A stretch of DNA of 64,000 bases from Closterium sp. NIES-65 (lineage: Eukaryota; Streptophyta; Zygnematophyceae; Desmidiales; Closteriaceae). The notes beneath the pieces were generated by a model. The model was given only the letters and a program-made list of their open reading frames with translations. It made no database searches and was not told where the DNA came from. The stretch is taken from the NCBI GenBank assembly GCA_948144175.1, contig CANXME010002672.1, positions 62,001-126,000 of the forward strand. The letters are read 5' to 3'. Positions 1 to 64,000 of this stretch are shown in pieces. The translations under genes and the position numbers were made by a program. How positions within the stretch are numbered: the first letter of the stretch is position 1; the number at the start of each line of letters is the position of its first letter.

Positions 1-1
1 G

Positions 2-862
2 CATCTCTTCTCGCGCGCGATCTGCTGCCATGTCCTCGTGGCGCCGCGCGCCACCCCTGCGCATCTCATTCGCCGAACGATCTTCTTCCATTACACATCC
101 GCGTTCTTCGCGTCCATCTCTGCCATCGCTTTGCAGATCGTCCTCTTTCGCATCCGCCCGTTCTTCTCCGCGGCGCCTCGCACCATTCCCACCCATTTCG
201 TTTTCGTCCGTCGCACCAGCTGCATCCACGCTGCCATGAAGCCTTTCGCCACTCCCATCTGTTTCGTCCGTCGCACCAGCTGCATCCGCGCTCTCGCGGC
301 GCCTCGCGCTTCCCTTGCGCCTGTCGTCCGGCGAGCAATCCGCCGCCGTGTTCCCTCGACACCTCACTCTGCCTTCTTCACACATCCCCTCTAATGCAAA
401 ATCTGTTTCCGCGTCGCTATTACGCTCTTCTGCACCTCGATTCTGCAGATCTGCCTCCTCTCTGCCTAGGCGTTGTTCCCCTCCACCCCGCGAAGTGGTG
501 ATACCTTCGCAATCTCCCTCGTCGTCAGCCTTCCTTGCTGATTCCGGCGAGTCCGTCATATCCGTGTCGTCATGACGCCCTTCTCCCACTCCTTGCTGGC
601 CACCTGCCAGATTCCAAGGATCACTTCCGGACGGACGAGGCCTCGGCTCCGCCTTCACATGCGGATCGCCTTGGCTTCCTCCTCGTCGCCCTCGTATGGG
701 TGAGCCCCCATCCGCGCGGTACGCCGTCCTCCGTGCGAACGCGTCCGCGATCTCCCGCGCTCCAATGAGCGCATCCTCCACGACGGTGAAAACTCCCGAC
801 GCGAGTCCATCTGCTGCCAACGCAGCTCGTGGCAGTCCATATTGCCAAAGCTTTTCTCTCAT
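2..862 (-). CDS. Partial open frame, unknown protein (runs off left edge)
   Basis: On the minus strand a frame stays open from an in-frame TGA (complement of 899-901) to the window edge. The first ATG is the complement of 860-862, which gives 287 codons without a stop. The first ~45 residues look like a normal mixed sequence (MREKLWQYGLPRAALAADGL and onward, with several hydrophobic stretches). The remainder is Arg/Gly/Asp/Glu-rich and low in complexity, and an eight-residue block DAAGATDE occurs twice, 20 residues apart (complement of 203-226 and 263-286). No domain is recognised. The plus strand holds shorter open frames (for example 38-394) that I regard as shadows. The length in GC-rich DNA is suggestive but not proof; the rest of the gene would lie left of the window. 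It could also be a decayed transposon gene. Confidence 0.35.
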   Translation of the reverse strand, partial: MREKLWQYGLPRAALAADGLASGVFTVVEDALIGAREIADAFARRTAYRADGGSPIRGRRGGSQGDPHVKAEPRPRPSGSDPWNLAGGQQGVGEGRHDDTDMTDSPESARKADDEGDCEGITTSRGGGEQRLGREEADLQNRGAEERNSDAETDFALEGMCEEGRVRCRGNTAADCSPDDRRKGSARRRESADAAGATDETDGSGERLHGSVDAAGATDENEMGGNGARRRGEERADAKEDDLQSDGRDGREERGCVMEEDRSANEMRRGGARRHEDMAADRAREEM

Positions 863-898
863 TTGTGAGAGATTCTGGCTCCCACACAATGGCTGCCC

Positions 899-1261
899 TC
901 AGTGGCCTAGTCACCTAGCTGTTGTAGCGTTAGAACGGCAACGTAAATCCACTATTTTAGGCAAACAAACGAGAGAACGAACTAAGCAGTGAGTTCCTAG
1001 TCTATTTGAATCTCTACCCCATGCCGCGCAGTTTCCCGTAACTCACATTGGGCTCCGCCCGCTAGGCTTTAGGATTGGCCTTTCAGATTGCCCAGGGCTC
1101 GCCCTTGAATTCGTCCCACCCTGCGCCTCGCAAGTCCCTGAATCACCACTTTGCGTCAATCCCCACGCCCCAAATTCACCTTCTACAGTACTTCGAATAA
1201 CCCAACTACACCTACACTAGCAAGTAACTGAATCTATTGCAAACAACAATACATTCTGTGA
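899..1261. other. Intergenic stretch, nothing recognised
   Basis: No coding frame of note, no LTR and no tandem repeat is visible between the left-edge open frame and the break point of copia fragment A. Confidence 0.5.
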
Positions 1262-3018
1262 CAGCCGCATGGATCATGGACGTACGAGCGACGTCCATGA
1301 CCATGCCAATGCGGCGCTCAGCAATCCCATTTTGCTGTGGAGAGGCTGGAAGCGTGAACGTCTGGCGGATGCCCTCCGCACGACAGAAAGCCCTCAGAAG
1401 GTTGGAGGAAAACTCTCCACCTCTGTTGGAGTGCAGACGCAGAGCAGGAAGGTCCAAGCCGAAACTCTCGCTGAGCTGGCGACGGGCTGCGCGGATCCAG
1501 TCGATCAGCACCTCAGTGACCTCACCCTTGCGGCGCAAGGGGAAGACTGTGGTGTAACGCGAGTAGTTGTCAACGACCAGCAGAAAGTAGCGCTCGTGAC
1601 CCTGTCCACGGACGCGAGCTGGGCCCCACACGTCCATGTGAAGAGTCTGCAGGGGAACCTCTGTCGGAGGGAACTCGGAGGAGTGAGGAGCGGCGTGTTG
1701 CCGCCCCTCGACGCAAGGAACGCAGGTAGGGGCAGGCTCCAAGGGAAGGGGAGGGAGAGACCGGGGAAGACCAGTGACAAGGACACGGGAGGCCATGCCT
1801 CAGAGACGAGGCAGGGAGGGGTGACCAAGGCGGTGGTGCCAGAGGAGATTCTGGTGAGACAGGAGAGCAGGGGACAGACTCAGGACCAGACCAGGACACT
1901 GCAGCAAACACCTGACCCGACGCAGCTACCTGACCAGACTTAGCAACCGGAGGAGACACCGTAGTCAGTGTATACAGGCTCGACCCCGGCTGCCGGGTGA
2001 ACGTGGCCAGGTGTCGGCCCGTCCGTGTTCACGTACAGTGGGTCACGCGCTGACCTCCAGGAGTGAACTGGTCAACCTATACGTCCTGAAGGTTAGCTCC
2101 ACTCACCAAGTTCGTAGAGAATGAGGGGAGGTGAAGACCCGACAGTGAGCCAGACGGGACCGCCGGACACGGCAGAACCGTAGAGGAGTGCGCAAGGACT
2201 TGACCCCCAGAGGGGTTAGCCAGGGAGACTGCAACCGGCTGACTGAGCGGCGTGAGTGTGGTGCAGTCGTGAAAGAAGGAGCGGGAAGCTCCAGAGTCAA
2301 GCATGAAGGTGTGCAAGGCCGCAGCAGGCGCAGTACCAGAGAGAGCAAACTCACCAGCACCTGGAGCAGTAGACTCACTAGCGCCTAGAGCAGCAGCCTC
2401 ACCGGCATCTGGAGCAGGAGAAGCACCAGCACCTAGAGCAGTAGCCTCACCGGCACCTGGAGCAGGAGACGCAGCAGCACCTAGAGCAGTAGCCTCACCA
2501 GCACCTAGAGCAGCAGACTCTATACCTGGGTCAGGCGGCACACACAGGTAACAGGCACCCTCAGCACTAGTATGCAATGCATACATGGCAGTCAGGATAG
2601 CATCATAGTCAAGAGCAAAGATATCTACCCTCTATCTAAGCAGCTCCAGCCAGGAGGGGAGCTCAGCGTCGTCGCCAAACTTTGTACGCCAGGCGTCGCT
2701 CAGACAGGAGAAGCAGCGGGACTCTGTGTGACCAATCGTCCCGCAAGGCTGACCAGCCCGAGCACCTGTGCGAATGACGTACGGGCAGCGAGCAGTACTC
2801 CGTGACCCTCTACTCTGAGCGTACCACTCACGAAGCTGCTGCGGCGAAAGGATCTCGCGCGGATGCCGCTCCAGCTGCACCTGGCCACTACAAGAAGCTC
2901 CCGAACGACCCGCTCTATGGTGACTCCCACCACGGCCACCCCTACAACCCCAACTAGCGTACCACTCACGAAGCTGCTGGGGCGAAAGCATCTCGCGCGG
3001 ACGCCGCTGCAGCTGCAC
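1262..3018 (-). pseudogene. Element A gag-like/protease/integrase remnant
   Basis: Three frames are needed. Complement of 2632-3018: a repeated PQQLREWYASWG module and a zinc-binding-like stretch (C-x13-C-x4-H-x4-C). Complement of 2077-2586: protease with LDSGASRSF. Complement of 1262-1796: integrase with the MDVWGP aspartate, a changed second aspartate block (SNRGGEF instead of SDRGGEF) and NGIAERRIG containing the catalytic glutamate. The element is therefore frameshifted, has lost one of the three DDE residues and is truncated. The LREWYASWG module is present about three times in tandem between 2820 and 3160, as in elements C and G. Confidence 0.8.
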
Positions 3019-3711
3019 CTGGCCACTACAAGAAGCTCCCGAACGACCCGCTCCAGGGCGACTCCCACCACGGCCACCCCTACAACCTCAACTAGCATAC
3101 CACTCACGAAGCTGCTGGGGCGTGAGGGACTCACGCGGACGTCACTGGAGCTGCATCTGGCCACCGTCGGTAGCAGCAAGAGTGGCAGTGCAGCAGTAGT
3201 AGTAGTGACAGCTGGAACAGCTGTAGCAGCAGGGCAGAGCAGCGCGGCTCAGTAGGGCAGGGCGGCGTGGCTTGGCCGAGTGGCGCGGCTCGGTTGGCAG
3301 GCAGGCGCGGCACGCGCGGCAGCACGCTGGTAAGGCATGCGCGCGGGCAGTGCGGGTAGGGCAAGTGCTCACCAGAGGCGGGTAGGGCAGATGCGACCGG
3401 CGGCGGTGGGCAGGCGCTCAACGGGCACGGGTAGGGCAGGTCCGGCGCTCGACGGGTGGCTGCAGGCGCTCGACGGGCGGCTGCAGCGGGGCCGCGACGG
3501 CGGCTACGACGGGGCCGCGACAGCGGCTGCAGGCACGACGGCGGCTATGGCAGGGCAGGGCCGCGAAAGTGGCTACGGCAGGGCCGCGACGGCGGCTGCA
3601 GATGCGACGGTGGCAGGGCAGGGCAGGGCAGGGGCGGCCGCCCCTAGGGCGGGCGCGGGGTGGGGCAGGGCGCGGGCGGGCCGCAGATGAGGCAGGGCGC
3701 GGCGGCCAGGG

Positions 3712-3743
<32 letters not shown>

Positions 3744-4320
3744 CGATGAGCAGGGACGGCGTCCAGGGGGCGCCACGACGAGCAGGGGCGGCGCCACGCG
3801 GGTCCCGCAGGGACGTCGCGACGAGGAGGAGCGGCGCCACGCGGGTCCCGCAGGGGCGTCGCGACGAGCAGGAGCGGCGCCACACGGGTCCCGCAGGGGC
3901 GTCGCGATGAACAGGGGCGACGCCCGGGTCCCGCAGGGGCGTCGCGACGAGCAGGAGCGGCGCCGCGCGGGTCCCACAGGGGCGACGCCCGAGTCACGCA
4001 GGGGCGTTGCGGGGTCCAGGGGCGGCGTCGCGGGCTCCAGGGGCGGCGTCGCGGGGTCCAGGGGCAGCGCCGCGGGGTCCATGGGCGGCTTCGCGTGTGC
4101 AGGGCAGGCCTGTGCGCGGCCTGCACGGCAGGGCGACGGGCAGGCGCTCGAGGGCGCGGGTAGGGCAGGCGCTAGAGGGCGTGGGTAAGGCATGCGCTCT
4201 AGGGCGCGGGTAGGCAGGCGCAAGGTGCGCGTGACGGGGTAGGCAGGCACGGCAGTGCGCTTCGGGCAGGGCAGAAAAAAAAAGTTCGTGGTGGGCCCTA
4301 AAAAAAACGTTCCCACTCGG

Positions 4321-4338
4321 GAACCTGCTCTGATACCA
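4321..4338 (-). other. Primer-binding site of element A
   Basis: Reads TGGTATCAGAGCAGG on the minus strand immediately after the LTR. This is the usual plant copia match to the 3' end of initiator tRNA-Met. It is the only PBS among the seven elements here without a one-base change or gap in this core. Confidence 0.85.
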
Positions 4339-4470
4339 TGTTGAAAGTTAGAATGAGGAATGGATCAACTAGCTAACAGGTGGGGTACAAGTGGGAAAAC
4401 CTAAAAGTGTTGTACCCCATATTGTCTATCCCGCTGCAGCCTACACAGACCATAGCATATAAGTTTGACA
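4339..4470 (-). repeat. 5' LTR of element A
   Basis: A 132-bp block that on the minus strand starts TGTCAAACTT and ends CAACA. It shares the GTACCCCATATTGTCTA core with the LTRs of B and C. It is directly followed (minus strand) by a perfect initiator-tRNA-Met type primer-binding site. Confidence 0.85.
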
Positions 4471-5026
4471 AAATATGAGAGACATCTGAAAGTCAAGAGA
4501 TGAGATATACTTTCCCATTATATTTTTTCTGTGCTAGTGAAAGAAAGCTTTCATGGTACATCAGCATTTGTGGTTTTACTGACTGCCACACACGGACATA
4601 TCGGTAGCAATAGGGTTCCTATTCCATAAGCGTGGCAGCCATTCATGTAGGTACTCTGCTGATAGCACAGCAAATAGGTAACCGGTTGTGTGGTTATAGT
4701 GGTTGGGAAAAATCAGTTCCTGCAAACTCAGCTGCAAGAAAGGAAGTTGCTGTACAAGAGAACATCTTCTTACAAACTTTGAAATTACAATATAAGGACC
4801 TAGCCAACTGAGTGTGTGCAGGAGCTCCGCAAACACAGAATCACAAGATTGATACTGTCGGCATCGCACATTCCAAAGCCGCTCCTGATGAATCAGAAGA
4901 GACCCCTGGCACTTATTCCGCTAAGATCAACGACTCTGCCAACATGGAGTCGTTTCTTATTGACGGTGATGCCGCTGGGTCTTCAGAAATTGAGAACGTC
5001 TCGGCTACGGAAGCAGCACCATGCTT
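4471..5026. other. Flank between element A and the calmodulin-like gene
   Basis: AT-richer than the element. It holds the region downstream of the minus-strand calmodulin-like gene. No other coding frame or repeat is recognised. Confidence 0.5.
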
Positions 5027-5542
5027 TCAGCCAAACACTCCATCCATCATAAGCTGAAACTCGTTAAAGTCGACCATCCCATCCCCGTTAGAGTCAACTC
5101 TCGCGATCATTCGTTGACAATCCAAGAGGCTGACGGATTCGCCGTTTATCTTCCAAATCGCCATCTGGAGCTCCTCCGCTGTTATGTCACCGCTATTGTC
5201 ACAGTCGAATATCGTAAAAGCCTTCTGCAGGTCCTCGTTTTCATGCCAGCAAGACGAGCCGGTAACGCGGCAGTTACACGGAGCTCCACGAGCAGCAATT
5301 AAGAATTCTTCAACGTCGATCTGACCGTCACCGTCACGATCCGCGTCGCCAATGATATCGTGGACAACTGCTAGGCCGTCGTCAATCCCAAGACGATCAA
5401 GGAGAGCGACGAGCTCTTCGTGTGAAATCCGCCCGTCGCCATTCGTGTCGATAAGACGAAACGCTTCAACCACTTCCCGGTAGAATCGAGGTTCAGCGAC
5501 GTTCCGCTGATGGTGGGAGACGGAGGAAATCACTGTCGTCAT
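5027..5542 (-). CDS. Calmodulin-like EF-hand calcium sensor
   Basis: An intronless 171-residue protein with four complete EF-hand loops: residues 32-43 (DTNGDGRISHEE), 68-79 (DRDGDGQIDVEE), 113-124 (DCDNSGDITAEE) and 150-161 (DSNGDGMVDFNE). All have Asp at loop position 1, Gly at 6 and Glu at 12, so all four should bind calcium. It differs from true calmodulin (about 149 residues, very conserved) by an N-terminal extension and a Cys-containing linker between hands 2 and 3 (residues 84-104, CNCRVTGSSCWHENE), so calmodulin-like (CML) is the better label. Members of this family relay calcium signals in the cytosol or nucleus by binding target proteins. No membrane segment or acylation signal is seen. 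The target and exact paralogue cannot be named. The first in-frame ATG is used; it precedes the first EF-hand by a normal distance. Confidence 0.9.
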   Translation of the reverse strand: MTTVISSVSHHQRNVAEPRFYREVVEAFRLIDTNGDGRISHEELVALLDRLGIDDGLAVVHDIIGDADRDGDGQIDVEEFLIAARGAPCNCRVTGSSCWHENEDLQKAFTIFDCDNSGDITAEELQMAIWKINGESVSLLDCQRMIARVDSNGDGMVDFNEFQLMMDGVFG

Positions 5543-7295
5543 GTGATTTTACCAGAACACAACGTTGAGTGATACTTGTACTAGGAGTTAGCAGTGGTCG
5601 CAGCAGGTGGTGAAGTCTTGAATGACAGCTGTACAAGATCTCACTATCAAGTGTTCACGGACTAAGCTCAGAATGAACTACCAAGACATTTGCAGAACAA
5701 TATATAAGGCACGGTGTGTCGAAGACTCGAAGGTGTGTCAAACCACGCATTGTGCGACGCGACGGGCGAAGGTTGAGTTGAGTTGGGTTGTTACCGCAGC
5801 GGAAGGCAGCTCCCCGCCCTCCCCCTAAACAGGCACCCGTGTTTGCGCATCCCATCGCAATGCAAGCGCCAAGTCTAACCTCCCCGTGTTTCCGCCGGCA
5901 CCGCGTTTCTGCTACGCGGGCGGAAAAAAATCCTCGCGCCATTAGCGGAAAAGCGCGAAGCTATGGAAGGTGAACAACGTGGCCGGGGGGAAGGTTGGGT
6001 TGGGGGGACGTTCCCGTCCCGTGACATGACACGGAGGTGGGTCAAATTCCGGCGCGACATTTTCGTAGGGGGACTCTCATCTACCCCCATCACTTCCGCT
6101 TCTGGGCTTGACTTCACCCTCCGTGGCAACGTGCGAGGTTTGGTTTTAGGTCCAGTGGGATATTGCGTGTGTCCCCGTGTCCGACTTACCGAATAAAAAG
6201 CTTCCAGATGTCATGCATGTCGGTGCAGCCAGTAGGAAGGCCCGTGCATTTGCGTGACGATTCAGTTCGTTTGGCTGGTGGGGTGAACATGCGTGCTGAC
6301 TGTGATGGGATGTTTGCGCAAACTGCACCCGTCATAAATTTCAAAGCACGTTCACAATAGAGCTTCGAGGAAGATGTTGAGCAACTACCGCACATGGCGG
6401 CATGTGGGTTGGAAATGCTTCGCTTGTACAGGAGGCATTATCGCAGTAAGGTTTGAGTTGAGATGTATTATAGAACTTACACATGTAGGGAATCAGCTCA
6501 GCTCACGATACAGTACATGTGACTTATACTGCTATCAGGTGCTGCGGTGCTCCGTGCGCCTAAAGCACTGAGTATAAGCGCAAAACATTCACAGGGAATA
6601 AGTTTGCCAGCTCGCAAGCTCCACAGTATTGACCACATCAACACATCATATTACATACACCAGGGCTGACGTTTCAAATTTAGGTACCATGATGTCCACA
6701 TTATAAATAAATAAATTAAAAAAAAACCCTGAAGGCATATTTTCCAGAAAAACAGCTCCCTGATTGCTCACTGTTGAGAAGTTATATAGTCTGATGGTTC
6801 AGGGTCGAGAAGTCAGGATCAGAGCAGTAGTAACGCGTTGTGCACAGGGCTCTTGCTAGGATCTGAGGGCGTCTGATTCTGTCAGACGGGTCCCCCAGGC
6901 AAAACAATTGTTTTGTCTGATCTAGATTGGAAAATCAGATGGATATAAAAAAATGAGTCTGAAAATCAGACCATCAGACCAAAATGGTATGATAACGAGA
7001 GCCCTGGTTGTGCATTATCGAAACTTGGTAATTTTATGTGTCTGATATTTCCGCTGTCAGAGCACAAACATTTTGACAAATAACAGCAAAGTATATCCGA
7101 CATCGCAGATTCGCCCGATCTCGATGGTGGGAGTATTAGAACGGACTTTCAAAAATGGGGGGGGGGGGGATTACGCACATGGGGGGTACTTGCGATCAAT
7201 CCCAACGAGAGGTTATCAAAAAGAAATTTCCGAGAAACTTCTTCTCGATAAGGTCAAATTCAGGGACCACAGGTGTCCACAAATAGGCTACTCAG
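5543..7295. other. Gene-poor stretch with 5' flank of the CML gene
   Basis: Holds the probable promoter of the CML gene at its left end. No convincing gene is seen; the short open frames have no recognisable domains. A 16-bp perfect palindrome CAAAACAATTGTTTTG is at 6900-6915, amid several CAGAC-type short repeats (6870-6990). A run of G lies near 7157-7169. Confidence 0.5.
5699..5709 (-). promoter_or_regulatory. Candidate TATA box upstream of the calmodulin-like gene
   Basis: TATATA at 5701-5706 lies about 160 bp upstream of the start codon of the minus-strand CML gene. TATATA reads in either direction, so it could serve the plus strand instead, where no convincing gene follows. Position only; no functional evidence. 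Confidence 0.3.
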
Positions 7296-7403
7296 TGACA
7301 AATTACATTTGTATGTGTAGGCTGTAGTGGGGTAGCCTCTACTGAGTACAACACTTCAGGTCAAACCTAGTACTTGTACTCATAATTGCTTGCTAGTCAA
7401 TCA

Positions 7404-7522
7404 TGTGAAGGAATGAGGAATGAACGCACTAGGAAAGAGGTGGGTACAAGTAGGAAAACCTAAAAGTGTTGTACCCCATATTGTCTACCCCATTACAGCC
7501 TACATATCATATAAGTTTGACA
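7404..7522 (-). repeat. 3' LTR of element B
   Basis: 119 bp. On the minus strand it begins TGTCAAACTT directly after a purine-rich CTATGGGGGTG and ends CTTCACA. Confidence 0.9.
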
Positions 7523-7719
7523 CACCCCCATAGGCAAAGTGGGGGAGAACAAGAGGTCACAAGACCAGTCAAGCAAAGCAAACCAAGCTCAGGGTGGATC
7601 ACAATGTCACCACACATTCCGAGCACAAGATCAAGGCCACAAGGCCAGTTCACATGCAAGATCATATATATAGGTAAACAAGCAAGTGCAGGTATAGAAA
7701 GATCACAGTACAAGCAAGG

Positions 7720-10326
7720 TCAAGAAGTGAGCAAGTGAGGCCAAGTAGGCACAAGACCTAACATCGTACAGCAGCGCTGATGATCACAAGGCGGAAGTGC
7801 CTTGGTAAAGATATCAGCAGTGTTGGCCTCAGAGGCTACGTAAGCAAGGCGCAACTGACCACACTGCTGCAGCTTACGAGCAAGGAAGTAGCGACGAGCA
7901 ATGTGCTTCGTTCTGTGCTCCAGTCTGTGCTCCCGACACAAGGCCAGCATGGCCTTGTTGTCTACGTACAGAACTGGAGGAGAACGAGGCGGCTCTCCTA
8001 GGTCAGTCAGCAGGTAGGTGAGCCAGCGAAGCTCCTGAGCAGCCATGGCCCCGGCGTAGATCTCAGCCTCACAGCTGGAGCCGAGAACAGAAGACGAGCG
8101 GGTAGACCGCCACGAAACTGAGCAGGAACCAAGGCTGAAGGTGTAACCCTGTGACGACCGCTGCGGAGCCTGGTCGTCAGCCCAAGAAGCGTCTGCGTGA
8201 CCTGTGAGGACCATTGAACGTCGCCCTCCAAGCACTAGCCCCATGCCCGACGTACTGCACAAGTAGCGCAACACCCTCTTCGCTGCAGCCATGTGCTCTG
8301 GTCGGTGTCTCCCAGGAGCAACATAGCGTGCCAAGATGCTAAGAGGGTATGCAAGGTCAGGTCGTGTGCAGGTCATCAGGTACATGAGGCAGCTAACAAG
8401 CTCTGGGTACGGGCCACTCGGCTCTACGGACTCATCCGAAGGCAGAGCTGAGAGCGAGTGGCGAGTAGACAGAGAAGTGGCCTAAGGAGAGGAGTACGTG
8501 AAGTCGAAGCACTGAAGGACCTGCTGCACCATGTGTGACTGAGTCAAGGTAATGGTGCGCTGTTATCTGTCCCGGGTGATCTGCAAGCCAAGGTAGCTGC
8601 GCAGTTCACCCACGTCAGTGCACGTGTGTCTCTTCTGCAGCTCGGACTTCACATGGGCGAGTCCAGCAGTGTCAGCAGTGGCAAAGACCAAGTCGTCGAC
8701 GTACACGAGGATGTAAACCGGCGGCAAAGAGGTGTCGGTGCGCAGAAACAGTGACGGGTCGGCAGTAGAAGGAGAAAACCCAAGAGCCGCAAGTGTAGTC
8801 CTCAGTGTGTCGTGCCACTCACGGGGCGCCTGGCCGAGACCGCAGACTGGCCGTCGGAGGCTCCACTGGGTACCAGGAGGAAACGACCCAGTGAAGCCAG
8901 GTGGGCGACGCAGCCAGATCTCCTCGTGCAGGCTGCCCTGCAGGAAAGCTGTGCTGAAGTCAAGAGAATGAAGCTCGTAGTCGCGCTGAGCGGCTATGTG
9001 CAGCAGCACCCGAAGAGTGGTCATCTTTGGGGTGGGAGAGTAGGTCTGAAAGTAGTCAACTCCCTGCCGCTGACTGAAGCCTTGAGCCACGTAACGCGCC
9101 TTGAAGACAGGCGGAGAACCCGGCGGCCGCTTCACCCTGAAGATCCACATGCCACTGACGATGTTCGCCCCAGGTGGGGGAACCTCGTCGATGTAGGTGC
9201 CTGTGGACTTCCAGGAAGCCATCTCTGGGTCCATGGCTGACTGCCACTGTGAGGAGTAGGGACCCTCGATCGCCTCAGCGTACGATCGAGGAGTCGGGAT
9301 GTCTGGTGCATCCGGGTCTCCCTCAGGGGCAATCAGCGTGGACACGAGATGAGGCAAAGCAACAGCAAAACACTGGAACTCCTCCTGCCAGTCCTCAAGG
9401 ACGTCCGTGCTGAGAGCACACTCACCCCCGACGGACGGAGGACAGACAGACTCAGACTCAGCAACGAGACTAGCGGCGTAGTCTAGACGACAACGAGCAG
9501 CAAAGTCGACAAGCTCAACAACCAAGGCAGATGCAGCCGTGGACTCAAAGGAAGGGTCACTGACAACAGTAGCCAGGAGACGCGTGACAATATGACTGGC
9601 ACCACGAAGAGAGTCAGACTACGGGTCAGCAAGAACAGGAAGAGAGGACTCTGGAGGAGACGGCAACAGGACACGCATAGGAGCAGTGGACGGACGCAGT
9701 GCCATCTGGTGTGTGCCTGGGACCGCAGGAGGACGCGGACGCGGAGCACGACTACTAGTGCGAGCAGCACGAACAGGCGACGCAGGACGAGACGCAGGCT
9801 CACGACGCTCAGCAAGACCTCCAGTAGGACCAGTGTAGGGAGAAGGAGCAGGCAGGGGGGAGGCAGGCTGTAACTGTGACTGCGACTGGACAGGCAGTGG
9901 ACACTCTAAGGGAGGAGCAGGACCAGTAGAAGGCAGAAGAGCAAGAACCTGCTGAAGGAGCGGAACGGAGTACGTTCGCGGCCGCGCAGCGCCTCCAGAA
10001 CCAGCAGGAACAGCACCAGTACCCCCAACGGCAGCACCAGCGCTAGCAGCACCTCTAGCTCCAAGAGCGCCAACTCCAGCACCCTCAGAATCACCAGCGC
10101 CAGCAGCACCTCCAGCGCCAGCAACCCCAGAGGCTCCAACTCCAGCAGCTCCAGCAGCTCCAGCTCCAGCAGCTCCAGCAGCACCAACTCCAGCAGCCCC
10201 AGTAGCACCCCCAGTCCCAGCAGCTCTAGTACTGCCAGTACGAGCACCTCCAGGACCAGCGGCAACAGTAGCACCTCCAGCTCCAGCAGCACGGCTCCAG
10301 CGCCGGGCAAACCACTCGCGCAGCTC
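7720..10326 (-). pseudogene. Element B linker, reverse transcriptase and RNase H
   Basis: An Ala/Gly/Val-rich linker (about 9900-10320) is followed by copia RT (FKARYVAQGFSQ, FSTAFLQGSLHEEIW, YVDDLVFATAD) and RNase H (DASWADDQ, CEAEIYAGAMAAQE, VDNKAMLALC, NTADIFTKAL). At least three stops interrupt it: near 9619 (between linker and RT), near 8560 (after the RT domain) and near 8482. Synthesis of a full polyprotein is not possible without readthrough. Confidence 0.85.
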
Positions 10327-13125
10327 CTACGGAGAGGGTAGCTCCCGCCTCGACGAAGCACCGCCAGAGGCCACACGAGCAGACCCAGCACCCCCAGGCT
10401 CCGCACCCCCAGGCTCAGCTCCCCCAGGCTCCACACCCCTAGGCTCCGCACCCTCAGACTGAGCACCCCCAGACTCAGCACCCCCAGGCTCAGCTCCCCT
10501 AGACTCAGCACCCGCAGGCTCAGCACCCCTAGCAGCACTAGAGTTAACAGCTACCTCGACAGGCTCGACTGCATCTACCTGGGACACACCTGACGGGGCA
10601 GGACCCTGAGGGGGGAGAGGGTCTACCGGGGGAGGACCTGGCGCAAGGAAGAGCGGCGGCGGGGGGGTTGGCGCAGTGCGGTAGGGGAAGAGACGGTAGT
10701 AAGGCACCGACTCGTCAAAGGTGACGTCCTGGGAGGACAGAACACGGCGCGAGGTGGGGTGGTAAAACTGCCAACCAGGCGCGTCAGGGGGGAAGCCAAG
10801 GAAGACGCAGGGAACAGCACGGGGGTACAGCTTGTCCGCAGACAAGTCGCGGACAAACGCTCGAGATCCCCAGACACGAAACGCAGACGCATCGCCAACC
10901 TTCCCCGTCCACCGCAAGGTGGGGGAGGTCTCTGGCAAGGAGACTCGGGGCTGAAGGTTGAGCTGATGCGCTGCGTACTGAACCGCAAACGGCCACAGAA
11001 AATGGGGAGCAGCCGCATGGATCATGGACGTACGAGCGACGTCCATGACCATGCCAATGTGGCGCTCAGCAATCCTATTTTGCTGTGGAGAGGCCGGAAG
11101 CGTGAAGGTCTGGCGGATGCCCTGTGCACGACAGAAGGCTCCCAGAAGGGCAGAGGAAAACTCCCCGCCTCTGTCAGAGTGCAGACGCAGAACAGGAAAG
11201 TCCGAGCCGAAACTCTCTCTGAGCTGGAGACGAGCCGCGCGGATCCAGTCGATCAATACCTCAATGACGTCACCCTTGCTGCGCAAGGGGAACACCGTGG
11301 TGTAACGCGAGTAGTCGTCAACCACCAACAGGAAGTAACGCTCGTGACCCTGGTCACGGACGCGGGCGGGGCCCCACACGTCCATGTGAAGAGTCTGCAG
11401 CGGAGCCTCTGTCGGAGGAAACTCGGAGGAGTGAGGGGCGGCGCGCTGCCTCCCCTCGACGTAGGGTACGCAGGTAGGGGCAGGCCCAGGAGGGAGGGGA
11501 GGGAGGGACCGGGGGAGACCAGAGACAAGGTAACGGGAGGCCATGCCTCGGAGACGAGGCAGGGAGGGGTGACCAAGGCGGTGGTGCCAGAGGAGAGTCT
11601 GGTGGGACAGGAGACGACACGAGCAGGGAGCAGACTCGGGACCAGACCTGGACGCTGCAGCAAACACCTGACCCGACGCAGCTACTTGACCAGACTGAGC
11701 AACCGGAGGAGACTCAGTAGTCAGTGTGTACAGGCTCGACCCCGGCTGACGGGTAAACGTGGCCAAGTGTCGGCCCGTCCGAGCACACGTACAGTGGGTC
11801 ACCCGCTGACTCGCAGGAGTGAACTGGTCAACCCCCCCATCCTGTAGATCAGCACCACTCACCAAGTTCGTAGAGAACGAGGGGAGGTAGAGACCTGACA
11901 GGGTGCCAGAGGGGGCCGCCGGACACGGTAAGATAGTGGAGAAGTGGGCAAGGACAGGACCCCCAGAGGGGTCCGCCAGGGAGACCGCAACTGGCCGACT
12001 AAGCGGCGTAAGCGTGGTGCGGTCTCGAAAGAAGGAGCGGGAAGCACCCGAGTCGAGGGTAAAGGTGTGCAAGGCCTGAGCCGACGTGGTACCTGAGAGA
12101 GCAGACTCACCAGCACCTGGGGCAGCAGCCTCACCAGCACCTAGAGCATCAGCCTCACCAGCACCTAGAGCAGCAGCCTCACCAACACCTAGAGCAGCAG
12201 CCTCAATGCCCGGGTCAGGCGGAACACATAGGTAACAGTCACCCTCATCACTAGTAGACACAACATACATGGCAGCAAGAATGGCATCATAATCTAGATC
12301 AAAGATAGCAACCCCCGACCTAAGCAACTCGCCCCAGCGGGGGATCTCAGTGGCGTCAGGGAACTGGAGACGCCAAGCGTTCGTCAGGCGGCCGAAGCAG
12401 CGCTGGGTGGTGTGCGGGCCACAGCACGGCTCACCAGTGCGGTCGCTGGTACGGAGGACGTAGGCACAAGGACCAGTACCCCCACCCCGCTGACGCGCAG
12501 CGTACCACTCACGAAGCTGCTGGGGGGGCGGGGTCACCCGAGTGCGCTGCTGCTGCTGGCGCTGACCACCACCAAAGCCGCCCCGCTGCGCAGAGCCACC
12601 CCGACCAGCTCCACCTCCGCCACCGCCACCTCCGCCACCGCCGCCACTGCCGCCTCCTCCGCTCCCACCGCCACCGCCGCCACCGCCTCCGCCTCCACCG
12701 CCGCCACCGAAGCCCCCACCCCCGCCACCACTCCCACCGCCACCCCCACTCCCTCCGCCGCCTCCACTGCCACCTCCACCGCCCCCGCCAGCCCCTCCAG
12801 CGCCCTTGCCCCCCTTACCCTTGCCGGTGCGGCGTCTCCCGCTAGGGGCAGACGCAGCGCCGACGGACTCGGTGCCAACGAAGTCGACGGCAGCAACAGA
12901 GGCAACAGAGGGCAAAAGGAGGGAGGGGGAGCACCCCTCAAAGAGGGGGGCACGAGGGTCACCACGAGAGGCTCCTACAGCGACTATACTCTTCTCAGCT
13001 GCAAGGAGGCGCTCCTCGAGGAGGTCAACAGTGAGTGTGGTGGGGCAAACAAAGAGGAAGCGGTCCCTGACCGAGCGAAGGGAGTCAGGGAGCTGGGTGA
13101 CTAGGTAGTAGAGGGTGATGTACAT
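10327..13125 (-). pseudogene. Element B gag C-terminal part, protease and integrase
   Basis: An open frame of 932 codons beginning with the ATG that directly follows the poly-C run. Domains in order: gag second half (MYITLYY), Gly-rich low-complexity tract (~residues 105-180), zinc-binding-like C-x13-C-x3-H-x4-C, aspartic protease (LDSGASRSFF), integrase HHCC zinc region (HHRLGHPS to CVPYVEG), integrase core (MDVWGP, LHSDRGGEF, glutamate in NRIAERHIG) and C-terminal domain. It ends at a TAG in place of a sense codon near 10327-10329, before the linker to RT. Confidence 0.85.
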
Positions 13126-13601
13126 GGGGGGGGGGGGGGGTTCTTGGCGCAGAACTCAGCAGGAAGCGCAGCGCGGTAGCGGGTGTCACTAGTGCGAAGG
13201 TGCGTAATGAGGTCAGCGACTGTGGGAAAGGCGGCGAGGTCAGGAAATAGGTACGGCACCATGAGGCGGCTAAGGGCAGCAGTGGCAGGGAAAGAGTAGC
13301 GTGCAACTATAGCATCGTACAAGGTCTTAGCACTCTTGTACTGACTAAAGTGCGCGCGCTCAGTGGACGGTAAGTGACTACGCACAGCAAGACGGGCGGC
13401 AGCATCGCGTGTGGCCCACTGTGAGCGAACAGTGCTGTCAGCATCGGCAGCGGGGGCAGCAGAGGCGCCAGACGTGAGATCGAACAGTGAGAGACCGTCC
13501 TTCATATCGCACTGTAGGAAAAGGTGTAAATCATCGACCCAGACCTCAAAGTCAACAGCCCGACCCTCAGCATCAAAGACAAGAACGCTAGGGGTAGCCA
13601 T
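13126..13601 (-). pseudogene. Element B gag, N-terminal part
   Basis: Starts MATPSVLVFDAEGR and holds the copia-type gag N-terminal domain (about 155 residues: VDDLHLFLQCD, WATRDAAARLAV, LITHLRTSDTRYRAALPAEF). It ends in a run of 15 C (coding sense, complement of 13126-13140), where the frame no longer matches the next part of gag. In element F the same run has 10 C and the frame continues. The protein would coat the RNA in the cytoplasmic particle. Confidence 0.8.
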
Positions 13602-14594
13602 GACAGCACTGGCAGCAGGCTAGGGGCAGCAGTAGCAGGCGTGGCTCGGTAGTGCTCTCACCAGGGCTGGTAGGTAGGGGCCGGCAAGCGGTGGGGCAGG
13701 GCCGAGGCGCGTCGGCAGGGACAGAGCCACGACCGCGGCGGCAGCTCCTGCTGTCAGTGGCGGCGGCAGTCGCGGCTGTCGGCGGTGACGGTTGCTGCTG
13801 GTGGCGGCTGCTGCTGCTGTCGGCGGCGTCTGGTGCCGTCGGCTGCTGCTGGCGGCGGCGGCGGCTGCTGCTGGTGGCGGCTGCTGCTTGTGGCGGAGGA
13901 GCCGAGAAGGGGCCGCGAAGGGGCCACAGGAGGGGCCGTGAGGGGCCCGAAGGGCGGCGACGGGGCCGCTAGGGGCGGCGACGGGGCCGCTAGGGGCGGC
14001 GACGGGGCCGCGAAGGGGCCGCGAGGGGCCAAGAAGGGCGGCGACGGGGCCGCTAGGGGCGGCGACGGGGCCGCAAAGGGCGGCGACGGGGCCAAGAAGG
14101 GGCGGCGACGGGGCCGCGAAGGAGCCGCGAGGGGCCTCGAAGGGCGGCGACGGGGCCGATAGGGGCGGCGACGGGGCCGCGAAGGGCGGCGACGAGGCTG
14201 CGAGGGGCGGCGACGGGGCCGCAAAGGGCGGCGACGGGGCCGTAACGGGCGGCGACGGGGCCGCGAGGGGCGGAAACGGAGCCGCGAGGGGCGGCGACGG
14301 GGCTGCTAGGGGAGGCGACGGGGCCGCGAAAGGTGGCGACGGGGCCGCGAGGGGCGGCGACGGGCCGCGAAGGGCGGCGACGGGGCCGCTAGGGGTGGCT
14401 CGAGGGGCCGTGAGAGGGGCCTCTAGAAGGGCGCGACGGGCCGCTAAGGGCAAGGGACGCGACGAGAGGGCGGCCCACGGGGCGCGCCTCGGGCAGGGGC
14501 GACTCGCGCTCCGGTCAGATTTTTTTTTTTTTTTTTCCGATTTTCAGTGGTGGGCCCTAGGAAGCGTTCCCACTAGGGAACCTGCTCTATACCA

Positions 14595-14720
14595 TGTGAA
14601 GAAATGAGGAATGAATGCACTAGGAAAGAGGTGGGTACAAGTAGGAAAACCTAAAAGTGTTGTACCCCATATTGTCTACCCCACTACAGCCTACACAAGC
14701 TATAGCATATAAGTTTGACA
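14595..14720 (-). repeat. 5' LTR of element B
   Basis: 126 bp, the pair of 7404-7522. It is seven bases longer because of an indel near the TGTCAAACTT end. The PBS lies in the complement of 14581-14594. Confidence 0.9.
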
Positions 14721-15834
14721 AATCATTCCTGCACAGTTGATTTTGACATGGTATTCAGAGCAAGAAACCTGTTAGGTTTCTAGGGCCCACCGATCGTTCT
14801 GTTAGTTCCTGCCCGAAGCGCCCTTGCGCTGTCCGACCCTCTCGCACAGTGTCACGCTGCCCTGCAGCTACTCACAGTGCTTGCCCTAGCGCGCTGCCCT
14901 GCTGACACGCGCGCCCCTGCTGACCGCGAGCAGCCCCTGCCCTGCGCGCCCCTGCTGCCCGCGAGCAGCCCTTGCCCCACGCGCCCCTGCTTCCAGCGTG
15001 CAGCTCCTGTCCAGCGCGCCCCTGCTGCCCGCGAGCAGCCCCTGCCCCGAGCGCCCCTGCTGCCCGCGAGCAGCCCCTGCCCCGCGCGCCACTACTGCCT
15101 GCGAGCAGCCCCTGCCCCGAGCGCCCCTGCCCCGCGCGCCACTACTGCCTGCGAGCAGCCCCTGCCCCGAGCGCCCCTGCTGCCCTGAGCGCCCTACTGT
15201 CCTGCGAGTCGCGCCCTGCTGCAGCCCGCACGTCGCGCCCTGCAGCTCGCGCGTCGCGCCCCACTGCAACCTGCGCGTCACGCCCTGCTGCCCCTAGCGA
15301 CGCACCCTACTGCAGCCGGCGCGCCGCGCCCTGCTGCCCCGCGCTTCGCACCCTACCTCCCCGCGCGTCGCGCACTGCTGCACCCACGCCCTGCTGCCCC
15401 GCGCTTTGCACCCTATTGCCCCGCACGTCGCGCCCTGCTGCAGCCCGCGCATCACGCCATGCAACATTGCCCAGCGCGCGCCCTGCCATGCAGCCCGCGA
15501 CGCGCCCTGCCTTGCCCAGCCGCACCGCCCAGCCCTGCCGAGCCACGCCGCCCAAGCCAAGCCGCGCCGCCCAGGCCGAGCCGCGCCGCCCAGCCTGAGC
15601 CGCTCTTCCCACCCCGAGCTGCGCTGCCCTGCCTCATTCACCAGCCCCACCGAGATGCCGTGCTACTACTACTGCTGCTGCTGGTGGAGGTGGTGCTGGA
15701 GGTGCTGCTGGGAGTGCTGGAGGTGCTGCTAGTGCTGGAGGTGCTGGACCTGCTACTGACTGTCACTGCCTGTCATGGCCACTATCACAGTAGTTGCAGC
15801 GGCTAGGGGTGGACAGCAGCGGTCACTGCCTCTC

Positions 15835-17418
15835 CCGGACGACCCCACCCCTCAGCAGCTTCGTGAGTGGGTTATTCAGCGAGGCATCCTGGTGGTGGAG
15901 GTTTAGGTTTTATGGGTACTGTGCTTCTCAGCGATGCGTCTCTGGTTGTGTAGAGGCTGCTGCTCCAGGTGCTAGTGAGTCTGCTGCAGCTCTAGGTGCT
16001 CGTGAGTCTGCCGACGCTCTAGGTGCTAGTGCGTCTGCTACCACAAGTCCCGCCTTATCTGAGACCTTGCACACTCTCACACTTGACTCAGGCGCGTCAT
16101 GTTGCTTCTTTCATGATTGCACCACAGTCACGACTCGCAGCACCTGTCCCAATCTCACTGACTTCACTGGGGGCCCAGTAGTTGCGCGAGCCTCTACTGT
16201 CCTCCCGTGTCCGGCAGTCCCCTCCGCGTCTCTCTCAGGTCTCCACCTCCCCGTGTTTTCGACAAACTTGTTAAGCAACGCAGTTCTCCAGGATGAATGG
16301 GTTGACACCTTCACTCCTGGATGGCAGTGTGTGGCGATCTGAAAGTGCTCACGGACCGGCCGTCACCTTGCTACGTTTACTTGTCAGCCTGGGTCCGGCC
16401 TGTACACACTGACCTCTGCGTTTGCATAGGTGGCTGAGTCAGGTCAGGTGGCTGCGTCGAGTTGGGTGTCTTCGTCTGGTCAGCTTGCAGCGTCTTGCTC
16501 GTGTCGAGTACTCTCTCACCAGACTCTCCTCTGACACCACTGCCTAGGTCACCCCTCGCTGCTGCGTCTCTGCAGCATGCACTCTTGTCTCCTTGTCTAT
16601 GGCCTTCCCAGGTCCCTGCCCTCCCTCCCGCGCTCACTTGCACCGCCCTGCCTTTCCTGTGTCGAAGGGCGGCAGTGCGCCGCTCCTCACTCCTCCGAGT
16701 TTCCTCCGACCACTGCTCCTCTGCAGACTCTCCACATGGACGTGTGGGGCCCGGCCTCTGTCGGTGGAACGGACCAGGAGTGCTACTTCCTGCTGGTTGT
16801 TGACGACTACACAAACGACATCACTATCTTTCCCTTATAGCGCAAGGCAGACATCAGCAGTGTTTTGATCCCCTGAATCCACGCTACTAGTCGCCAGCTG
16901 CGCGAGCGGTTTCGTCGGGACTTGCCAGCTCTGCGTCTACACCCTGACAGGGGCGGTGGGTTCTCTTCTGGCCTCCTTGAGGAATTTTGTCGAGACGAGG
17001 GCATCCGCGAGACGTTCACGCTTCCGACCTCTCCTTAGTAGAATGGGATTGGTGAGCATCGCATTGGCTTGATCACGGAGGCTGCTCGTACCTCCATGAT
17101 CCATGCGGCTGCTCCCCATTTTCTGTGGCCGTTTGCGGTGCGATACGCTGCGCATTAGCTGAACCACTGGCCCCGTGTCTCTGAGCCAGTGACCTCGCCC
17201 ACACTCCGGTGGACGGGGAAGGTTGACGATGCGCCAGTGTTGCTGGTCCGGGGCGCGCTCTCCCTTGTTCGTGATGCCAAAGCGAGCAAGCTCTCCTCTT
17301 GCACTCTCTGCTGCGTCTTCCTTGGCTTCCCCACCGGCGCCCCGCCATGGCAGTTCTACCACCCACGCGAGCGTCGAGTCTTTTCCTCCCAGGACGTCAC
17401 CTTTGACGAGTCTATCTA
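15835..17418 (+). pseudogene. Element G gag-like/protease/integrase remnant
   Basis: Degenerate copia coding DNA. A PQQLREW gag module lies near 15850. The protease LDSGAS region lies near 16085, with Cys in place of the usual Arg-Ser context. The MDVWGP aspartate of the integrase lies near 16737, and the C-terminal part of the integrase (WQFYHP, VTFDES) near 17350-17410. Frames change several times and stops interrupt (for example TAG within 16838-16842 and near 17037). It cannot encode a working protein. Confidence 0.75.
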
Positions 17419-18188
17419 TCTGGTCCTATTACCAAGCCAACAAGGGCATGTGAGGGTTGCGAGCATCATCGGTCATCGGCGCTCGCGAATGAAGAACGCC
17501 CGCTGCTCTTCCTGCACATGTGCGGATCCTTCCGCGTTTTGGGGGTGGAAGTGCTTGTTTCGAGTGTTCTTCTTCCGCCAGGTCACGTGGGTGCGCCTGT
17601 CTGGTCCTATTACTAAGCCAGCAAGGGCGTGCGAGGGTTGCGAGCATCATCAGTCATCGGCGCTCGCGAATGAAGAGCACCCGCTGCACTTCCTGCACAT
17701 GTGCAGATTGTTCCACGTTTTGAGGGTGGAAGCGCTCGTTCCGAGCGTTTTTCTTCCGCCGGGTCACGCGGCTGCACTATTGTGGACCTATTATCCAGCC
17801 AGCAAGGGCGTGGGAGGGCTGCGAGCATCATCGGTCATCGGCGCTCGCGAATGAAGAGCGCCCGCTGCACTTCATGCACATGTGCGAATCCTTCCGCGTT
17901 TTGGGGGTGGAAGCGCTCGTTCCGAGCATTTTTCTTCCGGTAGGTCACGTAGCTGTCCTTGTCTGGTCCTATTACCCAGCCAGCAAGGGCGTGGGAGGGT
18001 TGCGAGCATCATCGGTCATCGGTGCTTGCGAATGAAGAGCGCCGCTGCACTTCATGCACATGTGCGGATCCTTCCACGTTTTGGGGGTGGAAGCACTCGT
18101 TCCGAGCATTTTTCTTCCGCCGGGTCACTTGGCTGCACTTGAATAAACCTATTACCCAGCCAGCAAGGGCGTGGGAGGGTTGCGAGTG
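17419..18188 (+). repeat. 181-bp satellite array, copy 1
   Basis: Four tandem units with period 181 bp; the motif GAGCATCATC recurs at 17461, 17642, 17823 and 18004, with a degenerate fifth start at 18184. Each unit contains CACATGTGCGGATCCTTCC and ends GGGAGGGTTGC. Units differ by scattered substitutions and one 1-bp deletion. The left edge abuts the integrase remnant of element G directly. Short open frames across the array are by-products of the repeat. Confidence 0.9.
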
Positions 18189-18639
18189 TTGAGTGATGCT
18201 ATCATTCGCATTCACGTTCGTCTACCTCCCATCATATGTTTGTGCGTTGCATGCGTGGTGTGAGCGTGTGGAAGAATTTTTGTTTGGTGTGGTTTAGATT
18301 TCCTGAGTGTGTGGTCTGCTCAAGAGCTTTTCGACGAACCAAGGATCGCCGTAATCGGAGCAATTACGGAATATTATGATCGTTTGAAGTTTTGATTGTG
18401 ATAAAGTAACTTTGGGAACTTGTGGTGTGACTGTATATGGGGTACAGACTTTTGGGGGTTGGGAGATTCGTCATCATCACTGTAGATGTTGCCAAGTGGT
18501 TAGGAGAAGCCAAACCAGGTTGGCAAGTGTGGCCAAGTTGGGTGAGGTGGATGGCATGGCTTGGGAAAGTGACAAAGGTCAAAGTTGGGGTGCCTATAGG
18601 GAGGGGAATCGTGTGGTATGGGGTTTCCTTGGTTGGGGA
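18189..18639. other. Unique spacer between satellite array 1 and element C
   Basis: No gene or repeat is recognised. It ends in the target duplication GGGGA (18635-18639) of element C. Confidence 0.5.
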
Positions 18640-18758
18640 TGTCAGAACTATATTGTAGGCTGTAGTGGGGTAGACAATATGGGGTACAAATCCTTTAGGT
18701 TTTCATACTTGTACCCACCTGCTTGCTAGCTCATTCATTCCTCGTTCTTATTTTCACA
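18640..18758 (+). repeat. 5' LTR of element C
   Basis: Begins TGTCAGAACT and ends TTTTCACA, directly followed by the PBS. Confidence 0.9.
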
Positions 18759-20136
18759 TGGTAATAGAGCAGAATCGTTCCTAGGGCCCACCGAACGTTC
18801 CGCCTTGCCCTAACTGATTTGTTTTTTTTTAGCTGCCCCTGCAGCCGCGCTGCCCTTGCAGCCCGCGTGTTGCCCGTGCGACCGTGCTGCCCCTGCAGCC
18901 GTGCCTGCCCCTGCAGCCGTGCCTGCCCCTGCAGTCGTTCCTGCCTCTGCAGCCCGTGGGAGCTGCCTCTGTAGCCCGCGCGCCGCTCTCCCGAGCAGCC
19001 GTGCCTGCCCCTGCACCCGTGCCTGCCCCTGCAACCCGTGGGCACTGCCTCTGCAGCCGTGCCTGCCCTTGCAGCCCGTGGGCGCTGCCTCTGCAGCCGT
19101 GCCTGCCCCTGCAGCCCGTGGGCGTTGCCCCTACAGCCGTGCCTGCCTCTGCAGCCCGTGGGAGCTGCCTCTACAGCCCGCGCGCCGCCCTAAACCCTGC
19201 TCGTCGCGACGCCCCTGCGGGACCCGCGCGGCGTCCCCCCCCTGCTCGTCGCGGCGCCCCCGAGGTGTCGCCCCTACTCGTCGCGGCGCCCCCTGGGCGC
19301 CATCCCTGCTCGTCGCGATGCCCCCTGGGCGCCGTCCCTGCTCGTCGCGACGCCCCCGGGGCGTCGCCCCTGCTTGTCGTGACGCCCCCTGGGCGCCGTC
19401 CCTGCTCGTCGCGACGCCCCCTTGGCGCCGTTCTTGCTCATCGCGGCGCCCACGGGGCGTCGCCCCTGCTCGTCGCGGCGCCCCCTGGGCGCCGTCCCTG
19501 CTCGTCGCGGCGCCCCCGGGGCGTCGCCCCTGCTCGTCGCGGCGCCCCCTGCAGCAGCTGCCTCGGAGCCCTGCCCTGCAGCAGCTGCTGCAGAGCCCCC
19601 TGCCGCCGTCGCGGCCCCGCCCTACAGCAGCTGCCGCGGAGCCGCCTGCAGCAGTCATGGCCCCGCCCTACAGCAGCTGTTGCGGAGCCCCCTGCCGCCG
19701 TCGCGGCCCGGCCCTGCTGTAGCTGCCGCGGAGCCGCCTGCAGCAGTCGCGGCTCCGCCCTGCAGTAGCTGCCGCGGAGCCCCCTGCCACTGTCGCGGCC
19801 CCGCCCTGCAGCTGCCCGGCCCCGCCGTCGCCGCCGTCGTGCGCCTACCCTGCTCGCCCGGTGAGCAACTGCCCTTCCCGCCACTAGTGAGCACTTGCCC
19901 TACCCGCACTTCCCGCGCGCCTGCATTACTAGCGCGCTGCCGCGCTGGCCTGCCTGCCTGCCTGCTGCACCTGCCTGCCAGCCGAGCCGAGCCGCCTTGC
20001 GGCGCCGAGCTTCCCAGCCGAGCCGTGTCGTGCTGCCGGGCTGTGCAGCCCTGCTCTACTGAGCCACACTGCCCTGCCCGTGCTGCTACTGCTGTTTCTG
20101 CTGCTACTGCTGCTGCTAATGCTACTACTGCTACTG

Positions 20137-23100
20137 CTGCTCCTAGCGGTGGCCAGATGGAGCTCCAGCGACGTCCGCGTGAGTCCCTCACGCCCCAGCA
20201 GCTTCGTGAGTGGTACGCTAGTTGGGGTTGTAGGGGTGGCCGCGCTGCTACTGCTGCTACTTCTGCTACTGCTGTTACTGCTGCTACTGCTGCTACTACT
20301 GTTACTGCTGCTACTGCTGCTACTGCTGTTACTACTGCTGCTGCGGCTACTACTGCTACTGCTGCTCCTGGCAGTGGCCAGATGCAGCTCCAGCGACGTC
20401 CGCGTGAGTCCCTCACGCCCCAGCAGCTTCGTGAGTGGTACGCTAGTTGGGGTTGTAGGGGTGGCCGTGGTGGGAGTCGCCCTGAGGCGGGTCGTTCGGG
20501 AGCTTCTTGTAGTGACCAGGTGCAGCTGCAGCAGCGTCCGCGCGCGGTCCTTTTGCCCCAGCAGCTTCGTGGGGGTACGCTCAGAGTAGAGGGTCACAGG
20601 GTACTGCTCGCTGCCCGTACGTCATTCGCACTGGTGCTCGGGCTGGTCAGCCTTGCGGGACGGTTGGTCACACACAGTCCCGTTGCTTTGCCAGTCTGAG
20701 TGACGCCTAGCGTACAAAGTTTGGCGACGACGCTGAGCTCCCCTCCTGGCTGGAGCTACTAAGGCAGAGGGTAGATATCTTTGCTCTTGACTATAATGCT
20801 ATCCTCACTGCCAAGTATGCATTGCCTACTAGTGCTGAGGGTGCCTGTTACCTGTGTGTGCCGCCTGACCCACGTATAGAGTCTGCTACTCTAGGTGCTG
20901 GTGCGTCTCCTGCTCCTGGTGCCGGTGAGGCTGCTGCTCTACGCGCTAGTGAGTCCACTGCTCCAGGTGCTGGTGCGTCTGCTCTCTCTGGTACTGCGCC
21001 TGCTGCGACCTTGCACACTTTCACCCTTGACTCGGGTGCTTCCCGCTCCTTTCGTGATTGCACCACACTCTCGCCGCTCAATCAGCTTGTGGCAGTCTCT
21101 CTTGCTGACCCCTCTGGGGGTCCGGTCCTTGCACACTCCTCCATGGTTCTGCCGTGTCCAGCGGTCCCGTCTGGCTCTCTGTCTGGCCTCCACCTCCCCT
21201 CGTTCTCCACGAACTTGGTGAGTGGAGCTGATCTTCAGGATGTGTGGGTTGACCATTTCACTCCTAGAGGTCAGCGGGTGACCCACTGTTCGTGTACTCG
21301 GACGGGCCGGCACCTGGCCACGTTCTCCCGTGAGCCTGAGTCGAGTCTGTACACTATGACTACCGTGTCTCCTCCGGTTGCTGAGTCTGGTCAGGTAGTT
21401 GCGTCGGGTCACGTAATTGCTGCAGCATTCCGGTCAGGCCTTGAGTCAGCCTCCTGCTCGTGTCACCTCCTGTCTCACCAGACTCTCCTCTGGCACCACC
21501 GCCTTGGTCACCCCTCCCTGCCTCGTCTCCGAGGCATGGCCTCCCGTGTCCTTGTTACTGGTCTTCCCCGGTCTCTCCCTCCCCTTTCCCCGGGGCCTGC
21601 CCCTACCTGCATTCCTTGCGTCGAGGGGCGGCAGTGCGCCGCTCCTCACTCCTCCGAGTTCCCTCCGACGGAGGCTCCGCTGCAGACGCTTCACATGGAC
21701 GTGTGGGGCCCAGCCCGCGTCCATGGCCAGGGTCACGAGCGCTACTTTCTGCTGGTCGTTGACGAATACTCGCGTTACACCACAGTCTTCCCCTTGCGCC
21801 ACCAGGGTGAGGTCAATGAGGTGCTGATCGACTAGATCTGCGCTGCCCGTCGTCAGCTCAGCGAAAGTTTCGGCTCGGACCTTCCTGTTCTGCGTCTGCA
21901 CTCCGACAGAGGTGGAGAGTTTTCCTCCGACCTTCTGCGAGCATTCTGTCGTGCGGAGGGCATCCGCCAGATGTTCACGCTTCCGGCCTCTCCGCAGCAA
22001 AATGGGATTGCTGAGCGCCGCATTGGCATAGTTATGGATGTCGCTCGTACGTCCATGATCCATGCGGCTACTCCCCATTTTCTGTGGCCGTTCGCGGTCC
22101 AGTACGCGGCGCATCAGCTCAACCTCCAGCCCCGGGTCTCCATGCCGTAGACCACACCTACTTTGTGGTGGACGGGGAAGGTGGGCGATGCGTCTGCGTT
22201 CCGTGTCAGGGGATCTCAAGCTTTCGTCCACGACTTGTCTGCGGACAAGCTGTCCTCTCGTGCTGTTCCCTGCGTCTTCCTTGGCTTCCCCCCTGACGCG
22301 CCTGGTTGGCAGTTTTACCACCCCACCTCGCGCCGTGTTCTGTCCTCTTAGGACGTCACGTTTGACGAGTCGGTTCCGTACTACCGTCTCTTCCCCTACC
22401 GCACTGCCCCCCTCCCCCCCCCCGCCGCTCTTCCTCGCACCAGGTCCTCCCCCGGTAGACCCCCTTCCCCCTCAGGGTCCTGCCCCCTGAGGTGTGTCCC
22501 AGGTAGACGCAGTCGAGCCTGTCGAGGTAGCTGTTGACTCTGGTGCTGCTAGGGGTACTGAGCCTGCGGGTGCTGGGTCTGGGGGTGCTGAGCCTGAGCG
22601 TGCGGAGCCTAGGGGTGTTGAGTCTGGGGGTGCTGAGTCTGGGGGTGCTGAGCATGGGGTTGCTGAGTCTGGGGGTGCGGAGCGTGAGGGTGCTGGGCCT
22701 GCTCGTGTTGAGTATGGCAGTGCTGAGCCTGGAGGTCCTTCGGGTGCTTCGTCCCGGCGGGAGCCACTCTCTCCACAGCAGCTGCGCGAGTGGTTTGCTC
22801 GGCGCTAGAGCCGTGCTGCTGGAGCTGGTGGTTCTCCGGGCGCTGGAGGCCGTGCTGCTACTCGAGGTCCTGATGCTGCTGGAGCTGCAGGGGGTTGTGG
22901 GGCCACGGGTCCCGGAGGTGCTCGTACTTGAGGCACTGGAGCTGATGGGCCTCGTTGTGCTCCTGGAAATGGAGCTGCTGGAAGTGCTAAAGCTGGCGGT
23001 GCTGCTGGGGCAGGAGCGGCTGGAGGTACTGGAGTTGGAGCTGCTGGCGCTGCTGGAGCTTCTGGTGGTCCTGCTGGAGATGGAGCTGTTGGGGGTGCTG

Positions 23101-25521
23101 GAGCTGGAGGTGCTGCTGGAGCCGGTGCTCCTATGGGTGCTGGAGTTTGCGCTTCTGGTGCTGCTGGAGGTGCTGCTGGAGCTGGTGGTACTGCTGGAGT
23201 TGGAGCTGCCACTGGGGGTGCTGGTTCTGTCCCTGCTGGTTCTGGAGGCGCAACGCGGCCGCGGCCGTACTACGTTCCACTCCTTCAGCAGGATCTTAGT
23301 TTTCCGCCTTCTACTGGTCCTGCTCCTTCCTTAGGGTGTCCACCGCCTGTCCAGTCGCAGTCACAGTTACAGCCCGCCTCCCCACTGCCTGCTCCTTCTC
23401 CTTACACTGGTCCGACCGGAGGTCCTGCTGAGCGTCGTGAGCCTGCGTCTCGTCCTGCGTCGCTTGTTCGTGCTGCTAGCACTAGTCGTCGTGGTTCGCG
23501 TCAGCGTCCTCCTCCTGTCCCTTGCACGCACCGGATGGCTCTGCGCCCTTCCACTGCTCCACAGCGTGTCCCTCTGTCGTCTCCTCCTGCGTCCTCTCTT
23601 CTTGACCTTTCTGACCCAGACTCTGACTCCCTTCGTGCTGCTAGTCCTACTGTCACGCGTCTCCTGGCCGCTGTTGTCACTGACCCTTCCTTTGAGTCCA
23701 CTGCTGCGTCTGCCTTAGTTGCTGAGCTTGTCGACTTTGCTGCTCGCTGTCATCTCGACTACGCCGCTAGTCTTGTTGCTGAGTCTGCATCTATCTATCC
23801 TCCGTCCGTCGGGGGTGAGTGTGCTCTTGGCACGGACGTCCTTGAGGACAGGCAGGAGGAGTTTGAGTGCTTTGTAGCTGCTATACCCCATCTCGTGTCC
23901 ATGCAGATTGCACCTGAGGGAGACCCGGATGCACCAGACATCCCGACCCCGCGCTCTTACGCAGAGGCGATAGAGGGTCCCTACTCCTCTCAGTGGCAAT
24001 CAGCCATGGATGCAGAGATGGCATCATGGAAGTCCACAGGCACTTACGTCGATGAGGTTCCCCCTCCTGGGGCGAACATTGTCAGTGGCATGTGGATTTT
24101 CAGGGTGAAGCGGCCGCCGGGTTCTCCGCCTGTCTTCAAGGCGCGTTACAATGCTCGAGGCTTCAGTCAGCGAGAGGGAGTTGACTTCTTCCAGACCTTC
24201 TCCCCGACCCCGAAGATGACCACTCTTCGGGTTCTGCTGCACGTCGCTCCTCAGCGTGACTACGAGCTTCACTCTCTTGACTTCAGCACCGCTTTCCTAC
24301 AGGGCAGCCTGCACGAGGAGATCTAGCTGCGTCGCCCACCTGGCTTCACTGGGTCGTTTCCTCCTGGTACCCAGTGGAGCCTCCGGCGGCCAGTCTACGG
24401 TCTCCGCCAGGCGCCCCGTGAGTGGCACAACACACTGAGGACTACGCTTGTGGCTCTTGGGTTTGCTTCTTCTACTGCTGACCCGTCGCTGTTTCTGCGC
24501 ACCGACACTTCGCTGCCGCCGTTCTACATCCTCGTGTACGTCGATGACTTGGTCTTTGCCACTGCTGACACTGCTGGACTCGCCCACGTGAAGTCTGAGC
24601 TGCAGAAGAGACACACGTGCACAGACCTGGGTGAACTGCGCAGCTACCTTGGCTTGCAGATCACCCGGGACAGAGCACGCCGCACCATTACCCTGACTCA
24701 GTCCCACATGGTGCAGCAGGTCCTTCAGCGCTTCGGCTTCACGTACTCCTCGCCTCAGGCCACTCCTCTGCCTACTCGCCACTCGCTCTCAGCTCTGCCT
24801 TCGGATGAGTCCGTAGAGTCGAGTGGCCCGTACCCAGAGCTTGTTGGCTGCCTCATGTACCTGATGACCTGCTCTCGACCTGACCTGGCATACCCTCTTA
24901 GCATCTTGGCACGCTATGTTGCTCCTGGGAGACACTGACCAGAGCACATGGCTGCAGCTAAGAGGGTGTTTGTACTACCTGTGCAGTACGTCGGGCATGG
25001 GGCTCGTGCTTGGAGGACGGGCTCGGGTTGTCCTCACTGGTCACGCAGACGCTTCTTGGGTTGACGACTTGGCTACGCAGCGGTCGTCACAGGGTTACAC
25101 CTTCAGCCTTGGTTCCGGCTCTGTTTCGTGGCGGTCTACCCACTCGTCTTATGTTCTCGGCTCCAGTTGTGAGGCTGAGATCTACGCTGGGGCCATGGCT
25201 GCACAGGAGTTACGCTGGCTCACCTACCTGCTGACCGACTTGGGAGAGGCGCCTCGTTCTCCTCCAGTTCTGTACGTCGACAACAAGGCTATGCTGGCCT
25301 TGTGTCAGGAGCACAGACTAGAGCACAGAACGAAGCACATTGCTCTCCGCTACTTCCTTGCTCGAGAGTTGCAGCAACGTGGTCAGCTTTGTCTTGCTTA
25401 CGTGGCCTCTCGGGCCAACACTGCTGATATCTTTACCAAGGCACTTCAGCCATGTGATCATCAGCGTTTCTGTACTATGCTAGGTCTTGTGCCTACCGGG
25501 CCTCACTTGCTTACCTCTTGA
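20137..25521 (+). pseudogene. Element C gag-like/pol remnant
   Basis: Two copies of a module containing PQQLREWYASWGCRGGR (about 20195 and 20435) separated by Leu/Ala-coding CTG/CTA repeats. These are followed by protease (LDSGASRSF, near 21034), integrase (HHRLGHPS near 21497, MDVWGP near 21697, SDRGGEF near 21900, NGIAERRIG near 22002), a Gly/Ala/Glu linker (22500-23260), RT (YVDDLVFATAD near 24537) and RNase H (VDNKAMLALC near 25277, to 25521). Stops include TAG near 21834, 22149, 22350 and 24324, and TGA near 24937. No gag N-terminal domain precedes it, so mobility would have required gag from another element. Confidence 0.85.
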
Positions 25522-25740
25522 CTTTGTTTGTACTGTGATCTATATATACCTGCACCTGCATGCTTACCCTTTCTAAATTGAGATCAATGTCTTGCTTGTT
25601 CACCTTGTTTTATTATCCTGCATGTGAACTGGCCTTGTGGCCTTGAACTGGTACTCAGAATGTGTGGTGACGTTGTGATCCACCTTGAGCTTGACCTTGC
25701 CTTGTTCTCTTGCTTGTCCCCCACTTTGCCTATGGAGGTG

Positions 25741-25859
25741 TGTCAGAACTATGTTGTAGGTTGCAGTGGGGTATACAATATGGGGTACAACTCTTTTAGG
25801 TTTTCATACTTGTACCCACCTGCTTGTTAGTTCATTCATTCCTCGTTCTTATTTTCACA
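25741..25859 (+). repeat. 3' LTR of element C
   Basis: Same ends and length as 18640-18758, preceded by the purine-rich tract. Confidence 0.9.
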
Positions 25860-25864
25860 GGGGA

Positions 25865-26032
25865 TCCCTTGGGACATTCCCTCTCGTCCTCCTCTTTCCT
25901 CCCACCTGGTTGATTGCTACTCTAACTTTTTATATGGTACTTCTAAGATAATTGTGATTGAGTTATGTTTCTATGGCAGCTTACCCTCTAGTTCGCCGAA
26001 CTTCATAACTTCAGAAATATTTCAGATTTCTG
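25865..26032. other. Short unique spacer between elements C and E
   Basis: 168 bp, AT-rich, ending in the target duplication TTCTG (26028-26032) of element E. No gene. Confidence 0.5.
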
Positions 26033-26175
26033 TGAGAAAATAACGAGGAATGTGAATGAGAGAAGAGGAGAGGGGATTCACTAGCAAACATTAGGATACA
26101 TATAGCAAACCCTAAAAGGGCTGTACTCACTATAGAGTACCCCACTGCAGACTAGAGAAACATAATATTCTGACA
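26033..26175 (-). repeat. 3' LTR of element E
   Basis: 143 bp; four differences from the other LTR of the element. Minus-strand start TGTCAGAATATT. Confidence 0.88.
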
Positions 26176-26617
26176 CACCCCCATAGTCAAAGTGGGGTGT
26201 AATCAGCACAACAAGCAAAGCAGAACAAGCTCAGGGTGGATCACAATGTCACCACACATTCTAAGCACAAGTACAAGAAGCAACAGTTTAAAGTTCACAA
26301 ATGTAAGCAAAGCTAGAGGCTATCGCAGAGGGCAAGTGTGGAGGAGGAGGGACTATGAGAGGAGAGGAGGTAGTGGGCGGCAGCTGAAGCTGTTGGCACA
26401 CGGCGCAACTGGAGCAACTGGCACACGGGCAACTGGAGCAACTGGCACACTGGCAACTGAAGCAACTGGCACACGGGCTACTGGAGTAACTGGCTCCGCG
26501 GCTAACTCTGAGCGGCAGGAGCAACGGACTCATGGGCGACAAAAGCAACGGGCTCACGGGCGACTGGCGCAACAGGCTCACGCGCGACTGGCGCAACGGT
26601 CTCACGGGCGACTGGAG

Positions 26618-26745
26618 TGAGAAGAAACGAGAATGAATGAACTATGAATGAATTGGGTACAAGTACTAACCCTAATTGGGTTGTACCCCTTATGGGCTAC
26701 CCCACTATAGCCTACACAATATGCATGAGCTATAATGTTCTGACA
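26618..26745 (-). repeat. 3' LTR of element D
   Basis: 128 bp, minus-strand start TGTCAGAACATT and end TTCTCA. Confidence 0.9.
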
Positions 26746-26959
26746 CACCCCCATAGGCAAAGTGGGGGAGAACAAGGGGTCACAAGACCAGTCAAGCAAA
26801 GCAAAGCAAAGCAAGCTCAGGGTGGATCACAAAGTCACCACACATTCCGAGCACAAGTTCAAGGCCACAAGGCCAGTTCACATGCAGGAGTACACATATA
26901 TATAGAGAAGGCTAGACAAGCAAGAGCAGGTATATATATATGTAACAGTACAAGCAAGG

Positions 26960-29900
26960 TCAAGAGGTGAGCAAGTGAGGAAAGGTAGGCACAAGGCCTA
27001 GCTGAGTACAGAAGCACTGATGGTCACAAGCCGCAAGCGCCTTGGTGAAGATATCAGCAGTGTTGGCCTCAGAGGCCATGTACGCAAGACGCAGCTGACC
27101 AAGCTGCTGCAGCTCACGAGCAAGAAAGTAGCGGAGAACAATGTGCTTCATTCTGTGCTCCAGTCGCTGCTCCCGACACAAGGCCAGCATGGCCTTGTTG
27201 TCTACGTACAGCACTGGAGGAGAACGAGGCGGCTCTCCGAGGTCAGTCAGCAGGTAGGTGAGCCAGCGAAGCTCCTGTGCAGCCATGGCTCCTGCGTAGA
27301 TCTCAGCCTCACAACTGGAGCCGAGAACAGAAGACGAGCGAGTAGCCCGCCACGAGACAGAGCCGGAACCAAGGCTGAAGGTGTAACCCAGTGACGACCG
27401 CTGCGTAGCCTGGTCGTCAGCCCAAGAAGCGTCTGCGTGCCCAGTGAGGACCACTGGACTCTGCCCTCCAAGCACAAGCCCCATGCCTGACGTACTGCAC
27501 AAGTAGCGCAACACCCTCTTCGCTGCAGCCATGTGCTCTGGTCTGTGTCTCCCAGGAGCAACATAGCGTGCAAGAATGCTAAGAGGGTATGCAAGGTCAG
27601 GTCGTGTGCAGGTCATCAGGTACATGAGGCAGCCAACAAGCTCTGGGTACGGGCCACTTGACTCTACGGACTCATCCGAAGGCAGAGCTGAGAGCGAGTG
27701 GCGAGTAGACAGAGGAGTGGCCTGAGGCGAGGAGTACGTGAAGCCGAAGCGCTGAAGGACCTGCTGCACCATGTGTGACTGAGTTAGGGTAATGGTGCGG
27801 CGTGCTCTGTCCCGAGTGATCTGCAAGCCAAGGTAGCTGCGCAGTTCACCCAGGTCAGTGCACGTGTGTCTCTTCTGCAGCTCGGACTTCACGTGGGCGA
27901 GTCCAGCAGTGTCACCTGTGGCAAAGACCAAGTCGTCGACGTACACGAGGATGTAGAACGGCGGCAAAGAAGTGTCGGTGCGCAGAAACAGCGACGGGTC
28001 GGCAGTAGAGGGAGCAAAGCCAAGAGCCGCAAGTGTAGTCCTCAGTGTGTCGTGCCACTCACGCGGTGCCTGGCGGAGACCGTAGACTGGCCGCCGGAGG
28101 CTCCACTGGGTTCCAGGAGGAAAAGACCCAGTGAAACCAGGTGGGCGACGCAGCCAGATCTCATCGTGCAGGCTGCCCTGCAAGAAAGCAGTGCTGAAGT
28201 CAAGAGAGTGTAGCTCGTAGTCACGCTGAGCAGCTATGTGCAGCAGTACCCGAAGAGTGGTCATCTTCGGGGTGGGAGAGAAGGTCTGAAAGTAGTCAAC
28301 TCCCTGCCGCTGACTGAAGCCACGAGCCACGTAACGCGCCTTGAAGACAGGCGGAGAACCCGGCGGTCGCTTCACCCTCAAAATCCACATGCCATTGACG
28401 ATGTTCGCCCCAGGAGGGGGAACAGCGTCAACGTAGGTGCCTGTGGACTTCCAGGAAGCCATCTCTCCATCCATAGCTGCTTGCCACAGAGAGGAGTAGG
28501 GACCCTCTATCGCCTCCGCGTAAGAGCGCGGAGTCGGGATGTCAAGTGCATCCGGGTCTCCCTCAGGGGTAAGCAGTACGGACACGAGATGAGGTGAAGC
28601 AGCGGCCAAGCACTGGAACTCCTCGTGCCTGTCCTCAAGGACGTCCGTGCCAAGGGCACACTCACCCCCGACGGACGGAGGACAGACAGACTCAGACTCA
28701 ACGACAAGACTAGCGGCGTAGTCTAGGCGACAGCGAGCAGCAAAGTCGATGAGCTCAACAACTAGGGCAGACGCAGCAGTGGACTCAAAGGAAGGGTCAG
28801 TGACAATAGTAGCAAGGAGACGCGTGACAGTAGGACTGGCAGCACGAAGAGAGTCCGACTCCGGGTCGGGAAGAGCAGGAAGAGAGGACTCAGGAGGAGA
28901 AGGCAAAGGGGCACGCAGAGGAGCAGTGGACGGACGCAGAGACATCCGGTGCGTGCCAGGGACAGGAGGAGGACGCTGACGCGAACCGCGACCACTAGTG
29001 CGAGAAGAAGCACCCGGAGAACCGCCAGGCACAATAGCAGCGGGCCCAGCTCCCTCAGGCTCCGCACCCCCCGGCTCAGCACCTCCAGGCGTAGCACCCC
29101 CTGGCTCAGCACCCCCAGGCTCAGCACCCCCAGGCGTAGCACCCCCAGGCACAGCACCCCCAGGCTCAGCACCCCCAGTCGTAGTACCCTCAGGCTCAAC
29201 ACCCCCAGGCGTAGCACCCACACGCTCAGCACCCCCAGAGTCAGCACCCTCAGGCTCAGCACCCTCAGCAGCACTAGAGTCACCAGTGACCTCGATAGTC
29301 TCAACAGCGTCTACCTGGGACACACCTGAAGGGGCAGGACCCTGAGGGGGGAGGGGGTCTAACGGGGGGGAACCTGGCACAAGGAAGAGCGGTGGCGGGG
29401 GGAGGGACGCAGTGCGGTAGGGGAAGAGACGGTAGTAGGGGACCGACTCGTCGAACGTGACGTCCTGGGAGGACAGAACACGGCGAGAGGTGGGGTGGTA
29501 GAACTGCCACCCTGGCGCGTCAGGGGGGAAACCAAGGAAGACGCAAGGAGCAGCACGAGGGGAGAGCTTGTCCGCAGACAAGTCGCGGACAAACGCCCGA
29601 GATCCCCAGACATGGAACGCAGACGCATCGCCAACCTTCCCTGTCCACAGCAAAGCGGGGGAGGTCTCCGGCATGGAGACCCTGGGCTGAAGGTTGATCT
29701 GATGCGCCGCGTACCGAACCGCAAACGACCACAGAAAATGGGGGGCAGCTGCATGCATCATGGACGTACGGGCGACGTCCATGACCATGCCAATGCGGCG
29801 CTCAGCAATCCCATTTTGCTGTGGAGAGTCCGGAAGCGTGAAGGTTTGGCGGATGCCTCGTGCACGACAGTAGGCTCGCAGAAGGCCAGAGGAGAACTCT

Positions 29901-30616
29901 CCGCCTCTGTCAGAGTGCAGACGCAGAACAGGAAAGTCCGAGCCGAAGCTCTGCCTGAGCTGGAGACGAGCTGCGCGGATCCAGTCGATCAACACCTCAG
30001 TGACATCACCCTTGCTGCGCAAGGGGAAGACTGTGGTGTAACGCGAGTAGTCGTCAACCACCAGCAGGAAGTAGCGCTCGTGACCCTGTCCACGGACGCG
30101 GGCCGGGCCCCACACGTCCATGTGAAGCGTCTGCAGCGGGGCCTCTGTCGGAGGAAACTGAGAGGAGTGAGGGGCAGCCCGCTGCCGCCCCTCGACACAG
30201 GGGACGCAGGTAGGGCCAGGCCCCGGAGGAAGGGGAGGGAGGGACCGGGGAAGACCAGAGATAAGGACACGGGAGGCCATGCTTTGGAGACGAAGCAAGG
30301 AGGGGTGACCAAGGCGGTGGTGCCAGAGGTGAGTCTCGTGAGACAGGAGACGACACGAGCAGGGGGCAGACTCAAGACTAGACCTGGACGCTGCAGCAAA
30401 CACCTCACGCGACGTAGCCACCAGACCAGACGCAGTGACTGGAGGAGACGCAGTGGTCAGTGTGTACAGGCTCGACCCCGGCAGACGTGTAAACGTGTCC
30501 AGGTGTCGGCCTGTCCGAGCGTCCGTGCAGTGGGTCACCTGCTGACTCGCAGGAGTGAACTGGTGAACCCCTGCATCCTGTAGGTCAGCACCACTCACCA
30601 AGTTCGTAGAGAACAA
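26960..30616 (-). pseudogene. Element D integrase, reverse transcriptase and RNase H
   Basis: A 1218-codon uninterrupted frame. It begins at the end of the protease region and covers the integrase zinc region (HHRLGHPS), core (MDVWGP, LHSDRGGEF, NGIAERRIG) and C-terminal region. A linker of repeated GGAEPGGA units (about 29010-29270), RT (FKARYVARGFSQ, YVDDLVFATGD) and RNase H (DASWADDQ, CEAEIYAGAM, VDNKAMLALC) follow. All recognisable catalytic motifs are present. It lacks its own gag start because of the two upstream frame breaks. Confidence 0.88.
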
Positions 30617-31797
30617 GGGGAGGTAAAGACCAGACAGGGTGCCAGAGGGGGCCGCCGGAAACGGGAGGACAGTGGAGAAGTGAGCAAGGCCAGGAGCGTG
30701 AGTGTGGTGCGGTCTCGAAAGAAGGAGCGAGAAGCCCCCGAGTCAAGTGTGAAGGTGTGGGAGGCCGAAGCCGACGCAGTACCTGAAAGCGCAGACTCAC
30801 CAGTACCGGAGGAAGCAGACGCACGAGCACCTAGAGCAGCAGCCTCGCTAGCACCTAGAGCAGCAGCCTCACCAGTACCTAGAGCAGCAGTCGCAATGCC
30901 CGGGTCGGGCGAGAAACACCGGTAACAGTCACCCTCCTCACTAATAGACACAGTATACCTAGCATCAAGAATAGCATCAAAGTCAAGGTCAAAGATAGCT
31001 ACCCCTGCCCTAGACAGCTCGCCCCAGCGAGGGATCTCAGTGGCCTCAGGGAACTGGTGACGCCAAGCGTCCGTCAGGCGGCCAAAGCAGTGCTGGGTGG
31101 GGTGCGCGCCCCCACACTGCTCACCCGCACGGTCCCCGGTGCGCAGGACGTAGGTGCACGGACCAGTACCCCCACCCCGCTGGCGTGCAGAGTACCACTC
31201 ACGGAGCTGCTGAGGGGACAGGGTCTCCCGACTGCGCTGCTGCTGCTGGCGCTGACCACCACCGGAGCCACTCCTCTGTGAAAAGCCACGACCTCCTCCT
31301 CCTCCTCCTCCGCCACTGCCTCCTCCACCTCCGCCACCTCCACCACCGCCGCCGCCGCCTCCGCCTCCACTGCCGCCGCCGACACCTCCACCCCCGCCAC
31401 CACTCCCACCACCACCCCCACCCCCTCCACTGCCTCCACCGCCGCCTCCACCGCCCTCGCTAGCTCCTCCAGCGCCCCTGCCCCCCTTGCCCTTGCCAGA
31501 GCGACGCTTCCCACTAGGGGTAGACGCTGCACCGACCGACTCCAGACCAACGAGGTCGGCCGCAGCAGCAGAGGCAACAGAGGGCAAGAGAGGGGAGGGG
31601 GAACACCCCTCAAAGATGGGGGTGCGCGGGTCACCACGAGAGGCCCCTACAACGACTATGCTCTTCTCCACTGCTAGGAGGGCCTTCCCGAGGAGGTCAA
31701 CAGTGAGGGTGGTGGGACAGACTGAGAGAAAGTGGTCCCTGACTATGCGAAGGGAGTCAGGGAGACGGGTGACTATGTAGTAGAGAGTGATGTACAT
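30595..31797 (-). pseudogene. Element D gag C-terminal part and protease start
   Basis: A 400-codon frame from the ATG right after the poly-C run (MYITLYYIV). It includes the Gly-rich tract, the zinc-binding-like C-x13-C-x3-H-x4-C (CTYVLRTGDRAGEQCGG region) and the protease catalytic LDSGASRSFF. Just after that a stretch present in B and F (about 60 bp, coding VAVSLADPSGG) is missing near 30695, which shifts the frame. The protease is probably inactive. Confidence 0.8.
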
Positions 31798-32267
31798 GGG
31801 GGGGGGTTCTTGGCGCAGAACTCAGCAGGAAGCGCAGCGCGGTAGCGAGTGTCACTAGTGCGGAGGTGCGTAATGAGGTCAGCGACTGTGGGAAAGGCAG
31901 CAAGGTCAGGGAAGAGGTATGGTAGCATGAGGCGACTCAGTGCAGCAATGGCAGGGGAGGAGTAGCGTGCAACTACAGCGTCGTACAAGGTCTGAGCACG
32001 CTTATACTGGCTAAAGTGCGCACGCTCAGAGGTAGGAAGGTGGCGACGCACAGCAAGACGTGCAGCAGCATCGCGGGTGGCCCACTGTGAGCAAACTGTA
32101 GCGCCAGCATCAGCAGCAGGGGCAGGAGAGGCACCGGAGGTGAGGTCAAAGAGAGAGAGTCCGTCTGCCCTATTGCACTGTAAGAAAAGCTGCAGGTCAT
32201 CTATCCAGACGACAAAGTCAATGGCCCGACCCTTAGCGTCAAAAGCGAGAACACTAGGGGTAGGCAT
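31798..32267 (-). pseudogene. Element D gag, N-terminal part
   Basis: Starts MPTPSVLAFDAKGR at the complement of 32267. It contains the gag N-terminal domain of about 155 residues and ends in a run of nine C (coding sense, complement of 31798-31806). The frame of the following part of gag is offset, in the same register as in element B (run of 15) but not as in F (run of 10). Confidence 0.8.
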
Positions 32268-32765
32268 GACAGTAGTAGACCAGCAGCGCAAACAGTAGGG
32301 TAAGGGCAGTGCTGAAAAAGAGGCGCTGCTCTTACAAGACAGGGCGGCTCGGGCGGCTCGGCGGCGCGGGCGGCTCGGCTGTTGTGCGGCTCGGTTGCTG
32401 GGCGGATCGGCTGCTGGGTAAGGTGGCGGGGCCGCAGCGAAGGGCGGCGGGGCCGCAGGTAAGGTGGCGGGGCCGCAGCTAAGGGGCGGCGGGACCACAG
32501 GTAAGGTGGCGGGGCCGCGGGTGAGGGCGGCGCAAGGGCGGCGACGGGCCGCTTAGGGTGGCGACGGGCCGAGTAAGGGCGGCGCGAGGGAGGCCGCTAG
32601 GGGCGACGCGACGGGGCCGAAGGAGGCCTAGGACGGGCGCGACGGTAGAGAGGGCACACAAGGCGCGACTCGGGCCTAAGCGAAGCGCGCTCCGGGCAGG
32701 AAAAAAAAAAAATCGACTTGGTGGGCCCTAGGAACAGTTCCCACGAGGGAACCTGCTCGATACCA

Positions 32766-32893
32766 TGAGAAGAAACGAGAATGAATGAACTATGAATGAA
32801 TTGGGTACAAGTACTAACTTTAATTGGGTTGTATCCCTTATGGGCTACCCCACTATAGCCTACACAATATGCATGAGCTATAATGTTCTGACA
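32766..32893 (-). repeat. 5' LTR of element D
   Basis: 128 bp; pair of 26618-26745 with three substitutions. Confidence 0.9.
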
Positions 32894-34154
32894 TGGAGCT
32901 GCGGGCTTCACGGCGGCCACCTCTTTCAACCTCCCCAAACTATCCCACCCCCATTTCACACACCCCCTACTGCACCCCTAGGTTCACTCACACCCCACCC
33001 CCTAGCACCACGCCTTTGGCTCCCACACATCCACCCCCGTCAGCGGCAGCTGCAGCAGTGGGAGACAAAGGAGGAGGAGGGGAAGGGAAACATACCATCC
33101 ATCACCCCCATACCCGCCACCCCCATACCCTCCATTCCACGGCTGCACGCGCAGCAGGGAGACGAAGAAAGGGGGGGGGGGGGGGGGGGAGAGCAGCAAC
33201 GGGCAGCAACGGGCGGCAATGGCCAGCACAGGGAGGCGGCGGCACCGGGTCCAGGGGCGGCGTCGCGGGGTCCAGGGGCGGCTGCTCCAGGGGCCAGGGG
33301 CGGCTGCACCAGGGGCGGCTGCTCCAGGGGCCAGGGGCGGCTGCTCCAGGGGCCAGAGGCGGCTGCACCACGGGTGGCTGCTCCGACGCACGGCCCCCCC
33401 CAGGTCGCCCCTCCCGTCGCCTATTGAGGCGACCTAGGGGGGGGGGGGGGGGGGGAGGAGTACGGGGGCCGACGCGCGGCCTCCCAGGGCGCCAGAGCAG
33501 GCGGAAGAAGGGGCAACGCGCGCCCCGAGAGGTCGCCGCCCCCCCCCCCCCCCCCCCCCCCGCTCGCCACGCAAGGCGACCGGAAAAGGGGGGGGGGGGG
33601 GGCGGTGCACGGGCCCCTGGTGCGCCACGACAGGCATGAGGAGGGCGGGGCCTGGGTAGGGTCGGGGCATGGCAGGGGCAGGGCCGCGATAGGGCCGCGA
33701 CAGGGTCGGGGCAGGGCCGCGACAGGTCCGGGACAGGGGCGACGGGGCCGATATGGGGGGCCGCGACGGGGGGCCGCGACGAGGGGCCGCGACAGGGCCT
33801 TACGGGGGGCCGCGAAGGGCCGTACGAGGGGCCGCGAAGGGCCGTACGAGGGGCCGCGAAGGGCCGTACGAGGGGCCGCGAAGGGCCTGACGAGGGGCCG
33901 CGAGGGGGGCCTAACGAGGGGCCGCGAAGGGGCCTTACGAGGGGCCGCGAAGGGGCCTAACGAGGGGTCGCGAAGGGGCCTTACGAGGGGCCGCGAAGGG
34001 GCCTTACGAGGGGCCGCGAAGGGGGGCCTAACGAGGGGCCGCGAAGGGCCTTACGAGGGGCCGCTAAGGGCCGTTAAGGGCAGGCGTGACGCGCGCCTCG
34101 GGTAGGAAAAAAAAAATCAGTGGTGGGTCCAAGGATCGAGACAGCTCTATACCA

Positions 34155-34297
34155 TGTGAAAATAACGAGGAATGCGAATGAGAGAAGAGGAGAGGGGATT
34201 CACTAGCAAACATTGGGATACATATAGCAAACCCTAAAAGGGCTGTACTCACTATAGAGTACCCCACTACAGACTAGAGAAACATAATATTCTGACA
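34155..34297 (-). repeat. 5' LTR of element E
   Basis: 143 bp, next to the PBS. Pair of 26033-26175. Confidence 0.88.
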
Positions 34298-34343
34298 TTC
34301 TGTGCGATTCAAATTGGGAATTGTAGCCACATTCTAGGGCTAC

Positions 34344-34464
34344 TGTCAAATTATAATATTGTGTAGGCTATAGTGGGGTAGCCCATATGGGGTACACATT
34401 TCTAGGGTTGCATATTTGTATCACTTCCATTCCTTAGTCAATCATTCTCATTCTACTTTCCTCA
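34344..34464 (+). repeat. 5' LTR of element F
   Basis: 121 bp, TGTCAAATTA to TTTCCTCA. Confidence 0.9.
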
Positions 34465-35769
34465 TGGTATCGAGCAGGCTCCCAAGTGGGAACTGTGCCT
34501 AGGGCCCACCACATCGATCTTTTTTTTTCCTGCCCGAAGCGCGCTCAGCCCGAGTCGCGCTCCGGGCTCTCACCTCTTCGAGCCGCCCTTCTCAGCGGCC
34601 CCGCCGCCCTTCTCAGCGGCCTCGCCGCCCTTCACTGCGGCCCCGCCGCCCCACATTGCGGCCCCGCCGCCCTTCTACGCGGCCCTGCCGCCCTTCGCTG
34701 CGGCCGCGCCGCCCCTCGCTGCGGCCCCGCCGACCTTGGCTGCGGCCGCGCCGCCCCTCGCTGCGGCCCCGCCGCCGTTCGCTGCGGCCCCGCCGCCCGT
34801 CTCAGCGGCCCCGCCGCCCTTCTTTGCGGCCTTGCCGCCCTTCGCTGCGGCCCCGCTGCCTCACGTTGCGGCCCCGCCGCCCTTCGCTGCGGCCCCGCCG
34901 CCCGTCTCAGCGGCCCCGCCGTCCGTCTCAGCGGCCTCGCCGCCCGTCTCAGCGGCCCCGCCACCCGTCTCAGCGGCCCCGCCGCCCTTCGCTGCGGCCC
35001 CGCCGCCCTTCACTGCGGCCCGGCCGCCTCTCTCGCTGCGGCCCCGCCGCCCTACTCAGCGGCCCCGCCGCCCTTCACTGCGGCCCCGCCGCCTCTCTCG
35101 CTGCGGCCCCGCCGCCTCTCTCGCTGCGGCCCCGCCGCCCTACTCAGCGACCCCGCCGCCCTTCACTGCGGCCCCACCGCCTCTCTCGTTGCGGCCCCGC
35201 CGCCCTACTCAGCGGCCCCGCCGCCCTTCTACTGCGGCCCCGCCGCCCTTCTACTGCGGCCCCGCCGCCCTTCTCAGCGGCCCCGCCGCCCTACTCAGCG
35301 GCCCCGCCGCCCTTCTACTGCGGCCCCGCCGCCCTTCTCAGGGGCCCCGCCGCCCTTCTCAGTGGCCCCGCCGCCCTTTACCAGCGGCCCTGACGCCCCT
35401 TTCACCAGCGGCCCTGCCGCCCTACACCGCCCGCGCCGCCCGAGCCGCCCGAACCGCCCGAGCCGCCCGAGCCGCCCGACCTGCCCGAGCCGCCCGAGCC
35501 GCCCGAGCCGCCCGAGCCGCCCGACCAGCCCGAGCCACCCAAGCCGCCCGAGCCGCCCGAGCCACCCGAGCCGCCTGAGCCGCCCGAGCCGCCTGAGGAG
35601 CCGAGCCGCTGGTGCCACGGAGCCGCAGTTGCTGCTGTGCCGTCCGAGCAGCCGTGTTGCCGTGCTGCTGTACTGCTGAGCTGCCCGACCCGCCCTGTCT
35701 GGTGAGAGCAGCGCTTCTGTCACTGCACTGCCCCTGTCCTACAGTTGGTACTGCTAGTCTACTGCTGTC

Positions 35770-38700
35770 ATGGCTACCCCCAGTGTTCTCGCTTTAGACG
35801 CTGAGGGTCGAGCCATTGACTTTGAGGTTTGGGTAGATGACCTGCAGCTTTTCCTACAGTGCGATAGGGCAGACGGTCTCTCCCTCTTTGACCTCACCTC
35901 TGGTGCTTCCCCTGCCCCTGCTGCCGATGTCGACGCCACTGTTCGCTCACAGTGGGCCACTCGCGATGCTGCTGCACGTCTTGCTGTGCGTCGCCACCTG
36001 CCTACCACTGAGCGCGCGCACTTTAGTCAGTACAAGAGTGCTCACACCTTGTACGACGCTGTAGTTGCACGCTACTCTTCCCCTGCCACTGCTGCACTGA
36101 GCCGCCTCATGCTACCGTACCTCTTTCCTGACCTTGCTGCCTTTCCCACAGTCGCTGACCTCATTACGCACCTCCGCACTAGTGACATCCGCTACCGCGC
36201 CGCGCTTCCTGCTGAGTTCCGCGCCAAGAACCCCCCCCCCATGTACATCACTCTCTATTATATAGTCACCCGCCTCCCCGACTCCCTTCGCGTAGTCAGG
36301 GACCACTTTCTCTCAGTCTGTCCCACCACTCTCACTGTTGACCTCCTAGAGAAGGCCCTCCTAGCAGCGGAGAAGACCATAGTCGCTGTAGGAGCCTCTC
36401 GTGGTGACCCACGCACCCCCATCTTTGAGGGGTGTTCCCCTTCCCCCCTGTTGCCCTCTGTCGCCTCTAATGCTGCGGCCGACCTCGTTGGTCTTGAGTC
36501 GGTCGGTGCAGCGTCTGCCCCTAGCGGGAGACGTTGCTCTGGCAAGGGCAAGGGGGGCAAGGGCGCGGGTGGAGCTAGCGGGGGCGGTGGAGGTGGTGGT
36601 GGAGGCGGCGGACGGAGTGGGGGTGGTGGTGGGAGTGGTGGCGGAGGTGGAGGTGTCGGTGGCAGCAGCGGAGGCGGAGGCGGCGGAGGCGGTAGCGGTG
36701 GGAGCGGAGGCGGCGGTGGTGGCAGAGGTGGAGGCGGCGGTGGTGGAGGAGGTGGAGCTGGTCGGGGTGGTGCTTCGCAGCGGATCGGCTCCGGTGGTTG
36801 TCAGCGCCAGCAGCAGCAGCAGCAGCAGCGTTCTCGAGACATCCCCCCTCCTCAGCAGCTCCGTGAGTGGTACACGCAGCGTCAGCGTGGTGGGGGTTTT
36901 GGCCCGTGCACCTACGTCCTTCGCTCCGGCGACCGCGCGGGTGAGCAGTGTGGGGGTGCCCACTCCACCCAGCGCTGCTTAAGCCGCCTGACGGATGCTT
37001 GGCGTCAGCAGTTCCCGGAGGCTAGTGAGATCCCCCGCTCGGGAGAGCTATCTAGGGCAGGTGTCGCTATCTATGATCTTGACTTTGATGCTATCCTTGC
37101 TGCCATGTATGCTGTGACTATTAGTGATGAGGGTGACTGTTACCGGTGTTTCCCGCCCGACCCGGGCATTGGTACTGCTGCGCTAGGTGCTAGTGAGGCT
37201 GCGGCTCTAGGTGCCAGCGCGACTGCGCCCTCAGGTACTGGTGAGGCTGCGCTCTCAGGTACCGCGTCGGCTTCGGCCTCCCTCACCTTCACACTTGACT
37301 CGGGGGCTTCTCGCTCCTTCTTTCGAGACCGCACCACACTCACGCCACTTGGTCGGCCGGTTGCAGTCTCCCTGGCAGACCCCTCTGGGGGTCCTGTCCT
37401 CTCTCACTTCTCTACTGTCCTCCCGTGTCCGGCTGCCCCCTCTGGCACCTTGTCTGGTCTTTACCTCCCCTCGTTCTCGACGAACTTGGTGAGTGGTGCT
37501 GACCTGCAGGATGCGGGGGTTCACCAGTTTACTCCTACGAGTAAGCGGGTGACCCACTGCTCGGACGCACGCACGGGCCGACACCTAGCCACGTTTTCGC
37601 GTCGGCCGGGGTCGAGCCTCTACACTCTGACCACTGGGTCCCCTCCTGTCCCTGCTTCTGGCCAGGTAGCTGCGTCGGGTCAGGTGTTTGCTGCAGCGTC
37701 CAGGTCTGGTCCTGAGTCTGCCCCCTGCTCGTGTCGCCTCCTGTCTCACGAGACTCTCCTGTGGCACCACCGTCTTGGTCACCCCTCCCTGCCTCGTCTC
37801 CGAGGCATGGCTTCCCGTGTCCTTGTCTCTGGTCTTCCCCGGTCCCTCCCTCCCCTTCCTCCGGGGCCTGGTCCTTCCTGTGTCCCCTGTGTCGAGGGGC
37901 GGCTCCGGGCTGCCCCTCACTCCTCTCAGTTTCCCCTGACAGAGGCCCCGCTGCAGACGCTTCACATGGACGTGTGGGGCCCAGCCCGCGTCCGTGGACA
38001 GGGTCACGAGCGCTACTTCCTGCTGGTGGTTGACGACTACTCGCGTTACACCATAGTCTTCCCCTTAAGCAGCAAGGTTGATGTCACTGAGGTGTTGATC
38101 GACTGGATCCGCGCAGCTCGTCTCCAGCTCAGGAGGAGCTTCGGCTCGGACTTTCCTGTTCTGCGTCTGCACTCTGACCGAGGCGGAGAGTTCTCCTCTG
38201 GCCTTCTGCGAGCCTTCTGTCGTGCGCGAGGCATCCGCCAGACCTTTACGCTTCCGGACTCTCCACAGAAAAATGGGATTGCTGAGCGCCGCATTGGCAT
38301 GGTCATGGACGTCGCTCGTACGTCCATGATGCATGCGGCTGCCCCCCATTTTCTATGGCCGTTTGCGGTTCGGTACGCGGCGCATAAGATCAACCTTCAC
38401 CCCAGGGTCTCCAGACCGGAGACCTCCCCAGCCTTGCTGTGGACGGGGAAGGTCGGCGATGCGTCTGCGTTCCGTGTCTGGGGATCTCGGGCGTTTGTCC
38501 GCGACTTGTCTGCGGACAAGCTGTCCCCTCGTGCTGCTCCCTGTGTCTTCCTTGGCTTCCCCCCTGACGCCCCTGGGTGGCAGTTCTACCACCCCACCTC
38601 TCGTCGTGTTCTGTCCTCCCAGGACGTCACGTTCGACGAGTCAGTCCCCTACTACCGCCTCTTCCCCTACCGCACTCCTTCCCTCCCCCCGCCACCGCAC

Positions 38701-41682
38701 TTCCTTGTACCAGGTCCACCTCCGGTAGACCCCCTCCCTCCTCCGGGTCCTGCCCCTTCAGGTGTGTCCCAGGTAGACGCAGTCGAGCCGGTCGAGGTTG
38801 CTGGTGACTCTAGTACTGCTGCGGGTGCTGAGCCTGGGGGTGCTGAGTCTGGGGGTGCTGCGATTGGGGGTGCTGAGCCTGGGGGTGCTACGACTGGGGG
38901 TGCTGAGCCGGGGGGTACTGCGACTGGGGGTGCTGAGCCCGGGGGTGCTACTACTGGGGGTGCTGAGCCTGGGGGTGCTACGTCAGGAGCTGCTGAGCCT
39001 GGGGGTGCAGCGTCTGGAACTACTGAGCCTCGTGGTGCGGAGCGAGCGGCCGCTGGACCTGCTCGTGTGGCGTCTGGCGGTGCTGGGCCTGGAGGTTCTC
39101 CGGGTGCTTCGTCTCGGCGGGAGCTGCGCGAGTGGTTTGCCCGGCGCTGGAGGCGTACTGCTGGAGCTGGAGCTTCTTGGGCCGCTGAGGGTACTTGTGT
39201 CGCCGGTCTCGGAGGTACTCGCCCTGGGAGTGCTGGAGCTGCTGGGCCTGCGGGTACGATTGGAGCTGGAGCTGCTGAGGGTGTTGGCGCTGAGGCTACT
39301 GCTGTCAGTCCTGGCGGTGGTCCTGCTGCGGGTGCTGCTGGTACTGCTGGAGGTTCTGCAGCTGGAGGTGCTGTTGACGCTGGTGCTGCCGCTGAGGGTA
39401 CTGGTGCTGTCCCTGCTGTGTCTAGAGTCGCCGCGCGGCCTCGGCCGTACTTCGTTCCGCTCCTTCAGCAGGTTCTTGGTCCTTCTCCTCCTGTAGAGTG
39501 TCCACCGCCTGTCCAGTCACAGTCACAGTTACCGCCCGCCTCCCCACTGCCTGCTCCCTCTCCTTACACTGGTCCTACTAGAGGTCTTGCTGAGCGTCGT
39601 GAGCCTGCGTCTCGTCCCGCGTCGCCTGTTCGTGCTGCTCGCGCTAGTCGTAGCGGTTCGCGTCAGCGTCCTCCTCCTGTCCCTGGCACGCACCGGATGT
39701 CTCTGCGTCCGTCCACTGCTCCTCTGCGTGTCCCTTTGCCTTCTCCTCCTGAGTCCTTTCTTCCTGCGCTTGCCGACCCGGAGTCGGACTCCCTTCGTGC
39801 TGCCAGTACTACCTTCACGCGTCTCCTTACTATTGTCGTCACTGACCCCTCTTTTGAGTCCACTGCTGCGTCTGCTCTTGTTGCTGAGCTCGTTGACTTT
39901 GCTGCTTGCTGTCGTCTAGACTACGCTGCTAGTCTTGTTGCTGAGTCTGCGTCTGTCTGTCCTCCGTCCGTCGGGGGTGAGTGTGCTCTTGGCACGGACG
40001 TCCTTGAGGACAGGCAGGAGGAGCTCCAGTGTCTGGCTGCTGCTTCACCTCATCTCGCGTCCGTACTGCTTACCTCTGAGGGAGACCCGGATGCACTAGA
40101 CATCCCGACTCCGCGCTCTTACGCGGAGGCCGTAGAGGGTCCCTACTCCTCTCAGTGGCAGGCAGCTATGGATGGAGAGATGGCTTCCTGGAAGTCCACA
40201 GGCACCTACGTTGACGCGGTTCCTCCTCCTGGGGCGAACATCGTCAGTGGCATGTGGATCTTCAGGGTGAAGCGGCCGCCGGGCTCTCCACCTGTCTTCA
40301 AGGCGCGGTACGTGGCTCGTGGCTTCAGTCAGCGGCAGGGAGTTGACTACTTTCAGACCTTCTCTCCCACCCCGAAGATGACCACTCTTCGGGTGCTGCT
40401 ACACATAGCCGCTCAGCGTGACTACGAGCTCCACTCCCTTGACTTCAGCACTGCTTTCCTGCAGGGTAGCCTGCATGAGGAGATCTGGCTGCGCCGTCCA
40501 CCTGGCTTCATTGGGACTTTCCCTCCTGGCACCCAGTGGAGCCTCCGACGGCCAGTCTACGGTCTCCGCCAGGCACCGCGCGAGTGGCACGACACACTCA
40601 GGACTACGCTTGCGGCTCTTCGGTTTGCTCCTTCTACTGCTGACCCGTCGTTGTTTCTGCGCACCGACACCTCTCTGCCGCCGTTCTACATCCTCGTGTA
40701 CGTCGACGACTTGGTCTTTGCCACAGCTGACACTGCTGGACTCGCCCACGTGAAGTCCGAGCTGCAGAAGAGACACACGTGCACAGACCTGGGTTAACTG
40801 CGCAACTACCTTGGTTTGCAGATCACCCGGGACAGAGCACGCCGCACCATTACCTTGACTCAGTCACACATGGTGCAGCAGGTCCTTCAGCGCTTCGGCT
40901 TCACGTACTCCTCGCCTCAGGCCACTCCTCTGTCTACTCGCCACTCGCTCTCAGCTCTGCCTTCGGATGAGTCCGTAGAGTCAAGTGGCCCGTACCCAGA
41001 GCTTGTTGGCTGCCTCATGTACCTGATGACCTGCACACGACCTGACCTTGCATACCCTCTTAGCATTCTTGCACGCTATGTTGCTCCTGGGAGACACAGA
41101 CCAGAGCACATGGCTGCAGCGAAGAGGGTGTTGCGCTACTTGTGTAGTACGTCGGGCATGGGGCTAGTGCTTGGAGGGCAGAGTCCAGTGGTCCTCACTG
41201 GGGACGCGGACGCTTCTTGGGCTGACGACCAGGCTACGCAGCGGTCGTCACAGGGTTACACCTTCAGCCTTGGTTCCGGCTCTGTTTCGTGGCGGGCTAC
41301 TCGCTCGTCTTCTGTTCTCGGCTCCAGTTGTGAGGCTGAGATCTACGCCGGGGCCATGGCTGCACAGGAGCTTCGCTGGCTCACCTACCTGCTGACTGAC
41401 CTCGGAGAGCCGCCTCGTTCTCCTCCAGTGCTGTACGTAGACAACAAGGCCATGCTGGCCTTGTGTCGGGAGCAGCGCCTGGAGCACAGAACGAAGCACA
41501 TTGCTCTCCGCTACTTTCTTGCTCGTGAGTTGCAGCAGCGTGGTCAGTTGCGACTTGCGTACGTGGCCTCTGAGGCCAACACTGCTGATATCTTCACCAA
41601 GGCACTTCCGCCTTGTGATCATCAGCGCTTCTGCACTCAGCTGGGTCTTGTGCCTGTCTTGCCTCACTTGCTCACCCCTTGA
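35770..41682 (+). pseudogene. Element F gag-pol polyprotein with one nonsense codon
   Basis: A frame of 1675 codons starting MATPSVLALDAEGR, stopped by TAA at 40795-40797 where the related elements have GAA, then open again to 41682. Domains: gag (1-155 and onward), Gly-rich tract (~residues 260-340), zinc-binding-like C-x13-C-x3-H-x4-C (~380), protease LDSGASRSFF (~508), integrase HHCC (~665) and DDE core (MDVWGP ~733, LHSDRGGEF ~800, glutamate in NGIAERR ~838). A repeated GGAEPGGA linker (~1020-1110), RT with YVDDLVFATAD (~1642) and RNase H (40816 onward) complete it. The nonsense codon falls just after the RT active site, so RNase H would be lost. The poly-C run here has 10 C, which keeps gag in frame. 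No other break was found. Confidence 0.9.
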
Positions 41683-41887
41683 CCTTGCTTGTACTCTTAC
41701 ATATATATATACCTGCTCTTGCTTTTTTAGCCTTATATATATGTGTACTCCTGCATGTGAACTGGCCTTGTGGCCTTGACCTTGTGCTCGGACTGTGTGG
41801 TGACGTTGTGATCCACCTTGAGCTTTGTCTGCTTTGCTTGACTGGTCTTGTGACCCCTTGTTCTCCCCCACTTTGCCTATGGGGGTG

Positions 41888-42008
41888 TGTCAAATTATAA
41901 TATTGTGTAGGCTATAGTGGGGTAGCCCATATGGGGTACACATTTCTAGGGTTGCATATTTGTATCACTTCCATTCCTTAGTCAATCATTCTTGTTCTAC
42001 TTTCCTCA
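41888..42008 (+). repeat. 3' LTR of element F
   Basis: 121 bp; two adjacent-region substitutions against 34344-34464. Confidence 0.9.
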
Positions 42009-42013
42009 GCTAC

Positions 42014-42164
42014 ATCATAATTGAGTTTGGTGAAGTTTTCACGCGGGACTTTTCGTCGACAACGCTTCTTGTGAATTTGACGTTTCTGGCCAGAGTTATA
42101 GACCAGCGATTTTGTGTTAATTCAGTCCCTGATCTTCATAGACTCCGTCCTTAGTCTCTAACAG
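42014..42164. other. Unique spacer between element F and satellite array 2
   Basis: 151 bp with no recognised feature. Together with 34303-34343, 25865-26032 and 18189-18639 it is what remains of the pre-insertion spacer (about 0.8 kb). Confidence 0.5.
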
Positions 42165-42980
42165 CGAGCATCATCGATCATCGGCGCTCGCGAACGAAGA
42201 GCGTCCGCTGCACTTCATGCACATGTGCGGATCCTTCCGCGTTTTGGGGGTGGAAGCGCTCGTTACAAGCATTTTTCTTTCGCCGTGTAACGCGGATGCG
42301 CTTGTCTGGTCCTATTACCCAGCCAGCGAGGGCGTGCGAGGGTTGCGAGCATCATCAGTCATTGGCGCTCGTGAATGAAGAGCGCCCGCTGCACTTCGTG
42401 CACATGTGCGGATCCTTCCGCGTTCTGGGGGTGGAAGCCCCTTGTTCCGAGCGTTTTTCTTCCGCCGGGTCACGCGGCTACGCTTTTGTGGGCTTATTGC
42501 CCAGCCAGCAAGGGCGTGGGAGGGTTGCAAGCATCATCGGTTATCGGCGCTCGCGAATGAAGAGCGCCCGCTGTACTTCATGCACATGTGCGGATCCTTC
42601 CGCGTTTTGGGGGTTGAAGCGCTCGTTCCGAGCGTTTTTCTTCCGCCGGGTCACGTGGCTGCACTTGTCTGGGCCTATTACCAAGCCTGAAAGGGCGTGG
42701 GAGGGTTGCGAGCATCATCGGTCATCGGCGCTCGCGAATGATGAGCGCCCGCTGCACTTCCTACACATATGCGGATCCTTCCGCGTTTTTGGGGTGGAAG
42801 CGCTCGTTCCGAGCATTTTTCTTCCGCCGGGTCACGTGACTGCGCTAATCTGGTCCTATTGCCAAGCCAGCAAGGGCGTGGGAGGGTTGCGAGCATCATC
42901 GGTCATCGGCGCTCGCGAATAAAGAGCGCGCGCTGCACTTCCTGCACATGTGCGGATCCTTTCGCGTTCTGGGATTAGAA
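42165..42980 (+). repeat. 181-bp satellite array, copy 2
   Basis: The same family and orientation as 17419-18188. GAGCATCATC (or a one-base variant) recurs at 42166, 42347, 42529, 42710 and 42891, period 181-182 bp, about 4.5 units. The last unit breaks off after the CGCGTTCTGGG segment and runs into a 17-bp minisatellite. Confidence 0.9.
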
Positions 42981-42983
42981 ACG

Positions 42984-43911
42984 CTGGTCCAAGTGACGAC
43001 TTGGTCCAAGCCAGCACCTGGTCCAAGCAAACACCTGGTTCAAGCGACGACTTTGTCCAAGCGAGTACTTGGTCCAAGTGACGACTTGGTCCAAGCGAGC
43101 ACTTGGTCCAAATGATGCCTTAGTTCAAGCGAGCACCTGGTCCAAGTGACGATTTGGTCCACCGGCACCTGGTCCAAGTGACGACTTGGTCCAAGCGAGC
43201 ACCTGATCCAAGTGACGCCTTGGTCCAAGCGAGAACCTGGTCCAAGTGACGACTCGGTCCAAGCGAGCACTTGGTCCAAGCGAGCACTCGGTCCAACCGA
43301 GCACTCGGTCCAAGCGAGCATTCGGTCCAAGCGAGCGCATTGTCCAAGCGACGACTTGGTCCAAGCAAGCACCTGGTCCAAGCGACGGCGAGCACATGGT
43401 TATAGTGACAATTTGGTCCAAGCAAGCACCTGGTCCAAGCGACGACTCGGTCGAAGCGAGCACCTGGCCCAAACGACGACTTGGTCCAAGCGAGCACTTG
43501 GTCCAAATGACGCCTTGGTTCAAGCGAGCACCTGGTCCAAGTGACGATTTGGTCCACGAGCACCTGGTCCAAGTGACGACTTGGTCCAAGCGAGCATCTG
43601 ATCCAAGTGACGCCTTGGTCCAAGCGAGAACCTGGTCCAAAGGAGGACTCCATCCAAGCGAGCACTTGGCGTAAGCGAGCACTCGGTGTAAGCGAGCACT
43701 CGGTCCAAGCGAGCGCATTGTCCAAGCGACAACTTGGTCCAAGCAAGCACCTGGTCCAAGCAACGACGATCACATGGTTGTAGTGACAATTTTGGTCCAA
43801 GCGAGCACCTGGTCCAAGCGACGACTTGGTCCGAGCGAGTAATTGATCCAATTAACGACTTGGTCAAAGCGAGCACCTGGTCCAAGTGACGACTTGGTCA
43901 AGCGACGATCC
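42984..43911 (+). repeat. 17-bp minisatellite
   Basis: About 54 units of a 17-bp motif TTGGTCCAAGCGAGCAC and variants (TTGGTCCAAGTGACGAC, CTGGTCCAAGC). Three units make 51 bp, which yields a 17-residue periodic translation (LDQVLAWTKSSLGPGAR) on the minus strand; those open frames are by-products. A larger block is itself duplicated about 395 bp apart: the AATGATGCCTTAGTTCAAGC segment at 43111 matches AATGACGCCTTGGTTCAAGC at 43506. Confidence 0.9.
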
Positions 43912-44364
43912 CTCGGTTGAAACATTTCATAGGACATTCCGTGGTTCCGACTTTGAGTGCATTTCATCTCGTGAAACCTACGCAATCTCATAGCACATGC
44001 GGTTTGCTACCCTGACCCGAGGTGAAACACGAGCCCAACATTGAGGAATACGCCCTCCACCTTGGTTATTCCATATGCGCCTGTATGTCGATGATGGAAA
44101 TACAGTAGCCTTTCAACCCTAGATCGCTTCTAGGTCAGTAGAAAGCCCATTAGTGGGCTTGCCGCTTTTCTCTCCGTGGAGCCAGATCGTATCCTGAGCT
44201 CCTGGAGCGATCACAAGCGGGAATCCGCGATTGATCTCTGCGCTTCGTGGCCTGACGTCAACACCTCTCACTCACCACCCAGCTTGGACTGCCGTCGCTC
44301 GCCTCGTCCTTCCAGTCATTCTCGCCTCGCGGACTCTCCGTTATAGGCCGTCTCGATTGTAGCC
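43912..44364. other. 5' flank of the NDUFA9 gene
   Basis: No coding frame of note. It holds a small hairpin AAGCCCATTAGTGGGCTT at 44143-44160. The promoter and 5' UTR of NDUFA9 should lie here, but no clear core element is seen. Confidence 0.4.
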
Positions 44365-47300
44365 ATGCTGTCGCGAAGGCAAGCCTCGGGATTCGCGCGG
44401 TTACTGGCGTCGTCAGCGCTGCGTGTGTTCCCGCTCGTGGATGGTCATGGTGAGACGATCCGGAACCAGCTCGATAGTCCATTCGATATCTGTCACTCGA
44501 CTTTACAAAGCCGCGAGATTTCTCACTCGTGTGTGTGCATGGGAAACAATGCCAAGACTTAGTTCTTGTATTGTTAACTCGGCCTTCAAGTCGTGGGGAG
44601 GCACTGAGTGGTTCTCCCGTTAGTGGCCGTTCATGTTAAGCCCGGATAGACTTTGATTGGACGATCTCATGGGACGAACGGATGAGACGATTTGATGTCG
44701 CGATCTCATAGACGCGCGTCTTTGATGGCGATCCGGGTTTCGAGGCGCCTCTAGAGTCATCTGATAAACGGGTGAATTGTAGCTTATTCTGAAGATGACG
44801 CTCGGTTTTGTTGACGATCCGGAATAGATCCGGAATAGACAGGTTCGGGTGAATTGTAGCTTATTCTGAAGATGGCGTTTCCTTGTTGATTGTCCCGTGA
44901 GATACAGCTCAGTACTTTCGCAATGGAACGCCCTCCGCCGTCCGCAGTACAAGGGAAGGGTGAAAGGCAGCAAAGCACTGCGAAAGCACTGCGAAGGGTT
45001 TCGCACTGTCACGTCCTCCGCCGTCCTCCATTCCTCAGCCCTATCTCTCTCCCCGCATTCTCGACTCGCAGGGACCTCCGCTGTCAGCAGCAGCGCTGGC
45101 GATCTGTCTCCATCCATCGCCAGCCGCACTGCGACGTCACTCGCGGTTCGCAGCAGCGTCGCCGCGCGCGGCCCTGGCGGTCGCTCGTCCGTCAGGTGAG
45201 CGGCGAGTCTCAAGCTACAGCCAAGACTGCCTCTTTTCCCGTTGTTTGCGCGGCCCTGGCGGTCGCTCGTCCGTCAGGTGAGCTCGCCGCGTCTGCAGCG
45301 ACTTTCGAGTCGACTCAAAGTTGATTCCTGACTGTCTGTATGAGTATCAAGATATTCTACATTCTCGTTTTTCTTTAAGGACCTGCTTGCTGCTAGCTCT
45401 CCCCCAGCACGTGTTTAAAGATTGGTTTTGAGGCGTCTCAAAATCAATCTTCTATCACGTGATGCCTGCCTGTCTGATATTTTACCCCCGCCTCACCCTT
45501 CCTAGGTGACTTTTGAGTCGACTCAAAAGTCAAATCAATCTTCTATCACGTGATGCCTGCCTGTCTGATATTTTACCCCCGCCTCACCCTTCCTCCCCCT
45601 TGCCCCCACCCCCCCTGCATGCGTAATTTGAAATTCCCTCCCTGCAGTGGCATGGTTGCGACTGTGTTTGGCGCCACGGGCTTTCTGGGGAGATACGTGG
45701 TGCAGCAGTTAGGTAAGAGAAACCCTTACTATAAAACTTCTGGTAGCTGGTTTGGTACTCCCTGCAGTGGCATGGTTGCGACTGTGTTTGGCGCCACGGG
45801 CTCTCTTGGGAGATACGTGGTGCAGCAGTTAGGTGAGTGAAGCACTTACAAGGTGGAGAGATCATGCAACAGTCTTTGTCCCATCGACTTTTGAGTCGAC
45901 TCATAAGTCCACTTACAAGTGGAGAGATCTTACAAGGTGAAGCAACAATCTTTGTCCTTCGATTGTGCAATCTTCAGATTCGAATCTGAAGTCGCAATGG
46001 ATGGTGCCCTGTCATCTGCCATCGCCTTTGTTTCCCTTTTCCGCTCGTTCCCTTCAGTCCTGTCATCAACCCACCCGCCGCCGTCTCCCCGCCTCCACTA
46101 TCTTTCCTTCTCCCCCCACAGCCCGCTCGGGTTCCCAGGTGATGGTACCCTACCGCTGCCTGGGGGATGGTCACAGGCACCTCTTTCGAATCCTTGTATA
46201 TCCCCTCCGTATAATTCCCCTCCCTCCCCTTCCTCTCCTGCCCTCTCATTCTTTCTCCCTCGCAGCCCGCTCGGGTTCCCAGGTGATGGTGCCCTATCGC
46301 TGCCTGGAGGACGACCACAGGCACCTCAAGCTGTGCGGGGACCTGGGGCAGGTGAGGCATGGGGAAGGTGACACGTGAGGCAGGTTGAACTGGGGCCGGG
46401 TGGGGTATGGGACAGGGGTATGGTGCCCTATCGCTGCCTGGAGGACGACCACAGGCACCTCAAGCTGTGCGGGGACCTCGGGCAGGTGGGATATGGGGCA
46501 GGTGGGATGAGGGGGAAGGTAATATATGGGCTAGGTGGGCTGTGAGTCAGGAGCCTGGAGGACGACCACAGGCACCTCAAGCTGTGTGGCGACCTCGGGC
46601 AGGTGGGATATGGGGCAGGCAAGATCTGGTGAGGTATGGGGCAGGTGAGCCGAGGTCTGGGGCAGGTTGATTTGAAGCATTGCTGCTGGGATCGCTTGTT
46701 CGGCTGTCATTCACGCGTTCCTTATATATACCTATGTTCCGTCTCTCCTTCCTCCTGAGCCTCTCTTCTTGATCAGGTGGTCCCCATTGTACCGATCTTC
46801 CATTGCCCGCGTCCCTTACCCTTTCCTTCTCCCGCCCTTTCCCGCGTCCCTTACCCTTTCCTTCTCCCGCCCTTTCCCGCGTACCTTACCCTTTTCTTCT
46901 CCCGCCCTTTCTCACCAGGTGGTGCCCATGCCGTTTGACGTTAGGAGCGATGAGAGCATTGCTGCGGCTATTGCCAAGTCGAATGTTGTCATCAACCTCA
47001 TTGGTCAGTGGTGGATGTGTTCTCAACATGTCTTCGAATTCGAGTTCTTGTATGCATCTTAATATAAATATATGGAACATAAATAACCATATACGTTGAA
47101 GCAAACATTTGCTCATGCCTCTCCTGCCCTCTCTTCTGGCCCCTCTCCTCTCTCCTCGTCTCCCCTCTTTGTCTCATCTGCACTCCCTCGTTTCCTCCCT
47201 ACCCCACCCACCCAGGTCGTGACTTTGAGAAGCGCAATTTCAGCTGTGAGGACATCAACATCTCAGCGCCTATCTCCTCCCCTCCTCCCTCCCCCTCTCT

Positions 47301-50300
47301 GCTCCCATTTCCTTTCCTCCTCTGCTCCCCACCCCACCCAGGCCGTGACTTTGAGACGCGCAACTTCAGCTTCGAGGACATCAACATCTCTGCACCGCAG
47401 CGCATTGCCAGGGTGAGCTGACTTGGAGATTGGAGCTGGCCTGAGTTGGCCTGAGTTGACCTGAGTGACCTGCGTTGACTTGTGTTGACCTTCATTGACC
47501 TGGGCTGTATGAGTCAACTTCAGCTTCGAGGACATCAACACCTCAGTGCCTCAGCGCGAGGACATCAGCACCTCATTGCCTCAGCGCGAGGACATCAACA
47601 CCTCAGTGCCTCAGCGCGAGGACATCAACACCTCAGTGCCTCAGCGCGAGGACATCAACACCTCAGTGCCTCAGCGCGAGGACATCAACACCTCAGTGCC
47701 TCAGCGCGAGGACATCAACACCTCAGTGCCTCAGCGCGAGGACATCAACACCTCAGTGCCTCAGCGCATTGCCAGGGTGAGACAAGATGACGCTCCTTCC
47801 CCTTCTTTCAAACCAACCCCCATTCCTCTGCCAGATCGCCAGGGAGCATGGGGGCATCGCACGCCTGCTCTGCTGCACCTTCCCTGCCTGGGCACTGCCC
47901 CCCGCACTCTCATACCTCCACTCAACTTACCACCCTTTCCCGCTTTCCATGTGCACTTTTTTTCCTCTTTCCCCCTACACCTTCATCAGATCGCCAGGGA
48001 GCATGGGGGAATCACACGCCTGGTGCACCTCTCCTGCCTGGGCTCCGCCCCCCGCACTCCAATTCTTCCACTCTTCTCGCTCTTTCCCTCTTTCCCTCTT
48101 TCCCCTCTACTCCTTTCACAGATCGCCAGGGAGCATGGCGGCATTGCAAGGATGGTCCACCTCTCCTGCCCGGGCGCTGCTCCCCTCACTCTTATTCCTC
48201 CACTTATTTCCCCCTTTCCGCATTCTCTTTTTGTCAGATCGCCAGGGAGCATGGCGGCATTGCAAGGATGGTCCACCTCTCCTGCCCGGGCGCTGCTCCC
48301 CTCACTCTTATTCCTCCACTCAATTCCCCCTTCCCGCATTCTCTTTTTGTCAGATCGCCAGGGAGCATGGCGGCATTGCAAGGATGGTCCACCTCTCCTG
48401 CCCGGGCGCTGCTCCCCTCACTCTTATTCCTCCACTCAATTCCCCCTTCCCGCATTCTCTTTTTGTCAGATCGCCAGGGAGCATGGCGGCATTGCAAGGA
48501 TGGTCCACCTCTCCTGCCCGGGCGCTGCTCCCCTCACTCTTATTCCTCCACTTATTTCCCCCTTTCCGCATTCTCTTTTTGTCAGATCGCCAGGGAGCAT
48601 GGCGGCATTGCAAGGATGGTCCACCTCTCCTGCCCAGGCGCTGCTCCCCTCACTCTTATTCCTCCACTCAATTCCCCCTTCCCACATTCTCTTTTTGTCA
48701 GATCGCCAGGGAGCATGGCGGCATTGCAAGGATGGTCCACCTCTCCTGCCCGGGCGCTGCTCCCCTCACTCTTATTCCTCCACTCAATTCCCCCTTCCCG
48801 CATTCTCTTTTTGTCAGATCGCCAGGGAGCATGGCGGCATTGCAAGGATGGTCCACCTCTCCTGCCCGGGCGCTGCTCCCCTCACTCTTATTCCTCCACT
48901 TATTTCCCCCTTTCCGCATTCTCTTTTTGTCAGATCGCCAGGGAGCATGGCGGCATTGCAAGGATGGTCCACCTCTCCTGCCCAGGCGCTGCTCCCCTCA
49001 CTCTTATTCCTCCACTTATTTCCCCCTTCCCACATTCTCTTTTTGTCAGATCGCCAGGGAGCATGGCGGCATTGCAAGGATGGTCCACCTCTCCTGCCCG
49101 GGCGCTGCTCCCCTCACTCTTATTCCTCCACTCATTTCCCCCTTCCCGCATTCTCTTTTTGTCAGATCGCCAGGGAGCATGGCGGCATTGCAAGGATGGT
49201 CCACCTCTCCTGCCCGGGCGCTGCTCCCCTCACTCTTATTCCTCCACTCATTTCCCCCTTCCCGCATTCTCTTTTTGTCAGATCGCCAGGGAGCATGGCG
49301 GCATTGCAAGGATGGTCCACCTCTCCTGCCCGGGCGCTGCTCCCCTCACTCCTATTCCTCCACTTATTTCCCCCTTTCCGCATTCTCTTTTTGTCAGATC
49401 GCCAGGGAGCATGGCGGCATTGCAAGGATGGTCCACCTCTCCTGCCCGGGCGCTGCTCCCCTCACTCTTATTCCTCCACTTATTTCCCCCTTTCCGCATT
49501 CTCTTTTTGTCAGATCGCCAGGGAGCATGGCGGCATTGCAAGGATGGTCCACCTCTCCTGCCCAGGCGCTGCTCCCCTCACTCTTATTCCTCCACTCAAT
49601 TCCCCCTTCCCACATTCTCTTTTTGTCAGATCGCCAGGGAGCATGGCGGCATTGCAAGGATGGTCCACCTCTCCTGCCCGGGCGCTGCTCCCCTCACTCT
49701 TATTCCTCCACTCAATTCCCCCTTCCCGCATTCTCTTTTTGTCAGATCGCCAGGGAGCATGGCGGCATTGCAAGGATGGTCCACCTCTCCTGCCCGGGCG
49801 CTGCTCCCCTCACTCTTATTCCTCCACTTATTTCCCCCTTTCCGCATTCTCTTTTTGTCAGATCGCCAGGGAGCATGGCGGCATTGCAAGGATGGTCCAC
49901 CTCTCCTGCCCAGGCGCTGCTCCCCTCACTCTTATTCCTCCACTTATTTCCCCCTTTCCGCATTCTCTTTTTGTCAGATCGCCAGGGAGCATGGCGGCAT
50001 TGCAAGGATGGTCCACCTCTCCTGCCCAGGCGCTGCTCCCCTCACTCTTATTCCTCCACTCATTTCCCCCTTCCCACATTCTCTTTTTGTCAGATCGCCA
50101 GGGAGCATGGCGGCATTGCAAGGATGGTCCACCTCTCCTGCCCGGGCGCTGCTCCCCTCACTCTTATTCCTCCACTCATTTCCCCCTTCCCACATTCTCT
50201 TTTTGTCAGATCGCCAGGGAGCATGGCGGCATTGCAAGGATGGTCCACCTCTCCTGCCCGGGCGCTGCTCCCCTCACTCTTATTCCTCCACTTATTTCCC

Positions 50301-52351
50301 CCTTTCCGCATTCTCTTTTTGTCAGATCGCCAGGGAGCATGGCGGCATTGCAAGGATGGTCCACCTCTCCTGCCCGGGCGCTGCTCCCCTCACTCTTATT
50401 CCTCCACTCATTTCCCCCTTCCCACATTCTCTTTTTGTCAGATCGCCAGGGAGCATGGTGGCATTGCAAGGATGGTCCACCTCTCCTGCCCGGGCGCTGC
50501 TCCCCTCACTCCTATTCCTCCACTTATTTCCCCCTTTCCGCATTCTCTTTTTGTCAGATCGCCAGGGAGCATGGCGGCATTGCAAGGATGGTCCACCTCT
50601 CCTGCCCGGGCGCTGCTCCCCTCACTCTTATTCCTCCACTCATTTCCCCCTTCCCGCATTCTCTTTTTGTCAGATCGCCAGGGAGCATGGCGGCATTGCA
50701 AGGATGGTCCACCTCTCCTGCCCGGGCGCTGCTCCCCTCACTCTTATTCCTCCACTCATTTCCCCCTTCCCGCATTCTCTTTTTGTCAGATCGCCAGGGA
50801 GCATGGCGGCATTGCAAGGATGGTCCACCTCTCCTGCCCGGGCGCTGCTCCCCTCACTCCTATTCCTCCACTTATTTCCCCCTTTCCGCATTCTCTTTTT
50901 GTCAGATCGCCAGGGAGCATGGCGGCATTGCAAGGATGGTCCACCTCTCCTGCCCGGGCGCTGCTCCCCTCACTCTTATTCCTCCACTCATTTCCCCCTT
51001 CCCGCATTCTCTTTTTGTCAGATCGCCAGGGAGCATGGCGGCATTGCAAGGATGGTCCACCTCTCCTGCCCGGGCGCTGCTCCCCTCACTCTTATTCCTC
51101 CACTCATTTCCCCCTTCCCGCATTCTCTTTTTGTCAGATCGCCAGGGAGCATGGCGGCATTGCAAGGATGGTCCACCTCTCCTGCCTGGGCGCTGCCCCC
51201 CACGCGCCCTCCAAGCAGCACCAGACCAAGGCGCTGGGGGAGGCAGCAGTATTGTCGGAATTCCCACAGGTGAGTGGTGTGAGGGCTTTTCACGCTCGTT
51301 TCTATCTAGGGGGGTTCGCTGTTCAGGTTCAGGGTCTAGGGTTTAGGGAGTAATGCCCCCGTCCTGCATGGGCGCTGCTCCCCACGCGCCCTCCAAGCAG
51401 CACCAGACCAAGGCACTGGGGGAGGCAGCTGTGGAGTTCCCACAGGTGAGTGGTTTGAGGGCTTAATACTGTCAGTCAGTTCAAGGGGGGTTCTTGGGTC
51501 AGGTTCATGGTCTTGGGTTTAGGGAGTCATATCCTTGTCTGCTCCCCACGCGCCCTCCAAGCAGCACCAAGGCGCTGGGAGAGGTGGCTGTACTGGCTGA
51601 ATCTCCACAACCACAGGCGAGTAGGGTGGGGCCCAAGGGGTGAAGTTGGGGTTTGTGACTCTCTGGGAGTAGGACTCTCACAAAGTAAGGCGATAGTTCA
51701 GAAGCACCATGAGCCATGGTCAATTTCGGTGCTCATGGCGAAGAAGCTTTGTCCTCTGCCTGCCCTGTGTCTCCACACCGCCACGTCTCCATCCCCTTTC
51801 CCTCCCCTGTCCTTGCCCCTGTCACCAGGCCACATTCTGAGGACTGGTCCGCTGGCAGGCACGGAGGACCGCCTGCTCAACAGCTGGGCTGGGCGCTCAA
51901 GGGGAAAAAGCTCGTACCCTCTTCTGCTCCTCCCTTCACTCAACTCGTGTTTCCTCTGTGCACCCTTACCACCAGGCCACCATCCTGCGGACTGGTCCCT
52001 TGGCAGGCACGGAGGACCGCCTGCTCAACAGCTGGGCGCTCATGGCCAAGAAGTTCCCGTTTGTCCCCGTTATAGCAGGCGGCAAGACTCTGTAAGTGGC
52101 GTTATAGTGTAGATTCATAGTTTGTCCCCGTTATAACAGGGGAAATACACTGTTGATGGCGTTACGATGTAGATTGATTCCCAGTTTGTCCCGTTATAGC
52201 AGGCGACAAGAGACTTCAATTCCAGAAACCACACATTAACTTATTCTGTACATAAATTCCCCTTGTACTCCCTCTCTCCCCACCACCAGCATTCAACCCG
52301 TGCACGTGTTGGCAACAGCAGTCAACACCACATTAGTCTTGGCCTCCTTCC

Positions 52352-52446
<95 letters not shown>

Positions 52447-55031
52447 GATATCCTCCCCTCCCTTTTCCCCCACCAGTATCCAGCCAGTGTAAGTGCTGCA
52501 GGTGGCAACAGCAGTCAACGCCACCGTCACTGACCATGGCAGCGCCTGTTACCCTTGGTGTTTGCAAGCCCTCTCTTATCCTTGCCCTCGCCTCCCCCTC
52601 TTTCCTTGCCCCCCACCCCCAACCGGGATCCAACCGGTATATGTGCTGGACGTGGCAACAGCAGTCAACGCCACCGTCACTGATTATGGCAGCAGCTGAT
52701 GTCAATGTTTCAACTCATCCCTTCTATTTCTCACCTTTCCCCCTTTTTTCCCCACCAGCATTCAGCCGGTATACGTGTTGGACGTGGCAACAGCAGTCAA
52801 TGCCACTGTGACTGACGACGGCAGCAGCTGCGGGCAAACGTACGAGCTGGGTGGGCCAGAAGTGCTGCAAATCAGGGACCTGGTGAGTTGAGTTGCAACA
52901 GCCGGGCTGTAAGGCGTTTAGGATTGGATTGTACGAACTGGTAGAGCCTCAGTCATAACAGGGTACTGATGACCGCAGTAGCTGTGTGGGTAAACGTACG
53001 AGCTGGGGGGACCAGAGGTGCTGCAAATCAGGGACCTGGTGAGTCTGGATTCAACACCTGTACTTGATGGTGGTAGCAGCAGGCAGCACCTGCGCACAGC
53101 TGCACTGTGAATTGGAAACCATTCGCCAGCACTCCTCCATTCTCAGCGTCCCTCCTCCTTCTCCTCCCCTGCCCCCTCCCTCCTCCTCCCACCTTCCCCT
53201 CTCCTTCCTCCCTCCCTCCCTTCTCCCTTCTCCCTTCTCCCTTCTCCCCTTCACAGGTGAACCGTGTCTTGGAAACCATTCGCCAGCACTCCTCCATTCT
53301 CAGCGTCCCTCTTCCTGTCGCCCGGGTGAGTGCGCGGTGCAAATAGGTTGAGGAGTGGTGTGTGAAAGTTAGAAGAAAGAAGAAGGATTGCACTAGCAAG
53401 AATGGGGATACAAATAGGAAACCCTAGAAGGGTTGTACTCGCTATAGAGCACCCCACTACAGGCTAGAGCATAAGATAACATTCTGACATGGTGTACATA
53501 AGATGGCGAGTGGTGCAGGTGGTGGGTGGGGCAATGAGTAGCTGAGCACTCTCCTCAGCACTCTTCATTTCGCAGCATCCCACTTCTTTTCACTTGGGTG
53601 GGTGCATGGATGCTTTGTGCATGGAGTGGGATTTCCCACGGACGCCATCCCACTGGATTTCCCACTCCACCGCCCATGGATGCTCAGGACGCCCATGATT
53701 CCCATGGCTCCTGCCTATTCCCCTCCCCATTCCCTCCTCCCCCCCCCATACCTCCCCTTCTGCACCCTCTATTCCCCCCCCCCCTTAGGCCCTCGCCACC
53801 CCACGGGAGTTTCTCCTCCACCGCGTGCCAACGCCCATCCCCAGCCCCACCATGTTCACGCTCGACTACATCAACTCCCTCTCCTTCCCCCACATTGTCT
53901 CGCCCAACGGTACGCCCACACTCTCTTGGTATCTTGTTCTGGGCTTCCAAAGCCCGACAGTAAGCCTCGTATCATCTGCGGGAGGAGGCATTTCACAACA
54001 CCTTGCAACGTTTATCCCCAGCCCAACCATCTTCATGGTCGATTACATCAACTCCCTCTCCTTCCCCCACATCGTCTCGTCCTCCTCCCGTCCTCAGTAA
54101 CTGTGTCTTTGCGTCCCAGGGGTCACCCTGACTCATGTTTCGAAGGGCTGCAGTAGCAGAGAGGACGCTTAAGCAAAGGAACAAACAGTGAAAACTGGTG
54201 AAAAAAAAACGCAGTCCTCCTCCCGTCCTCAGTAACTGTGTCTTTGCGTCCCTCTCTGGCCTTCTCCCCGTTCCCCCTCTTCACAGCGCTCACTTTCAAC
54301 AACGTTGCGATCATCCCGCACCCTCTCACGGACCTGGTTTTTTAGACTTCTCAAAAACAAGCTCTCACAGCCCTCACAATCAACTATCTCTTTGCTTACC
54401 TTGTCCGCCCTTCCTTGTCTTCACTACCTCATTTACAGTCTCTTTGCGTCCCACTCTTGTCTTTTCCCCCACCCTTCTCCCCCCAGCGCTCACGTTCAAG
54501 GACCTTGGGATCATCCCGCACCCGCTCACGGGCCTCACAATTGACTACCTCTTTGCTTATCGCAGCGGCGGGCCGCAGTACGGCCAGACTGTCGGCGAGA
54601 ATGTGTCTGGCGCTGGCGTCTGGTCACTGAACCCAAATACTTGTTCCCTTGGTCTTTCTCCCCCTCCCCCCCCCCCCCCCCCCCGCCCCCCAGCGCTCAC
54701 GTTCAAGGACCTTGGGATCATCCCGCACCCGCTCACGGGCCTCACAATTGACTACCTCTTTGCTTATCGCAGCGGCGGCCCGCAGTACGGCCAGACTGTC
54801 GGCGAGAAGGTGTCTGGCGCTGGCGTCTGGTCACTGAACCTAAATACTTGTTCCCTTGGTCTTTCTCCCCCTCCCCCCCCCCCCCGCCCCCCAGCGCTCA
54901 CGTTCAAGGACCTTGGGATCATCCCGCACCCGCTCACGGGCCTCACAATTGACTACCTCTTTGCTTATCGCAGCGGCGGGCCGCAGTACGGCCAGACTGT
55001 CGGCGAGAAGGTGTCTGGCGCAGGCTTCTAG
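44365..55031 (+). CDS. NDUFA9: NADH:ubiquinone oxidoreductase 39-kDa subunit (NDUFA9), mitochondrial complex I
   Basis: Proposed exons: 44365-44449, 45072-45195, 45648-45712, 46266-46351, 46919-47003, 47342-47412, 51138-51269, 51976-52091, 52759-52882, 53257-53325, 53789-53909, 54895-55031. All introns are GT-AG, every phase matches, and the total of 1215 nt gives 404 residues plus TAG, the usual plant length. Residues 1-28 (MLSRRQASGFARLLASSALR...) are Arg/Ser/Ala-rich without acids, as in a mitochondrial targeting peptide. The atypical short-chain dehydrogenase fold begins GGRSSVSGMVATVFGATGFLG; the dinucleotide loop GATGFLG is residues 78-84. VINLIG, RNFSFEDIN, EHGGI, SCLGA, GTEDRLLNSW, QPVYVLDVA and YELGGPEV follow, all typical of NDUFA9. 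The subunit binds NADPH and stabilises the arm-membrane junction of complex I. Exons 1-2 are inferred from splice phase and composition; exons 3-12 from clear family similarity. Nearly every exon has partial copies in adjacent introns. Confidence 0.93.
45166..45283 (+). repeat. Duplicate of NDUFA9 exon 2 end with its splice donor
   Basis: The 36-bp end of exon 2 plus GTGAGC (45166-45201) recurs at 45248-45283, 82 bp downstream, with an intact second donor at 45278. Use of the second donor would shift the frame because 82 is not a multiple of three. Confidence 0.85.
45417..45451. repeat. Imperfect palindrome around TTTTGAGGCGTCTCAAAA
   Basis: A 35-bp imperfect inverted repeat (AAGATTG ... CAATCTT arms) with a GGCGTC centre. 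It lies at the left edge of the 62-bp duplication 45442-45594 and is related to the palindrome family of this region. Confidence 0.7.
45442..45594. repeat. 62-bp direct repeats flanking a 24-bp perfect palindrome
   Basis: 45442-45503 and 45533-45594 appear identical. Between them lies a 29-bp filler containing TTTTGAGTCGACTCAAAA with GAC/GTC ends (palindrome 45508-45531). In intron 2 of NDUFA9. Confidence 0.92.
45768..45832 (+). repeat. Second copy of NDUFA9 exon 3
   Basis: A full 65-bp copy of exon 3, 120 bp downstream of the first, with its own CAG acceptor and GTGAGT donor. It codes GATGSLG instead of GATGFLG. Exon 3 enters in phase 2 and leaves in phase 1, so joining both copies would shift the frame; only one can be used. 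The upstream copy fits the family motif better. Confidence 0.88.
45844..45957. repeat. Direct repeats flanking a palindrome (one mismatch)
   Basis: An ACTTACAAGGTGGAGAGATC-type segment at 45844 recurs in altered form at 45911, with the palindrome TTTTGAGTCGACTCATAA (45886-45909, one mismatch) between them. The right copy has an internal extra segment. In intron 3 of NDUFA9. Confidence 0.8.
45972..45991. repeat. 20-bp perfect palindrome CTTCAGATTCGAATCTGAAG
   Basis: Same length class as the neighbouring palindromes but different sequence with a TTCGAA centre. No clear flanking direct repeat. Confidence 0.7.
46122..46192 (+). repeat. Decayed copy of NDUFA9 exon 4
   Basis: Begins after a CACAG acceptor with CCCGCTCGGGTTCCCAG, then diverges (GGGGGATGG in place of GGAGGACG) and loses similarity before a donor. 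The functional copy begins at 46266. Confidence 0.8.
46418..46607 (+). repeat. Two further 3' copies of NDUFA9 exon 4
   Basis: 46418-46487 and 46556-46607 repeat the GACGACCACAGGCACCTCAA part and the donor-side GGGCAGGTGGG, without an acceptor. They lie in intron 4. Confidence 0.8.
46807..46911 (+). repeat. 35-bp polypyrimidine repeat x3 before NDUFA9 exon 5
   Basis: Three units of a CCCGCGTCCCTTACCCTTTC-type motif multiply the pyrimidine tract ahead of the acceptor at 46916-46918. A short decayed copy of the exon 5 start (GGTGGTCCCCATTGTACCG) precedes it at about 46776. Confidence 0.8.
47220..47278 (+). repeat. Diverged first copy of NDUFA9 exon 6
   Basis: Has an acceptor (CCACCCAG) and codes GRDFEKRNFSCEDINIS, with no donor at the normal place. 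The copy at 47342-47412 matches the family motif RNFSFEDIN and has the donor GTGAGC. Confidence 0.8.
47516..47774 (+). repeat. 30-bp tandem array derived from NDUFA9 exon 6
   Basis: About eight 30-bp units coding EDINTSVPQR, starting from a third copy of exon 6 and ending with CGCATTGCCAGG and a GTGAGA donor, exactly as the real exon ends. The frame is open throughout. No good acceptor precedes it, so it is probably intronic. Confidence 0.88.
47835..48121 (+). repeat. Two diverged copies of NDUFA9 exon 7 start
   Basis: Copies of the acceptor plus IAREHGGI-coding start at 47835 and 47990, more diverged than the array that follows. Spacing is 155 and 132 bp. Confidence 0.85.
48122..51137 (+). 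repeat. 116-bp tandem array of NDUFA9 exon 7 acceptor plus exon start (26 units)
   Basis: 26 units of exactly 116 bp run from 48122 and end at the true exon 7 (51138). Each unit holds about 60 bp of exon 7 (IAREHGGIARMVHLSC coding), a pyrimidine-rich stretch and the acceptor TTTTTGTCAG, but no GT donor. Units differ at a few diagnostic positions (ACTTATTT/ACTCAATT/ACTCATTT, CCGGGC/CCAGGC). All three forward frames are open across the array (the long forward frames reach 1141-1266 codons). These are not separate genes. The array lies in intron 6, 3.7 kb long. Confidence 0.95.
51368..51617 (+). repeat. Two downstream copies of NDUFA9 exon 7 end
   Basis: 51368-51446 repeats the CACGCGCCCTCCAAGCAGCA part and the donor CACAGGTGAGT. 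51540-51617 repeats it with internal deletions and a weaker donor (CAGGCGAGT). Both lie in intron 7. Confidence 0.85.
51829..51899 (+). repeat. Partial upstream copy of NDUFA9 exon 8
   Basis: Starts after CACCAG and codes the GPLAGTEDRLLNSW block, then diverges. The true exon 8 begins at 51976. Confidence 0.85.
52290..52714 (+). repeat. Three partial upstream copies of NDUFA9 exon 9
   Basis: Copies start near 52290, 52477 and 52629. Each has the IQPV-coding start and the GCAACAGCAGTCAACGCCAC segment, and each is truncated or carries stops. A copy of the donor-side end is at about 52977-53045, within intron 9. Confidence 0.85.
52355..52446 (+). repeat. (AC)37(AT)9 microsatellite
   Basis: Dinucleotide run in intron 8 of NDUFA9, AC from 52355 to 52428, then AT to 52446. 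Confidence 0.95.
53117..53157 (+). repeat. Partial upstream copy of NDUFA9 exon 10
   Basis: Repeats GGAAACCATTCGCCAGCACT and the following bases of exon 10. A more decayed third copy is at about 53548-53605. Confidence 0.75.
53361..53489 (-). mobile_element. Solo LTR in NDUFA9 intron 10
   Basis: 129 bp related to the LTR of element E (minus-strand TGTCAGAATG start; shares the AAACCCTA and CACCCCACTACAG segments). It is flanked by a perfect 5-bp target duplication TGGTG (53356-53360 and 53490-53494). No internal element sequence remains, as expected after recombination between the two LTRs of an inserted element. Confidence 0.88.
53991..54100 (+). repeat. Downstream copy of NDUFA9 exon 11
   Basis: Repeats the CCCAGCCCAACCATCTTCAT to CACATCGTCTCG part of exon 11 with changes. 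In intron 11. Confidence 0.8.
54286..54894 (+). repeat. Extra copies of the NDUFA9 terminal exon
   Basis: A decayed copy starts near 54286. Two nearly complete copies start at 54487 and 54694, each behind a CCCCAG acceptor, 207 and 201 bp before the next. In both, the terminal codons read GCGTCTGG instead of the stop-bearing GCTTCTAG, and the frame stays open into the next copy. Splicing to either would give a longer protein with two or three copies of the C-terminal block (ALTFKDLGIIPHPLTG onward) separated by a Pro-rich link. Confidence 0.88.
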
Positions 55032-55377
55032 GCTCTGAGATGCAAACCTGTTGCTTCTTAGAAAAGTATTTGGGTAATTCATCTGGAATGTCTGGCGCTG
55101 GCTTCTAGTTTCTAGTGTCTTGTGCTGGTTAGAGAAATAAGCTGCCGAAAGTAATTTCGCCTTTTTAATCATCAGCAAATTGGCTGTAAGGAAATTCTAC
55201 AAATTCATTAAGGCGTATGTTCTCACCCTGACGCAGTTAACGAAAGCGAGCTAGCTGTAACGCGTATATGCTGTATTTTTCATTCGCAGCACAATCCCTC
55301 TCGCGGATATCTTTTCAGTTGTGGTTTATCGCGCAAGTAGAGAGCTCAGCATTTTGGTCTGCGCCAATTCCGCCACC
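55032..55377. other. Intergenic region between NDUFA9 and NOL
   Basis: 346 bp with the NDUFA9 3' UTR and the NOL promoter/5' UTR. It contains a short copy of the NDUFA9 exon end (GTGTCTGGCGCAGGCTTCTAG at 55011-55031, repeated in part at 55089-55109). No core promoter motif is certain. Confidence 0.5.
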
Positions 55378-58300
55378 ATGGCCGCCACCATCAACGCTTC
55401 GCTCGCAGCAATCTCCGCGAAAGCCGCTACTCCCTCGAGCCTGGCGTCGCCTGCCACGTGGCAAAAACGTGTTGGTCCTTCGACGGCGTTCGTCGCACGC
55501 GGTCAGCCGCTTCCTTCGTCGCTCGCCTCTCGTCGCATTCCCGTGGCGCCTGCGACGAATGCGGGCGCGTGCGACCGCCGAGCGACGGCGCTTCGCGTCG
55601 TCGCCTCAGCCGTGAGCGACAAGCCTGCCACAGCGGCGACTCCTGGCGGCGGCGCGGGAGTTGGCAAGTCGTACAACGTCGTCGTTACGGGATCGACTAA
55701 AGGTTAGGCCCGCCGTCTGTAGCTTGGTTTGAATGGGCTCACCATTACGACAGGGGCTGCATCGCGTTTGGACTCGATAACAAGCGGCCACTAAGGAGTC
55801 AATTCTCCACCCAAATTCTCTGCCCTTCTTGTCCCCTTCTTCTCCCTCCACCATCCTCACCCGTCCCCTCCCCTCCCCTCCCTCCCCTCCCCTCCTCCTT
55901 TTCCCTCTTTCCCCCCTCCCTACATTCCACTCATCTCCTCTCCCATCCCCAAGGCATCGGCCTGGCATTGGTGTGCGAGTTTCTGAGGGCGGGCGGCAGA
56001 GTCGTTGGGGATCGTGGTGGTGATCTCTGAATGACGTGATCCGTGTTACTCATTTGCTCCCCCTTGCCTATTTCCCCCTTCCCCCCTCCTCTCCCCCCTC
56101 TCCCATCCCCAAGGCATCGGCCTGGCATTGGTGCGCGAGCTTCTGACGGCGGGTGACAGAGTCGTGCTGGTGGTGGTGGCGGTGGTGGTGGTGCTTTTGG
56201 GTTCTTATTTGTCTTCCCACTGCCTGCTTCCCCCTCCCCCCCATTCTCCCCAACCCCATATCCTCTCTCCCCCACCTATACAAGGCATCGGCCTGGCATT
56301 GGGGCGTGAGTTCCTGAGGGCGGGAGACAGAGTCGTCGTGGTAATGGTGGTGGTTAGTTAGTTTGTCCCTGTGTTCCTATTTGCTGCCCCTTGTATTTTC
56401 GTATCCTTGCGTGTTTCCTCCACCCTTCCTCCCCATTCAAGGCATCGGCCTGGCATTGGTGCGTGAGTTCCTGAGGGCGGGAGACAGAGTCGTGGTGTGC
56501 TCACGATCAGGTGAGAGCGTTGGAGTGTGGTGTTGTGCGGTGGAGCGTGGTTGAACACAGTGTGTTTGTGATCTGGCATTGGTGCCGCGCGACTTCCTGA
56601 GGGCGGGAGACAGAGTCATGGTGTGCTCGCGATCAGGTGAGAGGAATAGAGAGTAGTGAAGTGCGGTGGCGTGTGGTGGTGTGTGGTTGAACACACAGAG
56701 TCGTCGTGTGCTCACGACAAGGTGAGAGGAGTAACGTGTGCGGTTGTGTGTGGTGGTACGTGGTTGAGAACCCAGGAACGCAATGGTGTGCTTGCGTTGC
56801 AACCTTGCCCTGCTTTCAGGACCCGTTGACTTTTGAGTTGACTCCCGTTGACTTTTGAGTTGACTGAAAAGCCAAAATGCTGATGCCCTGAAAATTCATA
56901 TCGGAGGGCCTGAATTTCCGTCTTTGCCCTTTTGTCTTTGCTTGCCTTCTTTCCCTTTCTCGTCTTTGTCTTATGTGAGAGCAGGGGAGAGGGTGGATGA
57001 TGTGGTTGCTCAACTGCAGAAGGAGTTTGGCAAAGAGAACGTGGTGGTGAGTGGCGGAGAGTGGTCGAGAGTGGTCTGTGCGTCCTGTATGCATGGCGTG
57101 AGTGAGAGCAGGCGAGAGGGGACTTTTGAGTACACTCCAAAGGCACTGAGCAGGCGAGAGGAGACTTTTGAGTACACTCCAAAGGCACTGAGCAGGGGAG
57201 AGGAGACTTCTGAGTACACTCCAAAGGCACTGAGCAGGGGAGAGGAGACTTCTGAGTACACTCCAAAGGCACTGAGCAGGGGAGAGGAGACTTCTGAGTA
57301 CACTCCAAAGGCACTGAGCAGGGGAGAGGAGACTTCTGAGTACACTCCAAAGGCACTGAGCAGGGGAGAGGAGACTTCTGAGTACACTCCAAAGGCACTG
57401 AGCAGGGGAGAGGAGACTTCTGAGTACACTCCAAAGGCACTGAGCAGGGGAGAGGAGACTTCTGAGTACACTCCAAAGGCACTGAGCAGGGGAGAGGAGA
57501 CTTCTGAGTACACTCCAAAGGCACTGAGCAGGGGAGAGGAGACTTCTGAGTACACTCCAAAGGCACTGAGCAGGGGAGAGGAGACTTCTGAGTACACTCC
57601 AAAGGCACTGAGCAGGGGAGAGGAGACTTCTGAGTACACTCCAAAGGCACTGAGCAGGGGAGAGGAGACTTCTGAGTACACTCCAAAGGCACTGAGCAGG
57701 GGAGAGGAGACTTCTGAGTACACTCCAAAGGCACTGAGCAGGGGAGAGGAGACTTCTGAGTACACTCCAAAGGCACTGAGCAGGGGAGAGGAGACTTCTG
57801 AGTACACTCCAAAGGCACTGAGCAGGGGAGAGGAGACTTCTGAGTACACTCCAAAGGCACTGAGCAGGGGAGAGGAGACTTCTGAGTACACTCCAAAGGC
57901 ACTGAGCAGGGGAGAGGAGACTTCTGAGTACACTCCAAAGGCACTGAGCAGGGGAGAGGAGACTTCTGAGTACACTCCAAAGGCACTGAGCAGGGGAGAG
58001 GAGACTTCTGAGTACACTCCAAAGGCACTGAGCAGGGGAGAGGAGACTTCTGAGTACACTCCAAAGGCACTGAGCAGGGGAGAGGAGACTTCTGAGTACA
58101 CTCCAAAGGCACTGAGCAGGGGAGAGGAGACTTCTGAGTACACTCCAAAGGCACTGAGCAGGGGAGAGGAGACTTCTGAGTACACTCCAAAGGCACTGAG
58201 CAGGCGAGAGGGGACTTCTGAGTACACTCCAAAGGCACTGAGCAGGGGAGAGGAGACTTCTGAGTACACTCCAAAGGCACTGAGCAGGGGAGAGGAGACT

Positions 58301-60480
58301 TCTGAGTACACTCCAAAGTCACTGAGCAGGGGAGAGGAGACTTCTGAGTACACTCCAAAGTCACTGAGCAGGGGAGAGGAGACTTCTGAGTACACTCCAA
58401 AGGCACTGAGCAGGGGAGAGGAGACTTCTGAGTACACTCCAAAGGCACTGAGCAGGGGAGAGGAGACTTCTGAGTACACTCCAAAGGCACTGAGCAGGGG
58501 AGAGGAGACTTCTGAGTACACTCCAAAGGCACTGAGCAGGGGAGAGGAGACTTCTGAGTACACTCCAAAGGCACTGAGCAGGGGAGAGGAGACTTCTGAG
58601 TACACTCCAAAGGCACTGAGCAGGGGAGAGGAGACTTCTGAGTACACTCCAAAGGCACTGAGCAGGGGAGAGGAGACTTCTGAGTACACTCCAAAGGCAC
58701 TGAGCAGGGGAGAGGAGACTTCTGAGTACACTCCAAAGGCACTGAGCAGGGGAGAGGAGACTTCTGAGTACACTCCAAAGGCACTGAGCAGGGGAGAGGA
58801 GACTTCTGAGTACACTCCAAAGGCACTGAGCAGGGGAGAGGAGACTTCTGAGTACACTCCAAAGGCACTGAGCAGGGGAGAGGAGACTTCTGAGTACACT
58901 CCAAAGGCACTGAGCAGGGGAGACGGCGGACGATGTGGTTGCTCAACTGCAGAAGGAGTTTGGCAAAGAGAACGTGGTGGTGAGTGGTGGGGTGGGGAGT
59001 GGTGGGGAGTGGTGGAGAGTGGTGGAGAGGATTGTGTGTCAGATCATCCGGCCAGTTAATTCCCCGATTGAATTCCTCAATTCCCTCAGCTCGCTGTAGT
59101 GCTGTGCTGTACCATCACTTCCCCCCTTCACCCCCTTATCCTACCCCACTCCTTCCCACCCCATCCCACCCCACCCCACCCCACCACATCCTTTCTCAAC
59201 CGTCAGCATCCTCCTTAACCCAAAGCACCGAATGCGATGTCTTTAGAAAGGACAACGTCAAGCTCACTCTGCTGTCCAGTCAACTCATCAGACCCACTTG
59301 ACCCTCTCCCTCTTGTTGCTTGTTCCTTTCTGTCGCATACCATCTGTGTTTCGAGGTGACTTTTGAGTCGACTCAAAAGTCATCTCTTGTAACGTGTTCC
59401 TTTCTGTGGGATGCCATCTGTGTTTCCCCTCCACCGCTGCTCATCCCGTCCGGTCCCACTCTACCCTACCCCACCGCACGCCAACCCACACCACCTCACT
59501 CCACTCCAGGGCACCGCATGCGATGTGTCTAAGGCGGGGGGTGTGAAGGCGCTGGGTGATCTTGCTTGCTGTCAGTCCAGTTTTGAGACAACTCATACGC
59601 ACTAAACCCTATCCCACCGATTCTCACCCCACTTCACCCTTTCCCACTCCAGGGCACCGCATGCGATGTATCTAAGGCAGAGGATGTGAAGGCTCTGGCT
59701 GAATTTGCTGTCAAATCACTTGGATCCGTGGATGTGTGGGTGAGTTGACTAAGTTGACTCGTGTTGACGCAAGTCGATCTGACTAATCTCAAATCACTTG
59801 GATCCGTGGATGTGTGGGTGAGTTGACTTGACATAAATTGCGCTGACCTGAGTTGACCTGAGTTGACCTGGGAGCTGGCTCTCCTGTATACTCACCACGC
59901 ATGTATTAGTTAGGCGCCTAAAACATCGTCTGTGTGGGAGCCTTTCCTGTCCACTCTGCACGCATGCATTCTGTCTTACCTGCATGCGCTCATGTAACTT
60001 CTCCCTGCATGCTTGTGTGTGTGTGCGTGTGTGCACGCATGTGTTATTGATGCACCTCAAAAATCGTCTGTGTGGGAGCCTTTCCTGTCCACTCTGCACG
60101 CATGCATTCTGTCTTACCTGCATGCGCTCATGTAACTTCTCCCTGCATGCTTGTGTGTGTGTGCGTGTGTGCACGCATGTGTTATTGATGCACCTCAAAA
60201 ATCGTCTGTGTGGGAGCCTTTCCTGTCCACTCTGCACGCATGCATTCTGTCTTGCCTGCATGCGCTCATGTAACTTCTCCCTGCATGCTTCTGTGCGTGT
60301 GCGCGCGCGTGTATGTCTGTGTGTGTGCATGCGTGTGTGTGCGTGTGTGCGTGTGTGCGTGTGTGTGTGCGTGTGTGTGTGCGTGTGTGTGTGCGTGTGT
60401 GTGTGTGTGTGTGTGCGTGTGTGCGTGTGTGCGTGTGTGTGTGCGTGTGTGTGTGCGTGTGTGTGTGCGTGTGTGTGTGT

Positions 60481-60564
<84 letters not shown>

Positions 60565-63500
60565 ATGCACGCGTGTGCATGTGTGCATGGGTGGGCGCAT
60601 GGCAGATCAACAATGCAGGCTCCAACGCGTATGAGTACGCTCCTTTGGTGGAGGCGGGAGATGCGGCCTTAGAGTGAGTGAGAGGAGGGATTAGAGTGAC
60701 ACAGGGGAACGGGAGGGGAGGTTCACGAGGCTCCAACGCGTATGAGTACGCCCCCCTGGTGGAGGCGGGAGATGCAGCCATAGAGTGAGTGAGCACAGGG
60801 AGAGTAGAGAAGAGTGGGAGTGGGCATGGGGCATGCCTGTGGTGCATCAGGCTCCAACGCATATGAGTACGCCCCCTTAGTGGAGGCGGGAGATGCTGCT
60901 TTAGAGTGAGTGAGCACAGGGAGTGTGGGATAGCCTTCAAGTGAGGGGAGATTAGGGGAGAGGGAGTGGGAGGTAGAATCATGCAGGCTCCAACGCGTAG
61001 GAGTACCCCCCCCTAGTGGAGGCAAGGGATGCCGCTTTAGAGTGAGAGAGCGCAAGCAGTGAGGGAACGGCAAAATGCCTAACATAGTGCTTCCCCATGA
61101 TTAGGGCTCCCAACGCGTACGAGTACGCTCCTTTGGTGGAGGCAGGGGATGCGGCTATCGAGTGAGTGAGCACCGGGAGTGTGGGATAGCCACAGAGGGA
61201 GGAGGGGAGGGGATGTGATGTGAGGTGCAGGCTCCAACGCGTACGAGTATGCTCCTTTGGTGGAGGCGGGAGATGCGGCCTTAGAGTGAGTGGGAGGAGG
61301 GAAGGATGGGTATTGAGAACTGATGGGATGAAATGAAGCCAAGGAGGGCAGGGCAAGTGCGTTTCATAGGGCTGTCTTTTGAATCGACTCAAAAGTCACC
61401 AGGAGGGCAGGGGAAGTGCGGTTCATAGGGCTGTCCAATGCGTGTGAGTGCGCCCCTTTGGTAGAGACAGGCTCATGCAGGCTCCAACGCATATGAGCGC
61501 GCTCCGTGAGTGGAGACGGGAGAGGGTGTAGAGTGAGTGGGGAAGATCAGGGAACAGCCATATAGTGAGTAAGTGCAAGAAGAGAGGTTCATTGGGCTGT
61601 CGGTCCAACCCAACGTGTGTATTCATAGGGCTGTTCAACGTGTGTGAGTACGCTCCTTTGGTGGTGGCGGGCGATGCGGCTTGAGAGTGAGTGAATCTGC
61701 AGGGAGGGATCGGGAACACAGAAATAAAGTGTTTTGAGACGTCTCAAAACATTTCTCCACTCAGATCTGCAGGGAGGGATCAGGAACACAGAAATATGAT
61801 GGGAAAGAATATTAGTACTGCAGGGAGGGATCGGGAACACAGAAATATGATGGGAAAGAATATTAGTACTGCAGGGAGGGATCGGGAACACAGAAATATG
61901 ATGGGAAAGAATATTAGTACTGCAGGGAGGGATCGGGAACACAGAAAGAAAGAAAGGGGGAGAAAGAGAGAGAGAGCTTGTTTTGACACGTCTCAAAACG
62001 TTGAGTGAGCGCACACAGGCAGGGAGCAGGAGGAGCGCAGGAGAAGACTTTTGAGTCGACTCAAAAGTCACCTCGGAGCAGGAGGAGCTCAGGAGAAAGC
62101 GGGAGAGGGAACGGTAAGTGCGGTTGTTTAGGCACCAACACGTATGCTGACTCTGTTGACTCTGCTGCCTCTGCTGTCCCCGTCTTTCTCTTTTCTTCCA
62201 CAGGGAGATCGTGCAAACCAACGCACTGTTGCTGTCATGCTGTGCTGCCGCCAGGCCATGCGACTCATGAGGGAGCAGCTCAGTACCCCGCACTGCCATT
62301 CCCCTTCCCCCGTCCCCTCCGACCACCCATCCCCTAACCCTCCCCTACACAGGGAAATAGTGCGAACCAACGTGCTGGGCGTCATGCTGTGCTGCCGCCA
62401 GGCCATGCGCCTCATGAGGGATCAACCCGGTGGGGTGGGGGGCTACTTGCAGTCTCCTGCTCATACCTTGCCCGTCCTCCTCTCTCCTCCATCCTATCCC
62501 CTCCCCCCTTTTAACAGGGAGATCGTGCGAACCAATGTGTTGGGCGTGATGCTGTGCTGCCGCCAGGCCATGCGCCTCATGCGGGACCAGCCTGGAGGGG
62601 GACACATTTTCAACATGGACGGGGCTGGGGCTGATGGGAATGCCACCCCGCGGTGAGTGCATGTGCTGCTCTGTCTGCCCTGCACTGTGAAGCAGCCCTA
62701 CATCTGTATCAAGTTGACTTTTGAGTCGACTCAAAAGTCAACTCCCTGCACTGTGAAGCAGTCCTACATCTGTATCAAGTTGACTTTTGAGTCGACTCAA
62801 AAGTCAACTCCCTGCACTGTGAAGCAGTCCTACATCTGTATCAAGTTGACTTTTGAGTCGACTCAAAAGTCAACTCCCTGCACTGTGAAGCAGCCCTACA
62901 TCTGTATCAAGTTGACTTTTGAGTCGACTCAAAAGTCAACTCCCTGCACTGTGAAGCAGCCCTACATCTCTATCACACACACACCATGCGCCTCATGAGG
63001 GACCAACCCGGAGGGGGCCACATATTCAACATGGATGGGGCTGGGGCCGACGGCAATGCCACCCCCCGGTGAGTATATTTGTATGGGTTGCTCAGTAGTG
63101 TGAAGCAGAGTCAGTGCTGCATCTGTGTCGCGCAGGACCGTGCTCTGAATTAGCCTCATGTTTTTGAGACGTCTCAAAATGCATCTGTGTCGCACACACT
63201 CCGTGCTCTGAATTAGCCTCATGAGGGAGCAGCCCGGAGGGGATCACATTTGCTTACCACCAAGCGCAGCCTGGCGCAGTTCACCAAGTCAACTCCAAGC
63301 CCCATTGTCGGCCTTCCTGTTCCCTCTCTACGATCCCTTCCCTCTATCAGCTTTGCAGCCTACGGAGCAACCACGCACTGCGTACCGCAGTTCACCAAGT
63401 CAACTCCAAGCAGAGCTGAAGATGTACCTTCACCTATTCCTCTTCTACCTTTCCTCCTTTCGGCTTACTCCCGCCACCAGCTTCGCAGCCTACGGAGCCA

Positions 63501-63728
63501 CCAAGCGCAGCCTGGCGCAGTTCACCAAGTCACTGCAGGCAGAGACACACCCTCCCCTTGCTTACCCTGCTCCTTGTCCATCTACCCTCTGTTGCCCCTC
63601 CTCTTCTCCTCCCTACCAGCTTCGCAGCCTACGGAGCCACCAAGCGCAGCCTGGCGCAGTTCACCAAGTCACTGCAGGCGGAGCTGAAGATGCTTAAAGT
63701 CCCCAACGTCGTTGTGCACAACCTGTCG
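55378..63728 (+). CDS. NOL: Chlorophyll(ide) b reductase NOL, chloroplast (partial, continues right)
   Basis: Exons seen: 55378-55702, 56442-56510, 56985-57046, 59653-59739, 60606-60673, 62518-62652, 63620-63728; all GT-AG, phases match, 285 codons. The ATG in GCCACCATGG is preferred over an in-frame ATG at 55321. Residues 1-~85 are Ala/Ser/Thr/Arg-rich, as in a chloroplast transit peptide. The short-chain dehydrogenase core follows: TGSTKGIG (residues 104-111) binds NADPH, CDVS is near 155, INNAGSNAY (182-190) and YGATK (253-257) hold the catalytic Tyr and Lys. GGHIFNMDGAGADGN and LMLCCR-like VMLCCRQAM are typical of the NYC1/NOL family, and the sequence resembles NOL more than NYC1 (no long N-terminal membrane domain seen). 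The enzyme reduces chlorophyll b to 7-hydroxymethyl chlorophyll a, the first step of chlorophyll b turnover. The C-terminal part lies beyond the window. Confidence 0.93.
55954..56338 (+). repeat. Three upstream copies of NOL exon 2
   Basis: Copies start at 55954, 56114 and 56285, each after AAG with a pyrimidine tract, coding GIGLALV and the RAG block. They diverge at the 3' end (loss of the CSRSG donor end). The complete exon is 56442-56510. Two donor-side fragments follow at about 56571-56636 and 56693-56721. Confidence 0.88.
57112..58917 (+). repeat. 42-bp tandem array (43 units) in NOL intron 3
   Basis: Exactly 43 units. Each starts with the first bases of exon 3 (GGGAGAGG), then a decayed palindrome (ACTTCTGAGTACACTCCAAA; the first two units have ACTTTTGAG) and ends CACTGAGCAG, the bases seen before the second copy of exon 3. 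The units are almost identical. Open frames on both strands (up to 744 codons) are by-products of a period divisible by three. In the frame used by exon 3 each unit carries a TGA. Confidence 0.95.
58918..58979 (+). repeat. Second copy of NOL exon 3
   Basis: A full 62-bp copy with AG acceptor and GTGAGT donor, coding GETADDVVAQLQKEFG instead of GERVDDVVAQLQKEFG. Exon 3 enters in phase 1 and leaves in phase 0, so both copies cannot be joined in frame. Confidence 0.88.
59311..59426. repeat. 42-bp direct repeats flanking a perfect palindrome
   Basis: 59311-59352 and 59385-59426 are copies with several differences. The palindrome TTTTGAGTCGACTCAAAA with GAC/GTC ends (59358-59381) lies between them. 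In NOL intron 3. Confidence 0.88.
59510..59578 (+). repeat. Upstream copy of NOL exon 4
   Basis: Starts after CCAG with GGCACCGCATGCGATGTGTC and diverges toward the 3' end. A more decayed copy is at about 59226-59250. A donor-side fragment (CTTGGATCCGTGGATGTGTG then GTGAG) follows the true exon at 59789-59819. Confidence 0.85.
59925..60300 (+). repeat. 138-bp tandem repeat in NOL intron 4
   Basis: ATCGTCTGTGTGGGAGCC recurs at 59925, 60063 and 60201 (period 138). Each unit ends in a TG-rich stretch; the last runs into the long TG tract. Confidence 0.9.
60298..60563 (+). repeat. TG-rich microsatellite
   Basis: About 265 bp of TG dinucleotides with CG interruptions, ending 42 bp before the acceptor of NOL exon 5, so it replaces the usual pyrimidine tract position. 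Confidence 0.92.
60728..61690 (+). repeat. Eight downstream copies of NOL exon 5
   Basis: Copies containing GGCTCCAACGCGTATGAGTA or variants begin near 60728, 60849, 60984, 61102, 61229, 61431, 61477 and 61629. Most end in the exon donor TTAGAGTGAGTGAG. They lack the INNA-coding start, so they are 3' exon copies with donors, in intron 5. Confidence 0.88.
61342..61435. repeat. 35-bp direct repeats flanking a palindrome
   Basis: 61342-61376 and 61401-61435 match except at about two positions. The filler contains TTTTGAATCGACTCAAAA (one mismatch). In NOL intron 5. Confidence 0.88.
61695..61796. repeat. 32-bp direct repeats flanking a 22-bp palindrome
   Basis: 61695-61726 and 61765-61796 (one mismatch) flank TTTTGAGACGTCTCAAAA within a 22-bp perfect palindrome (61730-61751). 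Confidence 0.88.
61767..61950 (+). repeat. 51-bp tandem repeat
   Basis: CTGCAGGGAGGGATC recurs at 61767, 61818, 61869 and 61920, period 51 bp. It is the right-hand copy of the preceding duplication, further amplified. Confidence 0.9.
61980..61999. repeat. Imperfect palindrome GTTTTGACACGTCTCAAAAC
   Basis: One mismatched pair relative to the GACGTC-centred form. No clear flanking direct repeat. Confidence 0.7.
62023..62097. repeat. 23-bp direct repeats flanking a perfect palindrome
   Basis: 62023-62045 and 62075-62097 (one mismatch) flank the palindrome at 62046-62069 (TTTTGAGTCGACTCAAAA with GAC/GTC ends). Confidence 0.9.
62203..62450 (+). repeat. Two upstream copies of NOL exon 6
   Basis: Copies start after CACAG at about 62203 (with a deletion that breaks the frame) and 62352 (intact to RDQPGG, then diverging). 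The full exon is 62518-62652. 3' fragments follow near 62986-63069, the latter complete to the CCCCCGGTGAGT donor. Confidence 0.87.
62678..62974. repeat. 66-bp tandem array, each unit with a 32-bp perfect palindrome
   Basis: Four units of 66 bp plus a partial fifth. The palindromes (AGTTGAC arms around TTTTGAGTCGACTCAAAA) start at 62712, 62778, 62844 and 62910 and alternate with copies of CCCTGCACTGTGAAGCAG. In NOL intron 6. Confidence 0.93.
63118..63223. repeat. 43-bp direct repeats flanking an 18-bp palindrome
   Basis: 63118-63160 and 63180-63223 are copies with a few differences. TTTTGAGACGTCTCAAAA (63162-63179) lies between them. In NOL intron 6. Confidence 0.88.
63258..63545 (+). repeat. 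Three upstream copies of NOL exon 7
   Basis: Fragments near 63258, 63350 and 63480 repeat FAAYGATK-coding and FTKS-coding parts. The one at 63480 is followed by only part of the exon. The complete exon is 63620-63728. Confidence 0.85.
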
Positions 63729-64000
63729 GTGAGCCTTGTGGTTGGTTGTGCACAACCTGTCGGTGAGCCTTGTGGTTGGTTGTGCACAACCTGTCGGTGA
63801 GCCTTGTGGTTGGTTGTGCACAACCTGTCGGTGAGCCTTGTGGTTGGTTGTGCACAACCTGTCGGTGAGCCTTGTGGTTGGTTGTGCACAACCTGTCGGT
63901 GAGCCTTGTGGTTGGTTGTGCACAACCTGTCGGTGAGCCTTGTGGTTGGTTGTGCACAACCTGTCGGTGAGCCTTGTGGTTGGTTGTGCACAACCTGTCG
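63729..64000 (+). repeat. 34-bp tandem array of NOL exon 7 end plus splice donor (eight units)
   Basis: Period 34 bp from 63729 to the window edge. Each unit holds GTGAGCCTTGTGGTTG followed by GTTGTGCACAACCTGTCG, the last 18 bases of exon 7. The donor is therefore repeated at every unit. Each unit also has a 14-bp palindrome GGTTGTGCACAACC. Confidence 0.93.

What the first reader, a model, noticed from the sequence alone, without database searches (positions are those of the whole stretch)
45417..63223. Micro-palindromes sit exactly between the two copies of local tandem duplications
Seen directly: at seven separate places (45442-45594, 45844-45957, 59311-59426, 61342-61435, 61695-61796, 62023-62097, 63118-63223) and in the four-unit array 62678-62974, an 18-32 bp palindrome with core TTTTGAGTCGACTCAAAA or TTTTGAGACGTCTCAAAA lies between direct repeats of 23-62 bp. 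The repeats are unrelated between sites and the palindrome is shared. This is the structure expected of a tiny mobile palindrome that makes long, variable target duplications, or of break repair that captures a palindromic oligomer between duplicated ends. I know of no described element of this kind. Both explanations are inference.
Basis: partly seen in the sequence, partly recalled or inferred. Interest (0 to 1): 0.9.

Follow-up and report, generated by a model that had tools for sequence, protein, structure and literature searches.

The report
Tiny mobile palindromes duplicating alga DNA
In the nuclear genome of a single-celled green alga (Closterium), a palindrome as short as about 18 letters appears to have inserted itself in many places, usually leaving tens of letters of the surrounding DNA duplicated on its two sides, which matches no kind of mobile DNA that I know of.

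Summary
All seven sites and the array are as described. The 874-Mb assembly has 24,964 exact matches to TTTTGAG-NCGN-CTCAAAA and none to the reversed control. In the window plus 20 fetched 10-kb stretches, 26 of 28 isolated copies have direct repeats within 30 nt of the core, against 10.7% of 1,500 random positions. Repeats are 16-75 bp, median 31 (16-71, median 29, without five ill-bounded sites). Three insertions have a readable paralog across the site; all three paralogs carry one repeat and no palindrome. Those are insertions with target duplication. Lone half-cores are rare: trimming spares the core while arms vary. Main centres are self-complementary (59 of 64). Twelve of 141 tandem arrays carry the core with up to 2 mismatches, 16 with up to 4, in partly selected DNA. 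Best reading: a non-autonomous palindromic micro-element inserted at widely staggered nicks by an unidentified activity. Capture of a palindromic oligomer in break repair is the main rival. The own-genome search did not complete, so genome-wide follow-up is missing.

The parts
45408..45461 (.). Longest palindromic copy (CACGTG ends, core TTTTGAGGCGTCTCAAAA at 45426-45443); no own duplication found; its right arm starts the repeat of the next site
45441..45503 (.). Left copy of 63-bp target duplication
   Evidence: 63/63 identical to 45532-45594
45504..45531 (.). 28-bp palindromic insert, TCGA class (AGGTGAC-core-GTC), core 45511-45528
45532..45594 (.). Right copy of 63-bp target duplication
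45843..45881 (.). Left copy of diverged duplication (end set by eye)
   Evidence: gapped, aligned to 45869
45882..45909 (.). Palindromic insert, one substitution in core (45889-45906)
45910..45957 (.). Right copy of diverged duplication, with an internal indel (end set by eye)
   Evidence: gapped, aligned to 45935
57106..58923 (.). 42-bp minisatellite, 43 copies; unit resembles a decayed TCGA-class palindrome (3 mismatches); descent is inferred
59310..59352 (.). Left copy of 43-bp duplication (86% identical)
59353..59383 (.). 31-bp palindromic insert, core 59361-59378; left arm reads TCGAGGTGAC
59384..59426 (.). Right copy of 43-bp duplication
61342..61376 (.). Left copy of 35-bp duplication
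61377..61400 (.). Palindromic insert, one substitution in core (TTTTGAATCGACTCAAAA)
61401..61435 (.). Right copy of 35-bp duplication
61695..61726 (.). Left copy of 32-bp duplication
61727..61764 (.). 38-bp insert, ACGT class, core 61732-61749
61765..61796 (.). Right copy of 32-bp duplication
62023..62045 (.). Left copy of 23-bp duplication
62046..62074 (.). 29-bp palindromic insert, TCGA class, core 62049-62066
62075..62097 (.). Right copy of 23-bp duplication
62678..62975 (.). Array of 66-bp units (34-bp target unit + 32-bp perfect palindrome), four palindromes
63118..63160 (.). Left copy of about 43-bp duplication
   Evidence: gapped
63161..63179 (.). 19-bp insert, nearly the bare ACGT core
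63180..63223 (.). Right copy of about 43-bp duplication
   Evidence: gapped

Best explanation
These are copies of a non-autonomous palindromic micro-element of the Closterium nuclear genome. SHOWN in the sample: a copy consists of an 18-bp core TTTTGAG-NNNN-CTCAAAA (main centres TCGA, ACGT, GCGC, AATT) plus outer arms of variable remaining length, and most isolated copies lie between direct repeats of tens of bp. At three sites with a readable paralog, the unoccupied copy has one repeat and no palindrome. Some copies have expanded together with one repeat unit into tandem arrays. INFERRED: an activity supplied in trans nicks the two strands tens of nucleotides apart. The palindrome, bound at its two half-sites (probably by a symmetric dimer, so that the core is protected while the arms are trimmed), is joined to both ends. 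Filling in the long single-stranded gaps makes the duplication. Symmetric but variable arms suggest that one half is copied from the other in the intermediate (hairpin or dimer).
For: 24,964 exact matches against control 0. Empty sites with one repeat and no palindrome: 3 of 3 readable sites (L022:7972 vs L019, L029:1165 vs L029:759-827, L021:8300 vs L021:8781 and 9033, which look like copies of each other). Core intact: the half-core TTTTGAGTCG comes with its other half (up to 2 mismatches) in 81 of 84 occurrences, TTTTGAGACG 39/40, TTTTGAGGCG 36/37, TTTTGAGAAT 9/9 (both strands counted, so each palindrome counts twice). Self-complementary centre in 59 of 64 exact-arm cores, array units included. 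In the ACGT class an outer ACGT lies exactly 13 nt from the core in 8 of 36 arms; the 53-bp insert at L034:4567 has it on both sides. Mirrored arms: identity 60/74 within an element against 235/358 between elements of a class, n=13 elements. Recent activity: repeat copies 100% identical at L021:5806, L021:8300, L023:2338, L029:1165 and window 45511.
Against: No enzyme or autonomous partner was identified or searched for. The length and variability of the duplications fit no transposase that I know. Other half-sites are less clean: GACTTTTGAG has its partner in 64 of 75 (six or so of the 11 exceptions are in one L024 array) and TTTTGAGTTG in 4 of 6. Some inserts carry extra non-palindromic bases (window 61727-61764, L034:4434), as repair fillers do. 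Duplications without the palindrome also exist: 12 with no spacer (one of them itself a palindrome unit, L020:3819) and 54 with other spacers against 45 with the palindrome, in 219 kb partly chosen for palindromes. Decayed cores show duplications less often (8 of 18 with one mismatch, 4 of 7 with two). The arm-symmetry difference is modest and includes a poor case (L020:5041, 6 of 13). No strain comparison was possible.
Confidence: 0.6

Rival explanations
1. Repair filler: paired nicks make breaks with long 5' overhangs, end joining fills them in (tandem duplication), and an abundant palindromic double-stranded oligomer is captured at the junction. No dedicated transposition enzyme.
For: Paired nicks with 46-nt overhangs give tandem duplications in mouse cells, and the same is cited for Arabidopsis (passages of PMC5730883). 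Duplications with other or no fillers occur here too. No strong target motif. Extra bases at some junctions.
Against: One sequence family supplies 45 of 111 two-copy repeats in 219 kb, though that DNA was partly chosen for palindromes. Random capture should yield many half or broken cores; for the four core half-sites few are seen. I know of no natural abundant 18-mer duplex.
Confidence: 0.22
2. Twin-primed reverse transcription: both 3' ends of a pair of nicks prime copying of the same small RNA, and the two cDNA tails anneal by the self-complementary core. The palindrome is then made at the site.
For: Would explain intact cores, truncated arms, self-complementary centres and long variable duplications.
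Against: Arms of one element can agree with each other while differing from other copies (L024:4292 12/13), which needs the same RNA species at both ends. Left and right arm lengths are not independent in the TCGA class (Spearman 0.40, n=38). Rfam matched nothing at the palindromes in the six sources searched. No tail sequence seen.
Confidence: 0.1
3. The palindrome was there first and provoked duplication of its neighbour by slippage or template switching.
For: Arrays of unit plus palindrome exist (12 of 141 arrays with up to 2 mismatches in the core).
Against: Paralogous empty sites lack the palindrome at 3 of 3. By eye, the right repeat copy of isolated sites is not followed by a second palindrome.
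Confidence: 0.04
4. Assembly or adapter artefact.
For: Centres with their neighbours resemble restriction sites such as GTCGAC, GACGTC, GGCGCC and GAATTC (recalled).
Against: Copies show graded decay of core and duplications, four main centre classes, and array expansion.
Confidence: 0.02

Closest known systems
REPINs / REP sequences with RAYT transposases (bacteria; passages of PMC3116915)
   Same: Very short palindromic interspersed units; inverted pairs are the proposed unit; compensatory changes in the variable part; tandem clusters
   Different: Bacterial; no long target duplications in the passages read; here nuclear, an 18-54 bp duplex palindrome with duplications of tens of bp
GC clusters (GC42) of yeast mitochondria (passages of PMC4478555)
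   Same: Mobile palindrome of about 42 nt; empty sites with a single target copy
   Different: Mitochondrial, GC-rich, 2-3 bp flanking repeats (AG or ACT)
MITEs / DNA transposons (recalled)
   Same: Inverted repeats, target duplications, high copy number
   Different: No interior; minimal unit about 18 bp; duplications long and variable instead of a fixed 2-11 bp
Target-primed insertions of LINEs and SINEs (recalled)
   Same: Variable target duplications
   Different: No 3' tail seen, no one-sided truncation into the core; no RNA gene features known
Paired-nick tandem duplications (passages of PMC5730883)
   Same: Same duplication geometry; 46-nt overhangs give comparable duplications
   Different: No recurrent palindrome at the junction in the passages read
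SIRC of Arabidopsis (passages of PMC10342631)
   Same: Short direct repeats interrupted by other DNA
   Different: There some repeats recur and spacers are of low copy number; here the spacer recurs and the repeats are unrelated
CRISPR spacer acquisition (recalled)
   Same: A short duplex is integrated and about 30 bp of target is duplicated
   Different: Fixed single target, fixed repeat length, prokaryotic

Membership tests
MITE / DNA transposon | Target duplication of a fixed short length (recalled) | tested here: not met
   16-75 bp, median 31, n=26; 16-71 without five ill-bounded sites
MITE / DNA transposon | Terminal inverted repeats around an interior (recalled) | tested here: not met
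   The inverted halves meet at a 4-bp centre; inserts can be 19-21 bp
MITE / DNA transposon | Insertion, with empty sites in relatives or paralogs | tested here: met
   3 of 3 readable paralogs
LINE/SINE target-primed insertion | 3' tail, poly-A or simple repeat (recalled) | tested here: not met
   Insert sequences listed, read by eye
LINE/SINE target-primed insertion | Variable-length target duplication | tested here: met
LINE/SINE target-primed insertion | Random 5' truncation (recalled; common, not obligatory) | tested here: not met
   Core half-sites rarely alone
REPIN | Associated RAYT transposase | not tested
   No search of the genome for such a transposase was made
REPIN | Bacterial replicon | tested here: not met
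   All 120 listed best hits of the window's Copia protein are Closterium; extended 24-mer absent from the prokaryote genome collection
Yeast-type GC cluster | 2-3 bp target duplication in mtDNA | tested here: not met
   Contigs of an 874-Mb assembly, window with retrotransposon ORFs; duplications of tens of bp
Paired-nick repair tandem duplication | Single copy before, tandem copies after | tested here: met
Paired-nick repair tandem duplication | Filler, if any, local or random (my expectation, not a published criterion) | tested here: not met
   The same palindrome family at 45 of 111 two-copy repeats, in regions partly selected

The most novel reading that the evidence does not exclude
The Closterium nuclear genome hosts a dedicated integration system for palindromic micro-elements as small as 18 bp. 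It cuts targets with a stagger of tens of nucleotides, needs only the TTTTGAG-N4-CTCAAAA core, and rebuilds symmetric arms by copying one half onto the other. It has produced thousands of insertions and is a major source of new short tandem duplications and minisatellites.
Probability: 0.45. Interest if true: 0.93.

Novelty: categorically new. Interest (0 to 1): 0.86.

Why it matters
A mobile sequence often smaller than the duplication it creates would lower the minimum size that I know for a eukaryotic nuclear mobile element, and would imply an integration or repair activity with a very wide stagger. It also suggests a concrete route for the birth of minisatellites: one insertion makes a two-copy repeat with a hairpin-prone spacer, which then expands. 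Because several Closterium strains have been sequenced and some can mate (passages of PMC10407611), both mechanism and rate are directly testable.

Tried and rejected
Chance: rejected by shuffles and by the reversed-pattern control. Prokaryotic or viral origin: the 24-mer GACTTTTGAGTCGACTCAAAAGTC has 0 hits in IMG/VR and 0 in the GTDB genome collection; TTTTGAGTCGACTCAAAA has 0 and TTTTGAGACGTCTCAAAA 1 (L001) in IMG/VR, the latter taken as chance and not studied. Known RNA family: in the six sources searched (window, L021, L022, L028, L029, L036) only one tRNA, none at the palindromes. Target-site motif: none evident by eye in base counts at n=26; not tested statistically. Random truncation into the core: not what one search shows for the four core half-sites, though GACTTTTGAG lacks its partner in 11 of 75. 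Independence of arm lengths: left and right arm lengths correlate moderately in the TCGA class (Spearman 0.40, p=0.013, n=38); mixed subfamilies may cause this; not resolved. Outer TCGA at 6 nt in the TCGA class: only 3 of 76 arms, suggestive only. The 13-nt count for the GCGC class comes mainly from one array (L024) and was not used.

Selection and dropped rows. L017-L036 were chosen because they hold matches listed first, so rates per kb, the share of repeats with palindrome and the share of arrays are biased upward. In one search, 30 of 58 exact cores had another exact core within 200 bp and were left out of the 28. With the stricter rule (no core with up to 2 mismatches nearby), 22 of 25 exact, 8 of 18 one-mismatch and 4 of 7 two-mismatch isolated sites have a duplication. 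Repeat boundaries are from an ungapped search limited to 30 nt from the core. Five of 26 left boundaries sit at or next to that limit, and gapped repeats such as window 63118-63223 come out too short (23 instead of about 43). In one search, 4 of the 16 arrays have 3-4 mismatches and may be unrelated. In one search, two of the 54 'other spacer' rows (L025:621, 727) have the core inside the repeat, and one of the 12 'no spacer' rows (L020:3819) is a palindrome unit. In one search the spanning matches of window array units, L020:5041 (28-bp satellite), L024:5377 (array) and the 35-bp L028 match were dropped as ambiguous. L024:4292 was dropped because its left flank did not align. L019:5001 against L022 was too diverged to read. 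The number of empty-site queries was not printed.

Literature: eight searches of the held library showed no description of such an element in the titles and abstract starts listed; several listings were capped (10 of 117, 20 of 31, 10 of 85). Most subscription papers are not held. Only passages of PMC10407611, PMC4478555, PMC10342631, PMC3116915 and PMC5730883 were seen.
Full report
Where it is. The window is G000:C2374:62001-126000 of an 874,075,685-bp assembly in 2,400 contigs. All 120 listed best hits of its Copia-type polyprotein are named Closterium (68-97% identity over 31-59% of the query; 8,000 candidates scored). ORFs at 10327-13125, 26960-30616 and 35770-40797 carry Copia-type domains. 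The last 19 kb has exon-like stretches. One, at 62144-62656, matches short-chain dehydrogenases, and I recognise NOL-like and NDUFA9-like exons by eye (recalled, not tested). I take this as nuclear DNA of this zygnematophycean alga.

Observation. All seven sites and the four-palindrome array are present with the stated geometry. Window 44701-64000 holds 11 centres of perfect palindromes of 18 bp or more (0.12 expected from 50 dinucleotide shuffles), 9 of them with this core, and 10 exact cores; window 1-44700 has none.

Genome scale. The pattern TTTTGAGNCGNCTCAAAA has 24,964 exact matches on each strand, the same sites since it is its own complement, and the reversed control none. Array units are included in that count. 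In the window plus L017-L036 (20 stretches of 10 kb chosen because they hold listed matches, not for their flanks) there are 58 such cores, 48 of them in L017-L036. Twenty-eight have no other exact core within 200 bp. Of these, 26 have direct repeats starting within 30 nt of the core (score 14 or more), against 10.7% of 1,500 random positions from the same DNA, a control inflated by satellites; at score 20 or more it is 20 of 28 against 8.7%. Repeats of the 26 are 16-75 bp, median 31; inserts as bounded by the search are 19-64 bp. Five left boundaries sit at or next to the 30-nt limit; without them the range is 16-71 and the median 29. No strong base preference is visible at either boundary. 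Ungapped identity of the repeat copies runs from 75 to 100%, so ages differ and several sites are recent. Decayed cores keep a detectable duplication less often: 8 of 18 with one mismatch, 4 of 7 with two, against 22 of 25 exact under the same rule.

Empty sites. Three insertions lie in locally duplicated sequence, so a second copy of the surroundings exists. L029:1165 has 16-bp repeats around a 28-bp insert; the paralog at L029:759-827 reads straight through with one 16-bp copy. L021:8300 has 60-bp repeats; the paralogs at L021:8781 and 9033 have one copy. L022:7972 has 20-bp repeats; the paralog in L019 has one copy. All three readable cases therefore show insertion plus duplication of a previously single target. 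Other spanning matches were ambiguous and were dropped (listed under Tried and rejected).

Anatomy. Cores with exact TTTTGAG and CTCAAAA have the centres TCGA 32, ACGT 15, GCGC 10, AATT 2 and five others, 59 of 64 self-complementary, array units included. TCGA copies have arms trimmed from GGTGAC, in a few cases from TCGAGGTGAC; some have other arms. ACGT copies have longer arms ending near CACGTG at a fixed distance: an outer ACGT 13 nt from the core in 8 of 36 arms, on both sides of the 53-bp insert at L034:4567. The 12-nt variable part differs between ACGT copies, yet the two arms of one copy can agree closely (L024:4292, 12 of 13; window 45426 less well). Over 13 elements bounded by repeats, arm identity is 60/74 within and 235/358 between elements, a modest difference. 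The core is rarely halved: partners present in 81/84, 39/40, 36/37 and 9/9 for the four main half-cores, but GACTTTTGAG in 64/75 and TTTTGAGTTG in 4/6. Complex inserts include extra head-to-tail half units (L030:953, L026:4207).

After insertion. Of 141 tandem arrays with 19-200 bp units in L017-L036 and window 44.7-64 kb, 12 contain a core with up to 2 mismatches and 16 with up to 4 (0.1 expected for up to 4 with shuffled units). This DNA was partly chosen for cores, so the share is not a genome average. The 43-copy, 42-bp minisatellite at window 57106-58923 (3 mismatches) is a probable descendant. New insertions may reuse old palindromes: the repeats of window 45511 and L028:4616 start inside an older palindrome, two anecdotes only.

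Mechanism. The duplication geometry fits two nicks tens of nucleotides apart on opposite strands followed by fill-in, as in paired-nick repair (passages of PMC5730883), or as in target-primed or integrase-type insertion. What is added is specific, symmetric and mostly intact at its core. I therefore favour a trans-mobilised palindromic micro-element; the enzyme and the intermediate are inferred, not seen. Oligomer capture by repair and twin-primed copying of a small RNA remain possible. Two-copy repeats without the palindrome are also common here: 12 without spacer and 54 with other spacers, many of them exon-like copies, against 45 with it.

Known systems. It works somewhat like bacterial REPINs and yeast mitochondrial GC clusters, but fails their defining features (compartment, size of target duplication). 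It fails MITE and SINE/LINE tests on target duplication, interior or tail. Eight library searches listed nothing of the kind; the Closterium genome paper PMC10407611 has 0 occurrences of 'palindrom' in its main text.

Limits. The sample is 264 kb from five contigs. The own-genome search did not complete, so further pattern counts, paralog searches and unselected sampling could not be done. No strain DNA was available.

Noticed in passing
window 60600-61300 and many fetched loci: Partial exon-like copies repeated with spacers of about 40-68 bp (for example the NOL-like exon, recognised by eye). They make up much of the 54 two-copy repeats with non-palindromic spacers.
   Followed up: partly
window 48119-51201: 116-bp unit repeated about 27 times at 97% matches.
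   Followed up: no
window 17419-18186 and 42164-42973: What looks like the same 181-bp unit repeated 4-5 times at two places in the retrotransposon-rich part.
   Followed up: no
window 45972-45991: Another 20-bp palindrome, CTTCAGATTCGAATCTGAAG, near site 45889 and resembling the family at several symmetric positions by eye.
   Followed up: no
L024:5165-5468 and L026:6743-6808: 24-bp satellites made almost entirely of the core (1-2 mismatches) plus a few bases.
   Followed up: partly
L021:3112-3275: Two palindromes of different classes (GCGC, ACGT) separated by the same repeat of about 40 bp, with repeat borders that coincide to within a few bp: either two insertions at one target or exchange of the palindrome within an array.
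   Followed up: no
L029:2437-2513: tRNA gene, minus strand.
   Followed up: no
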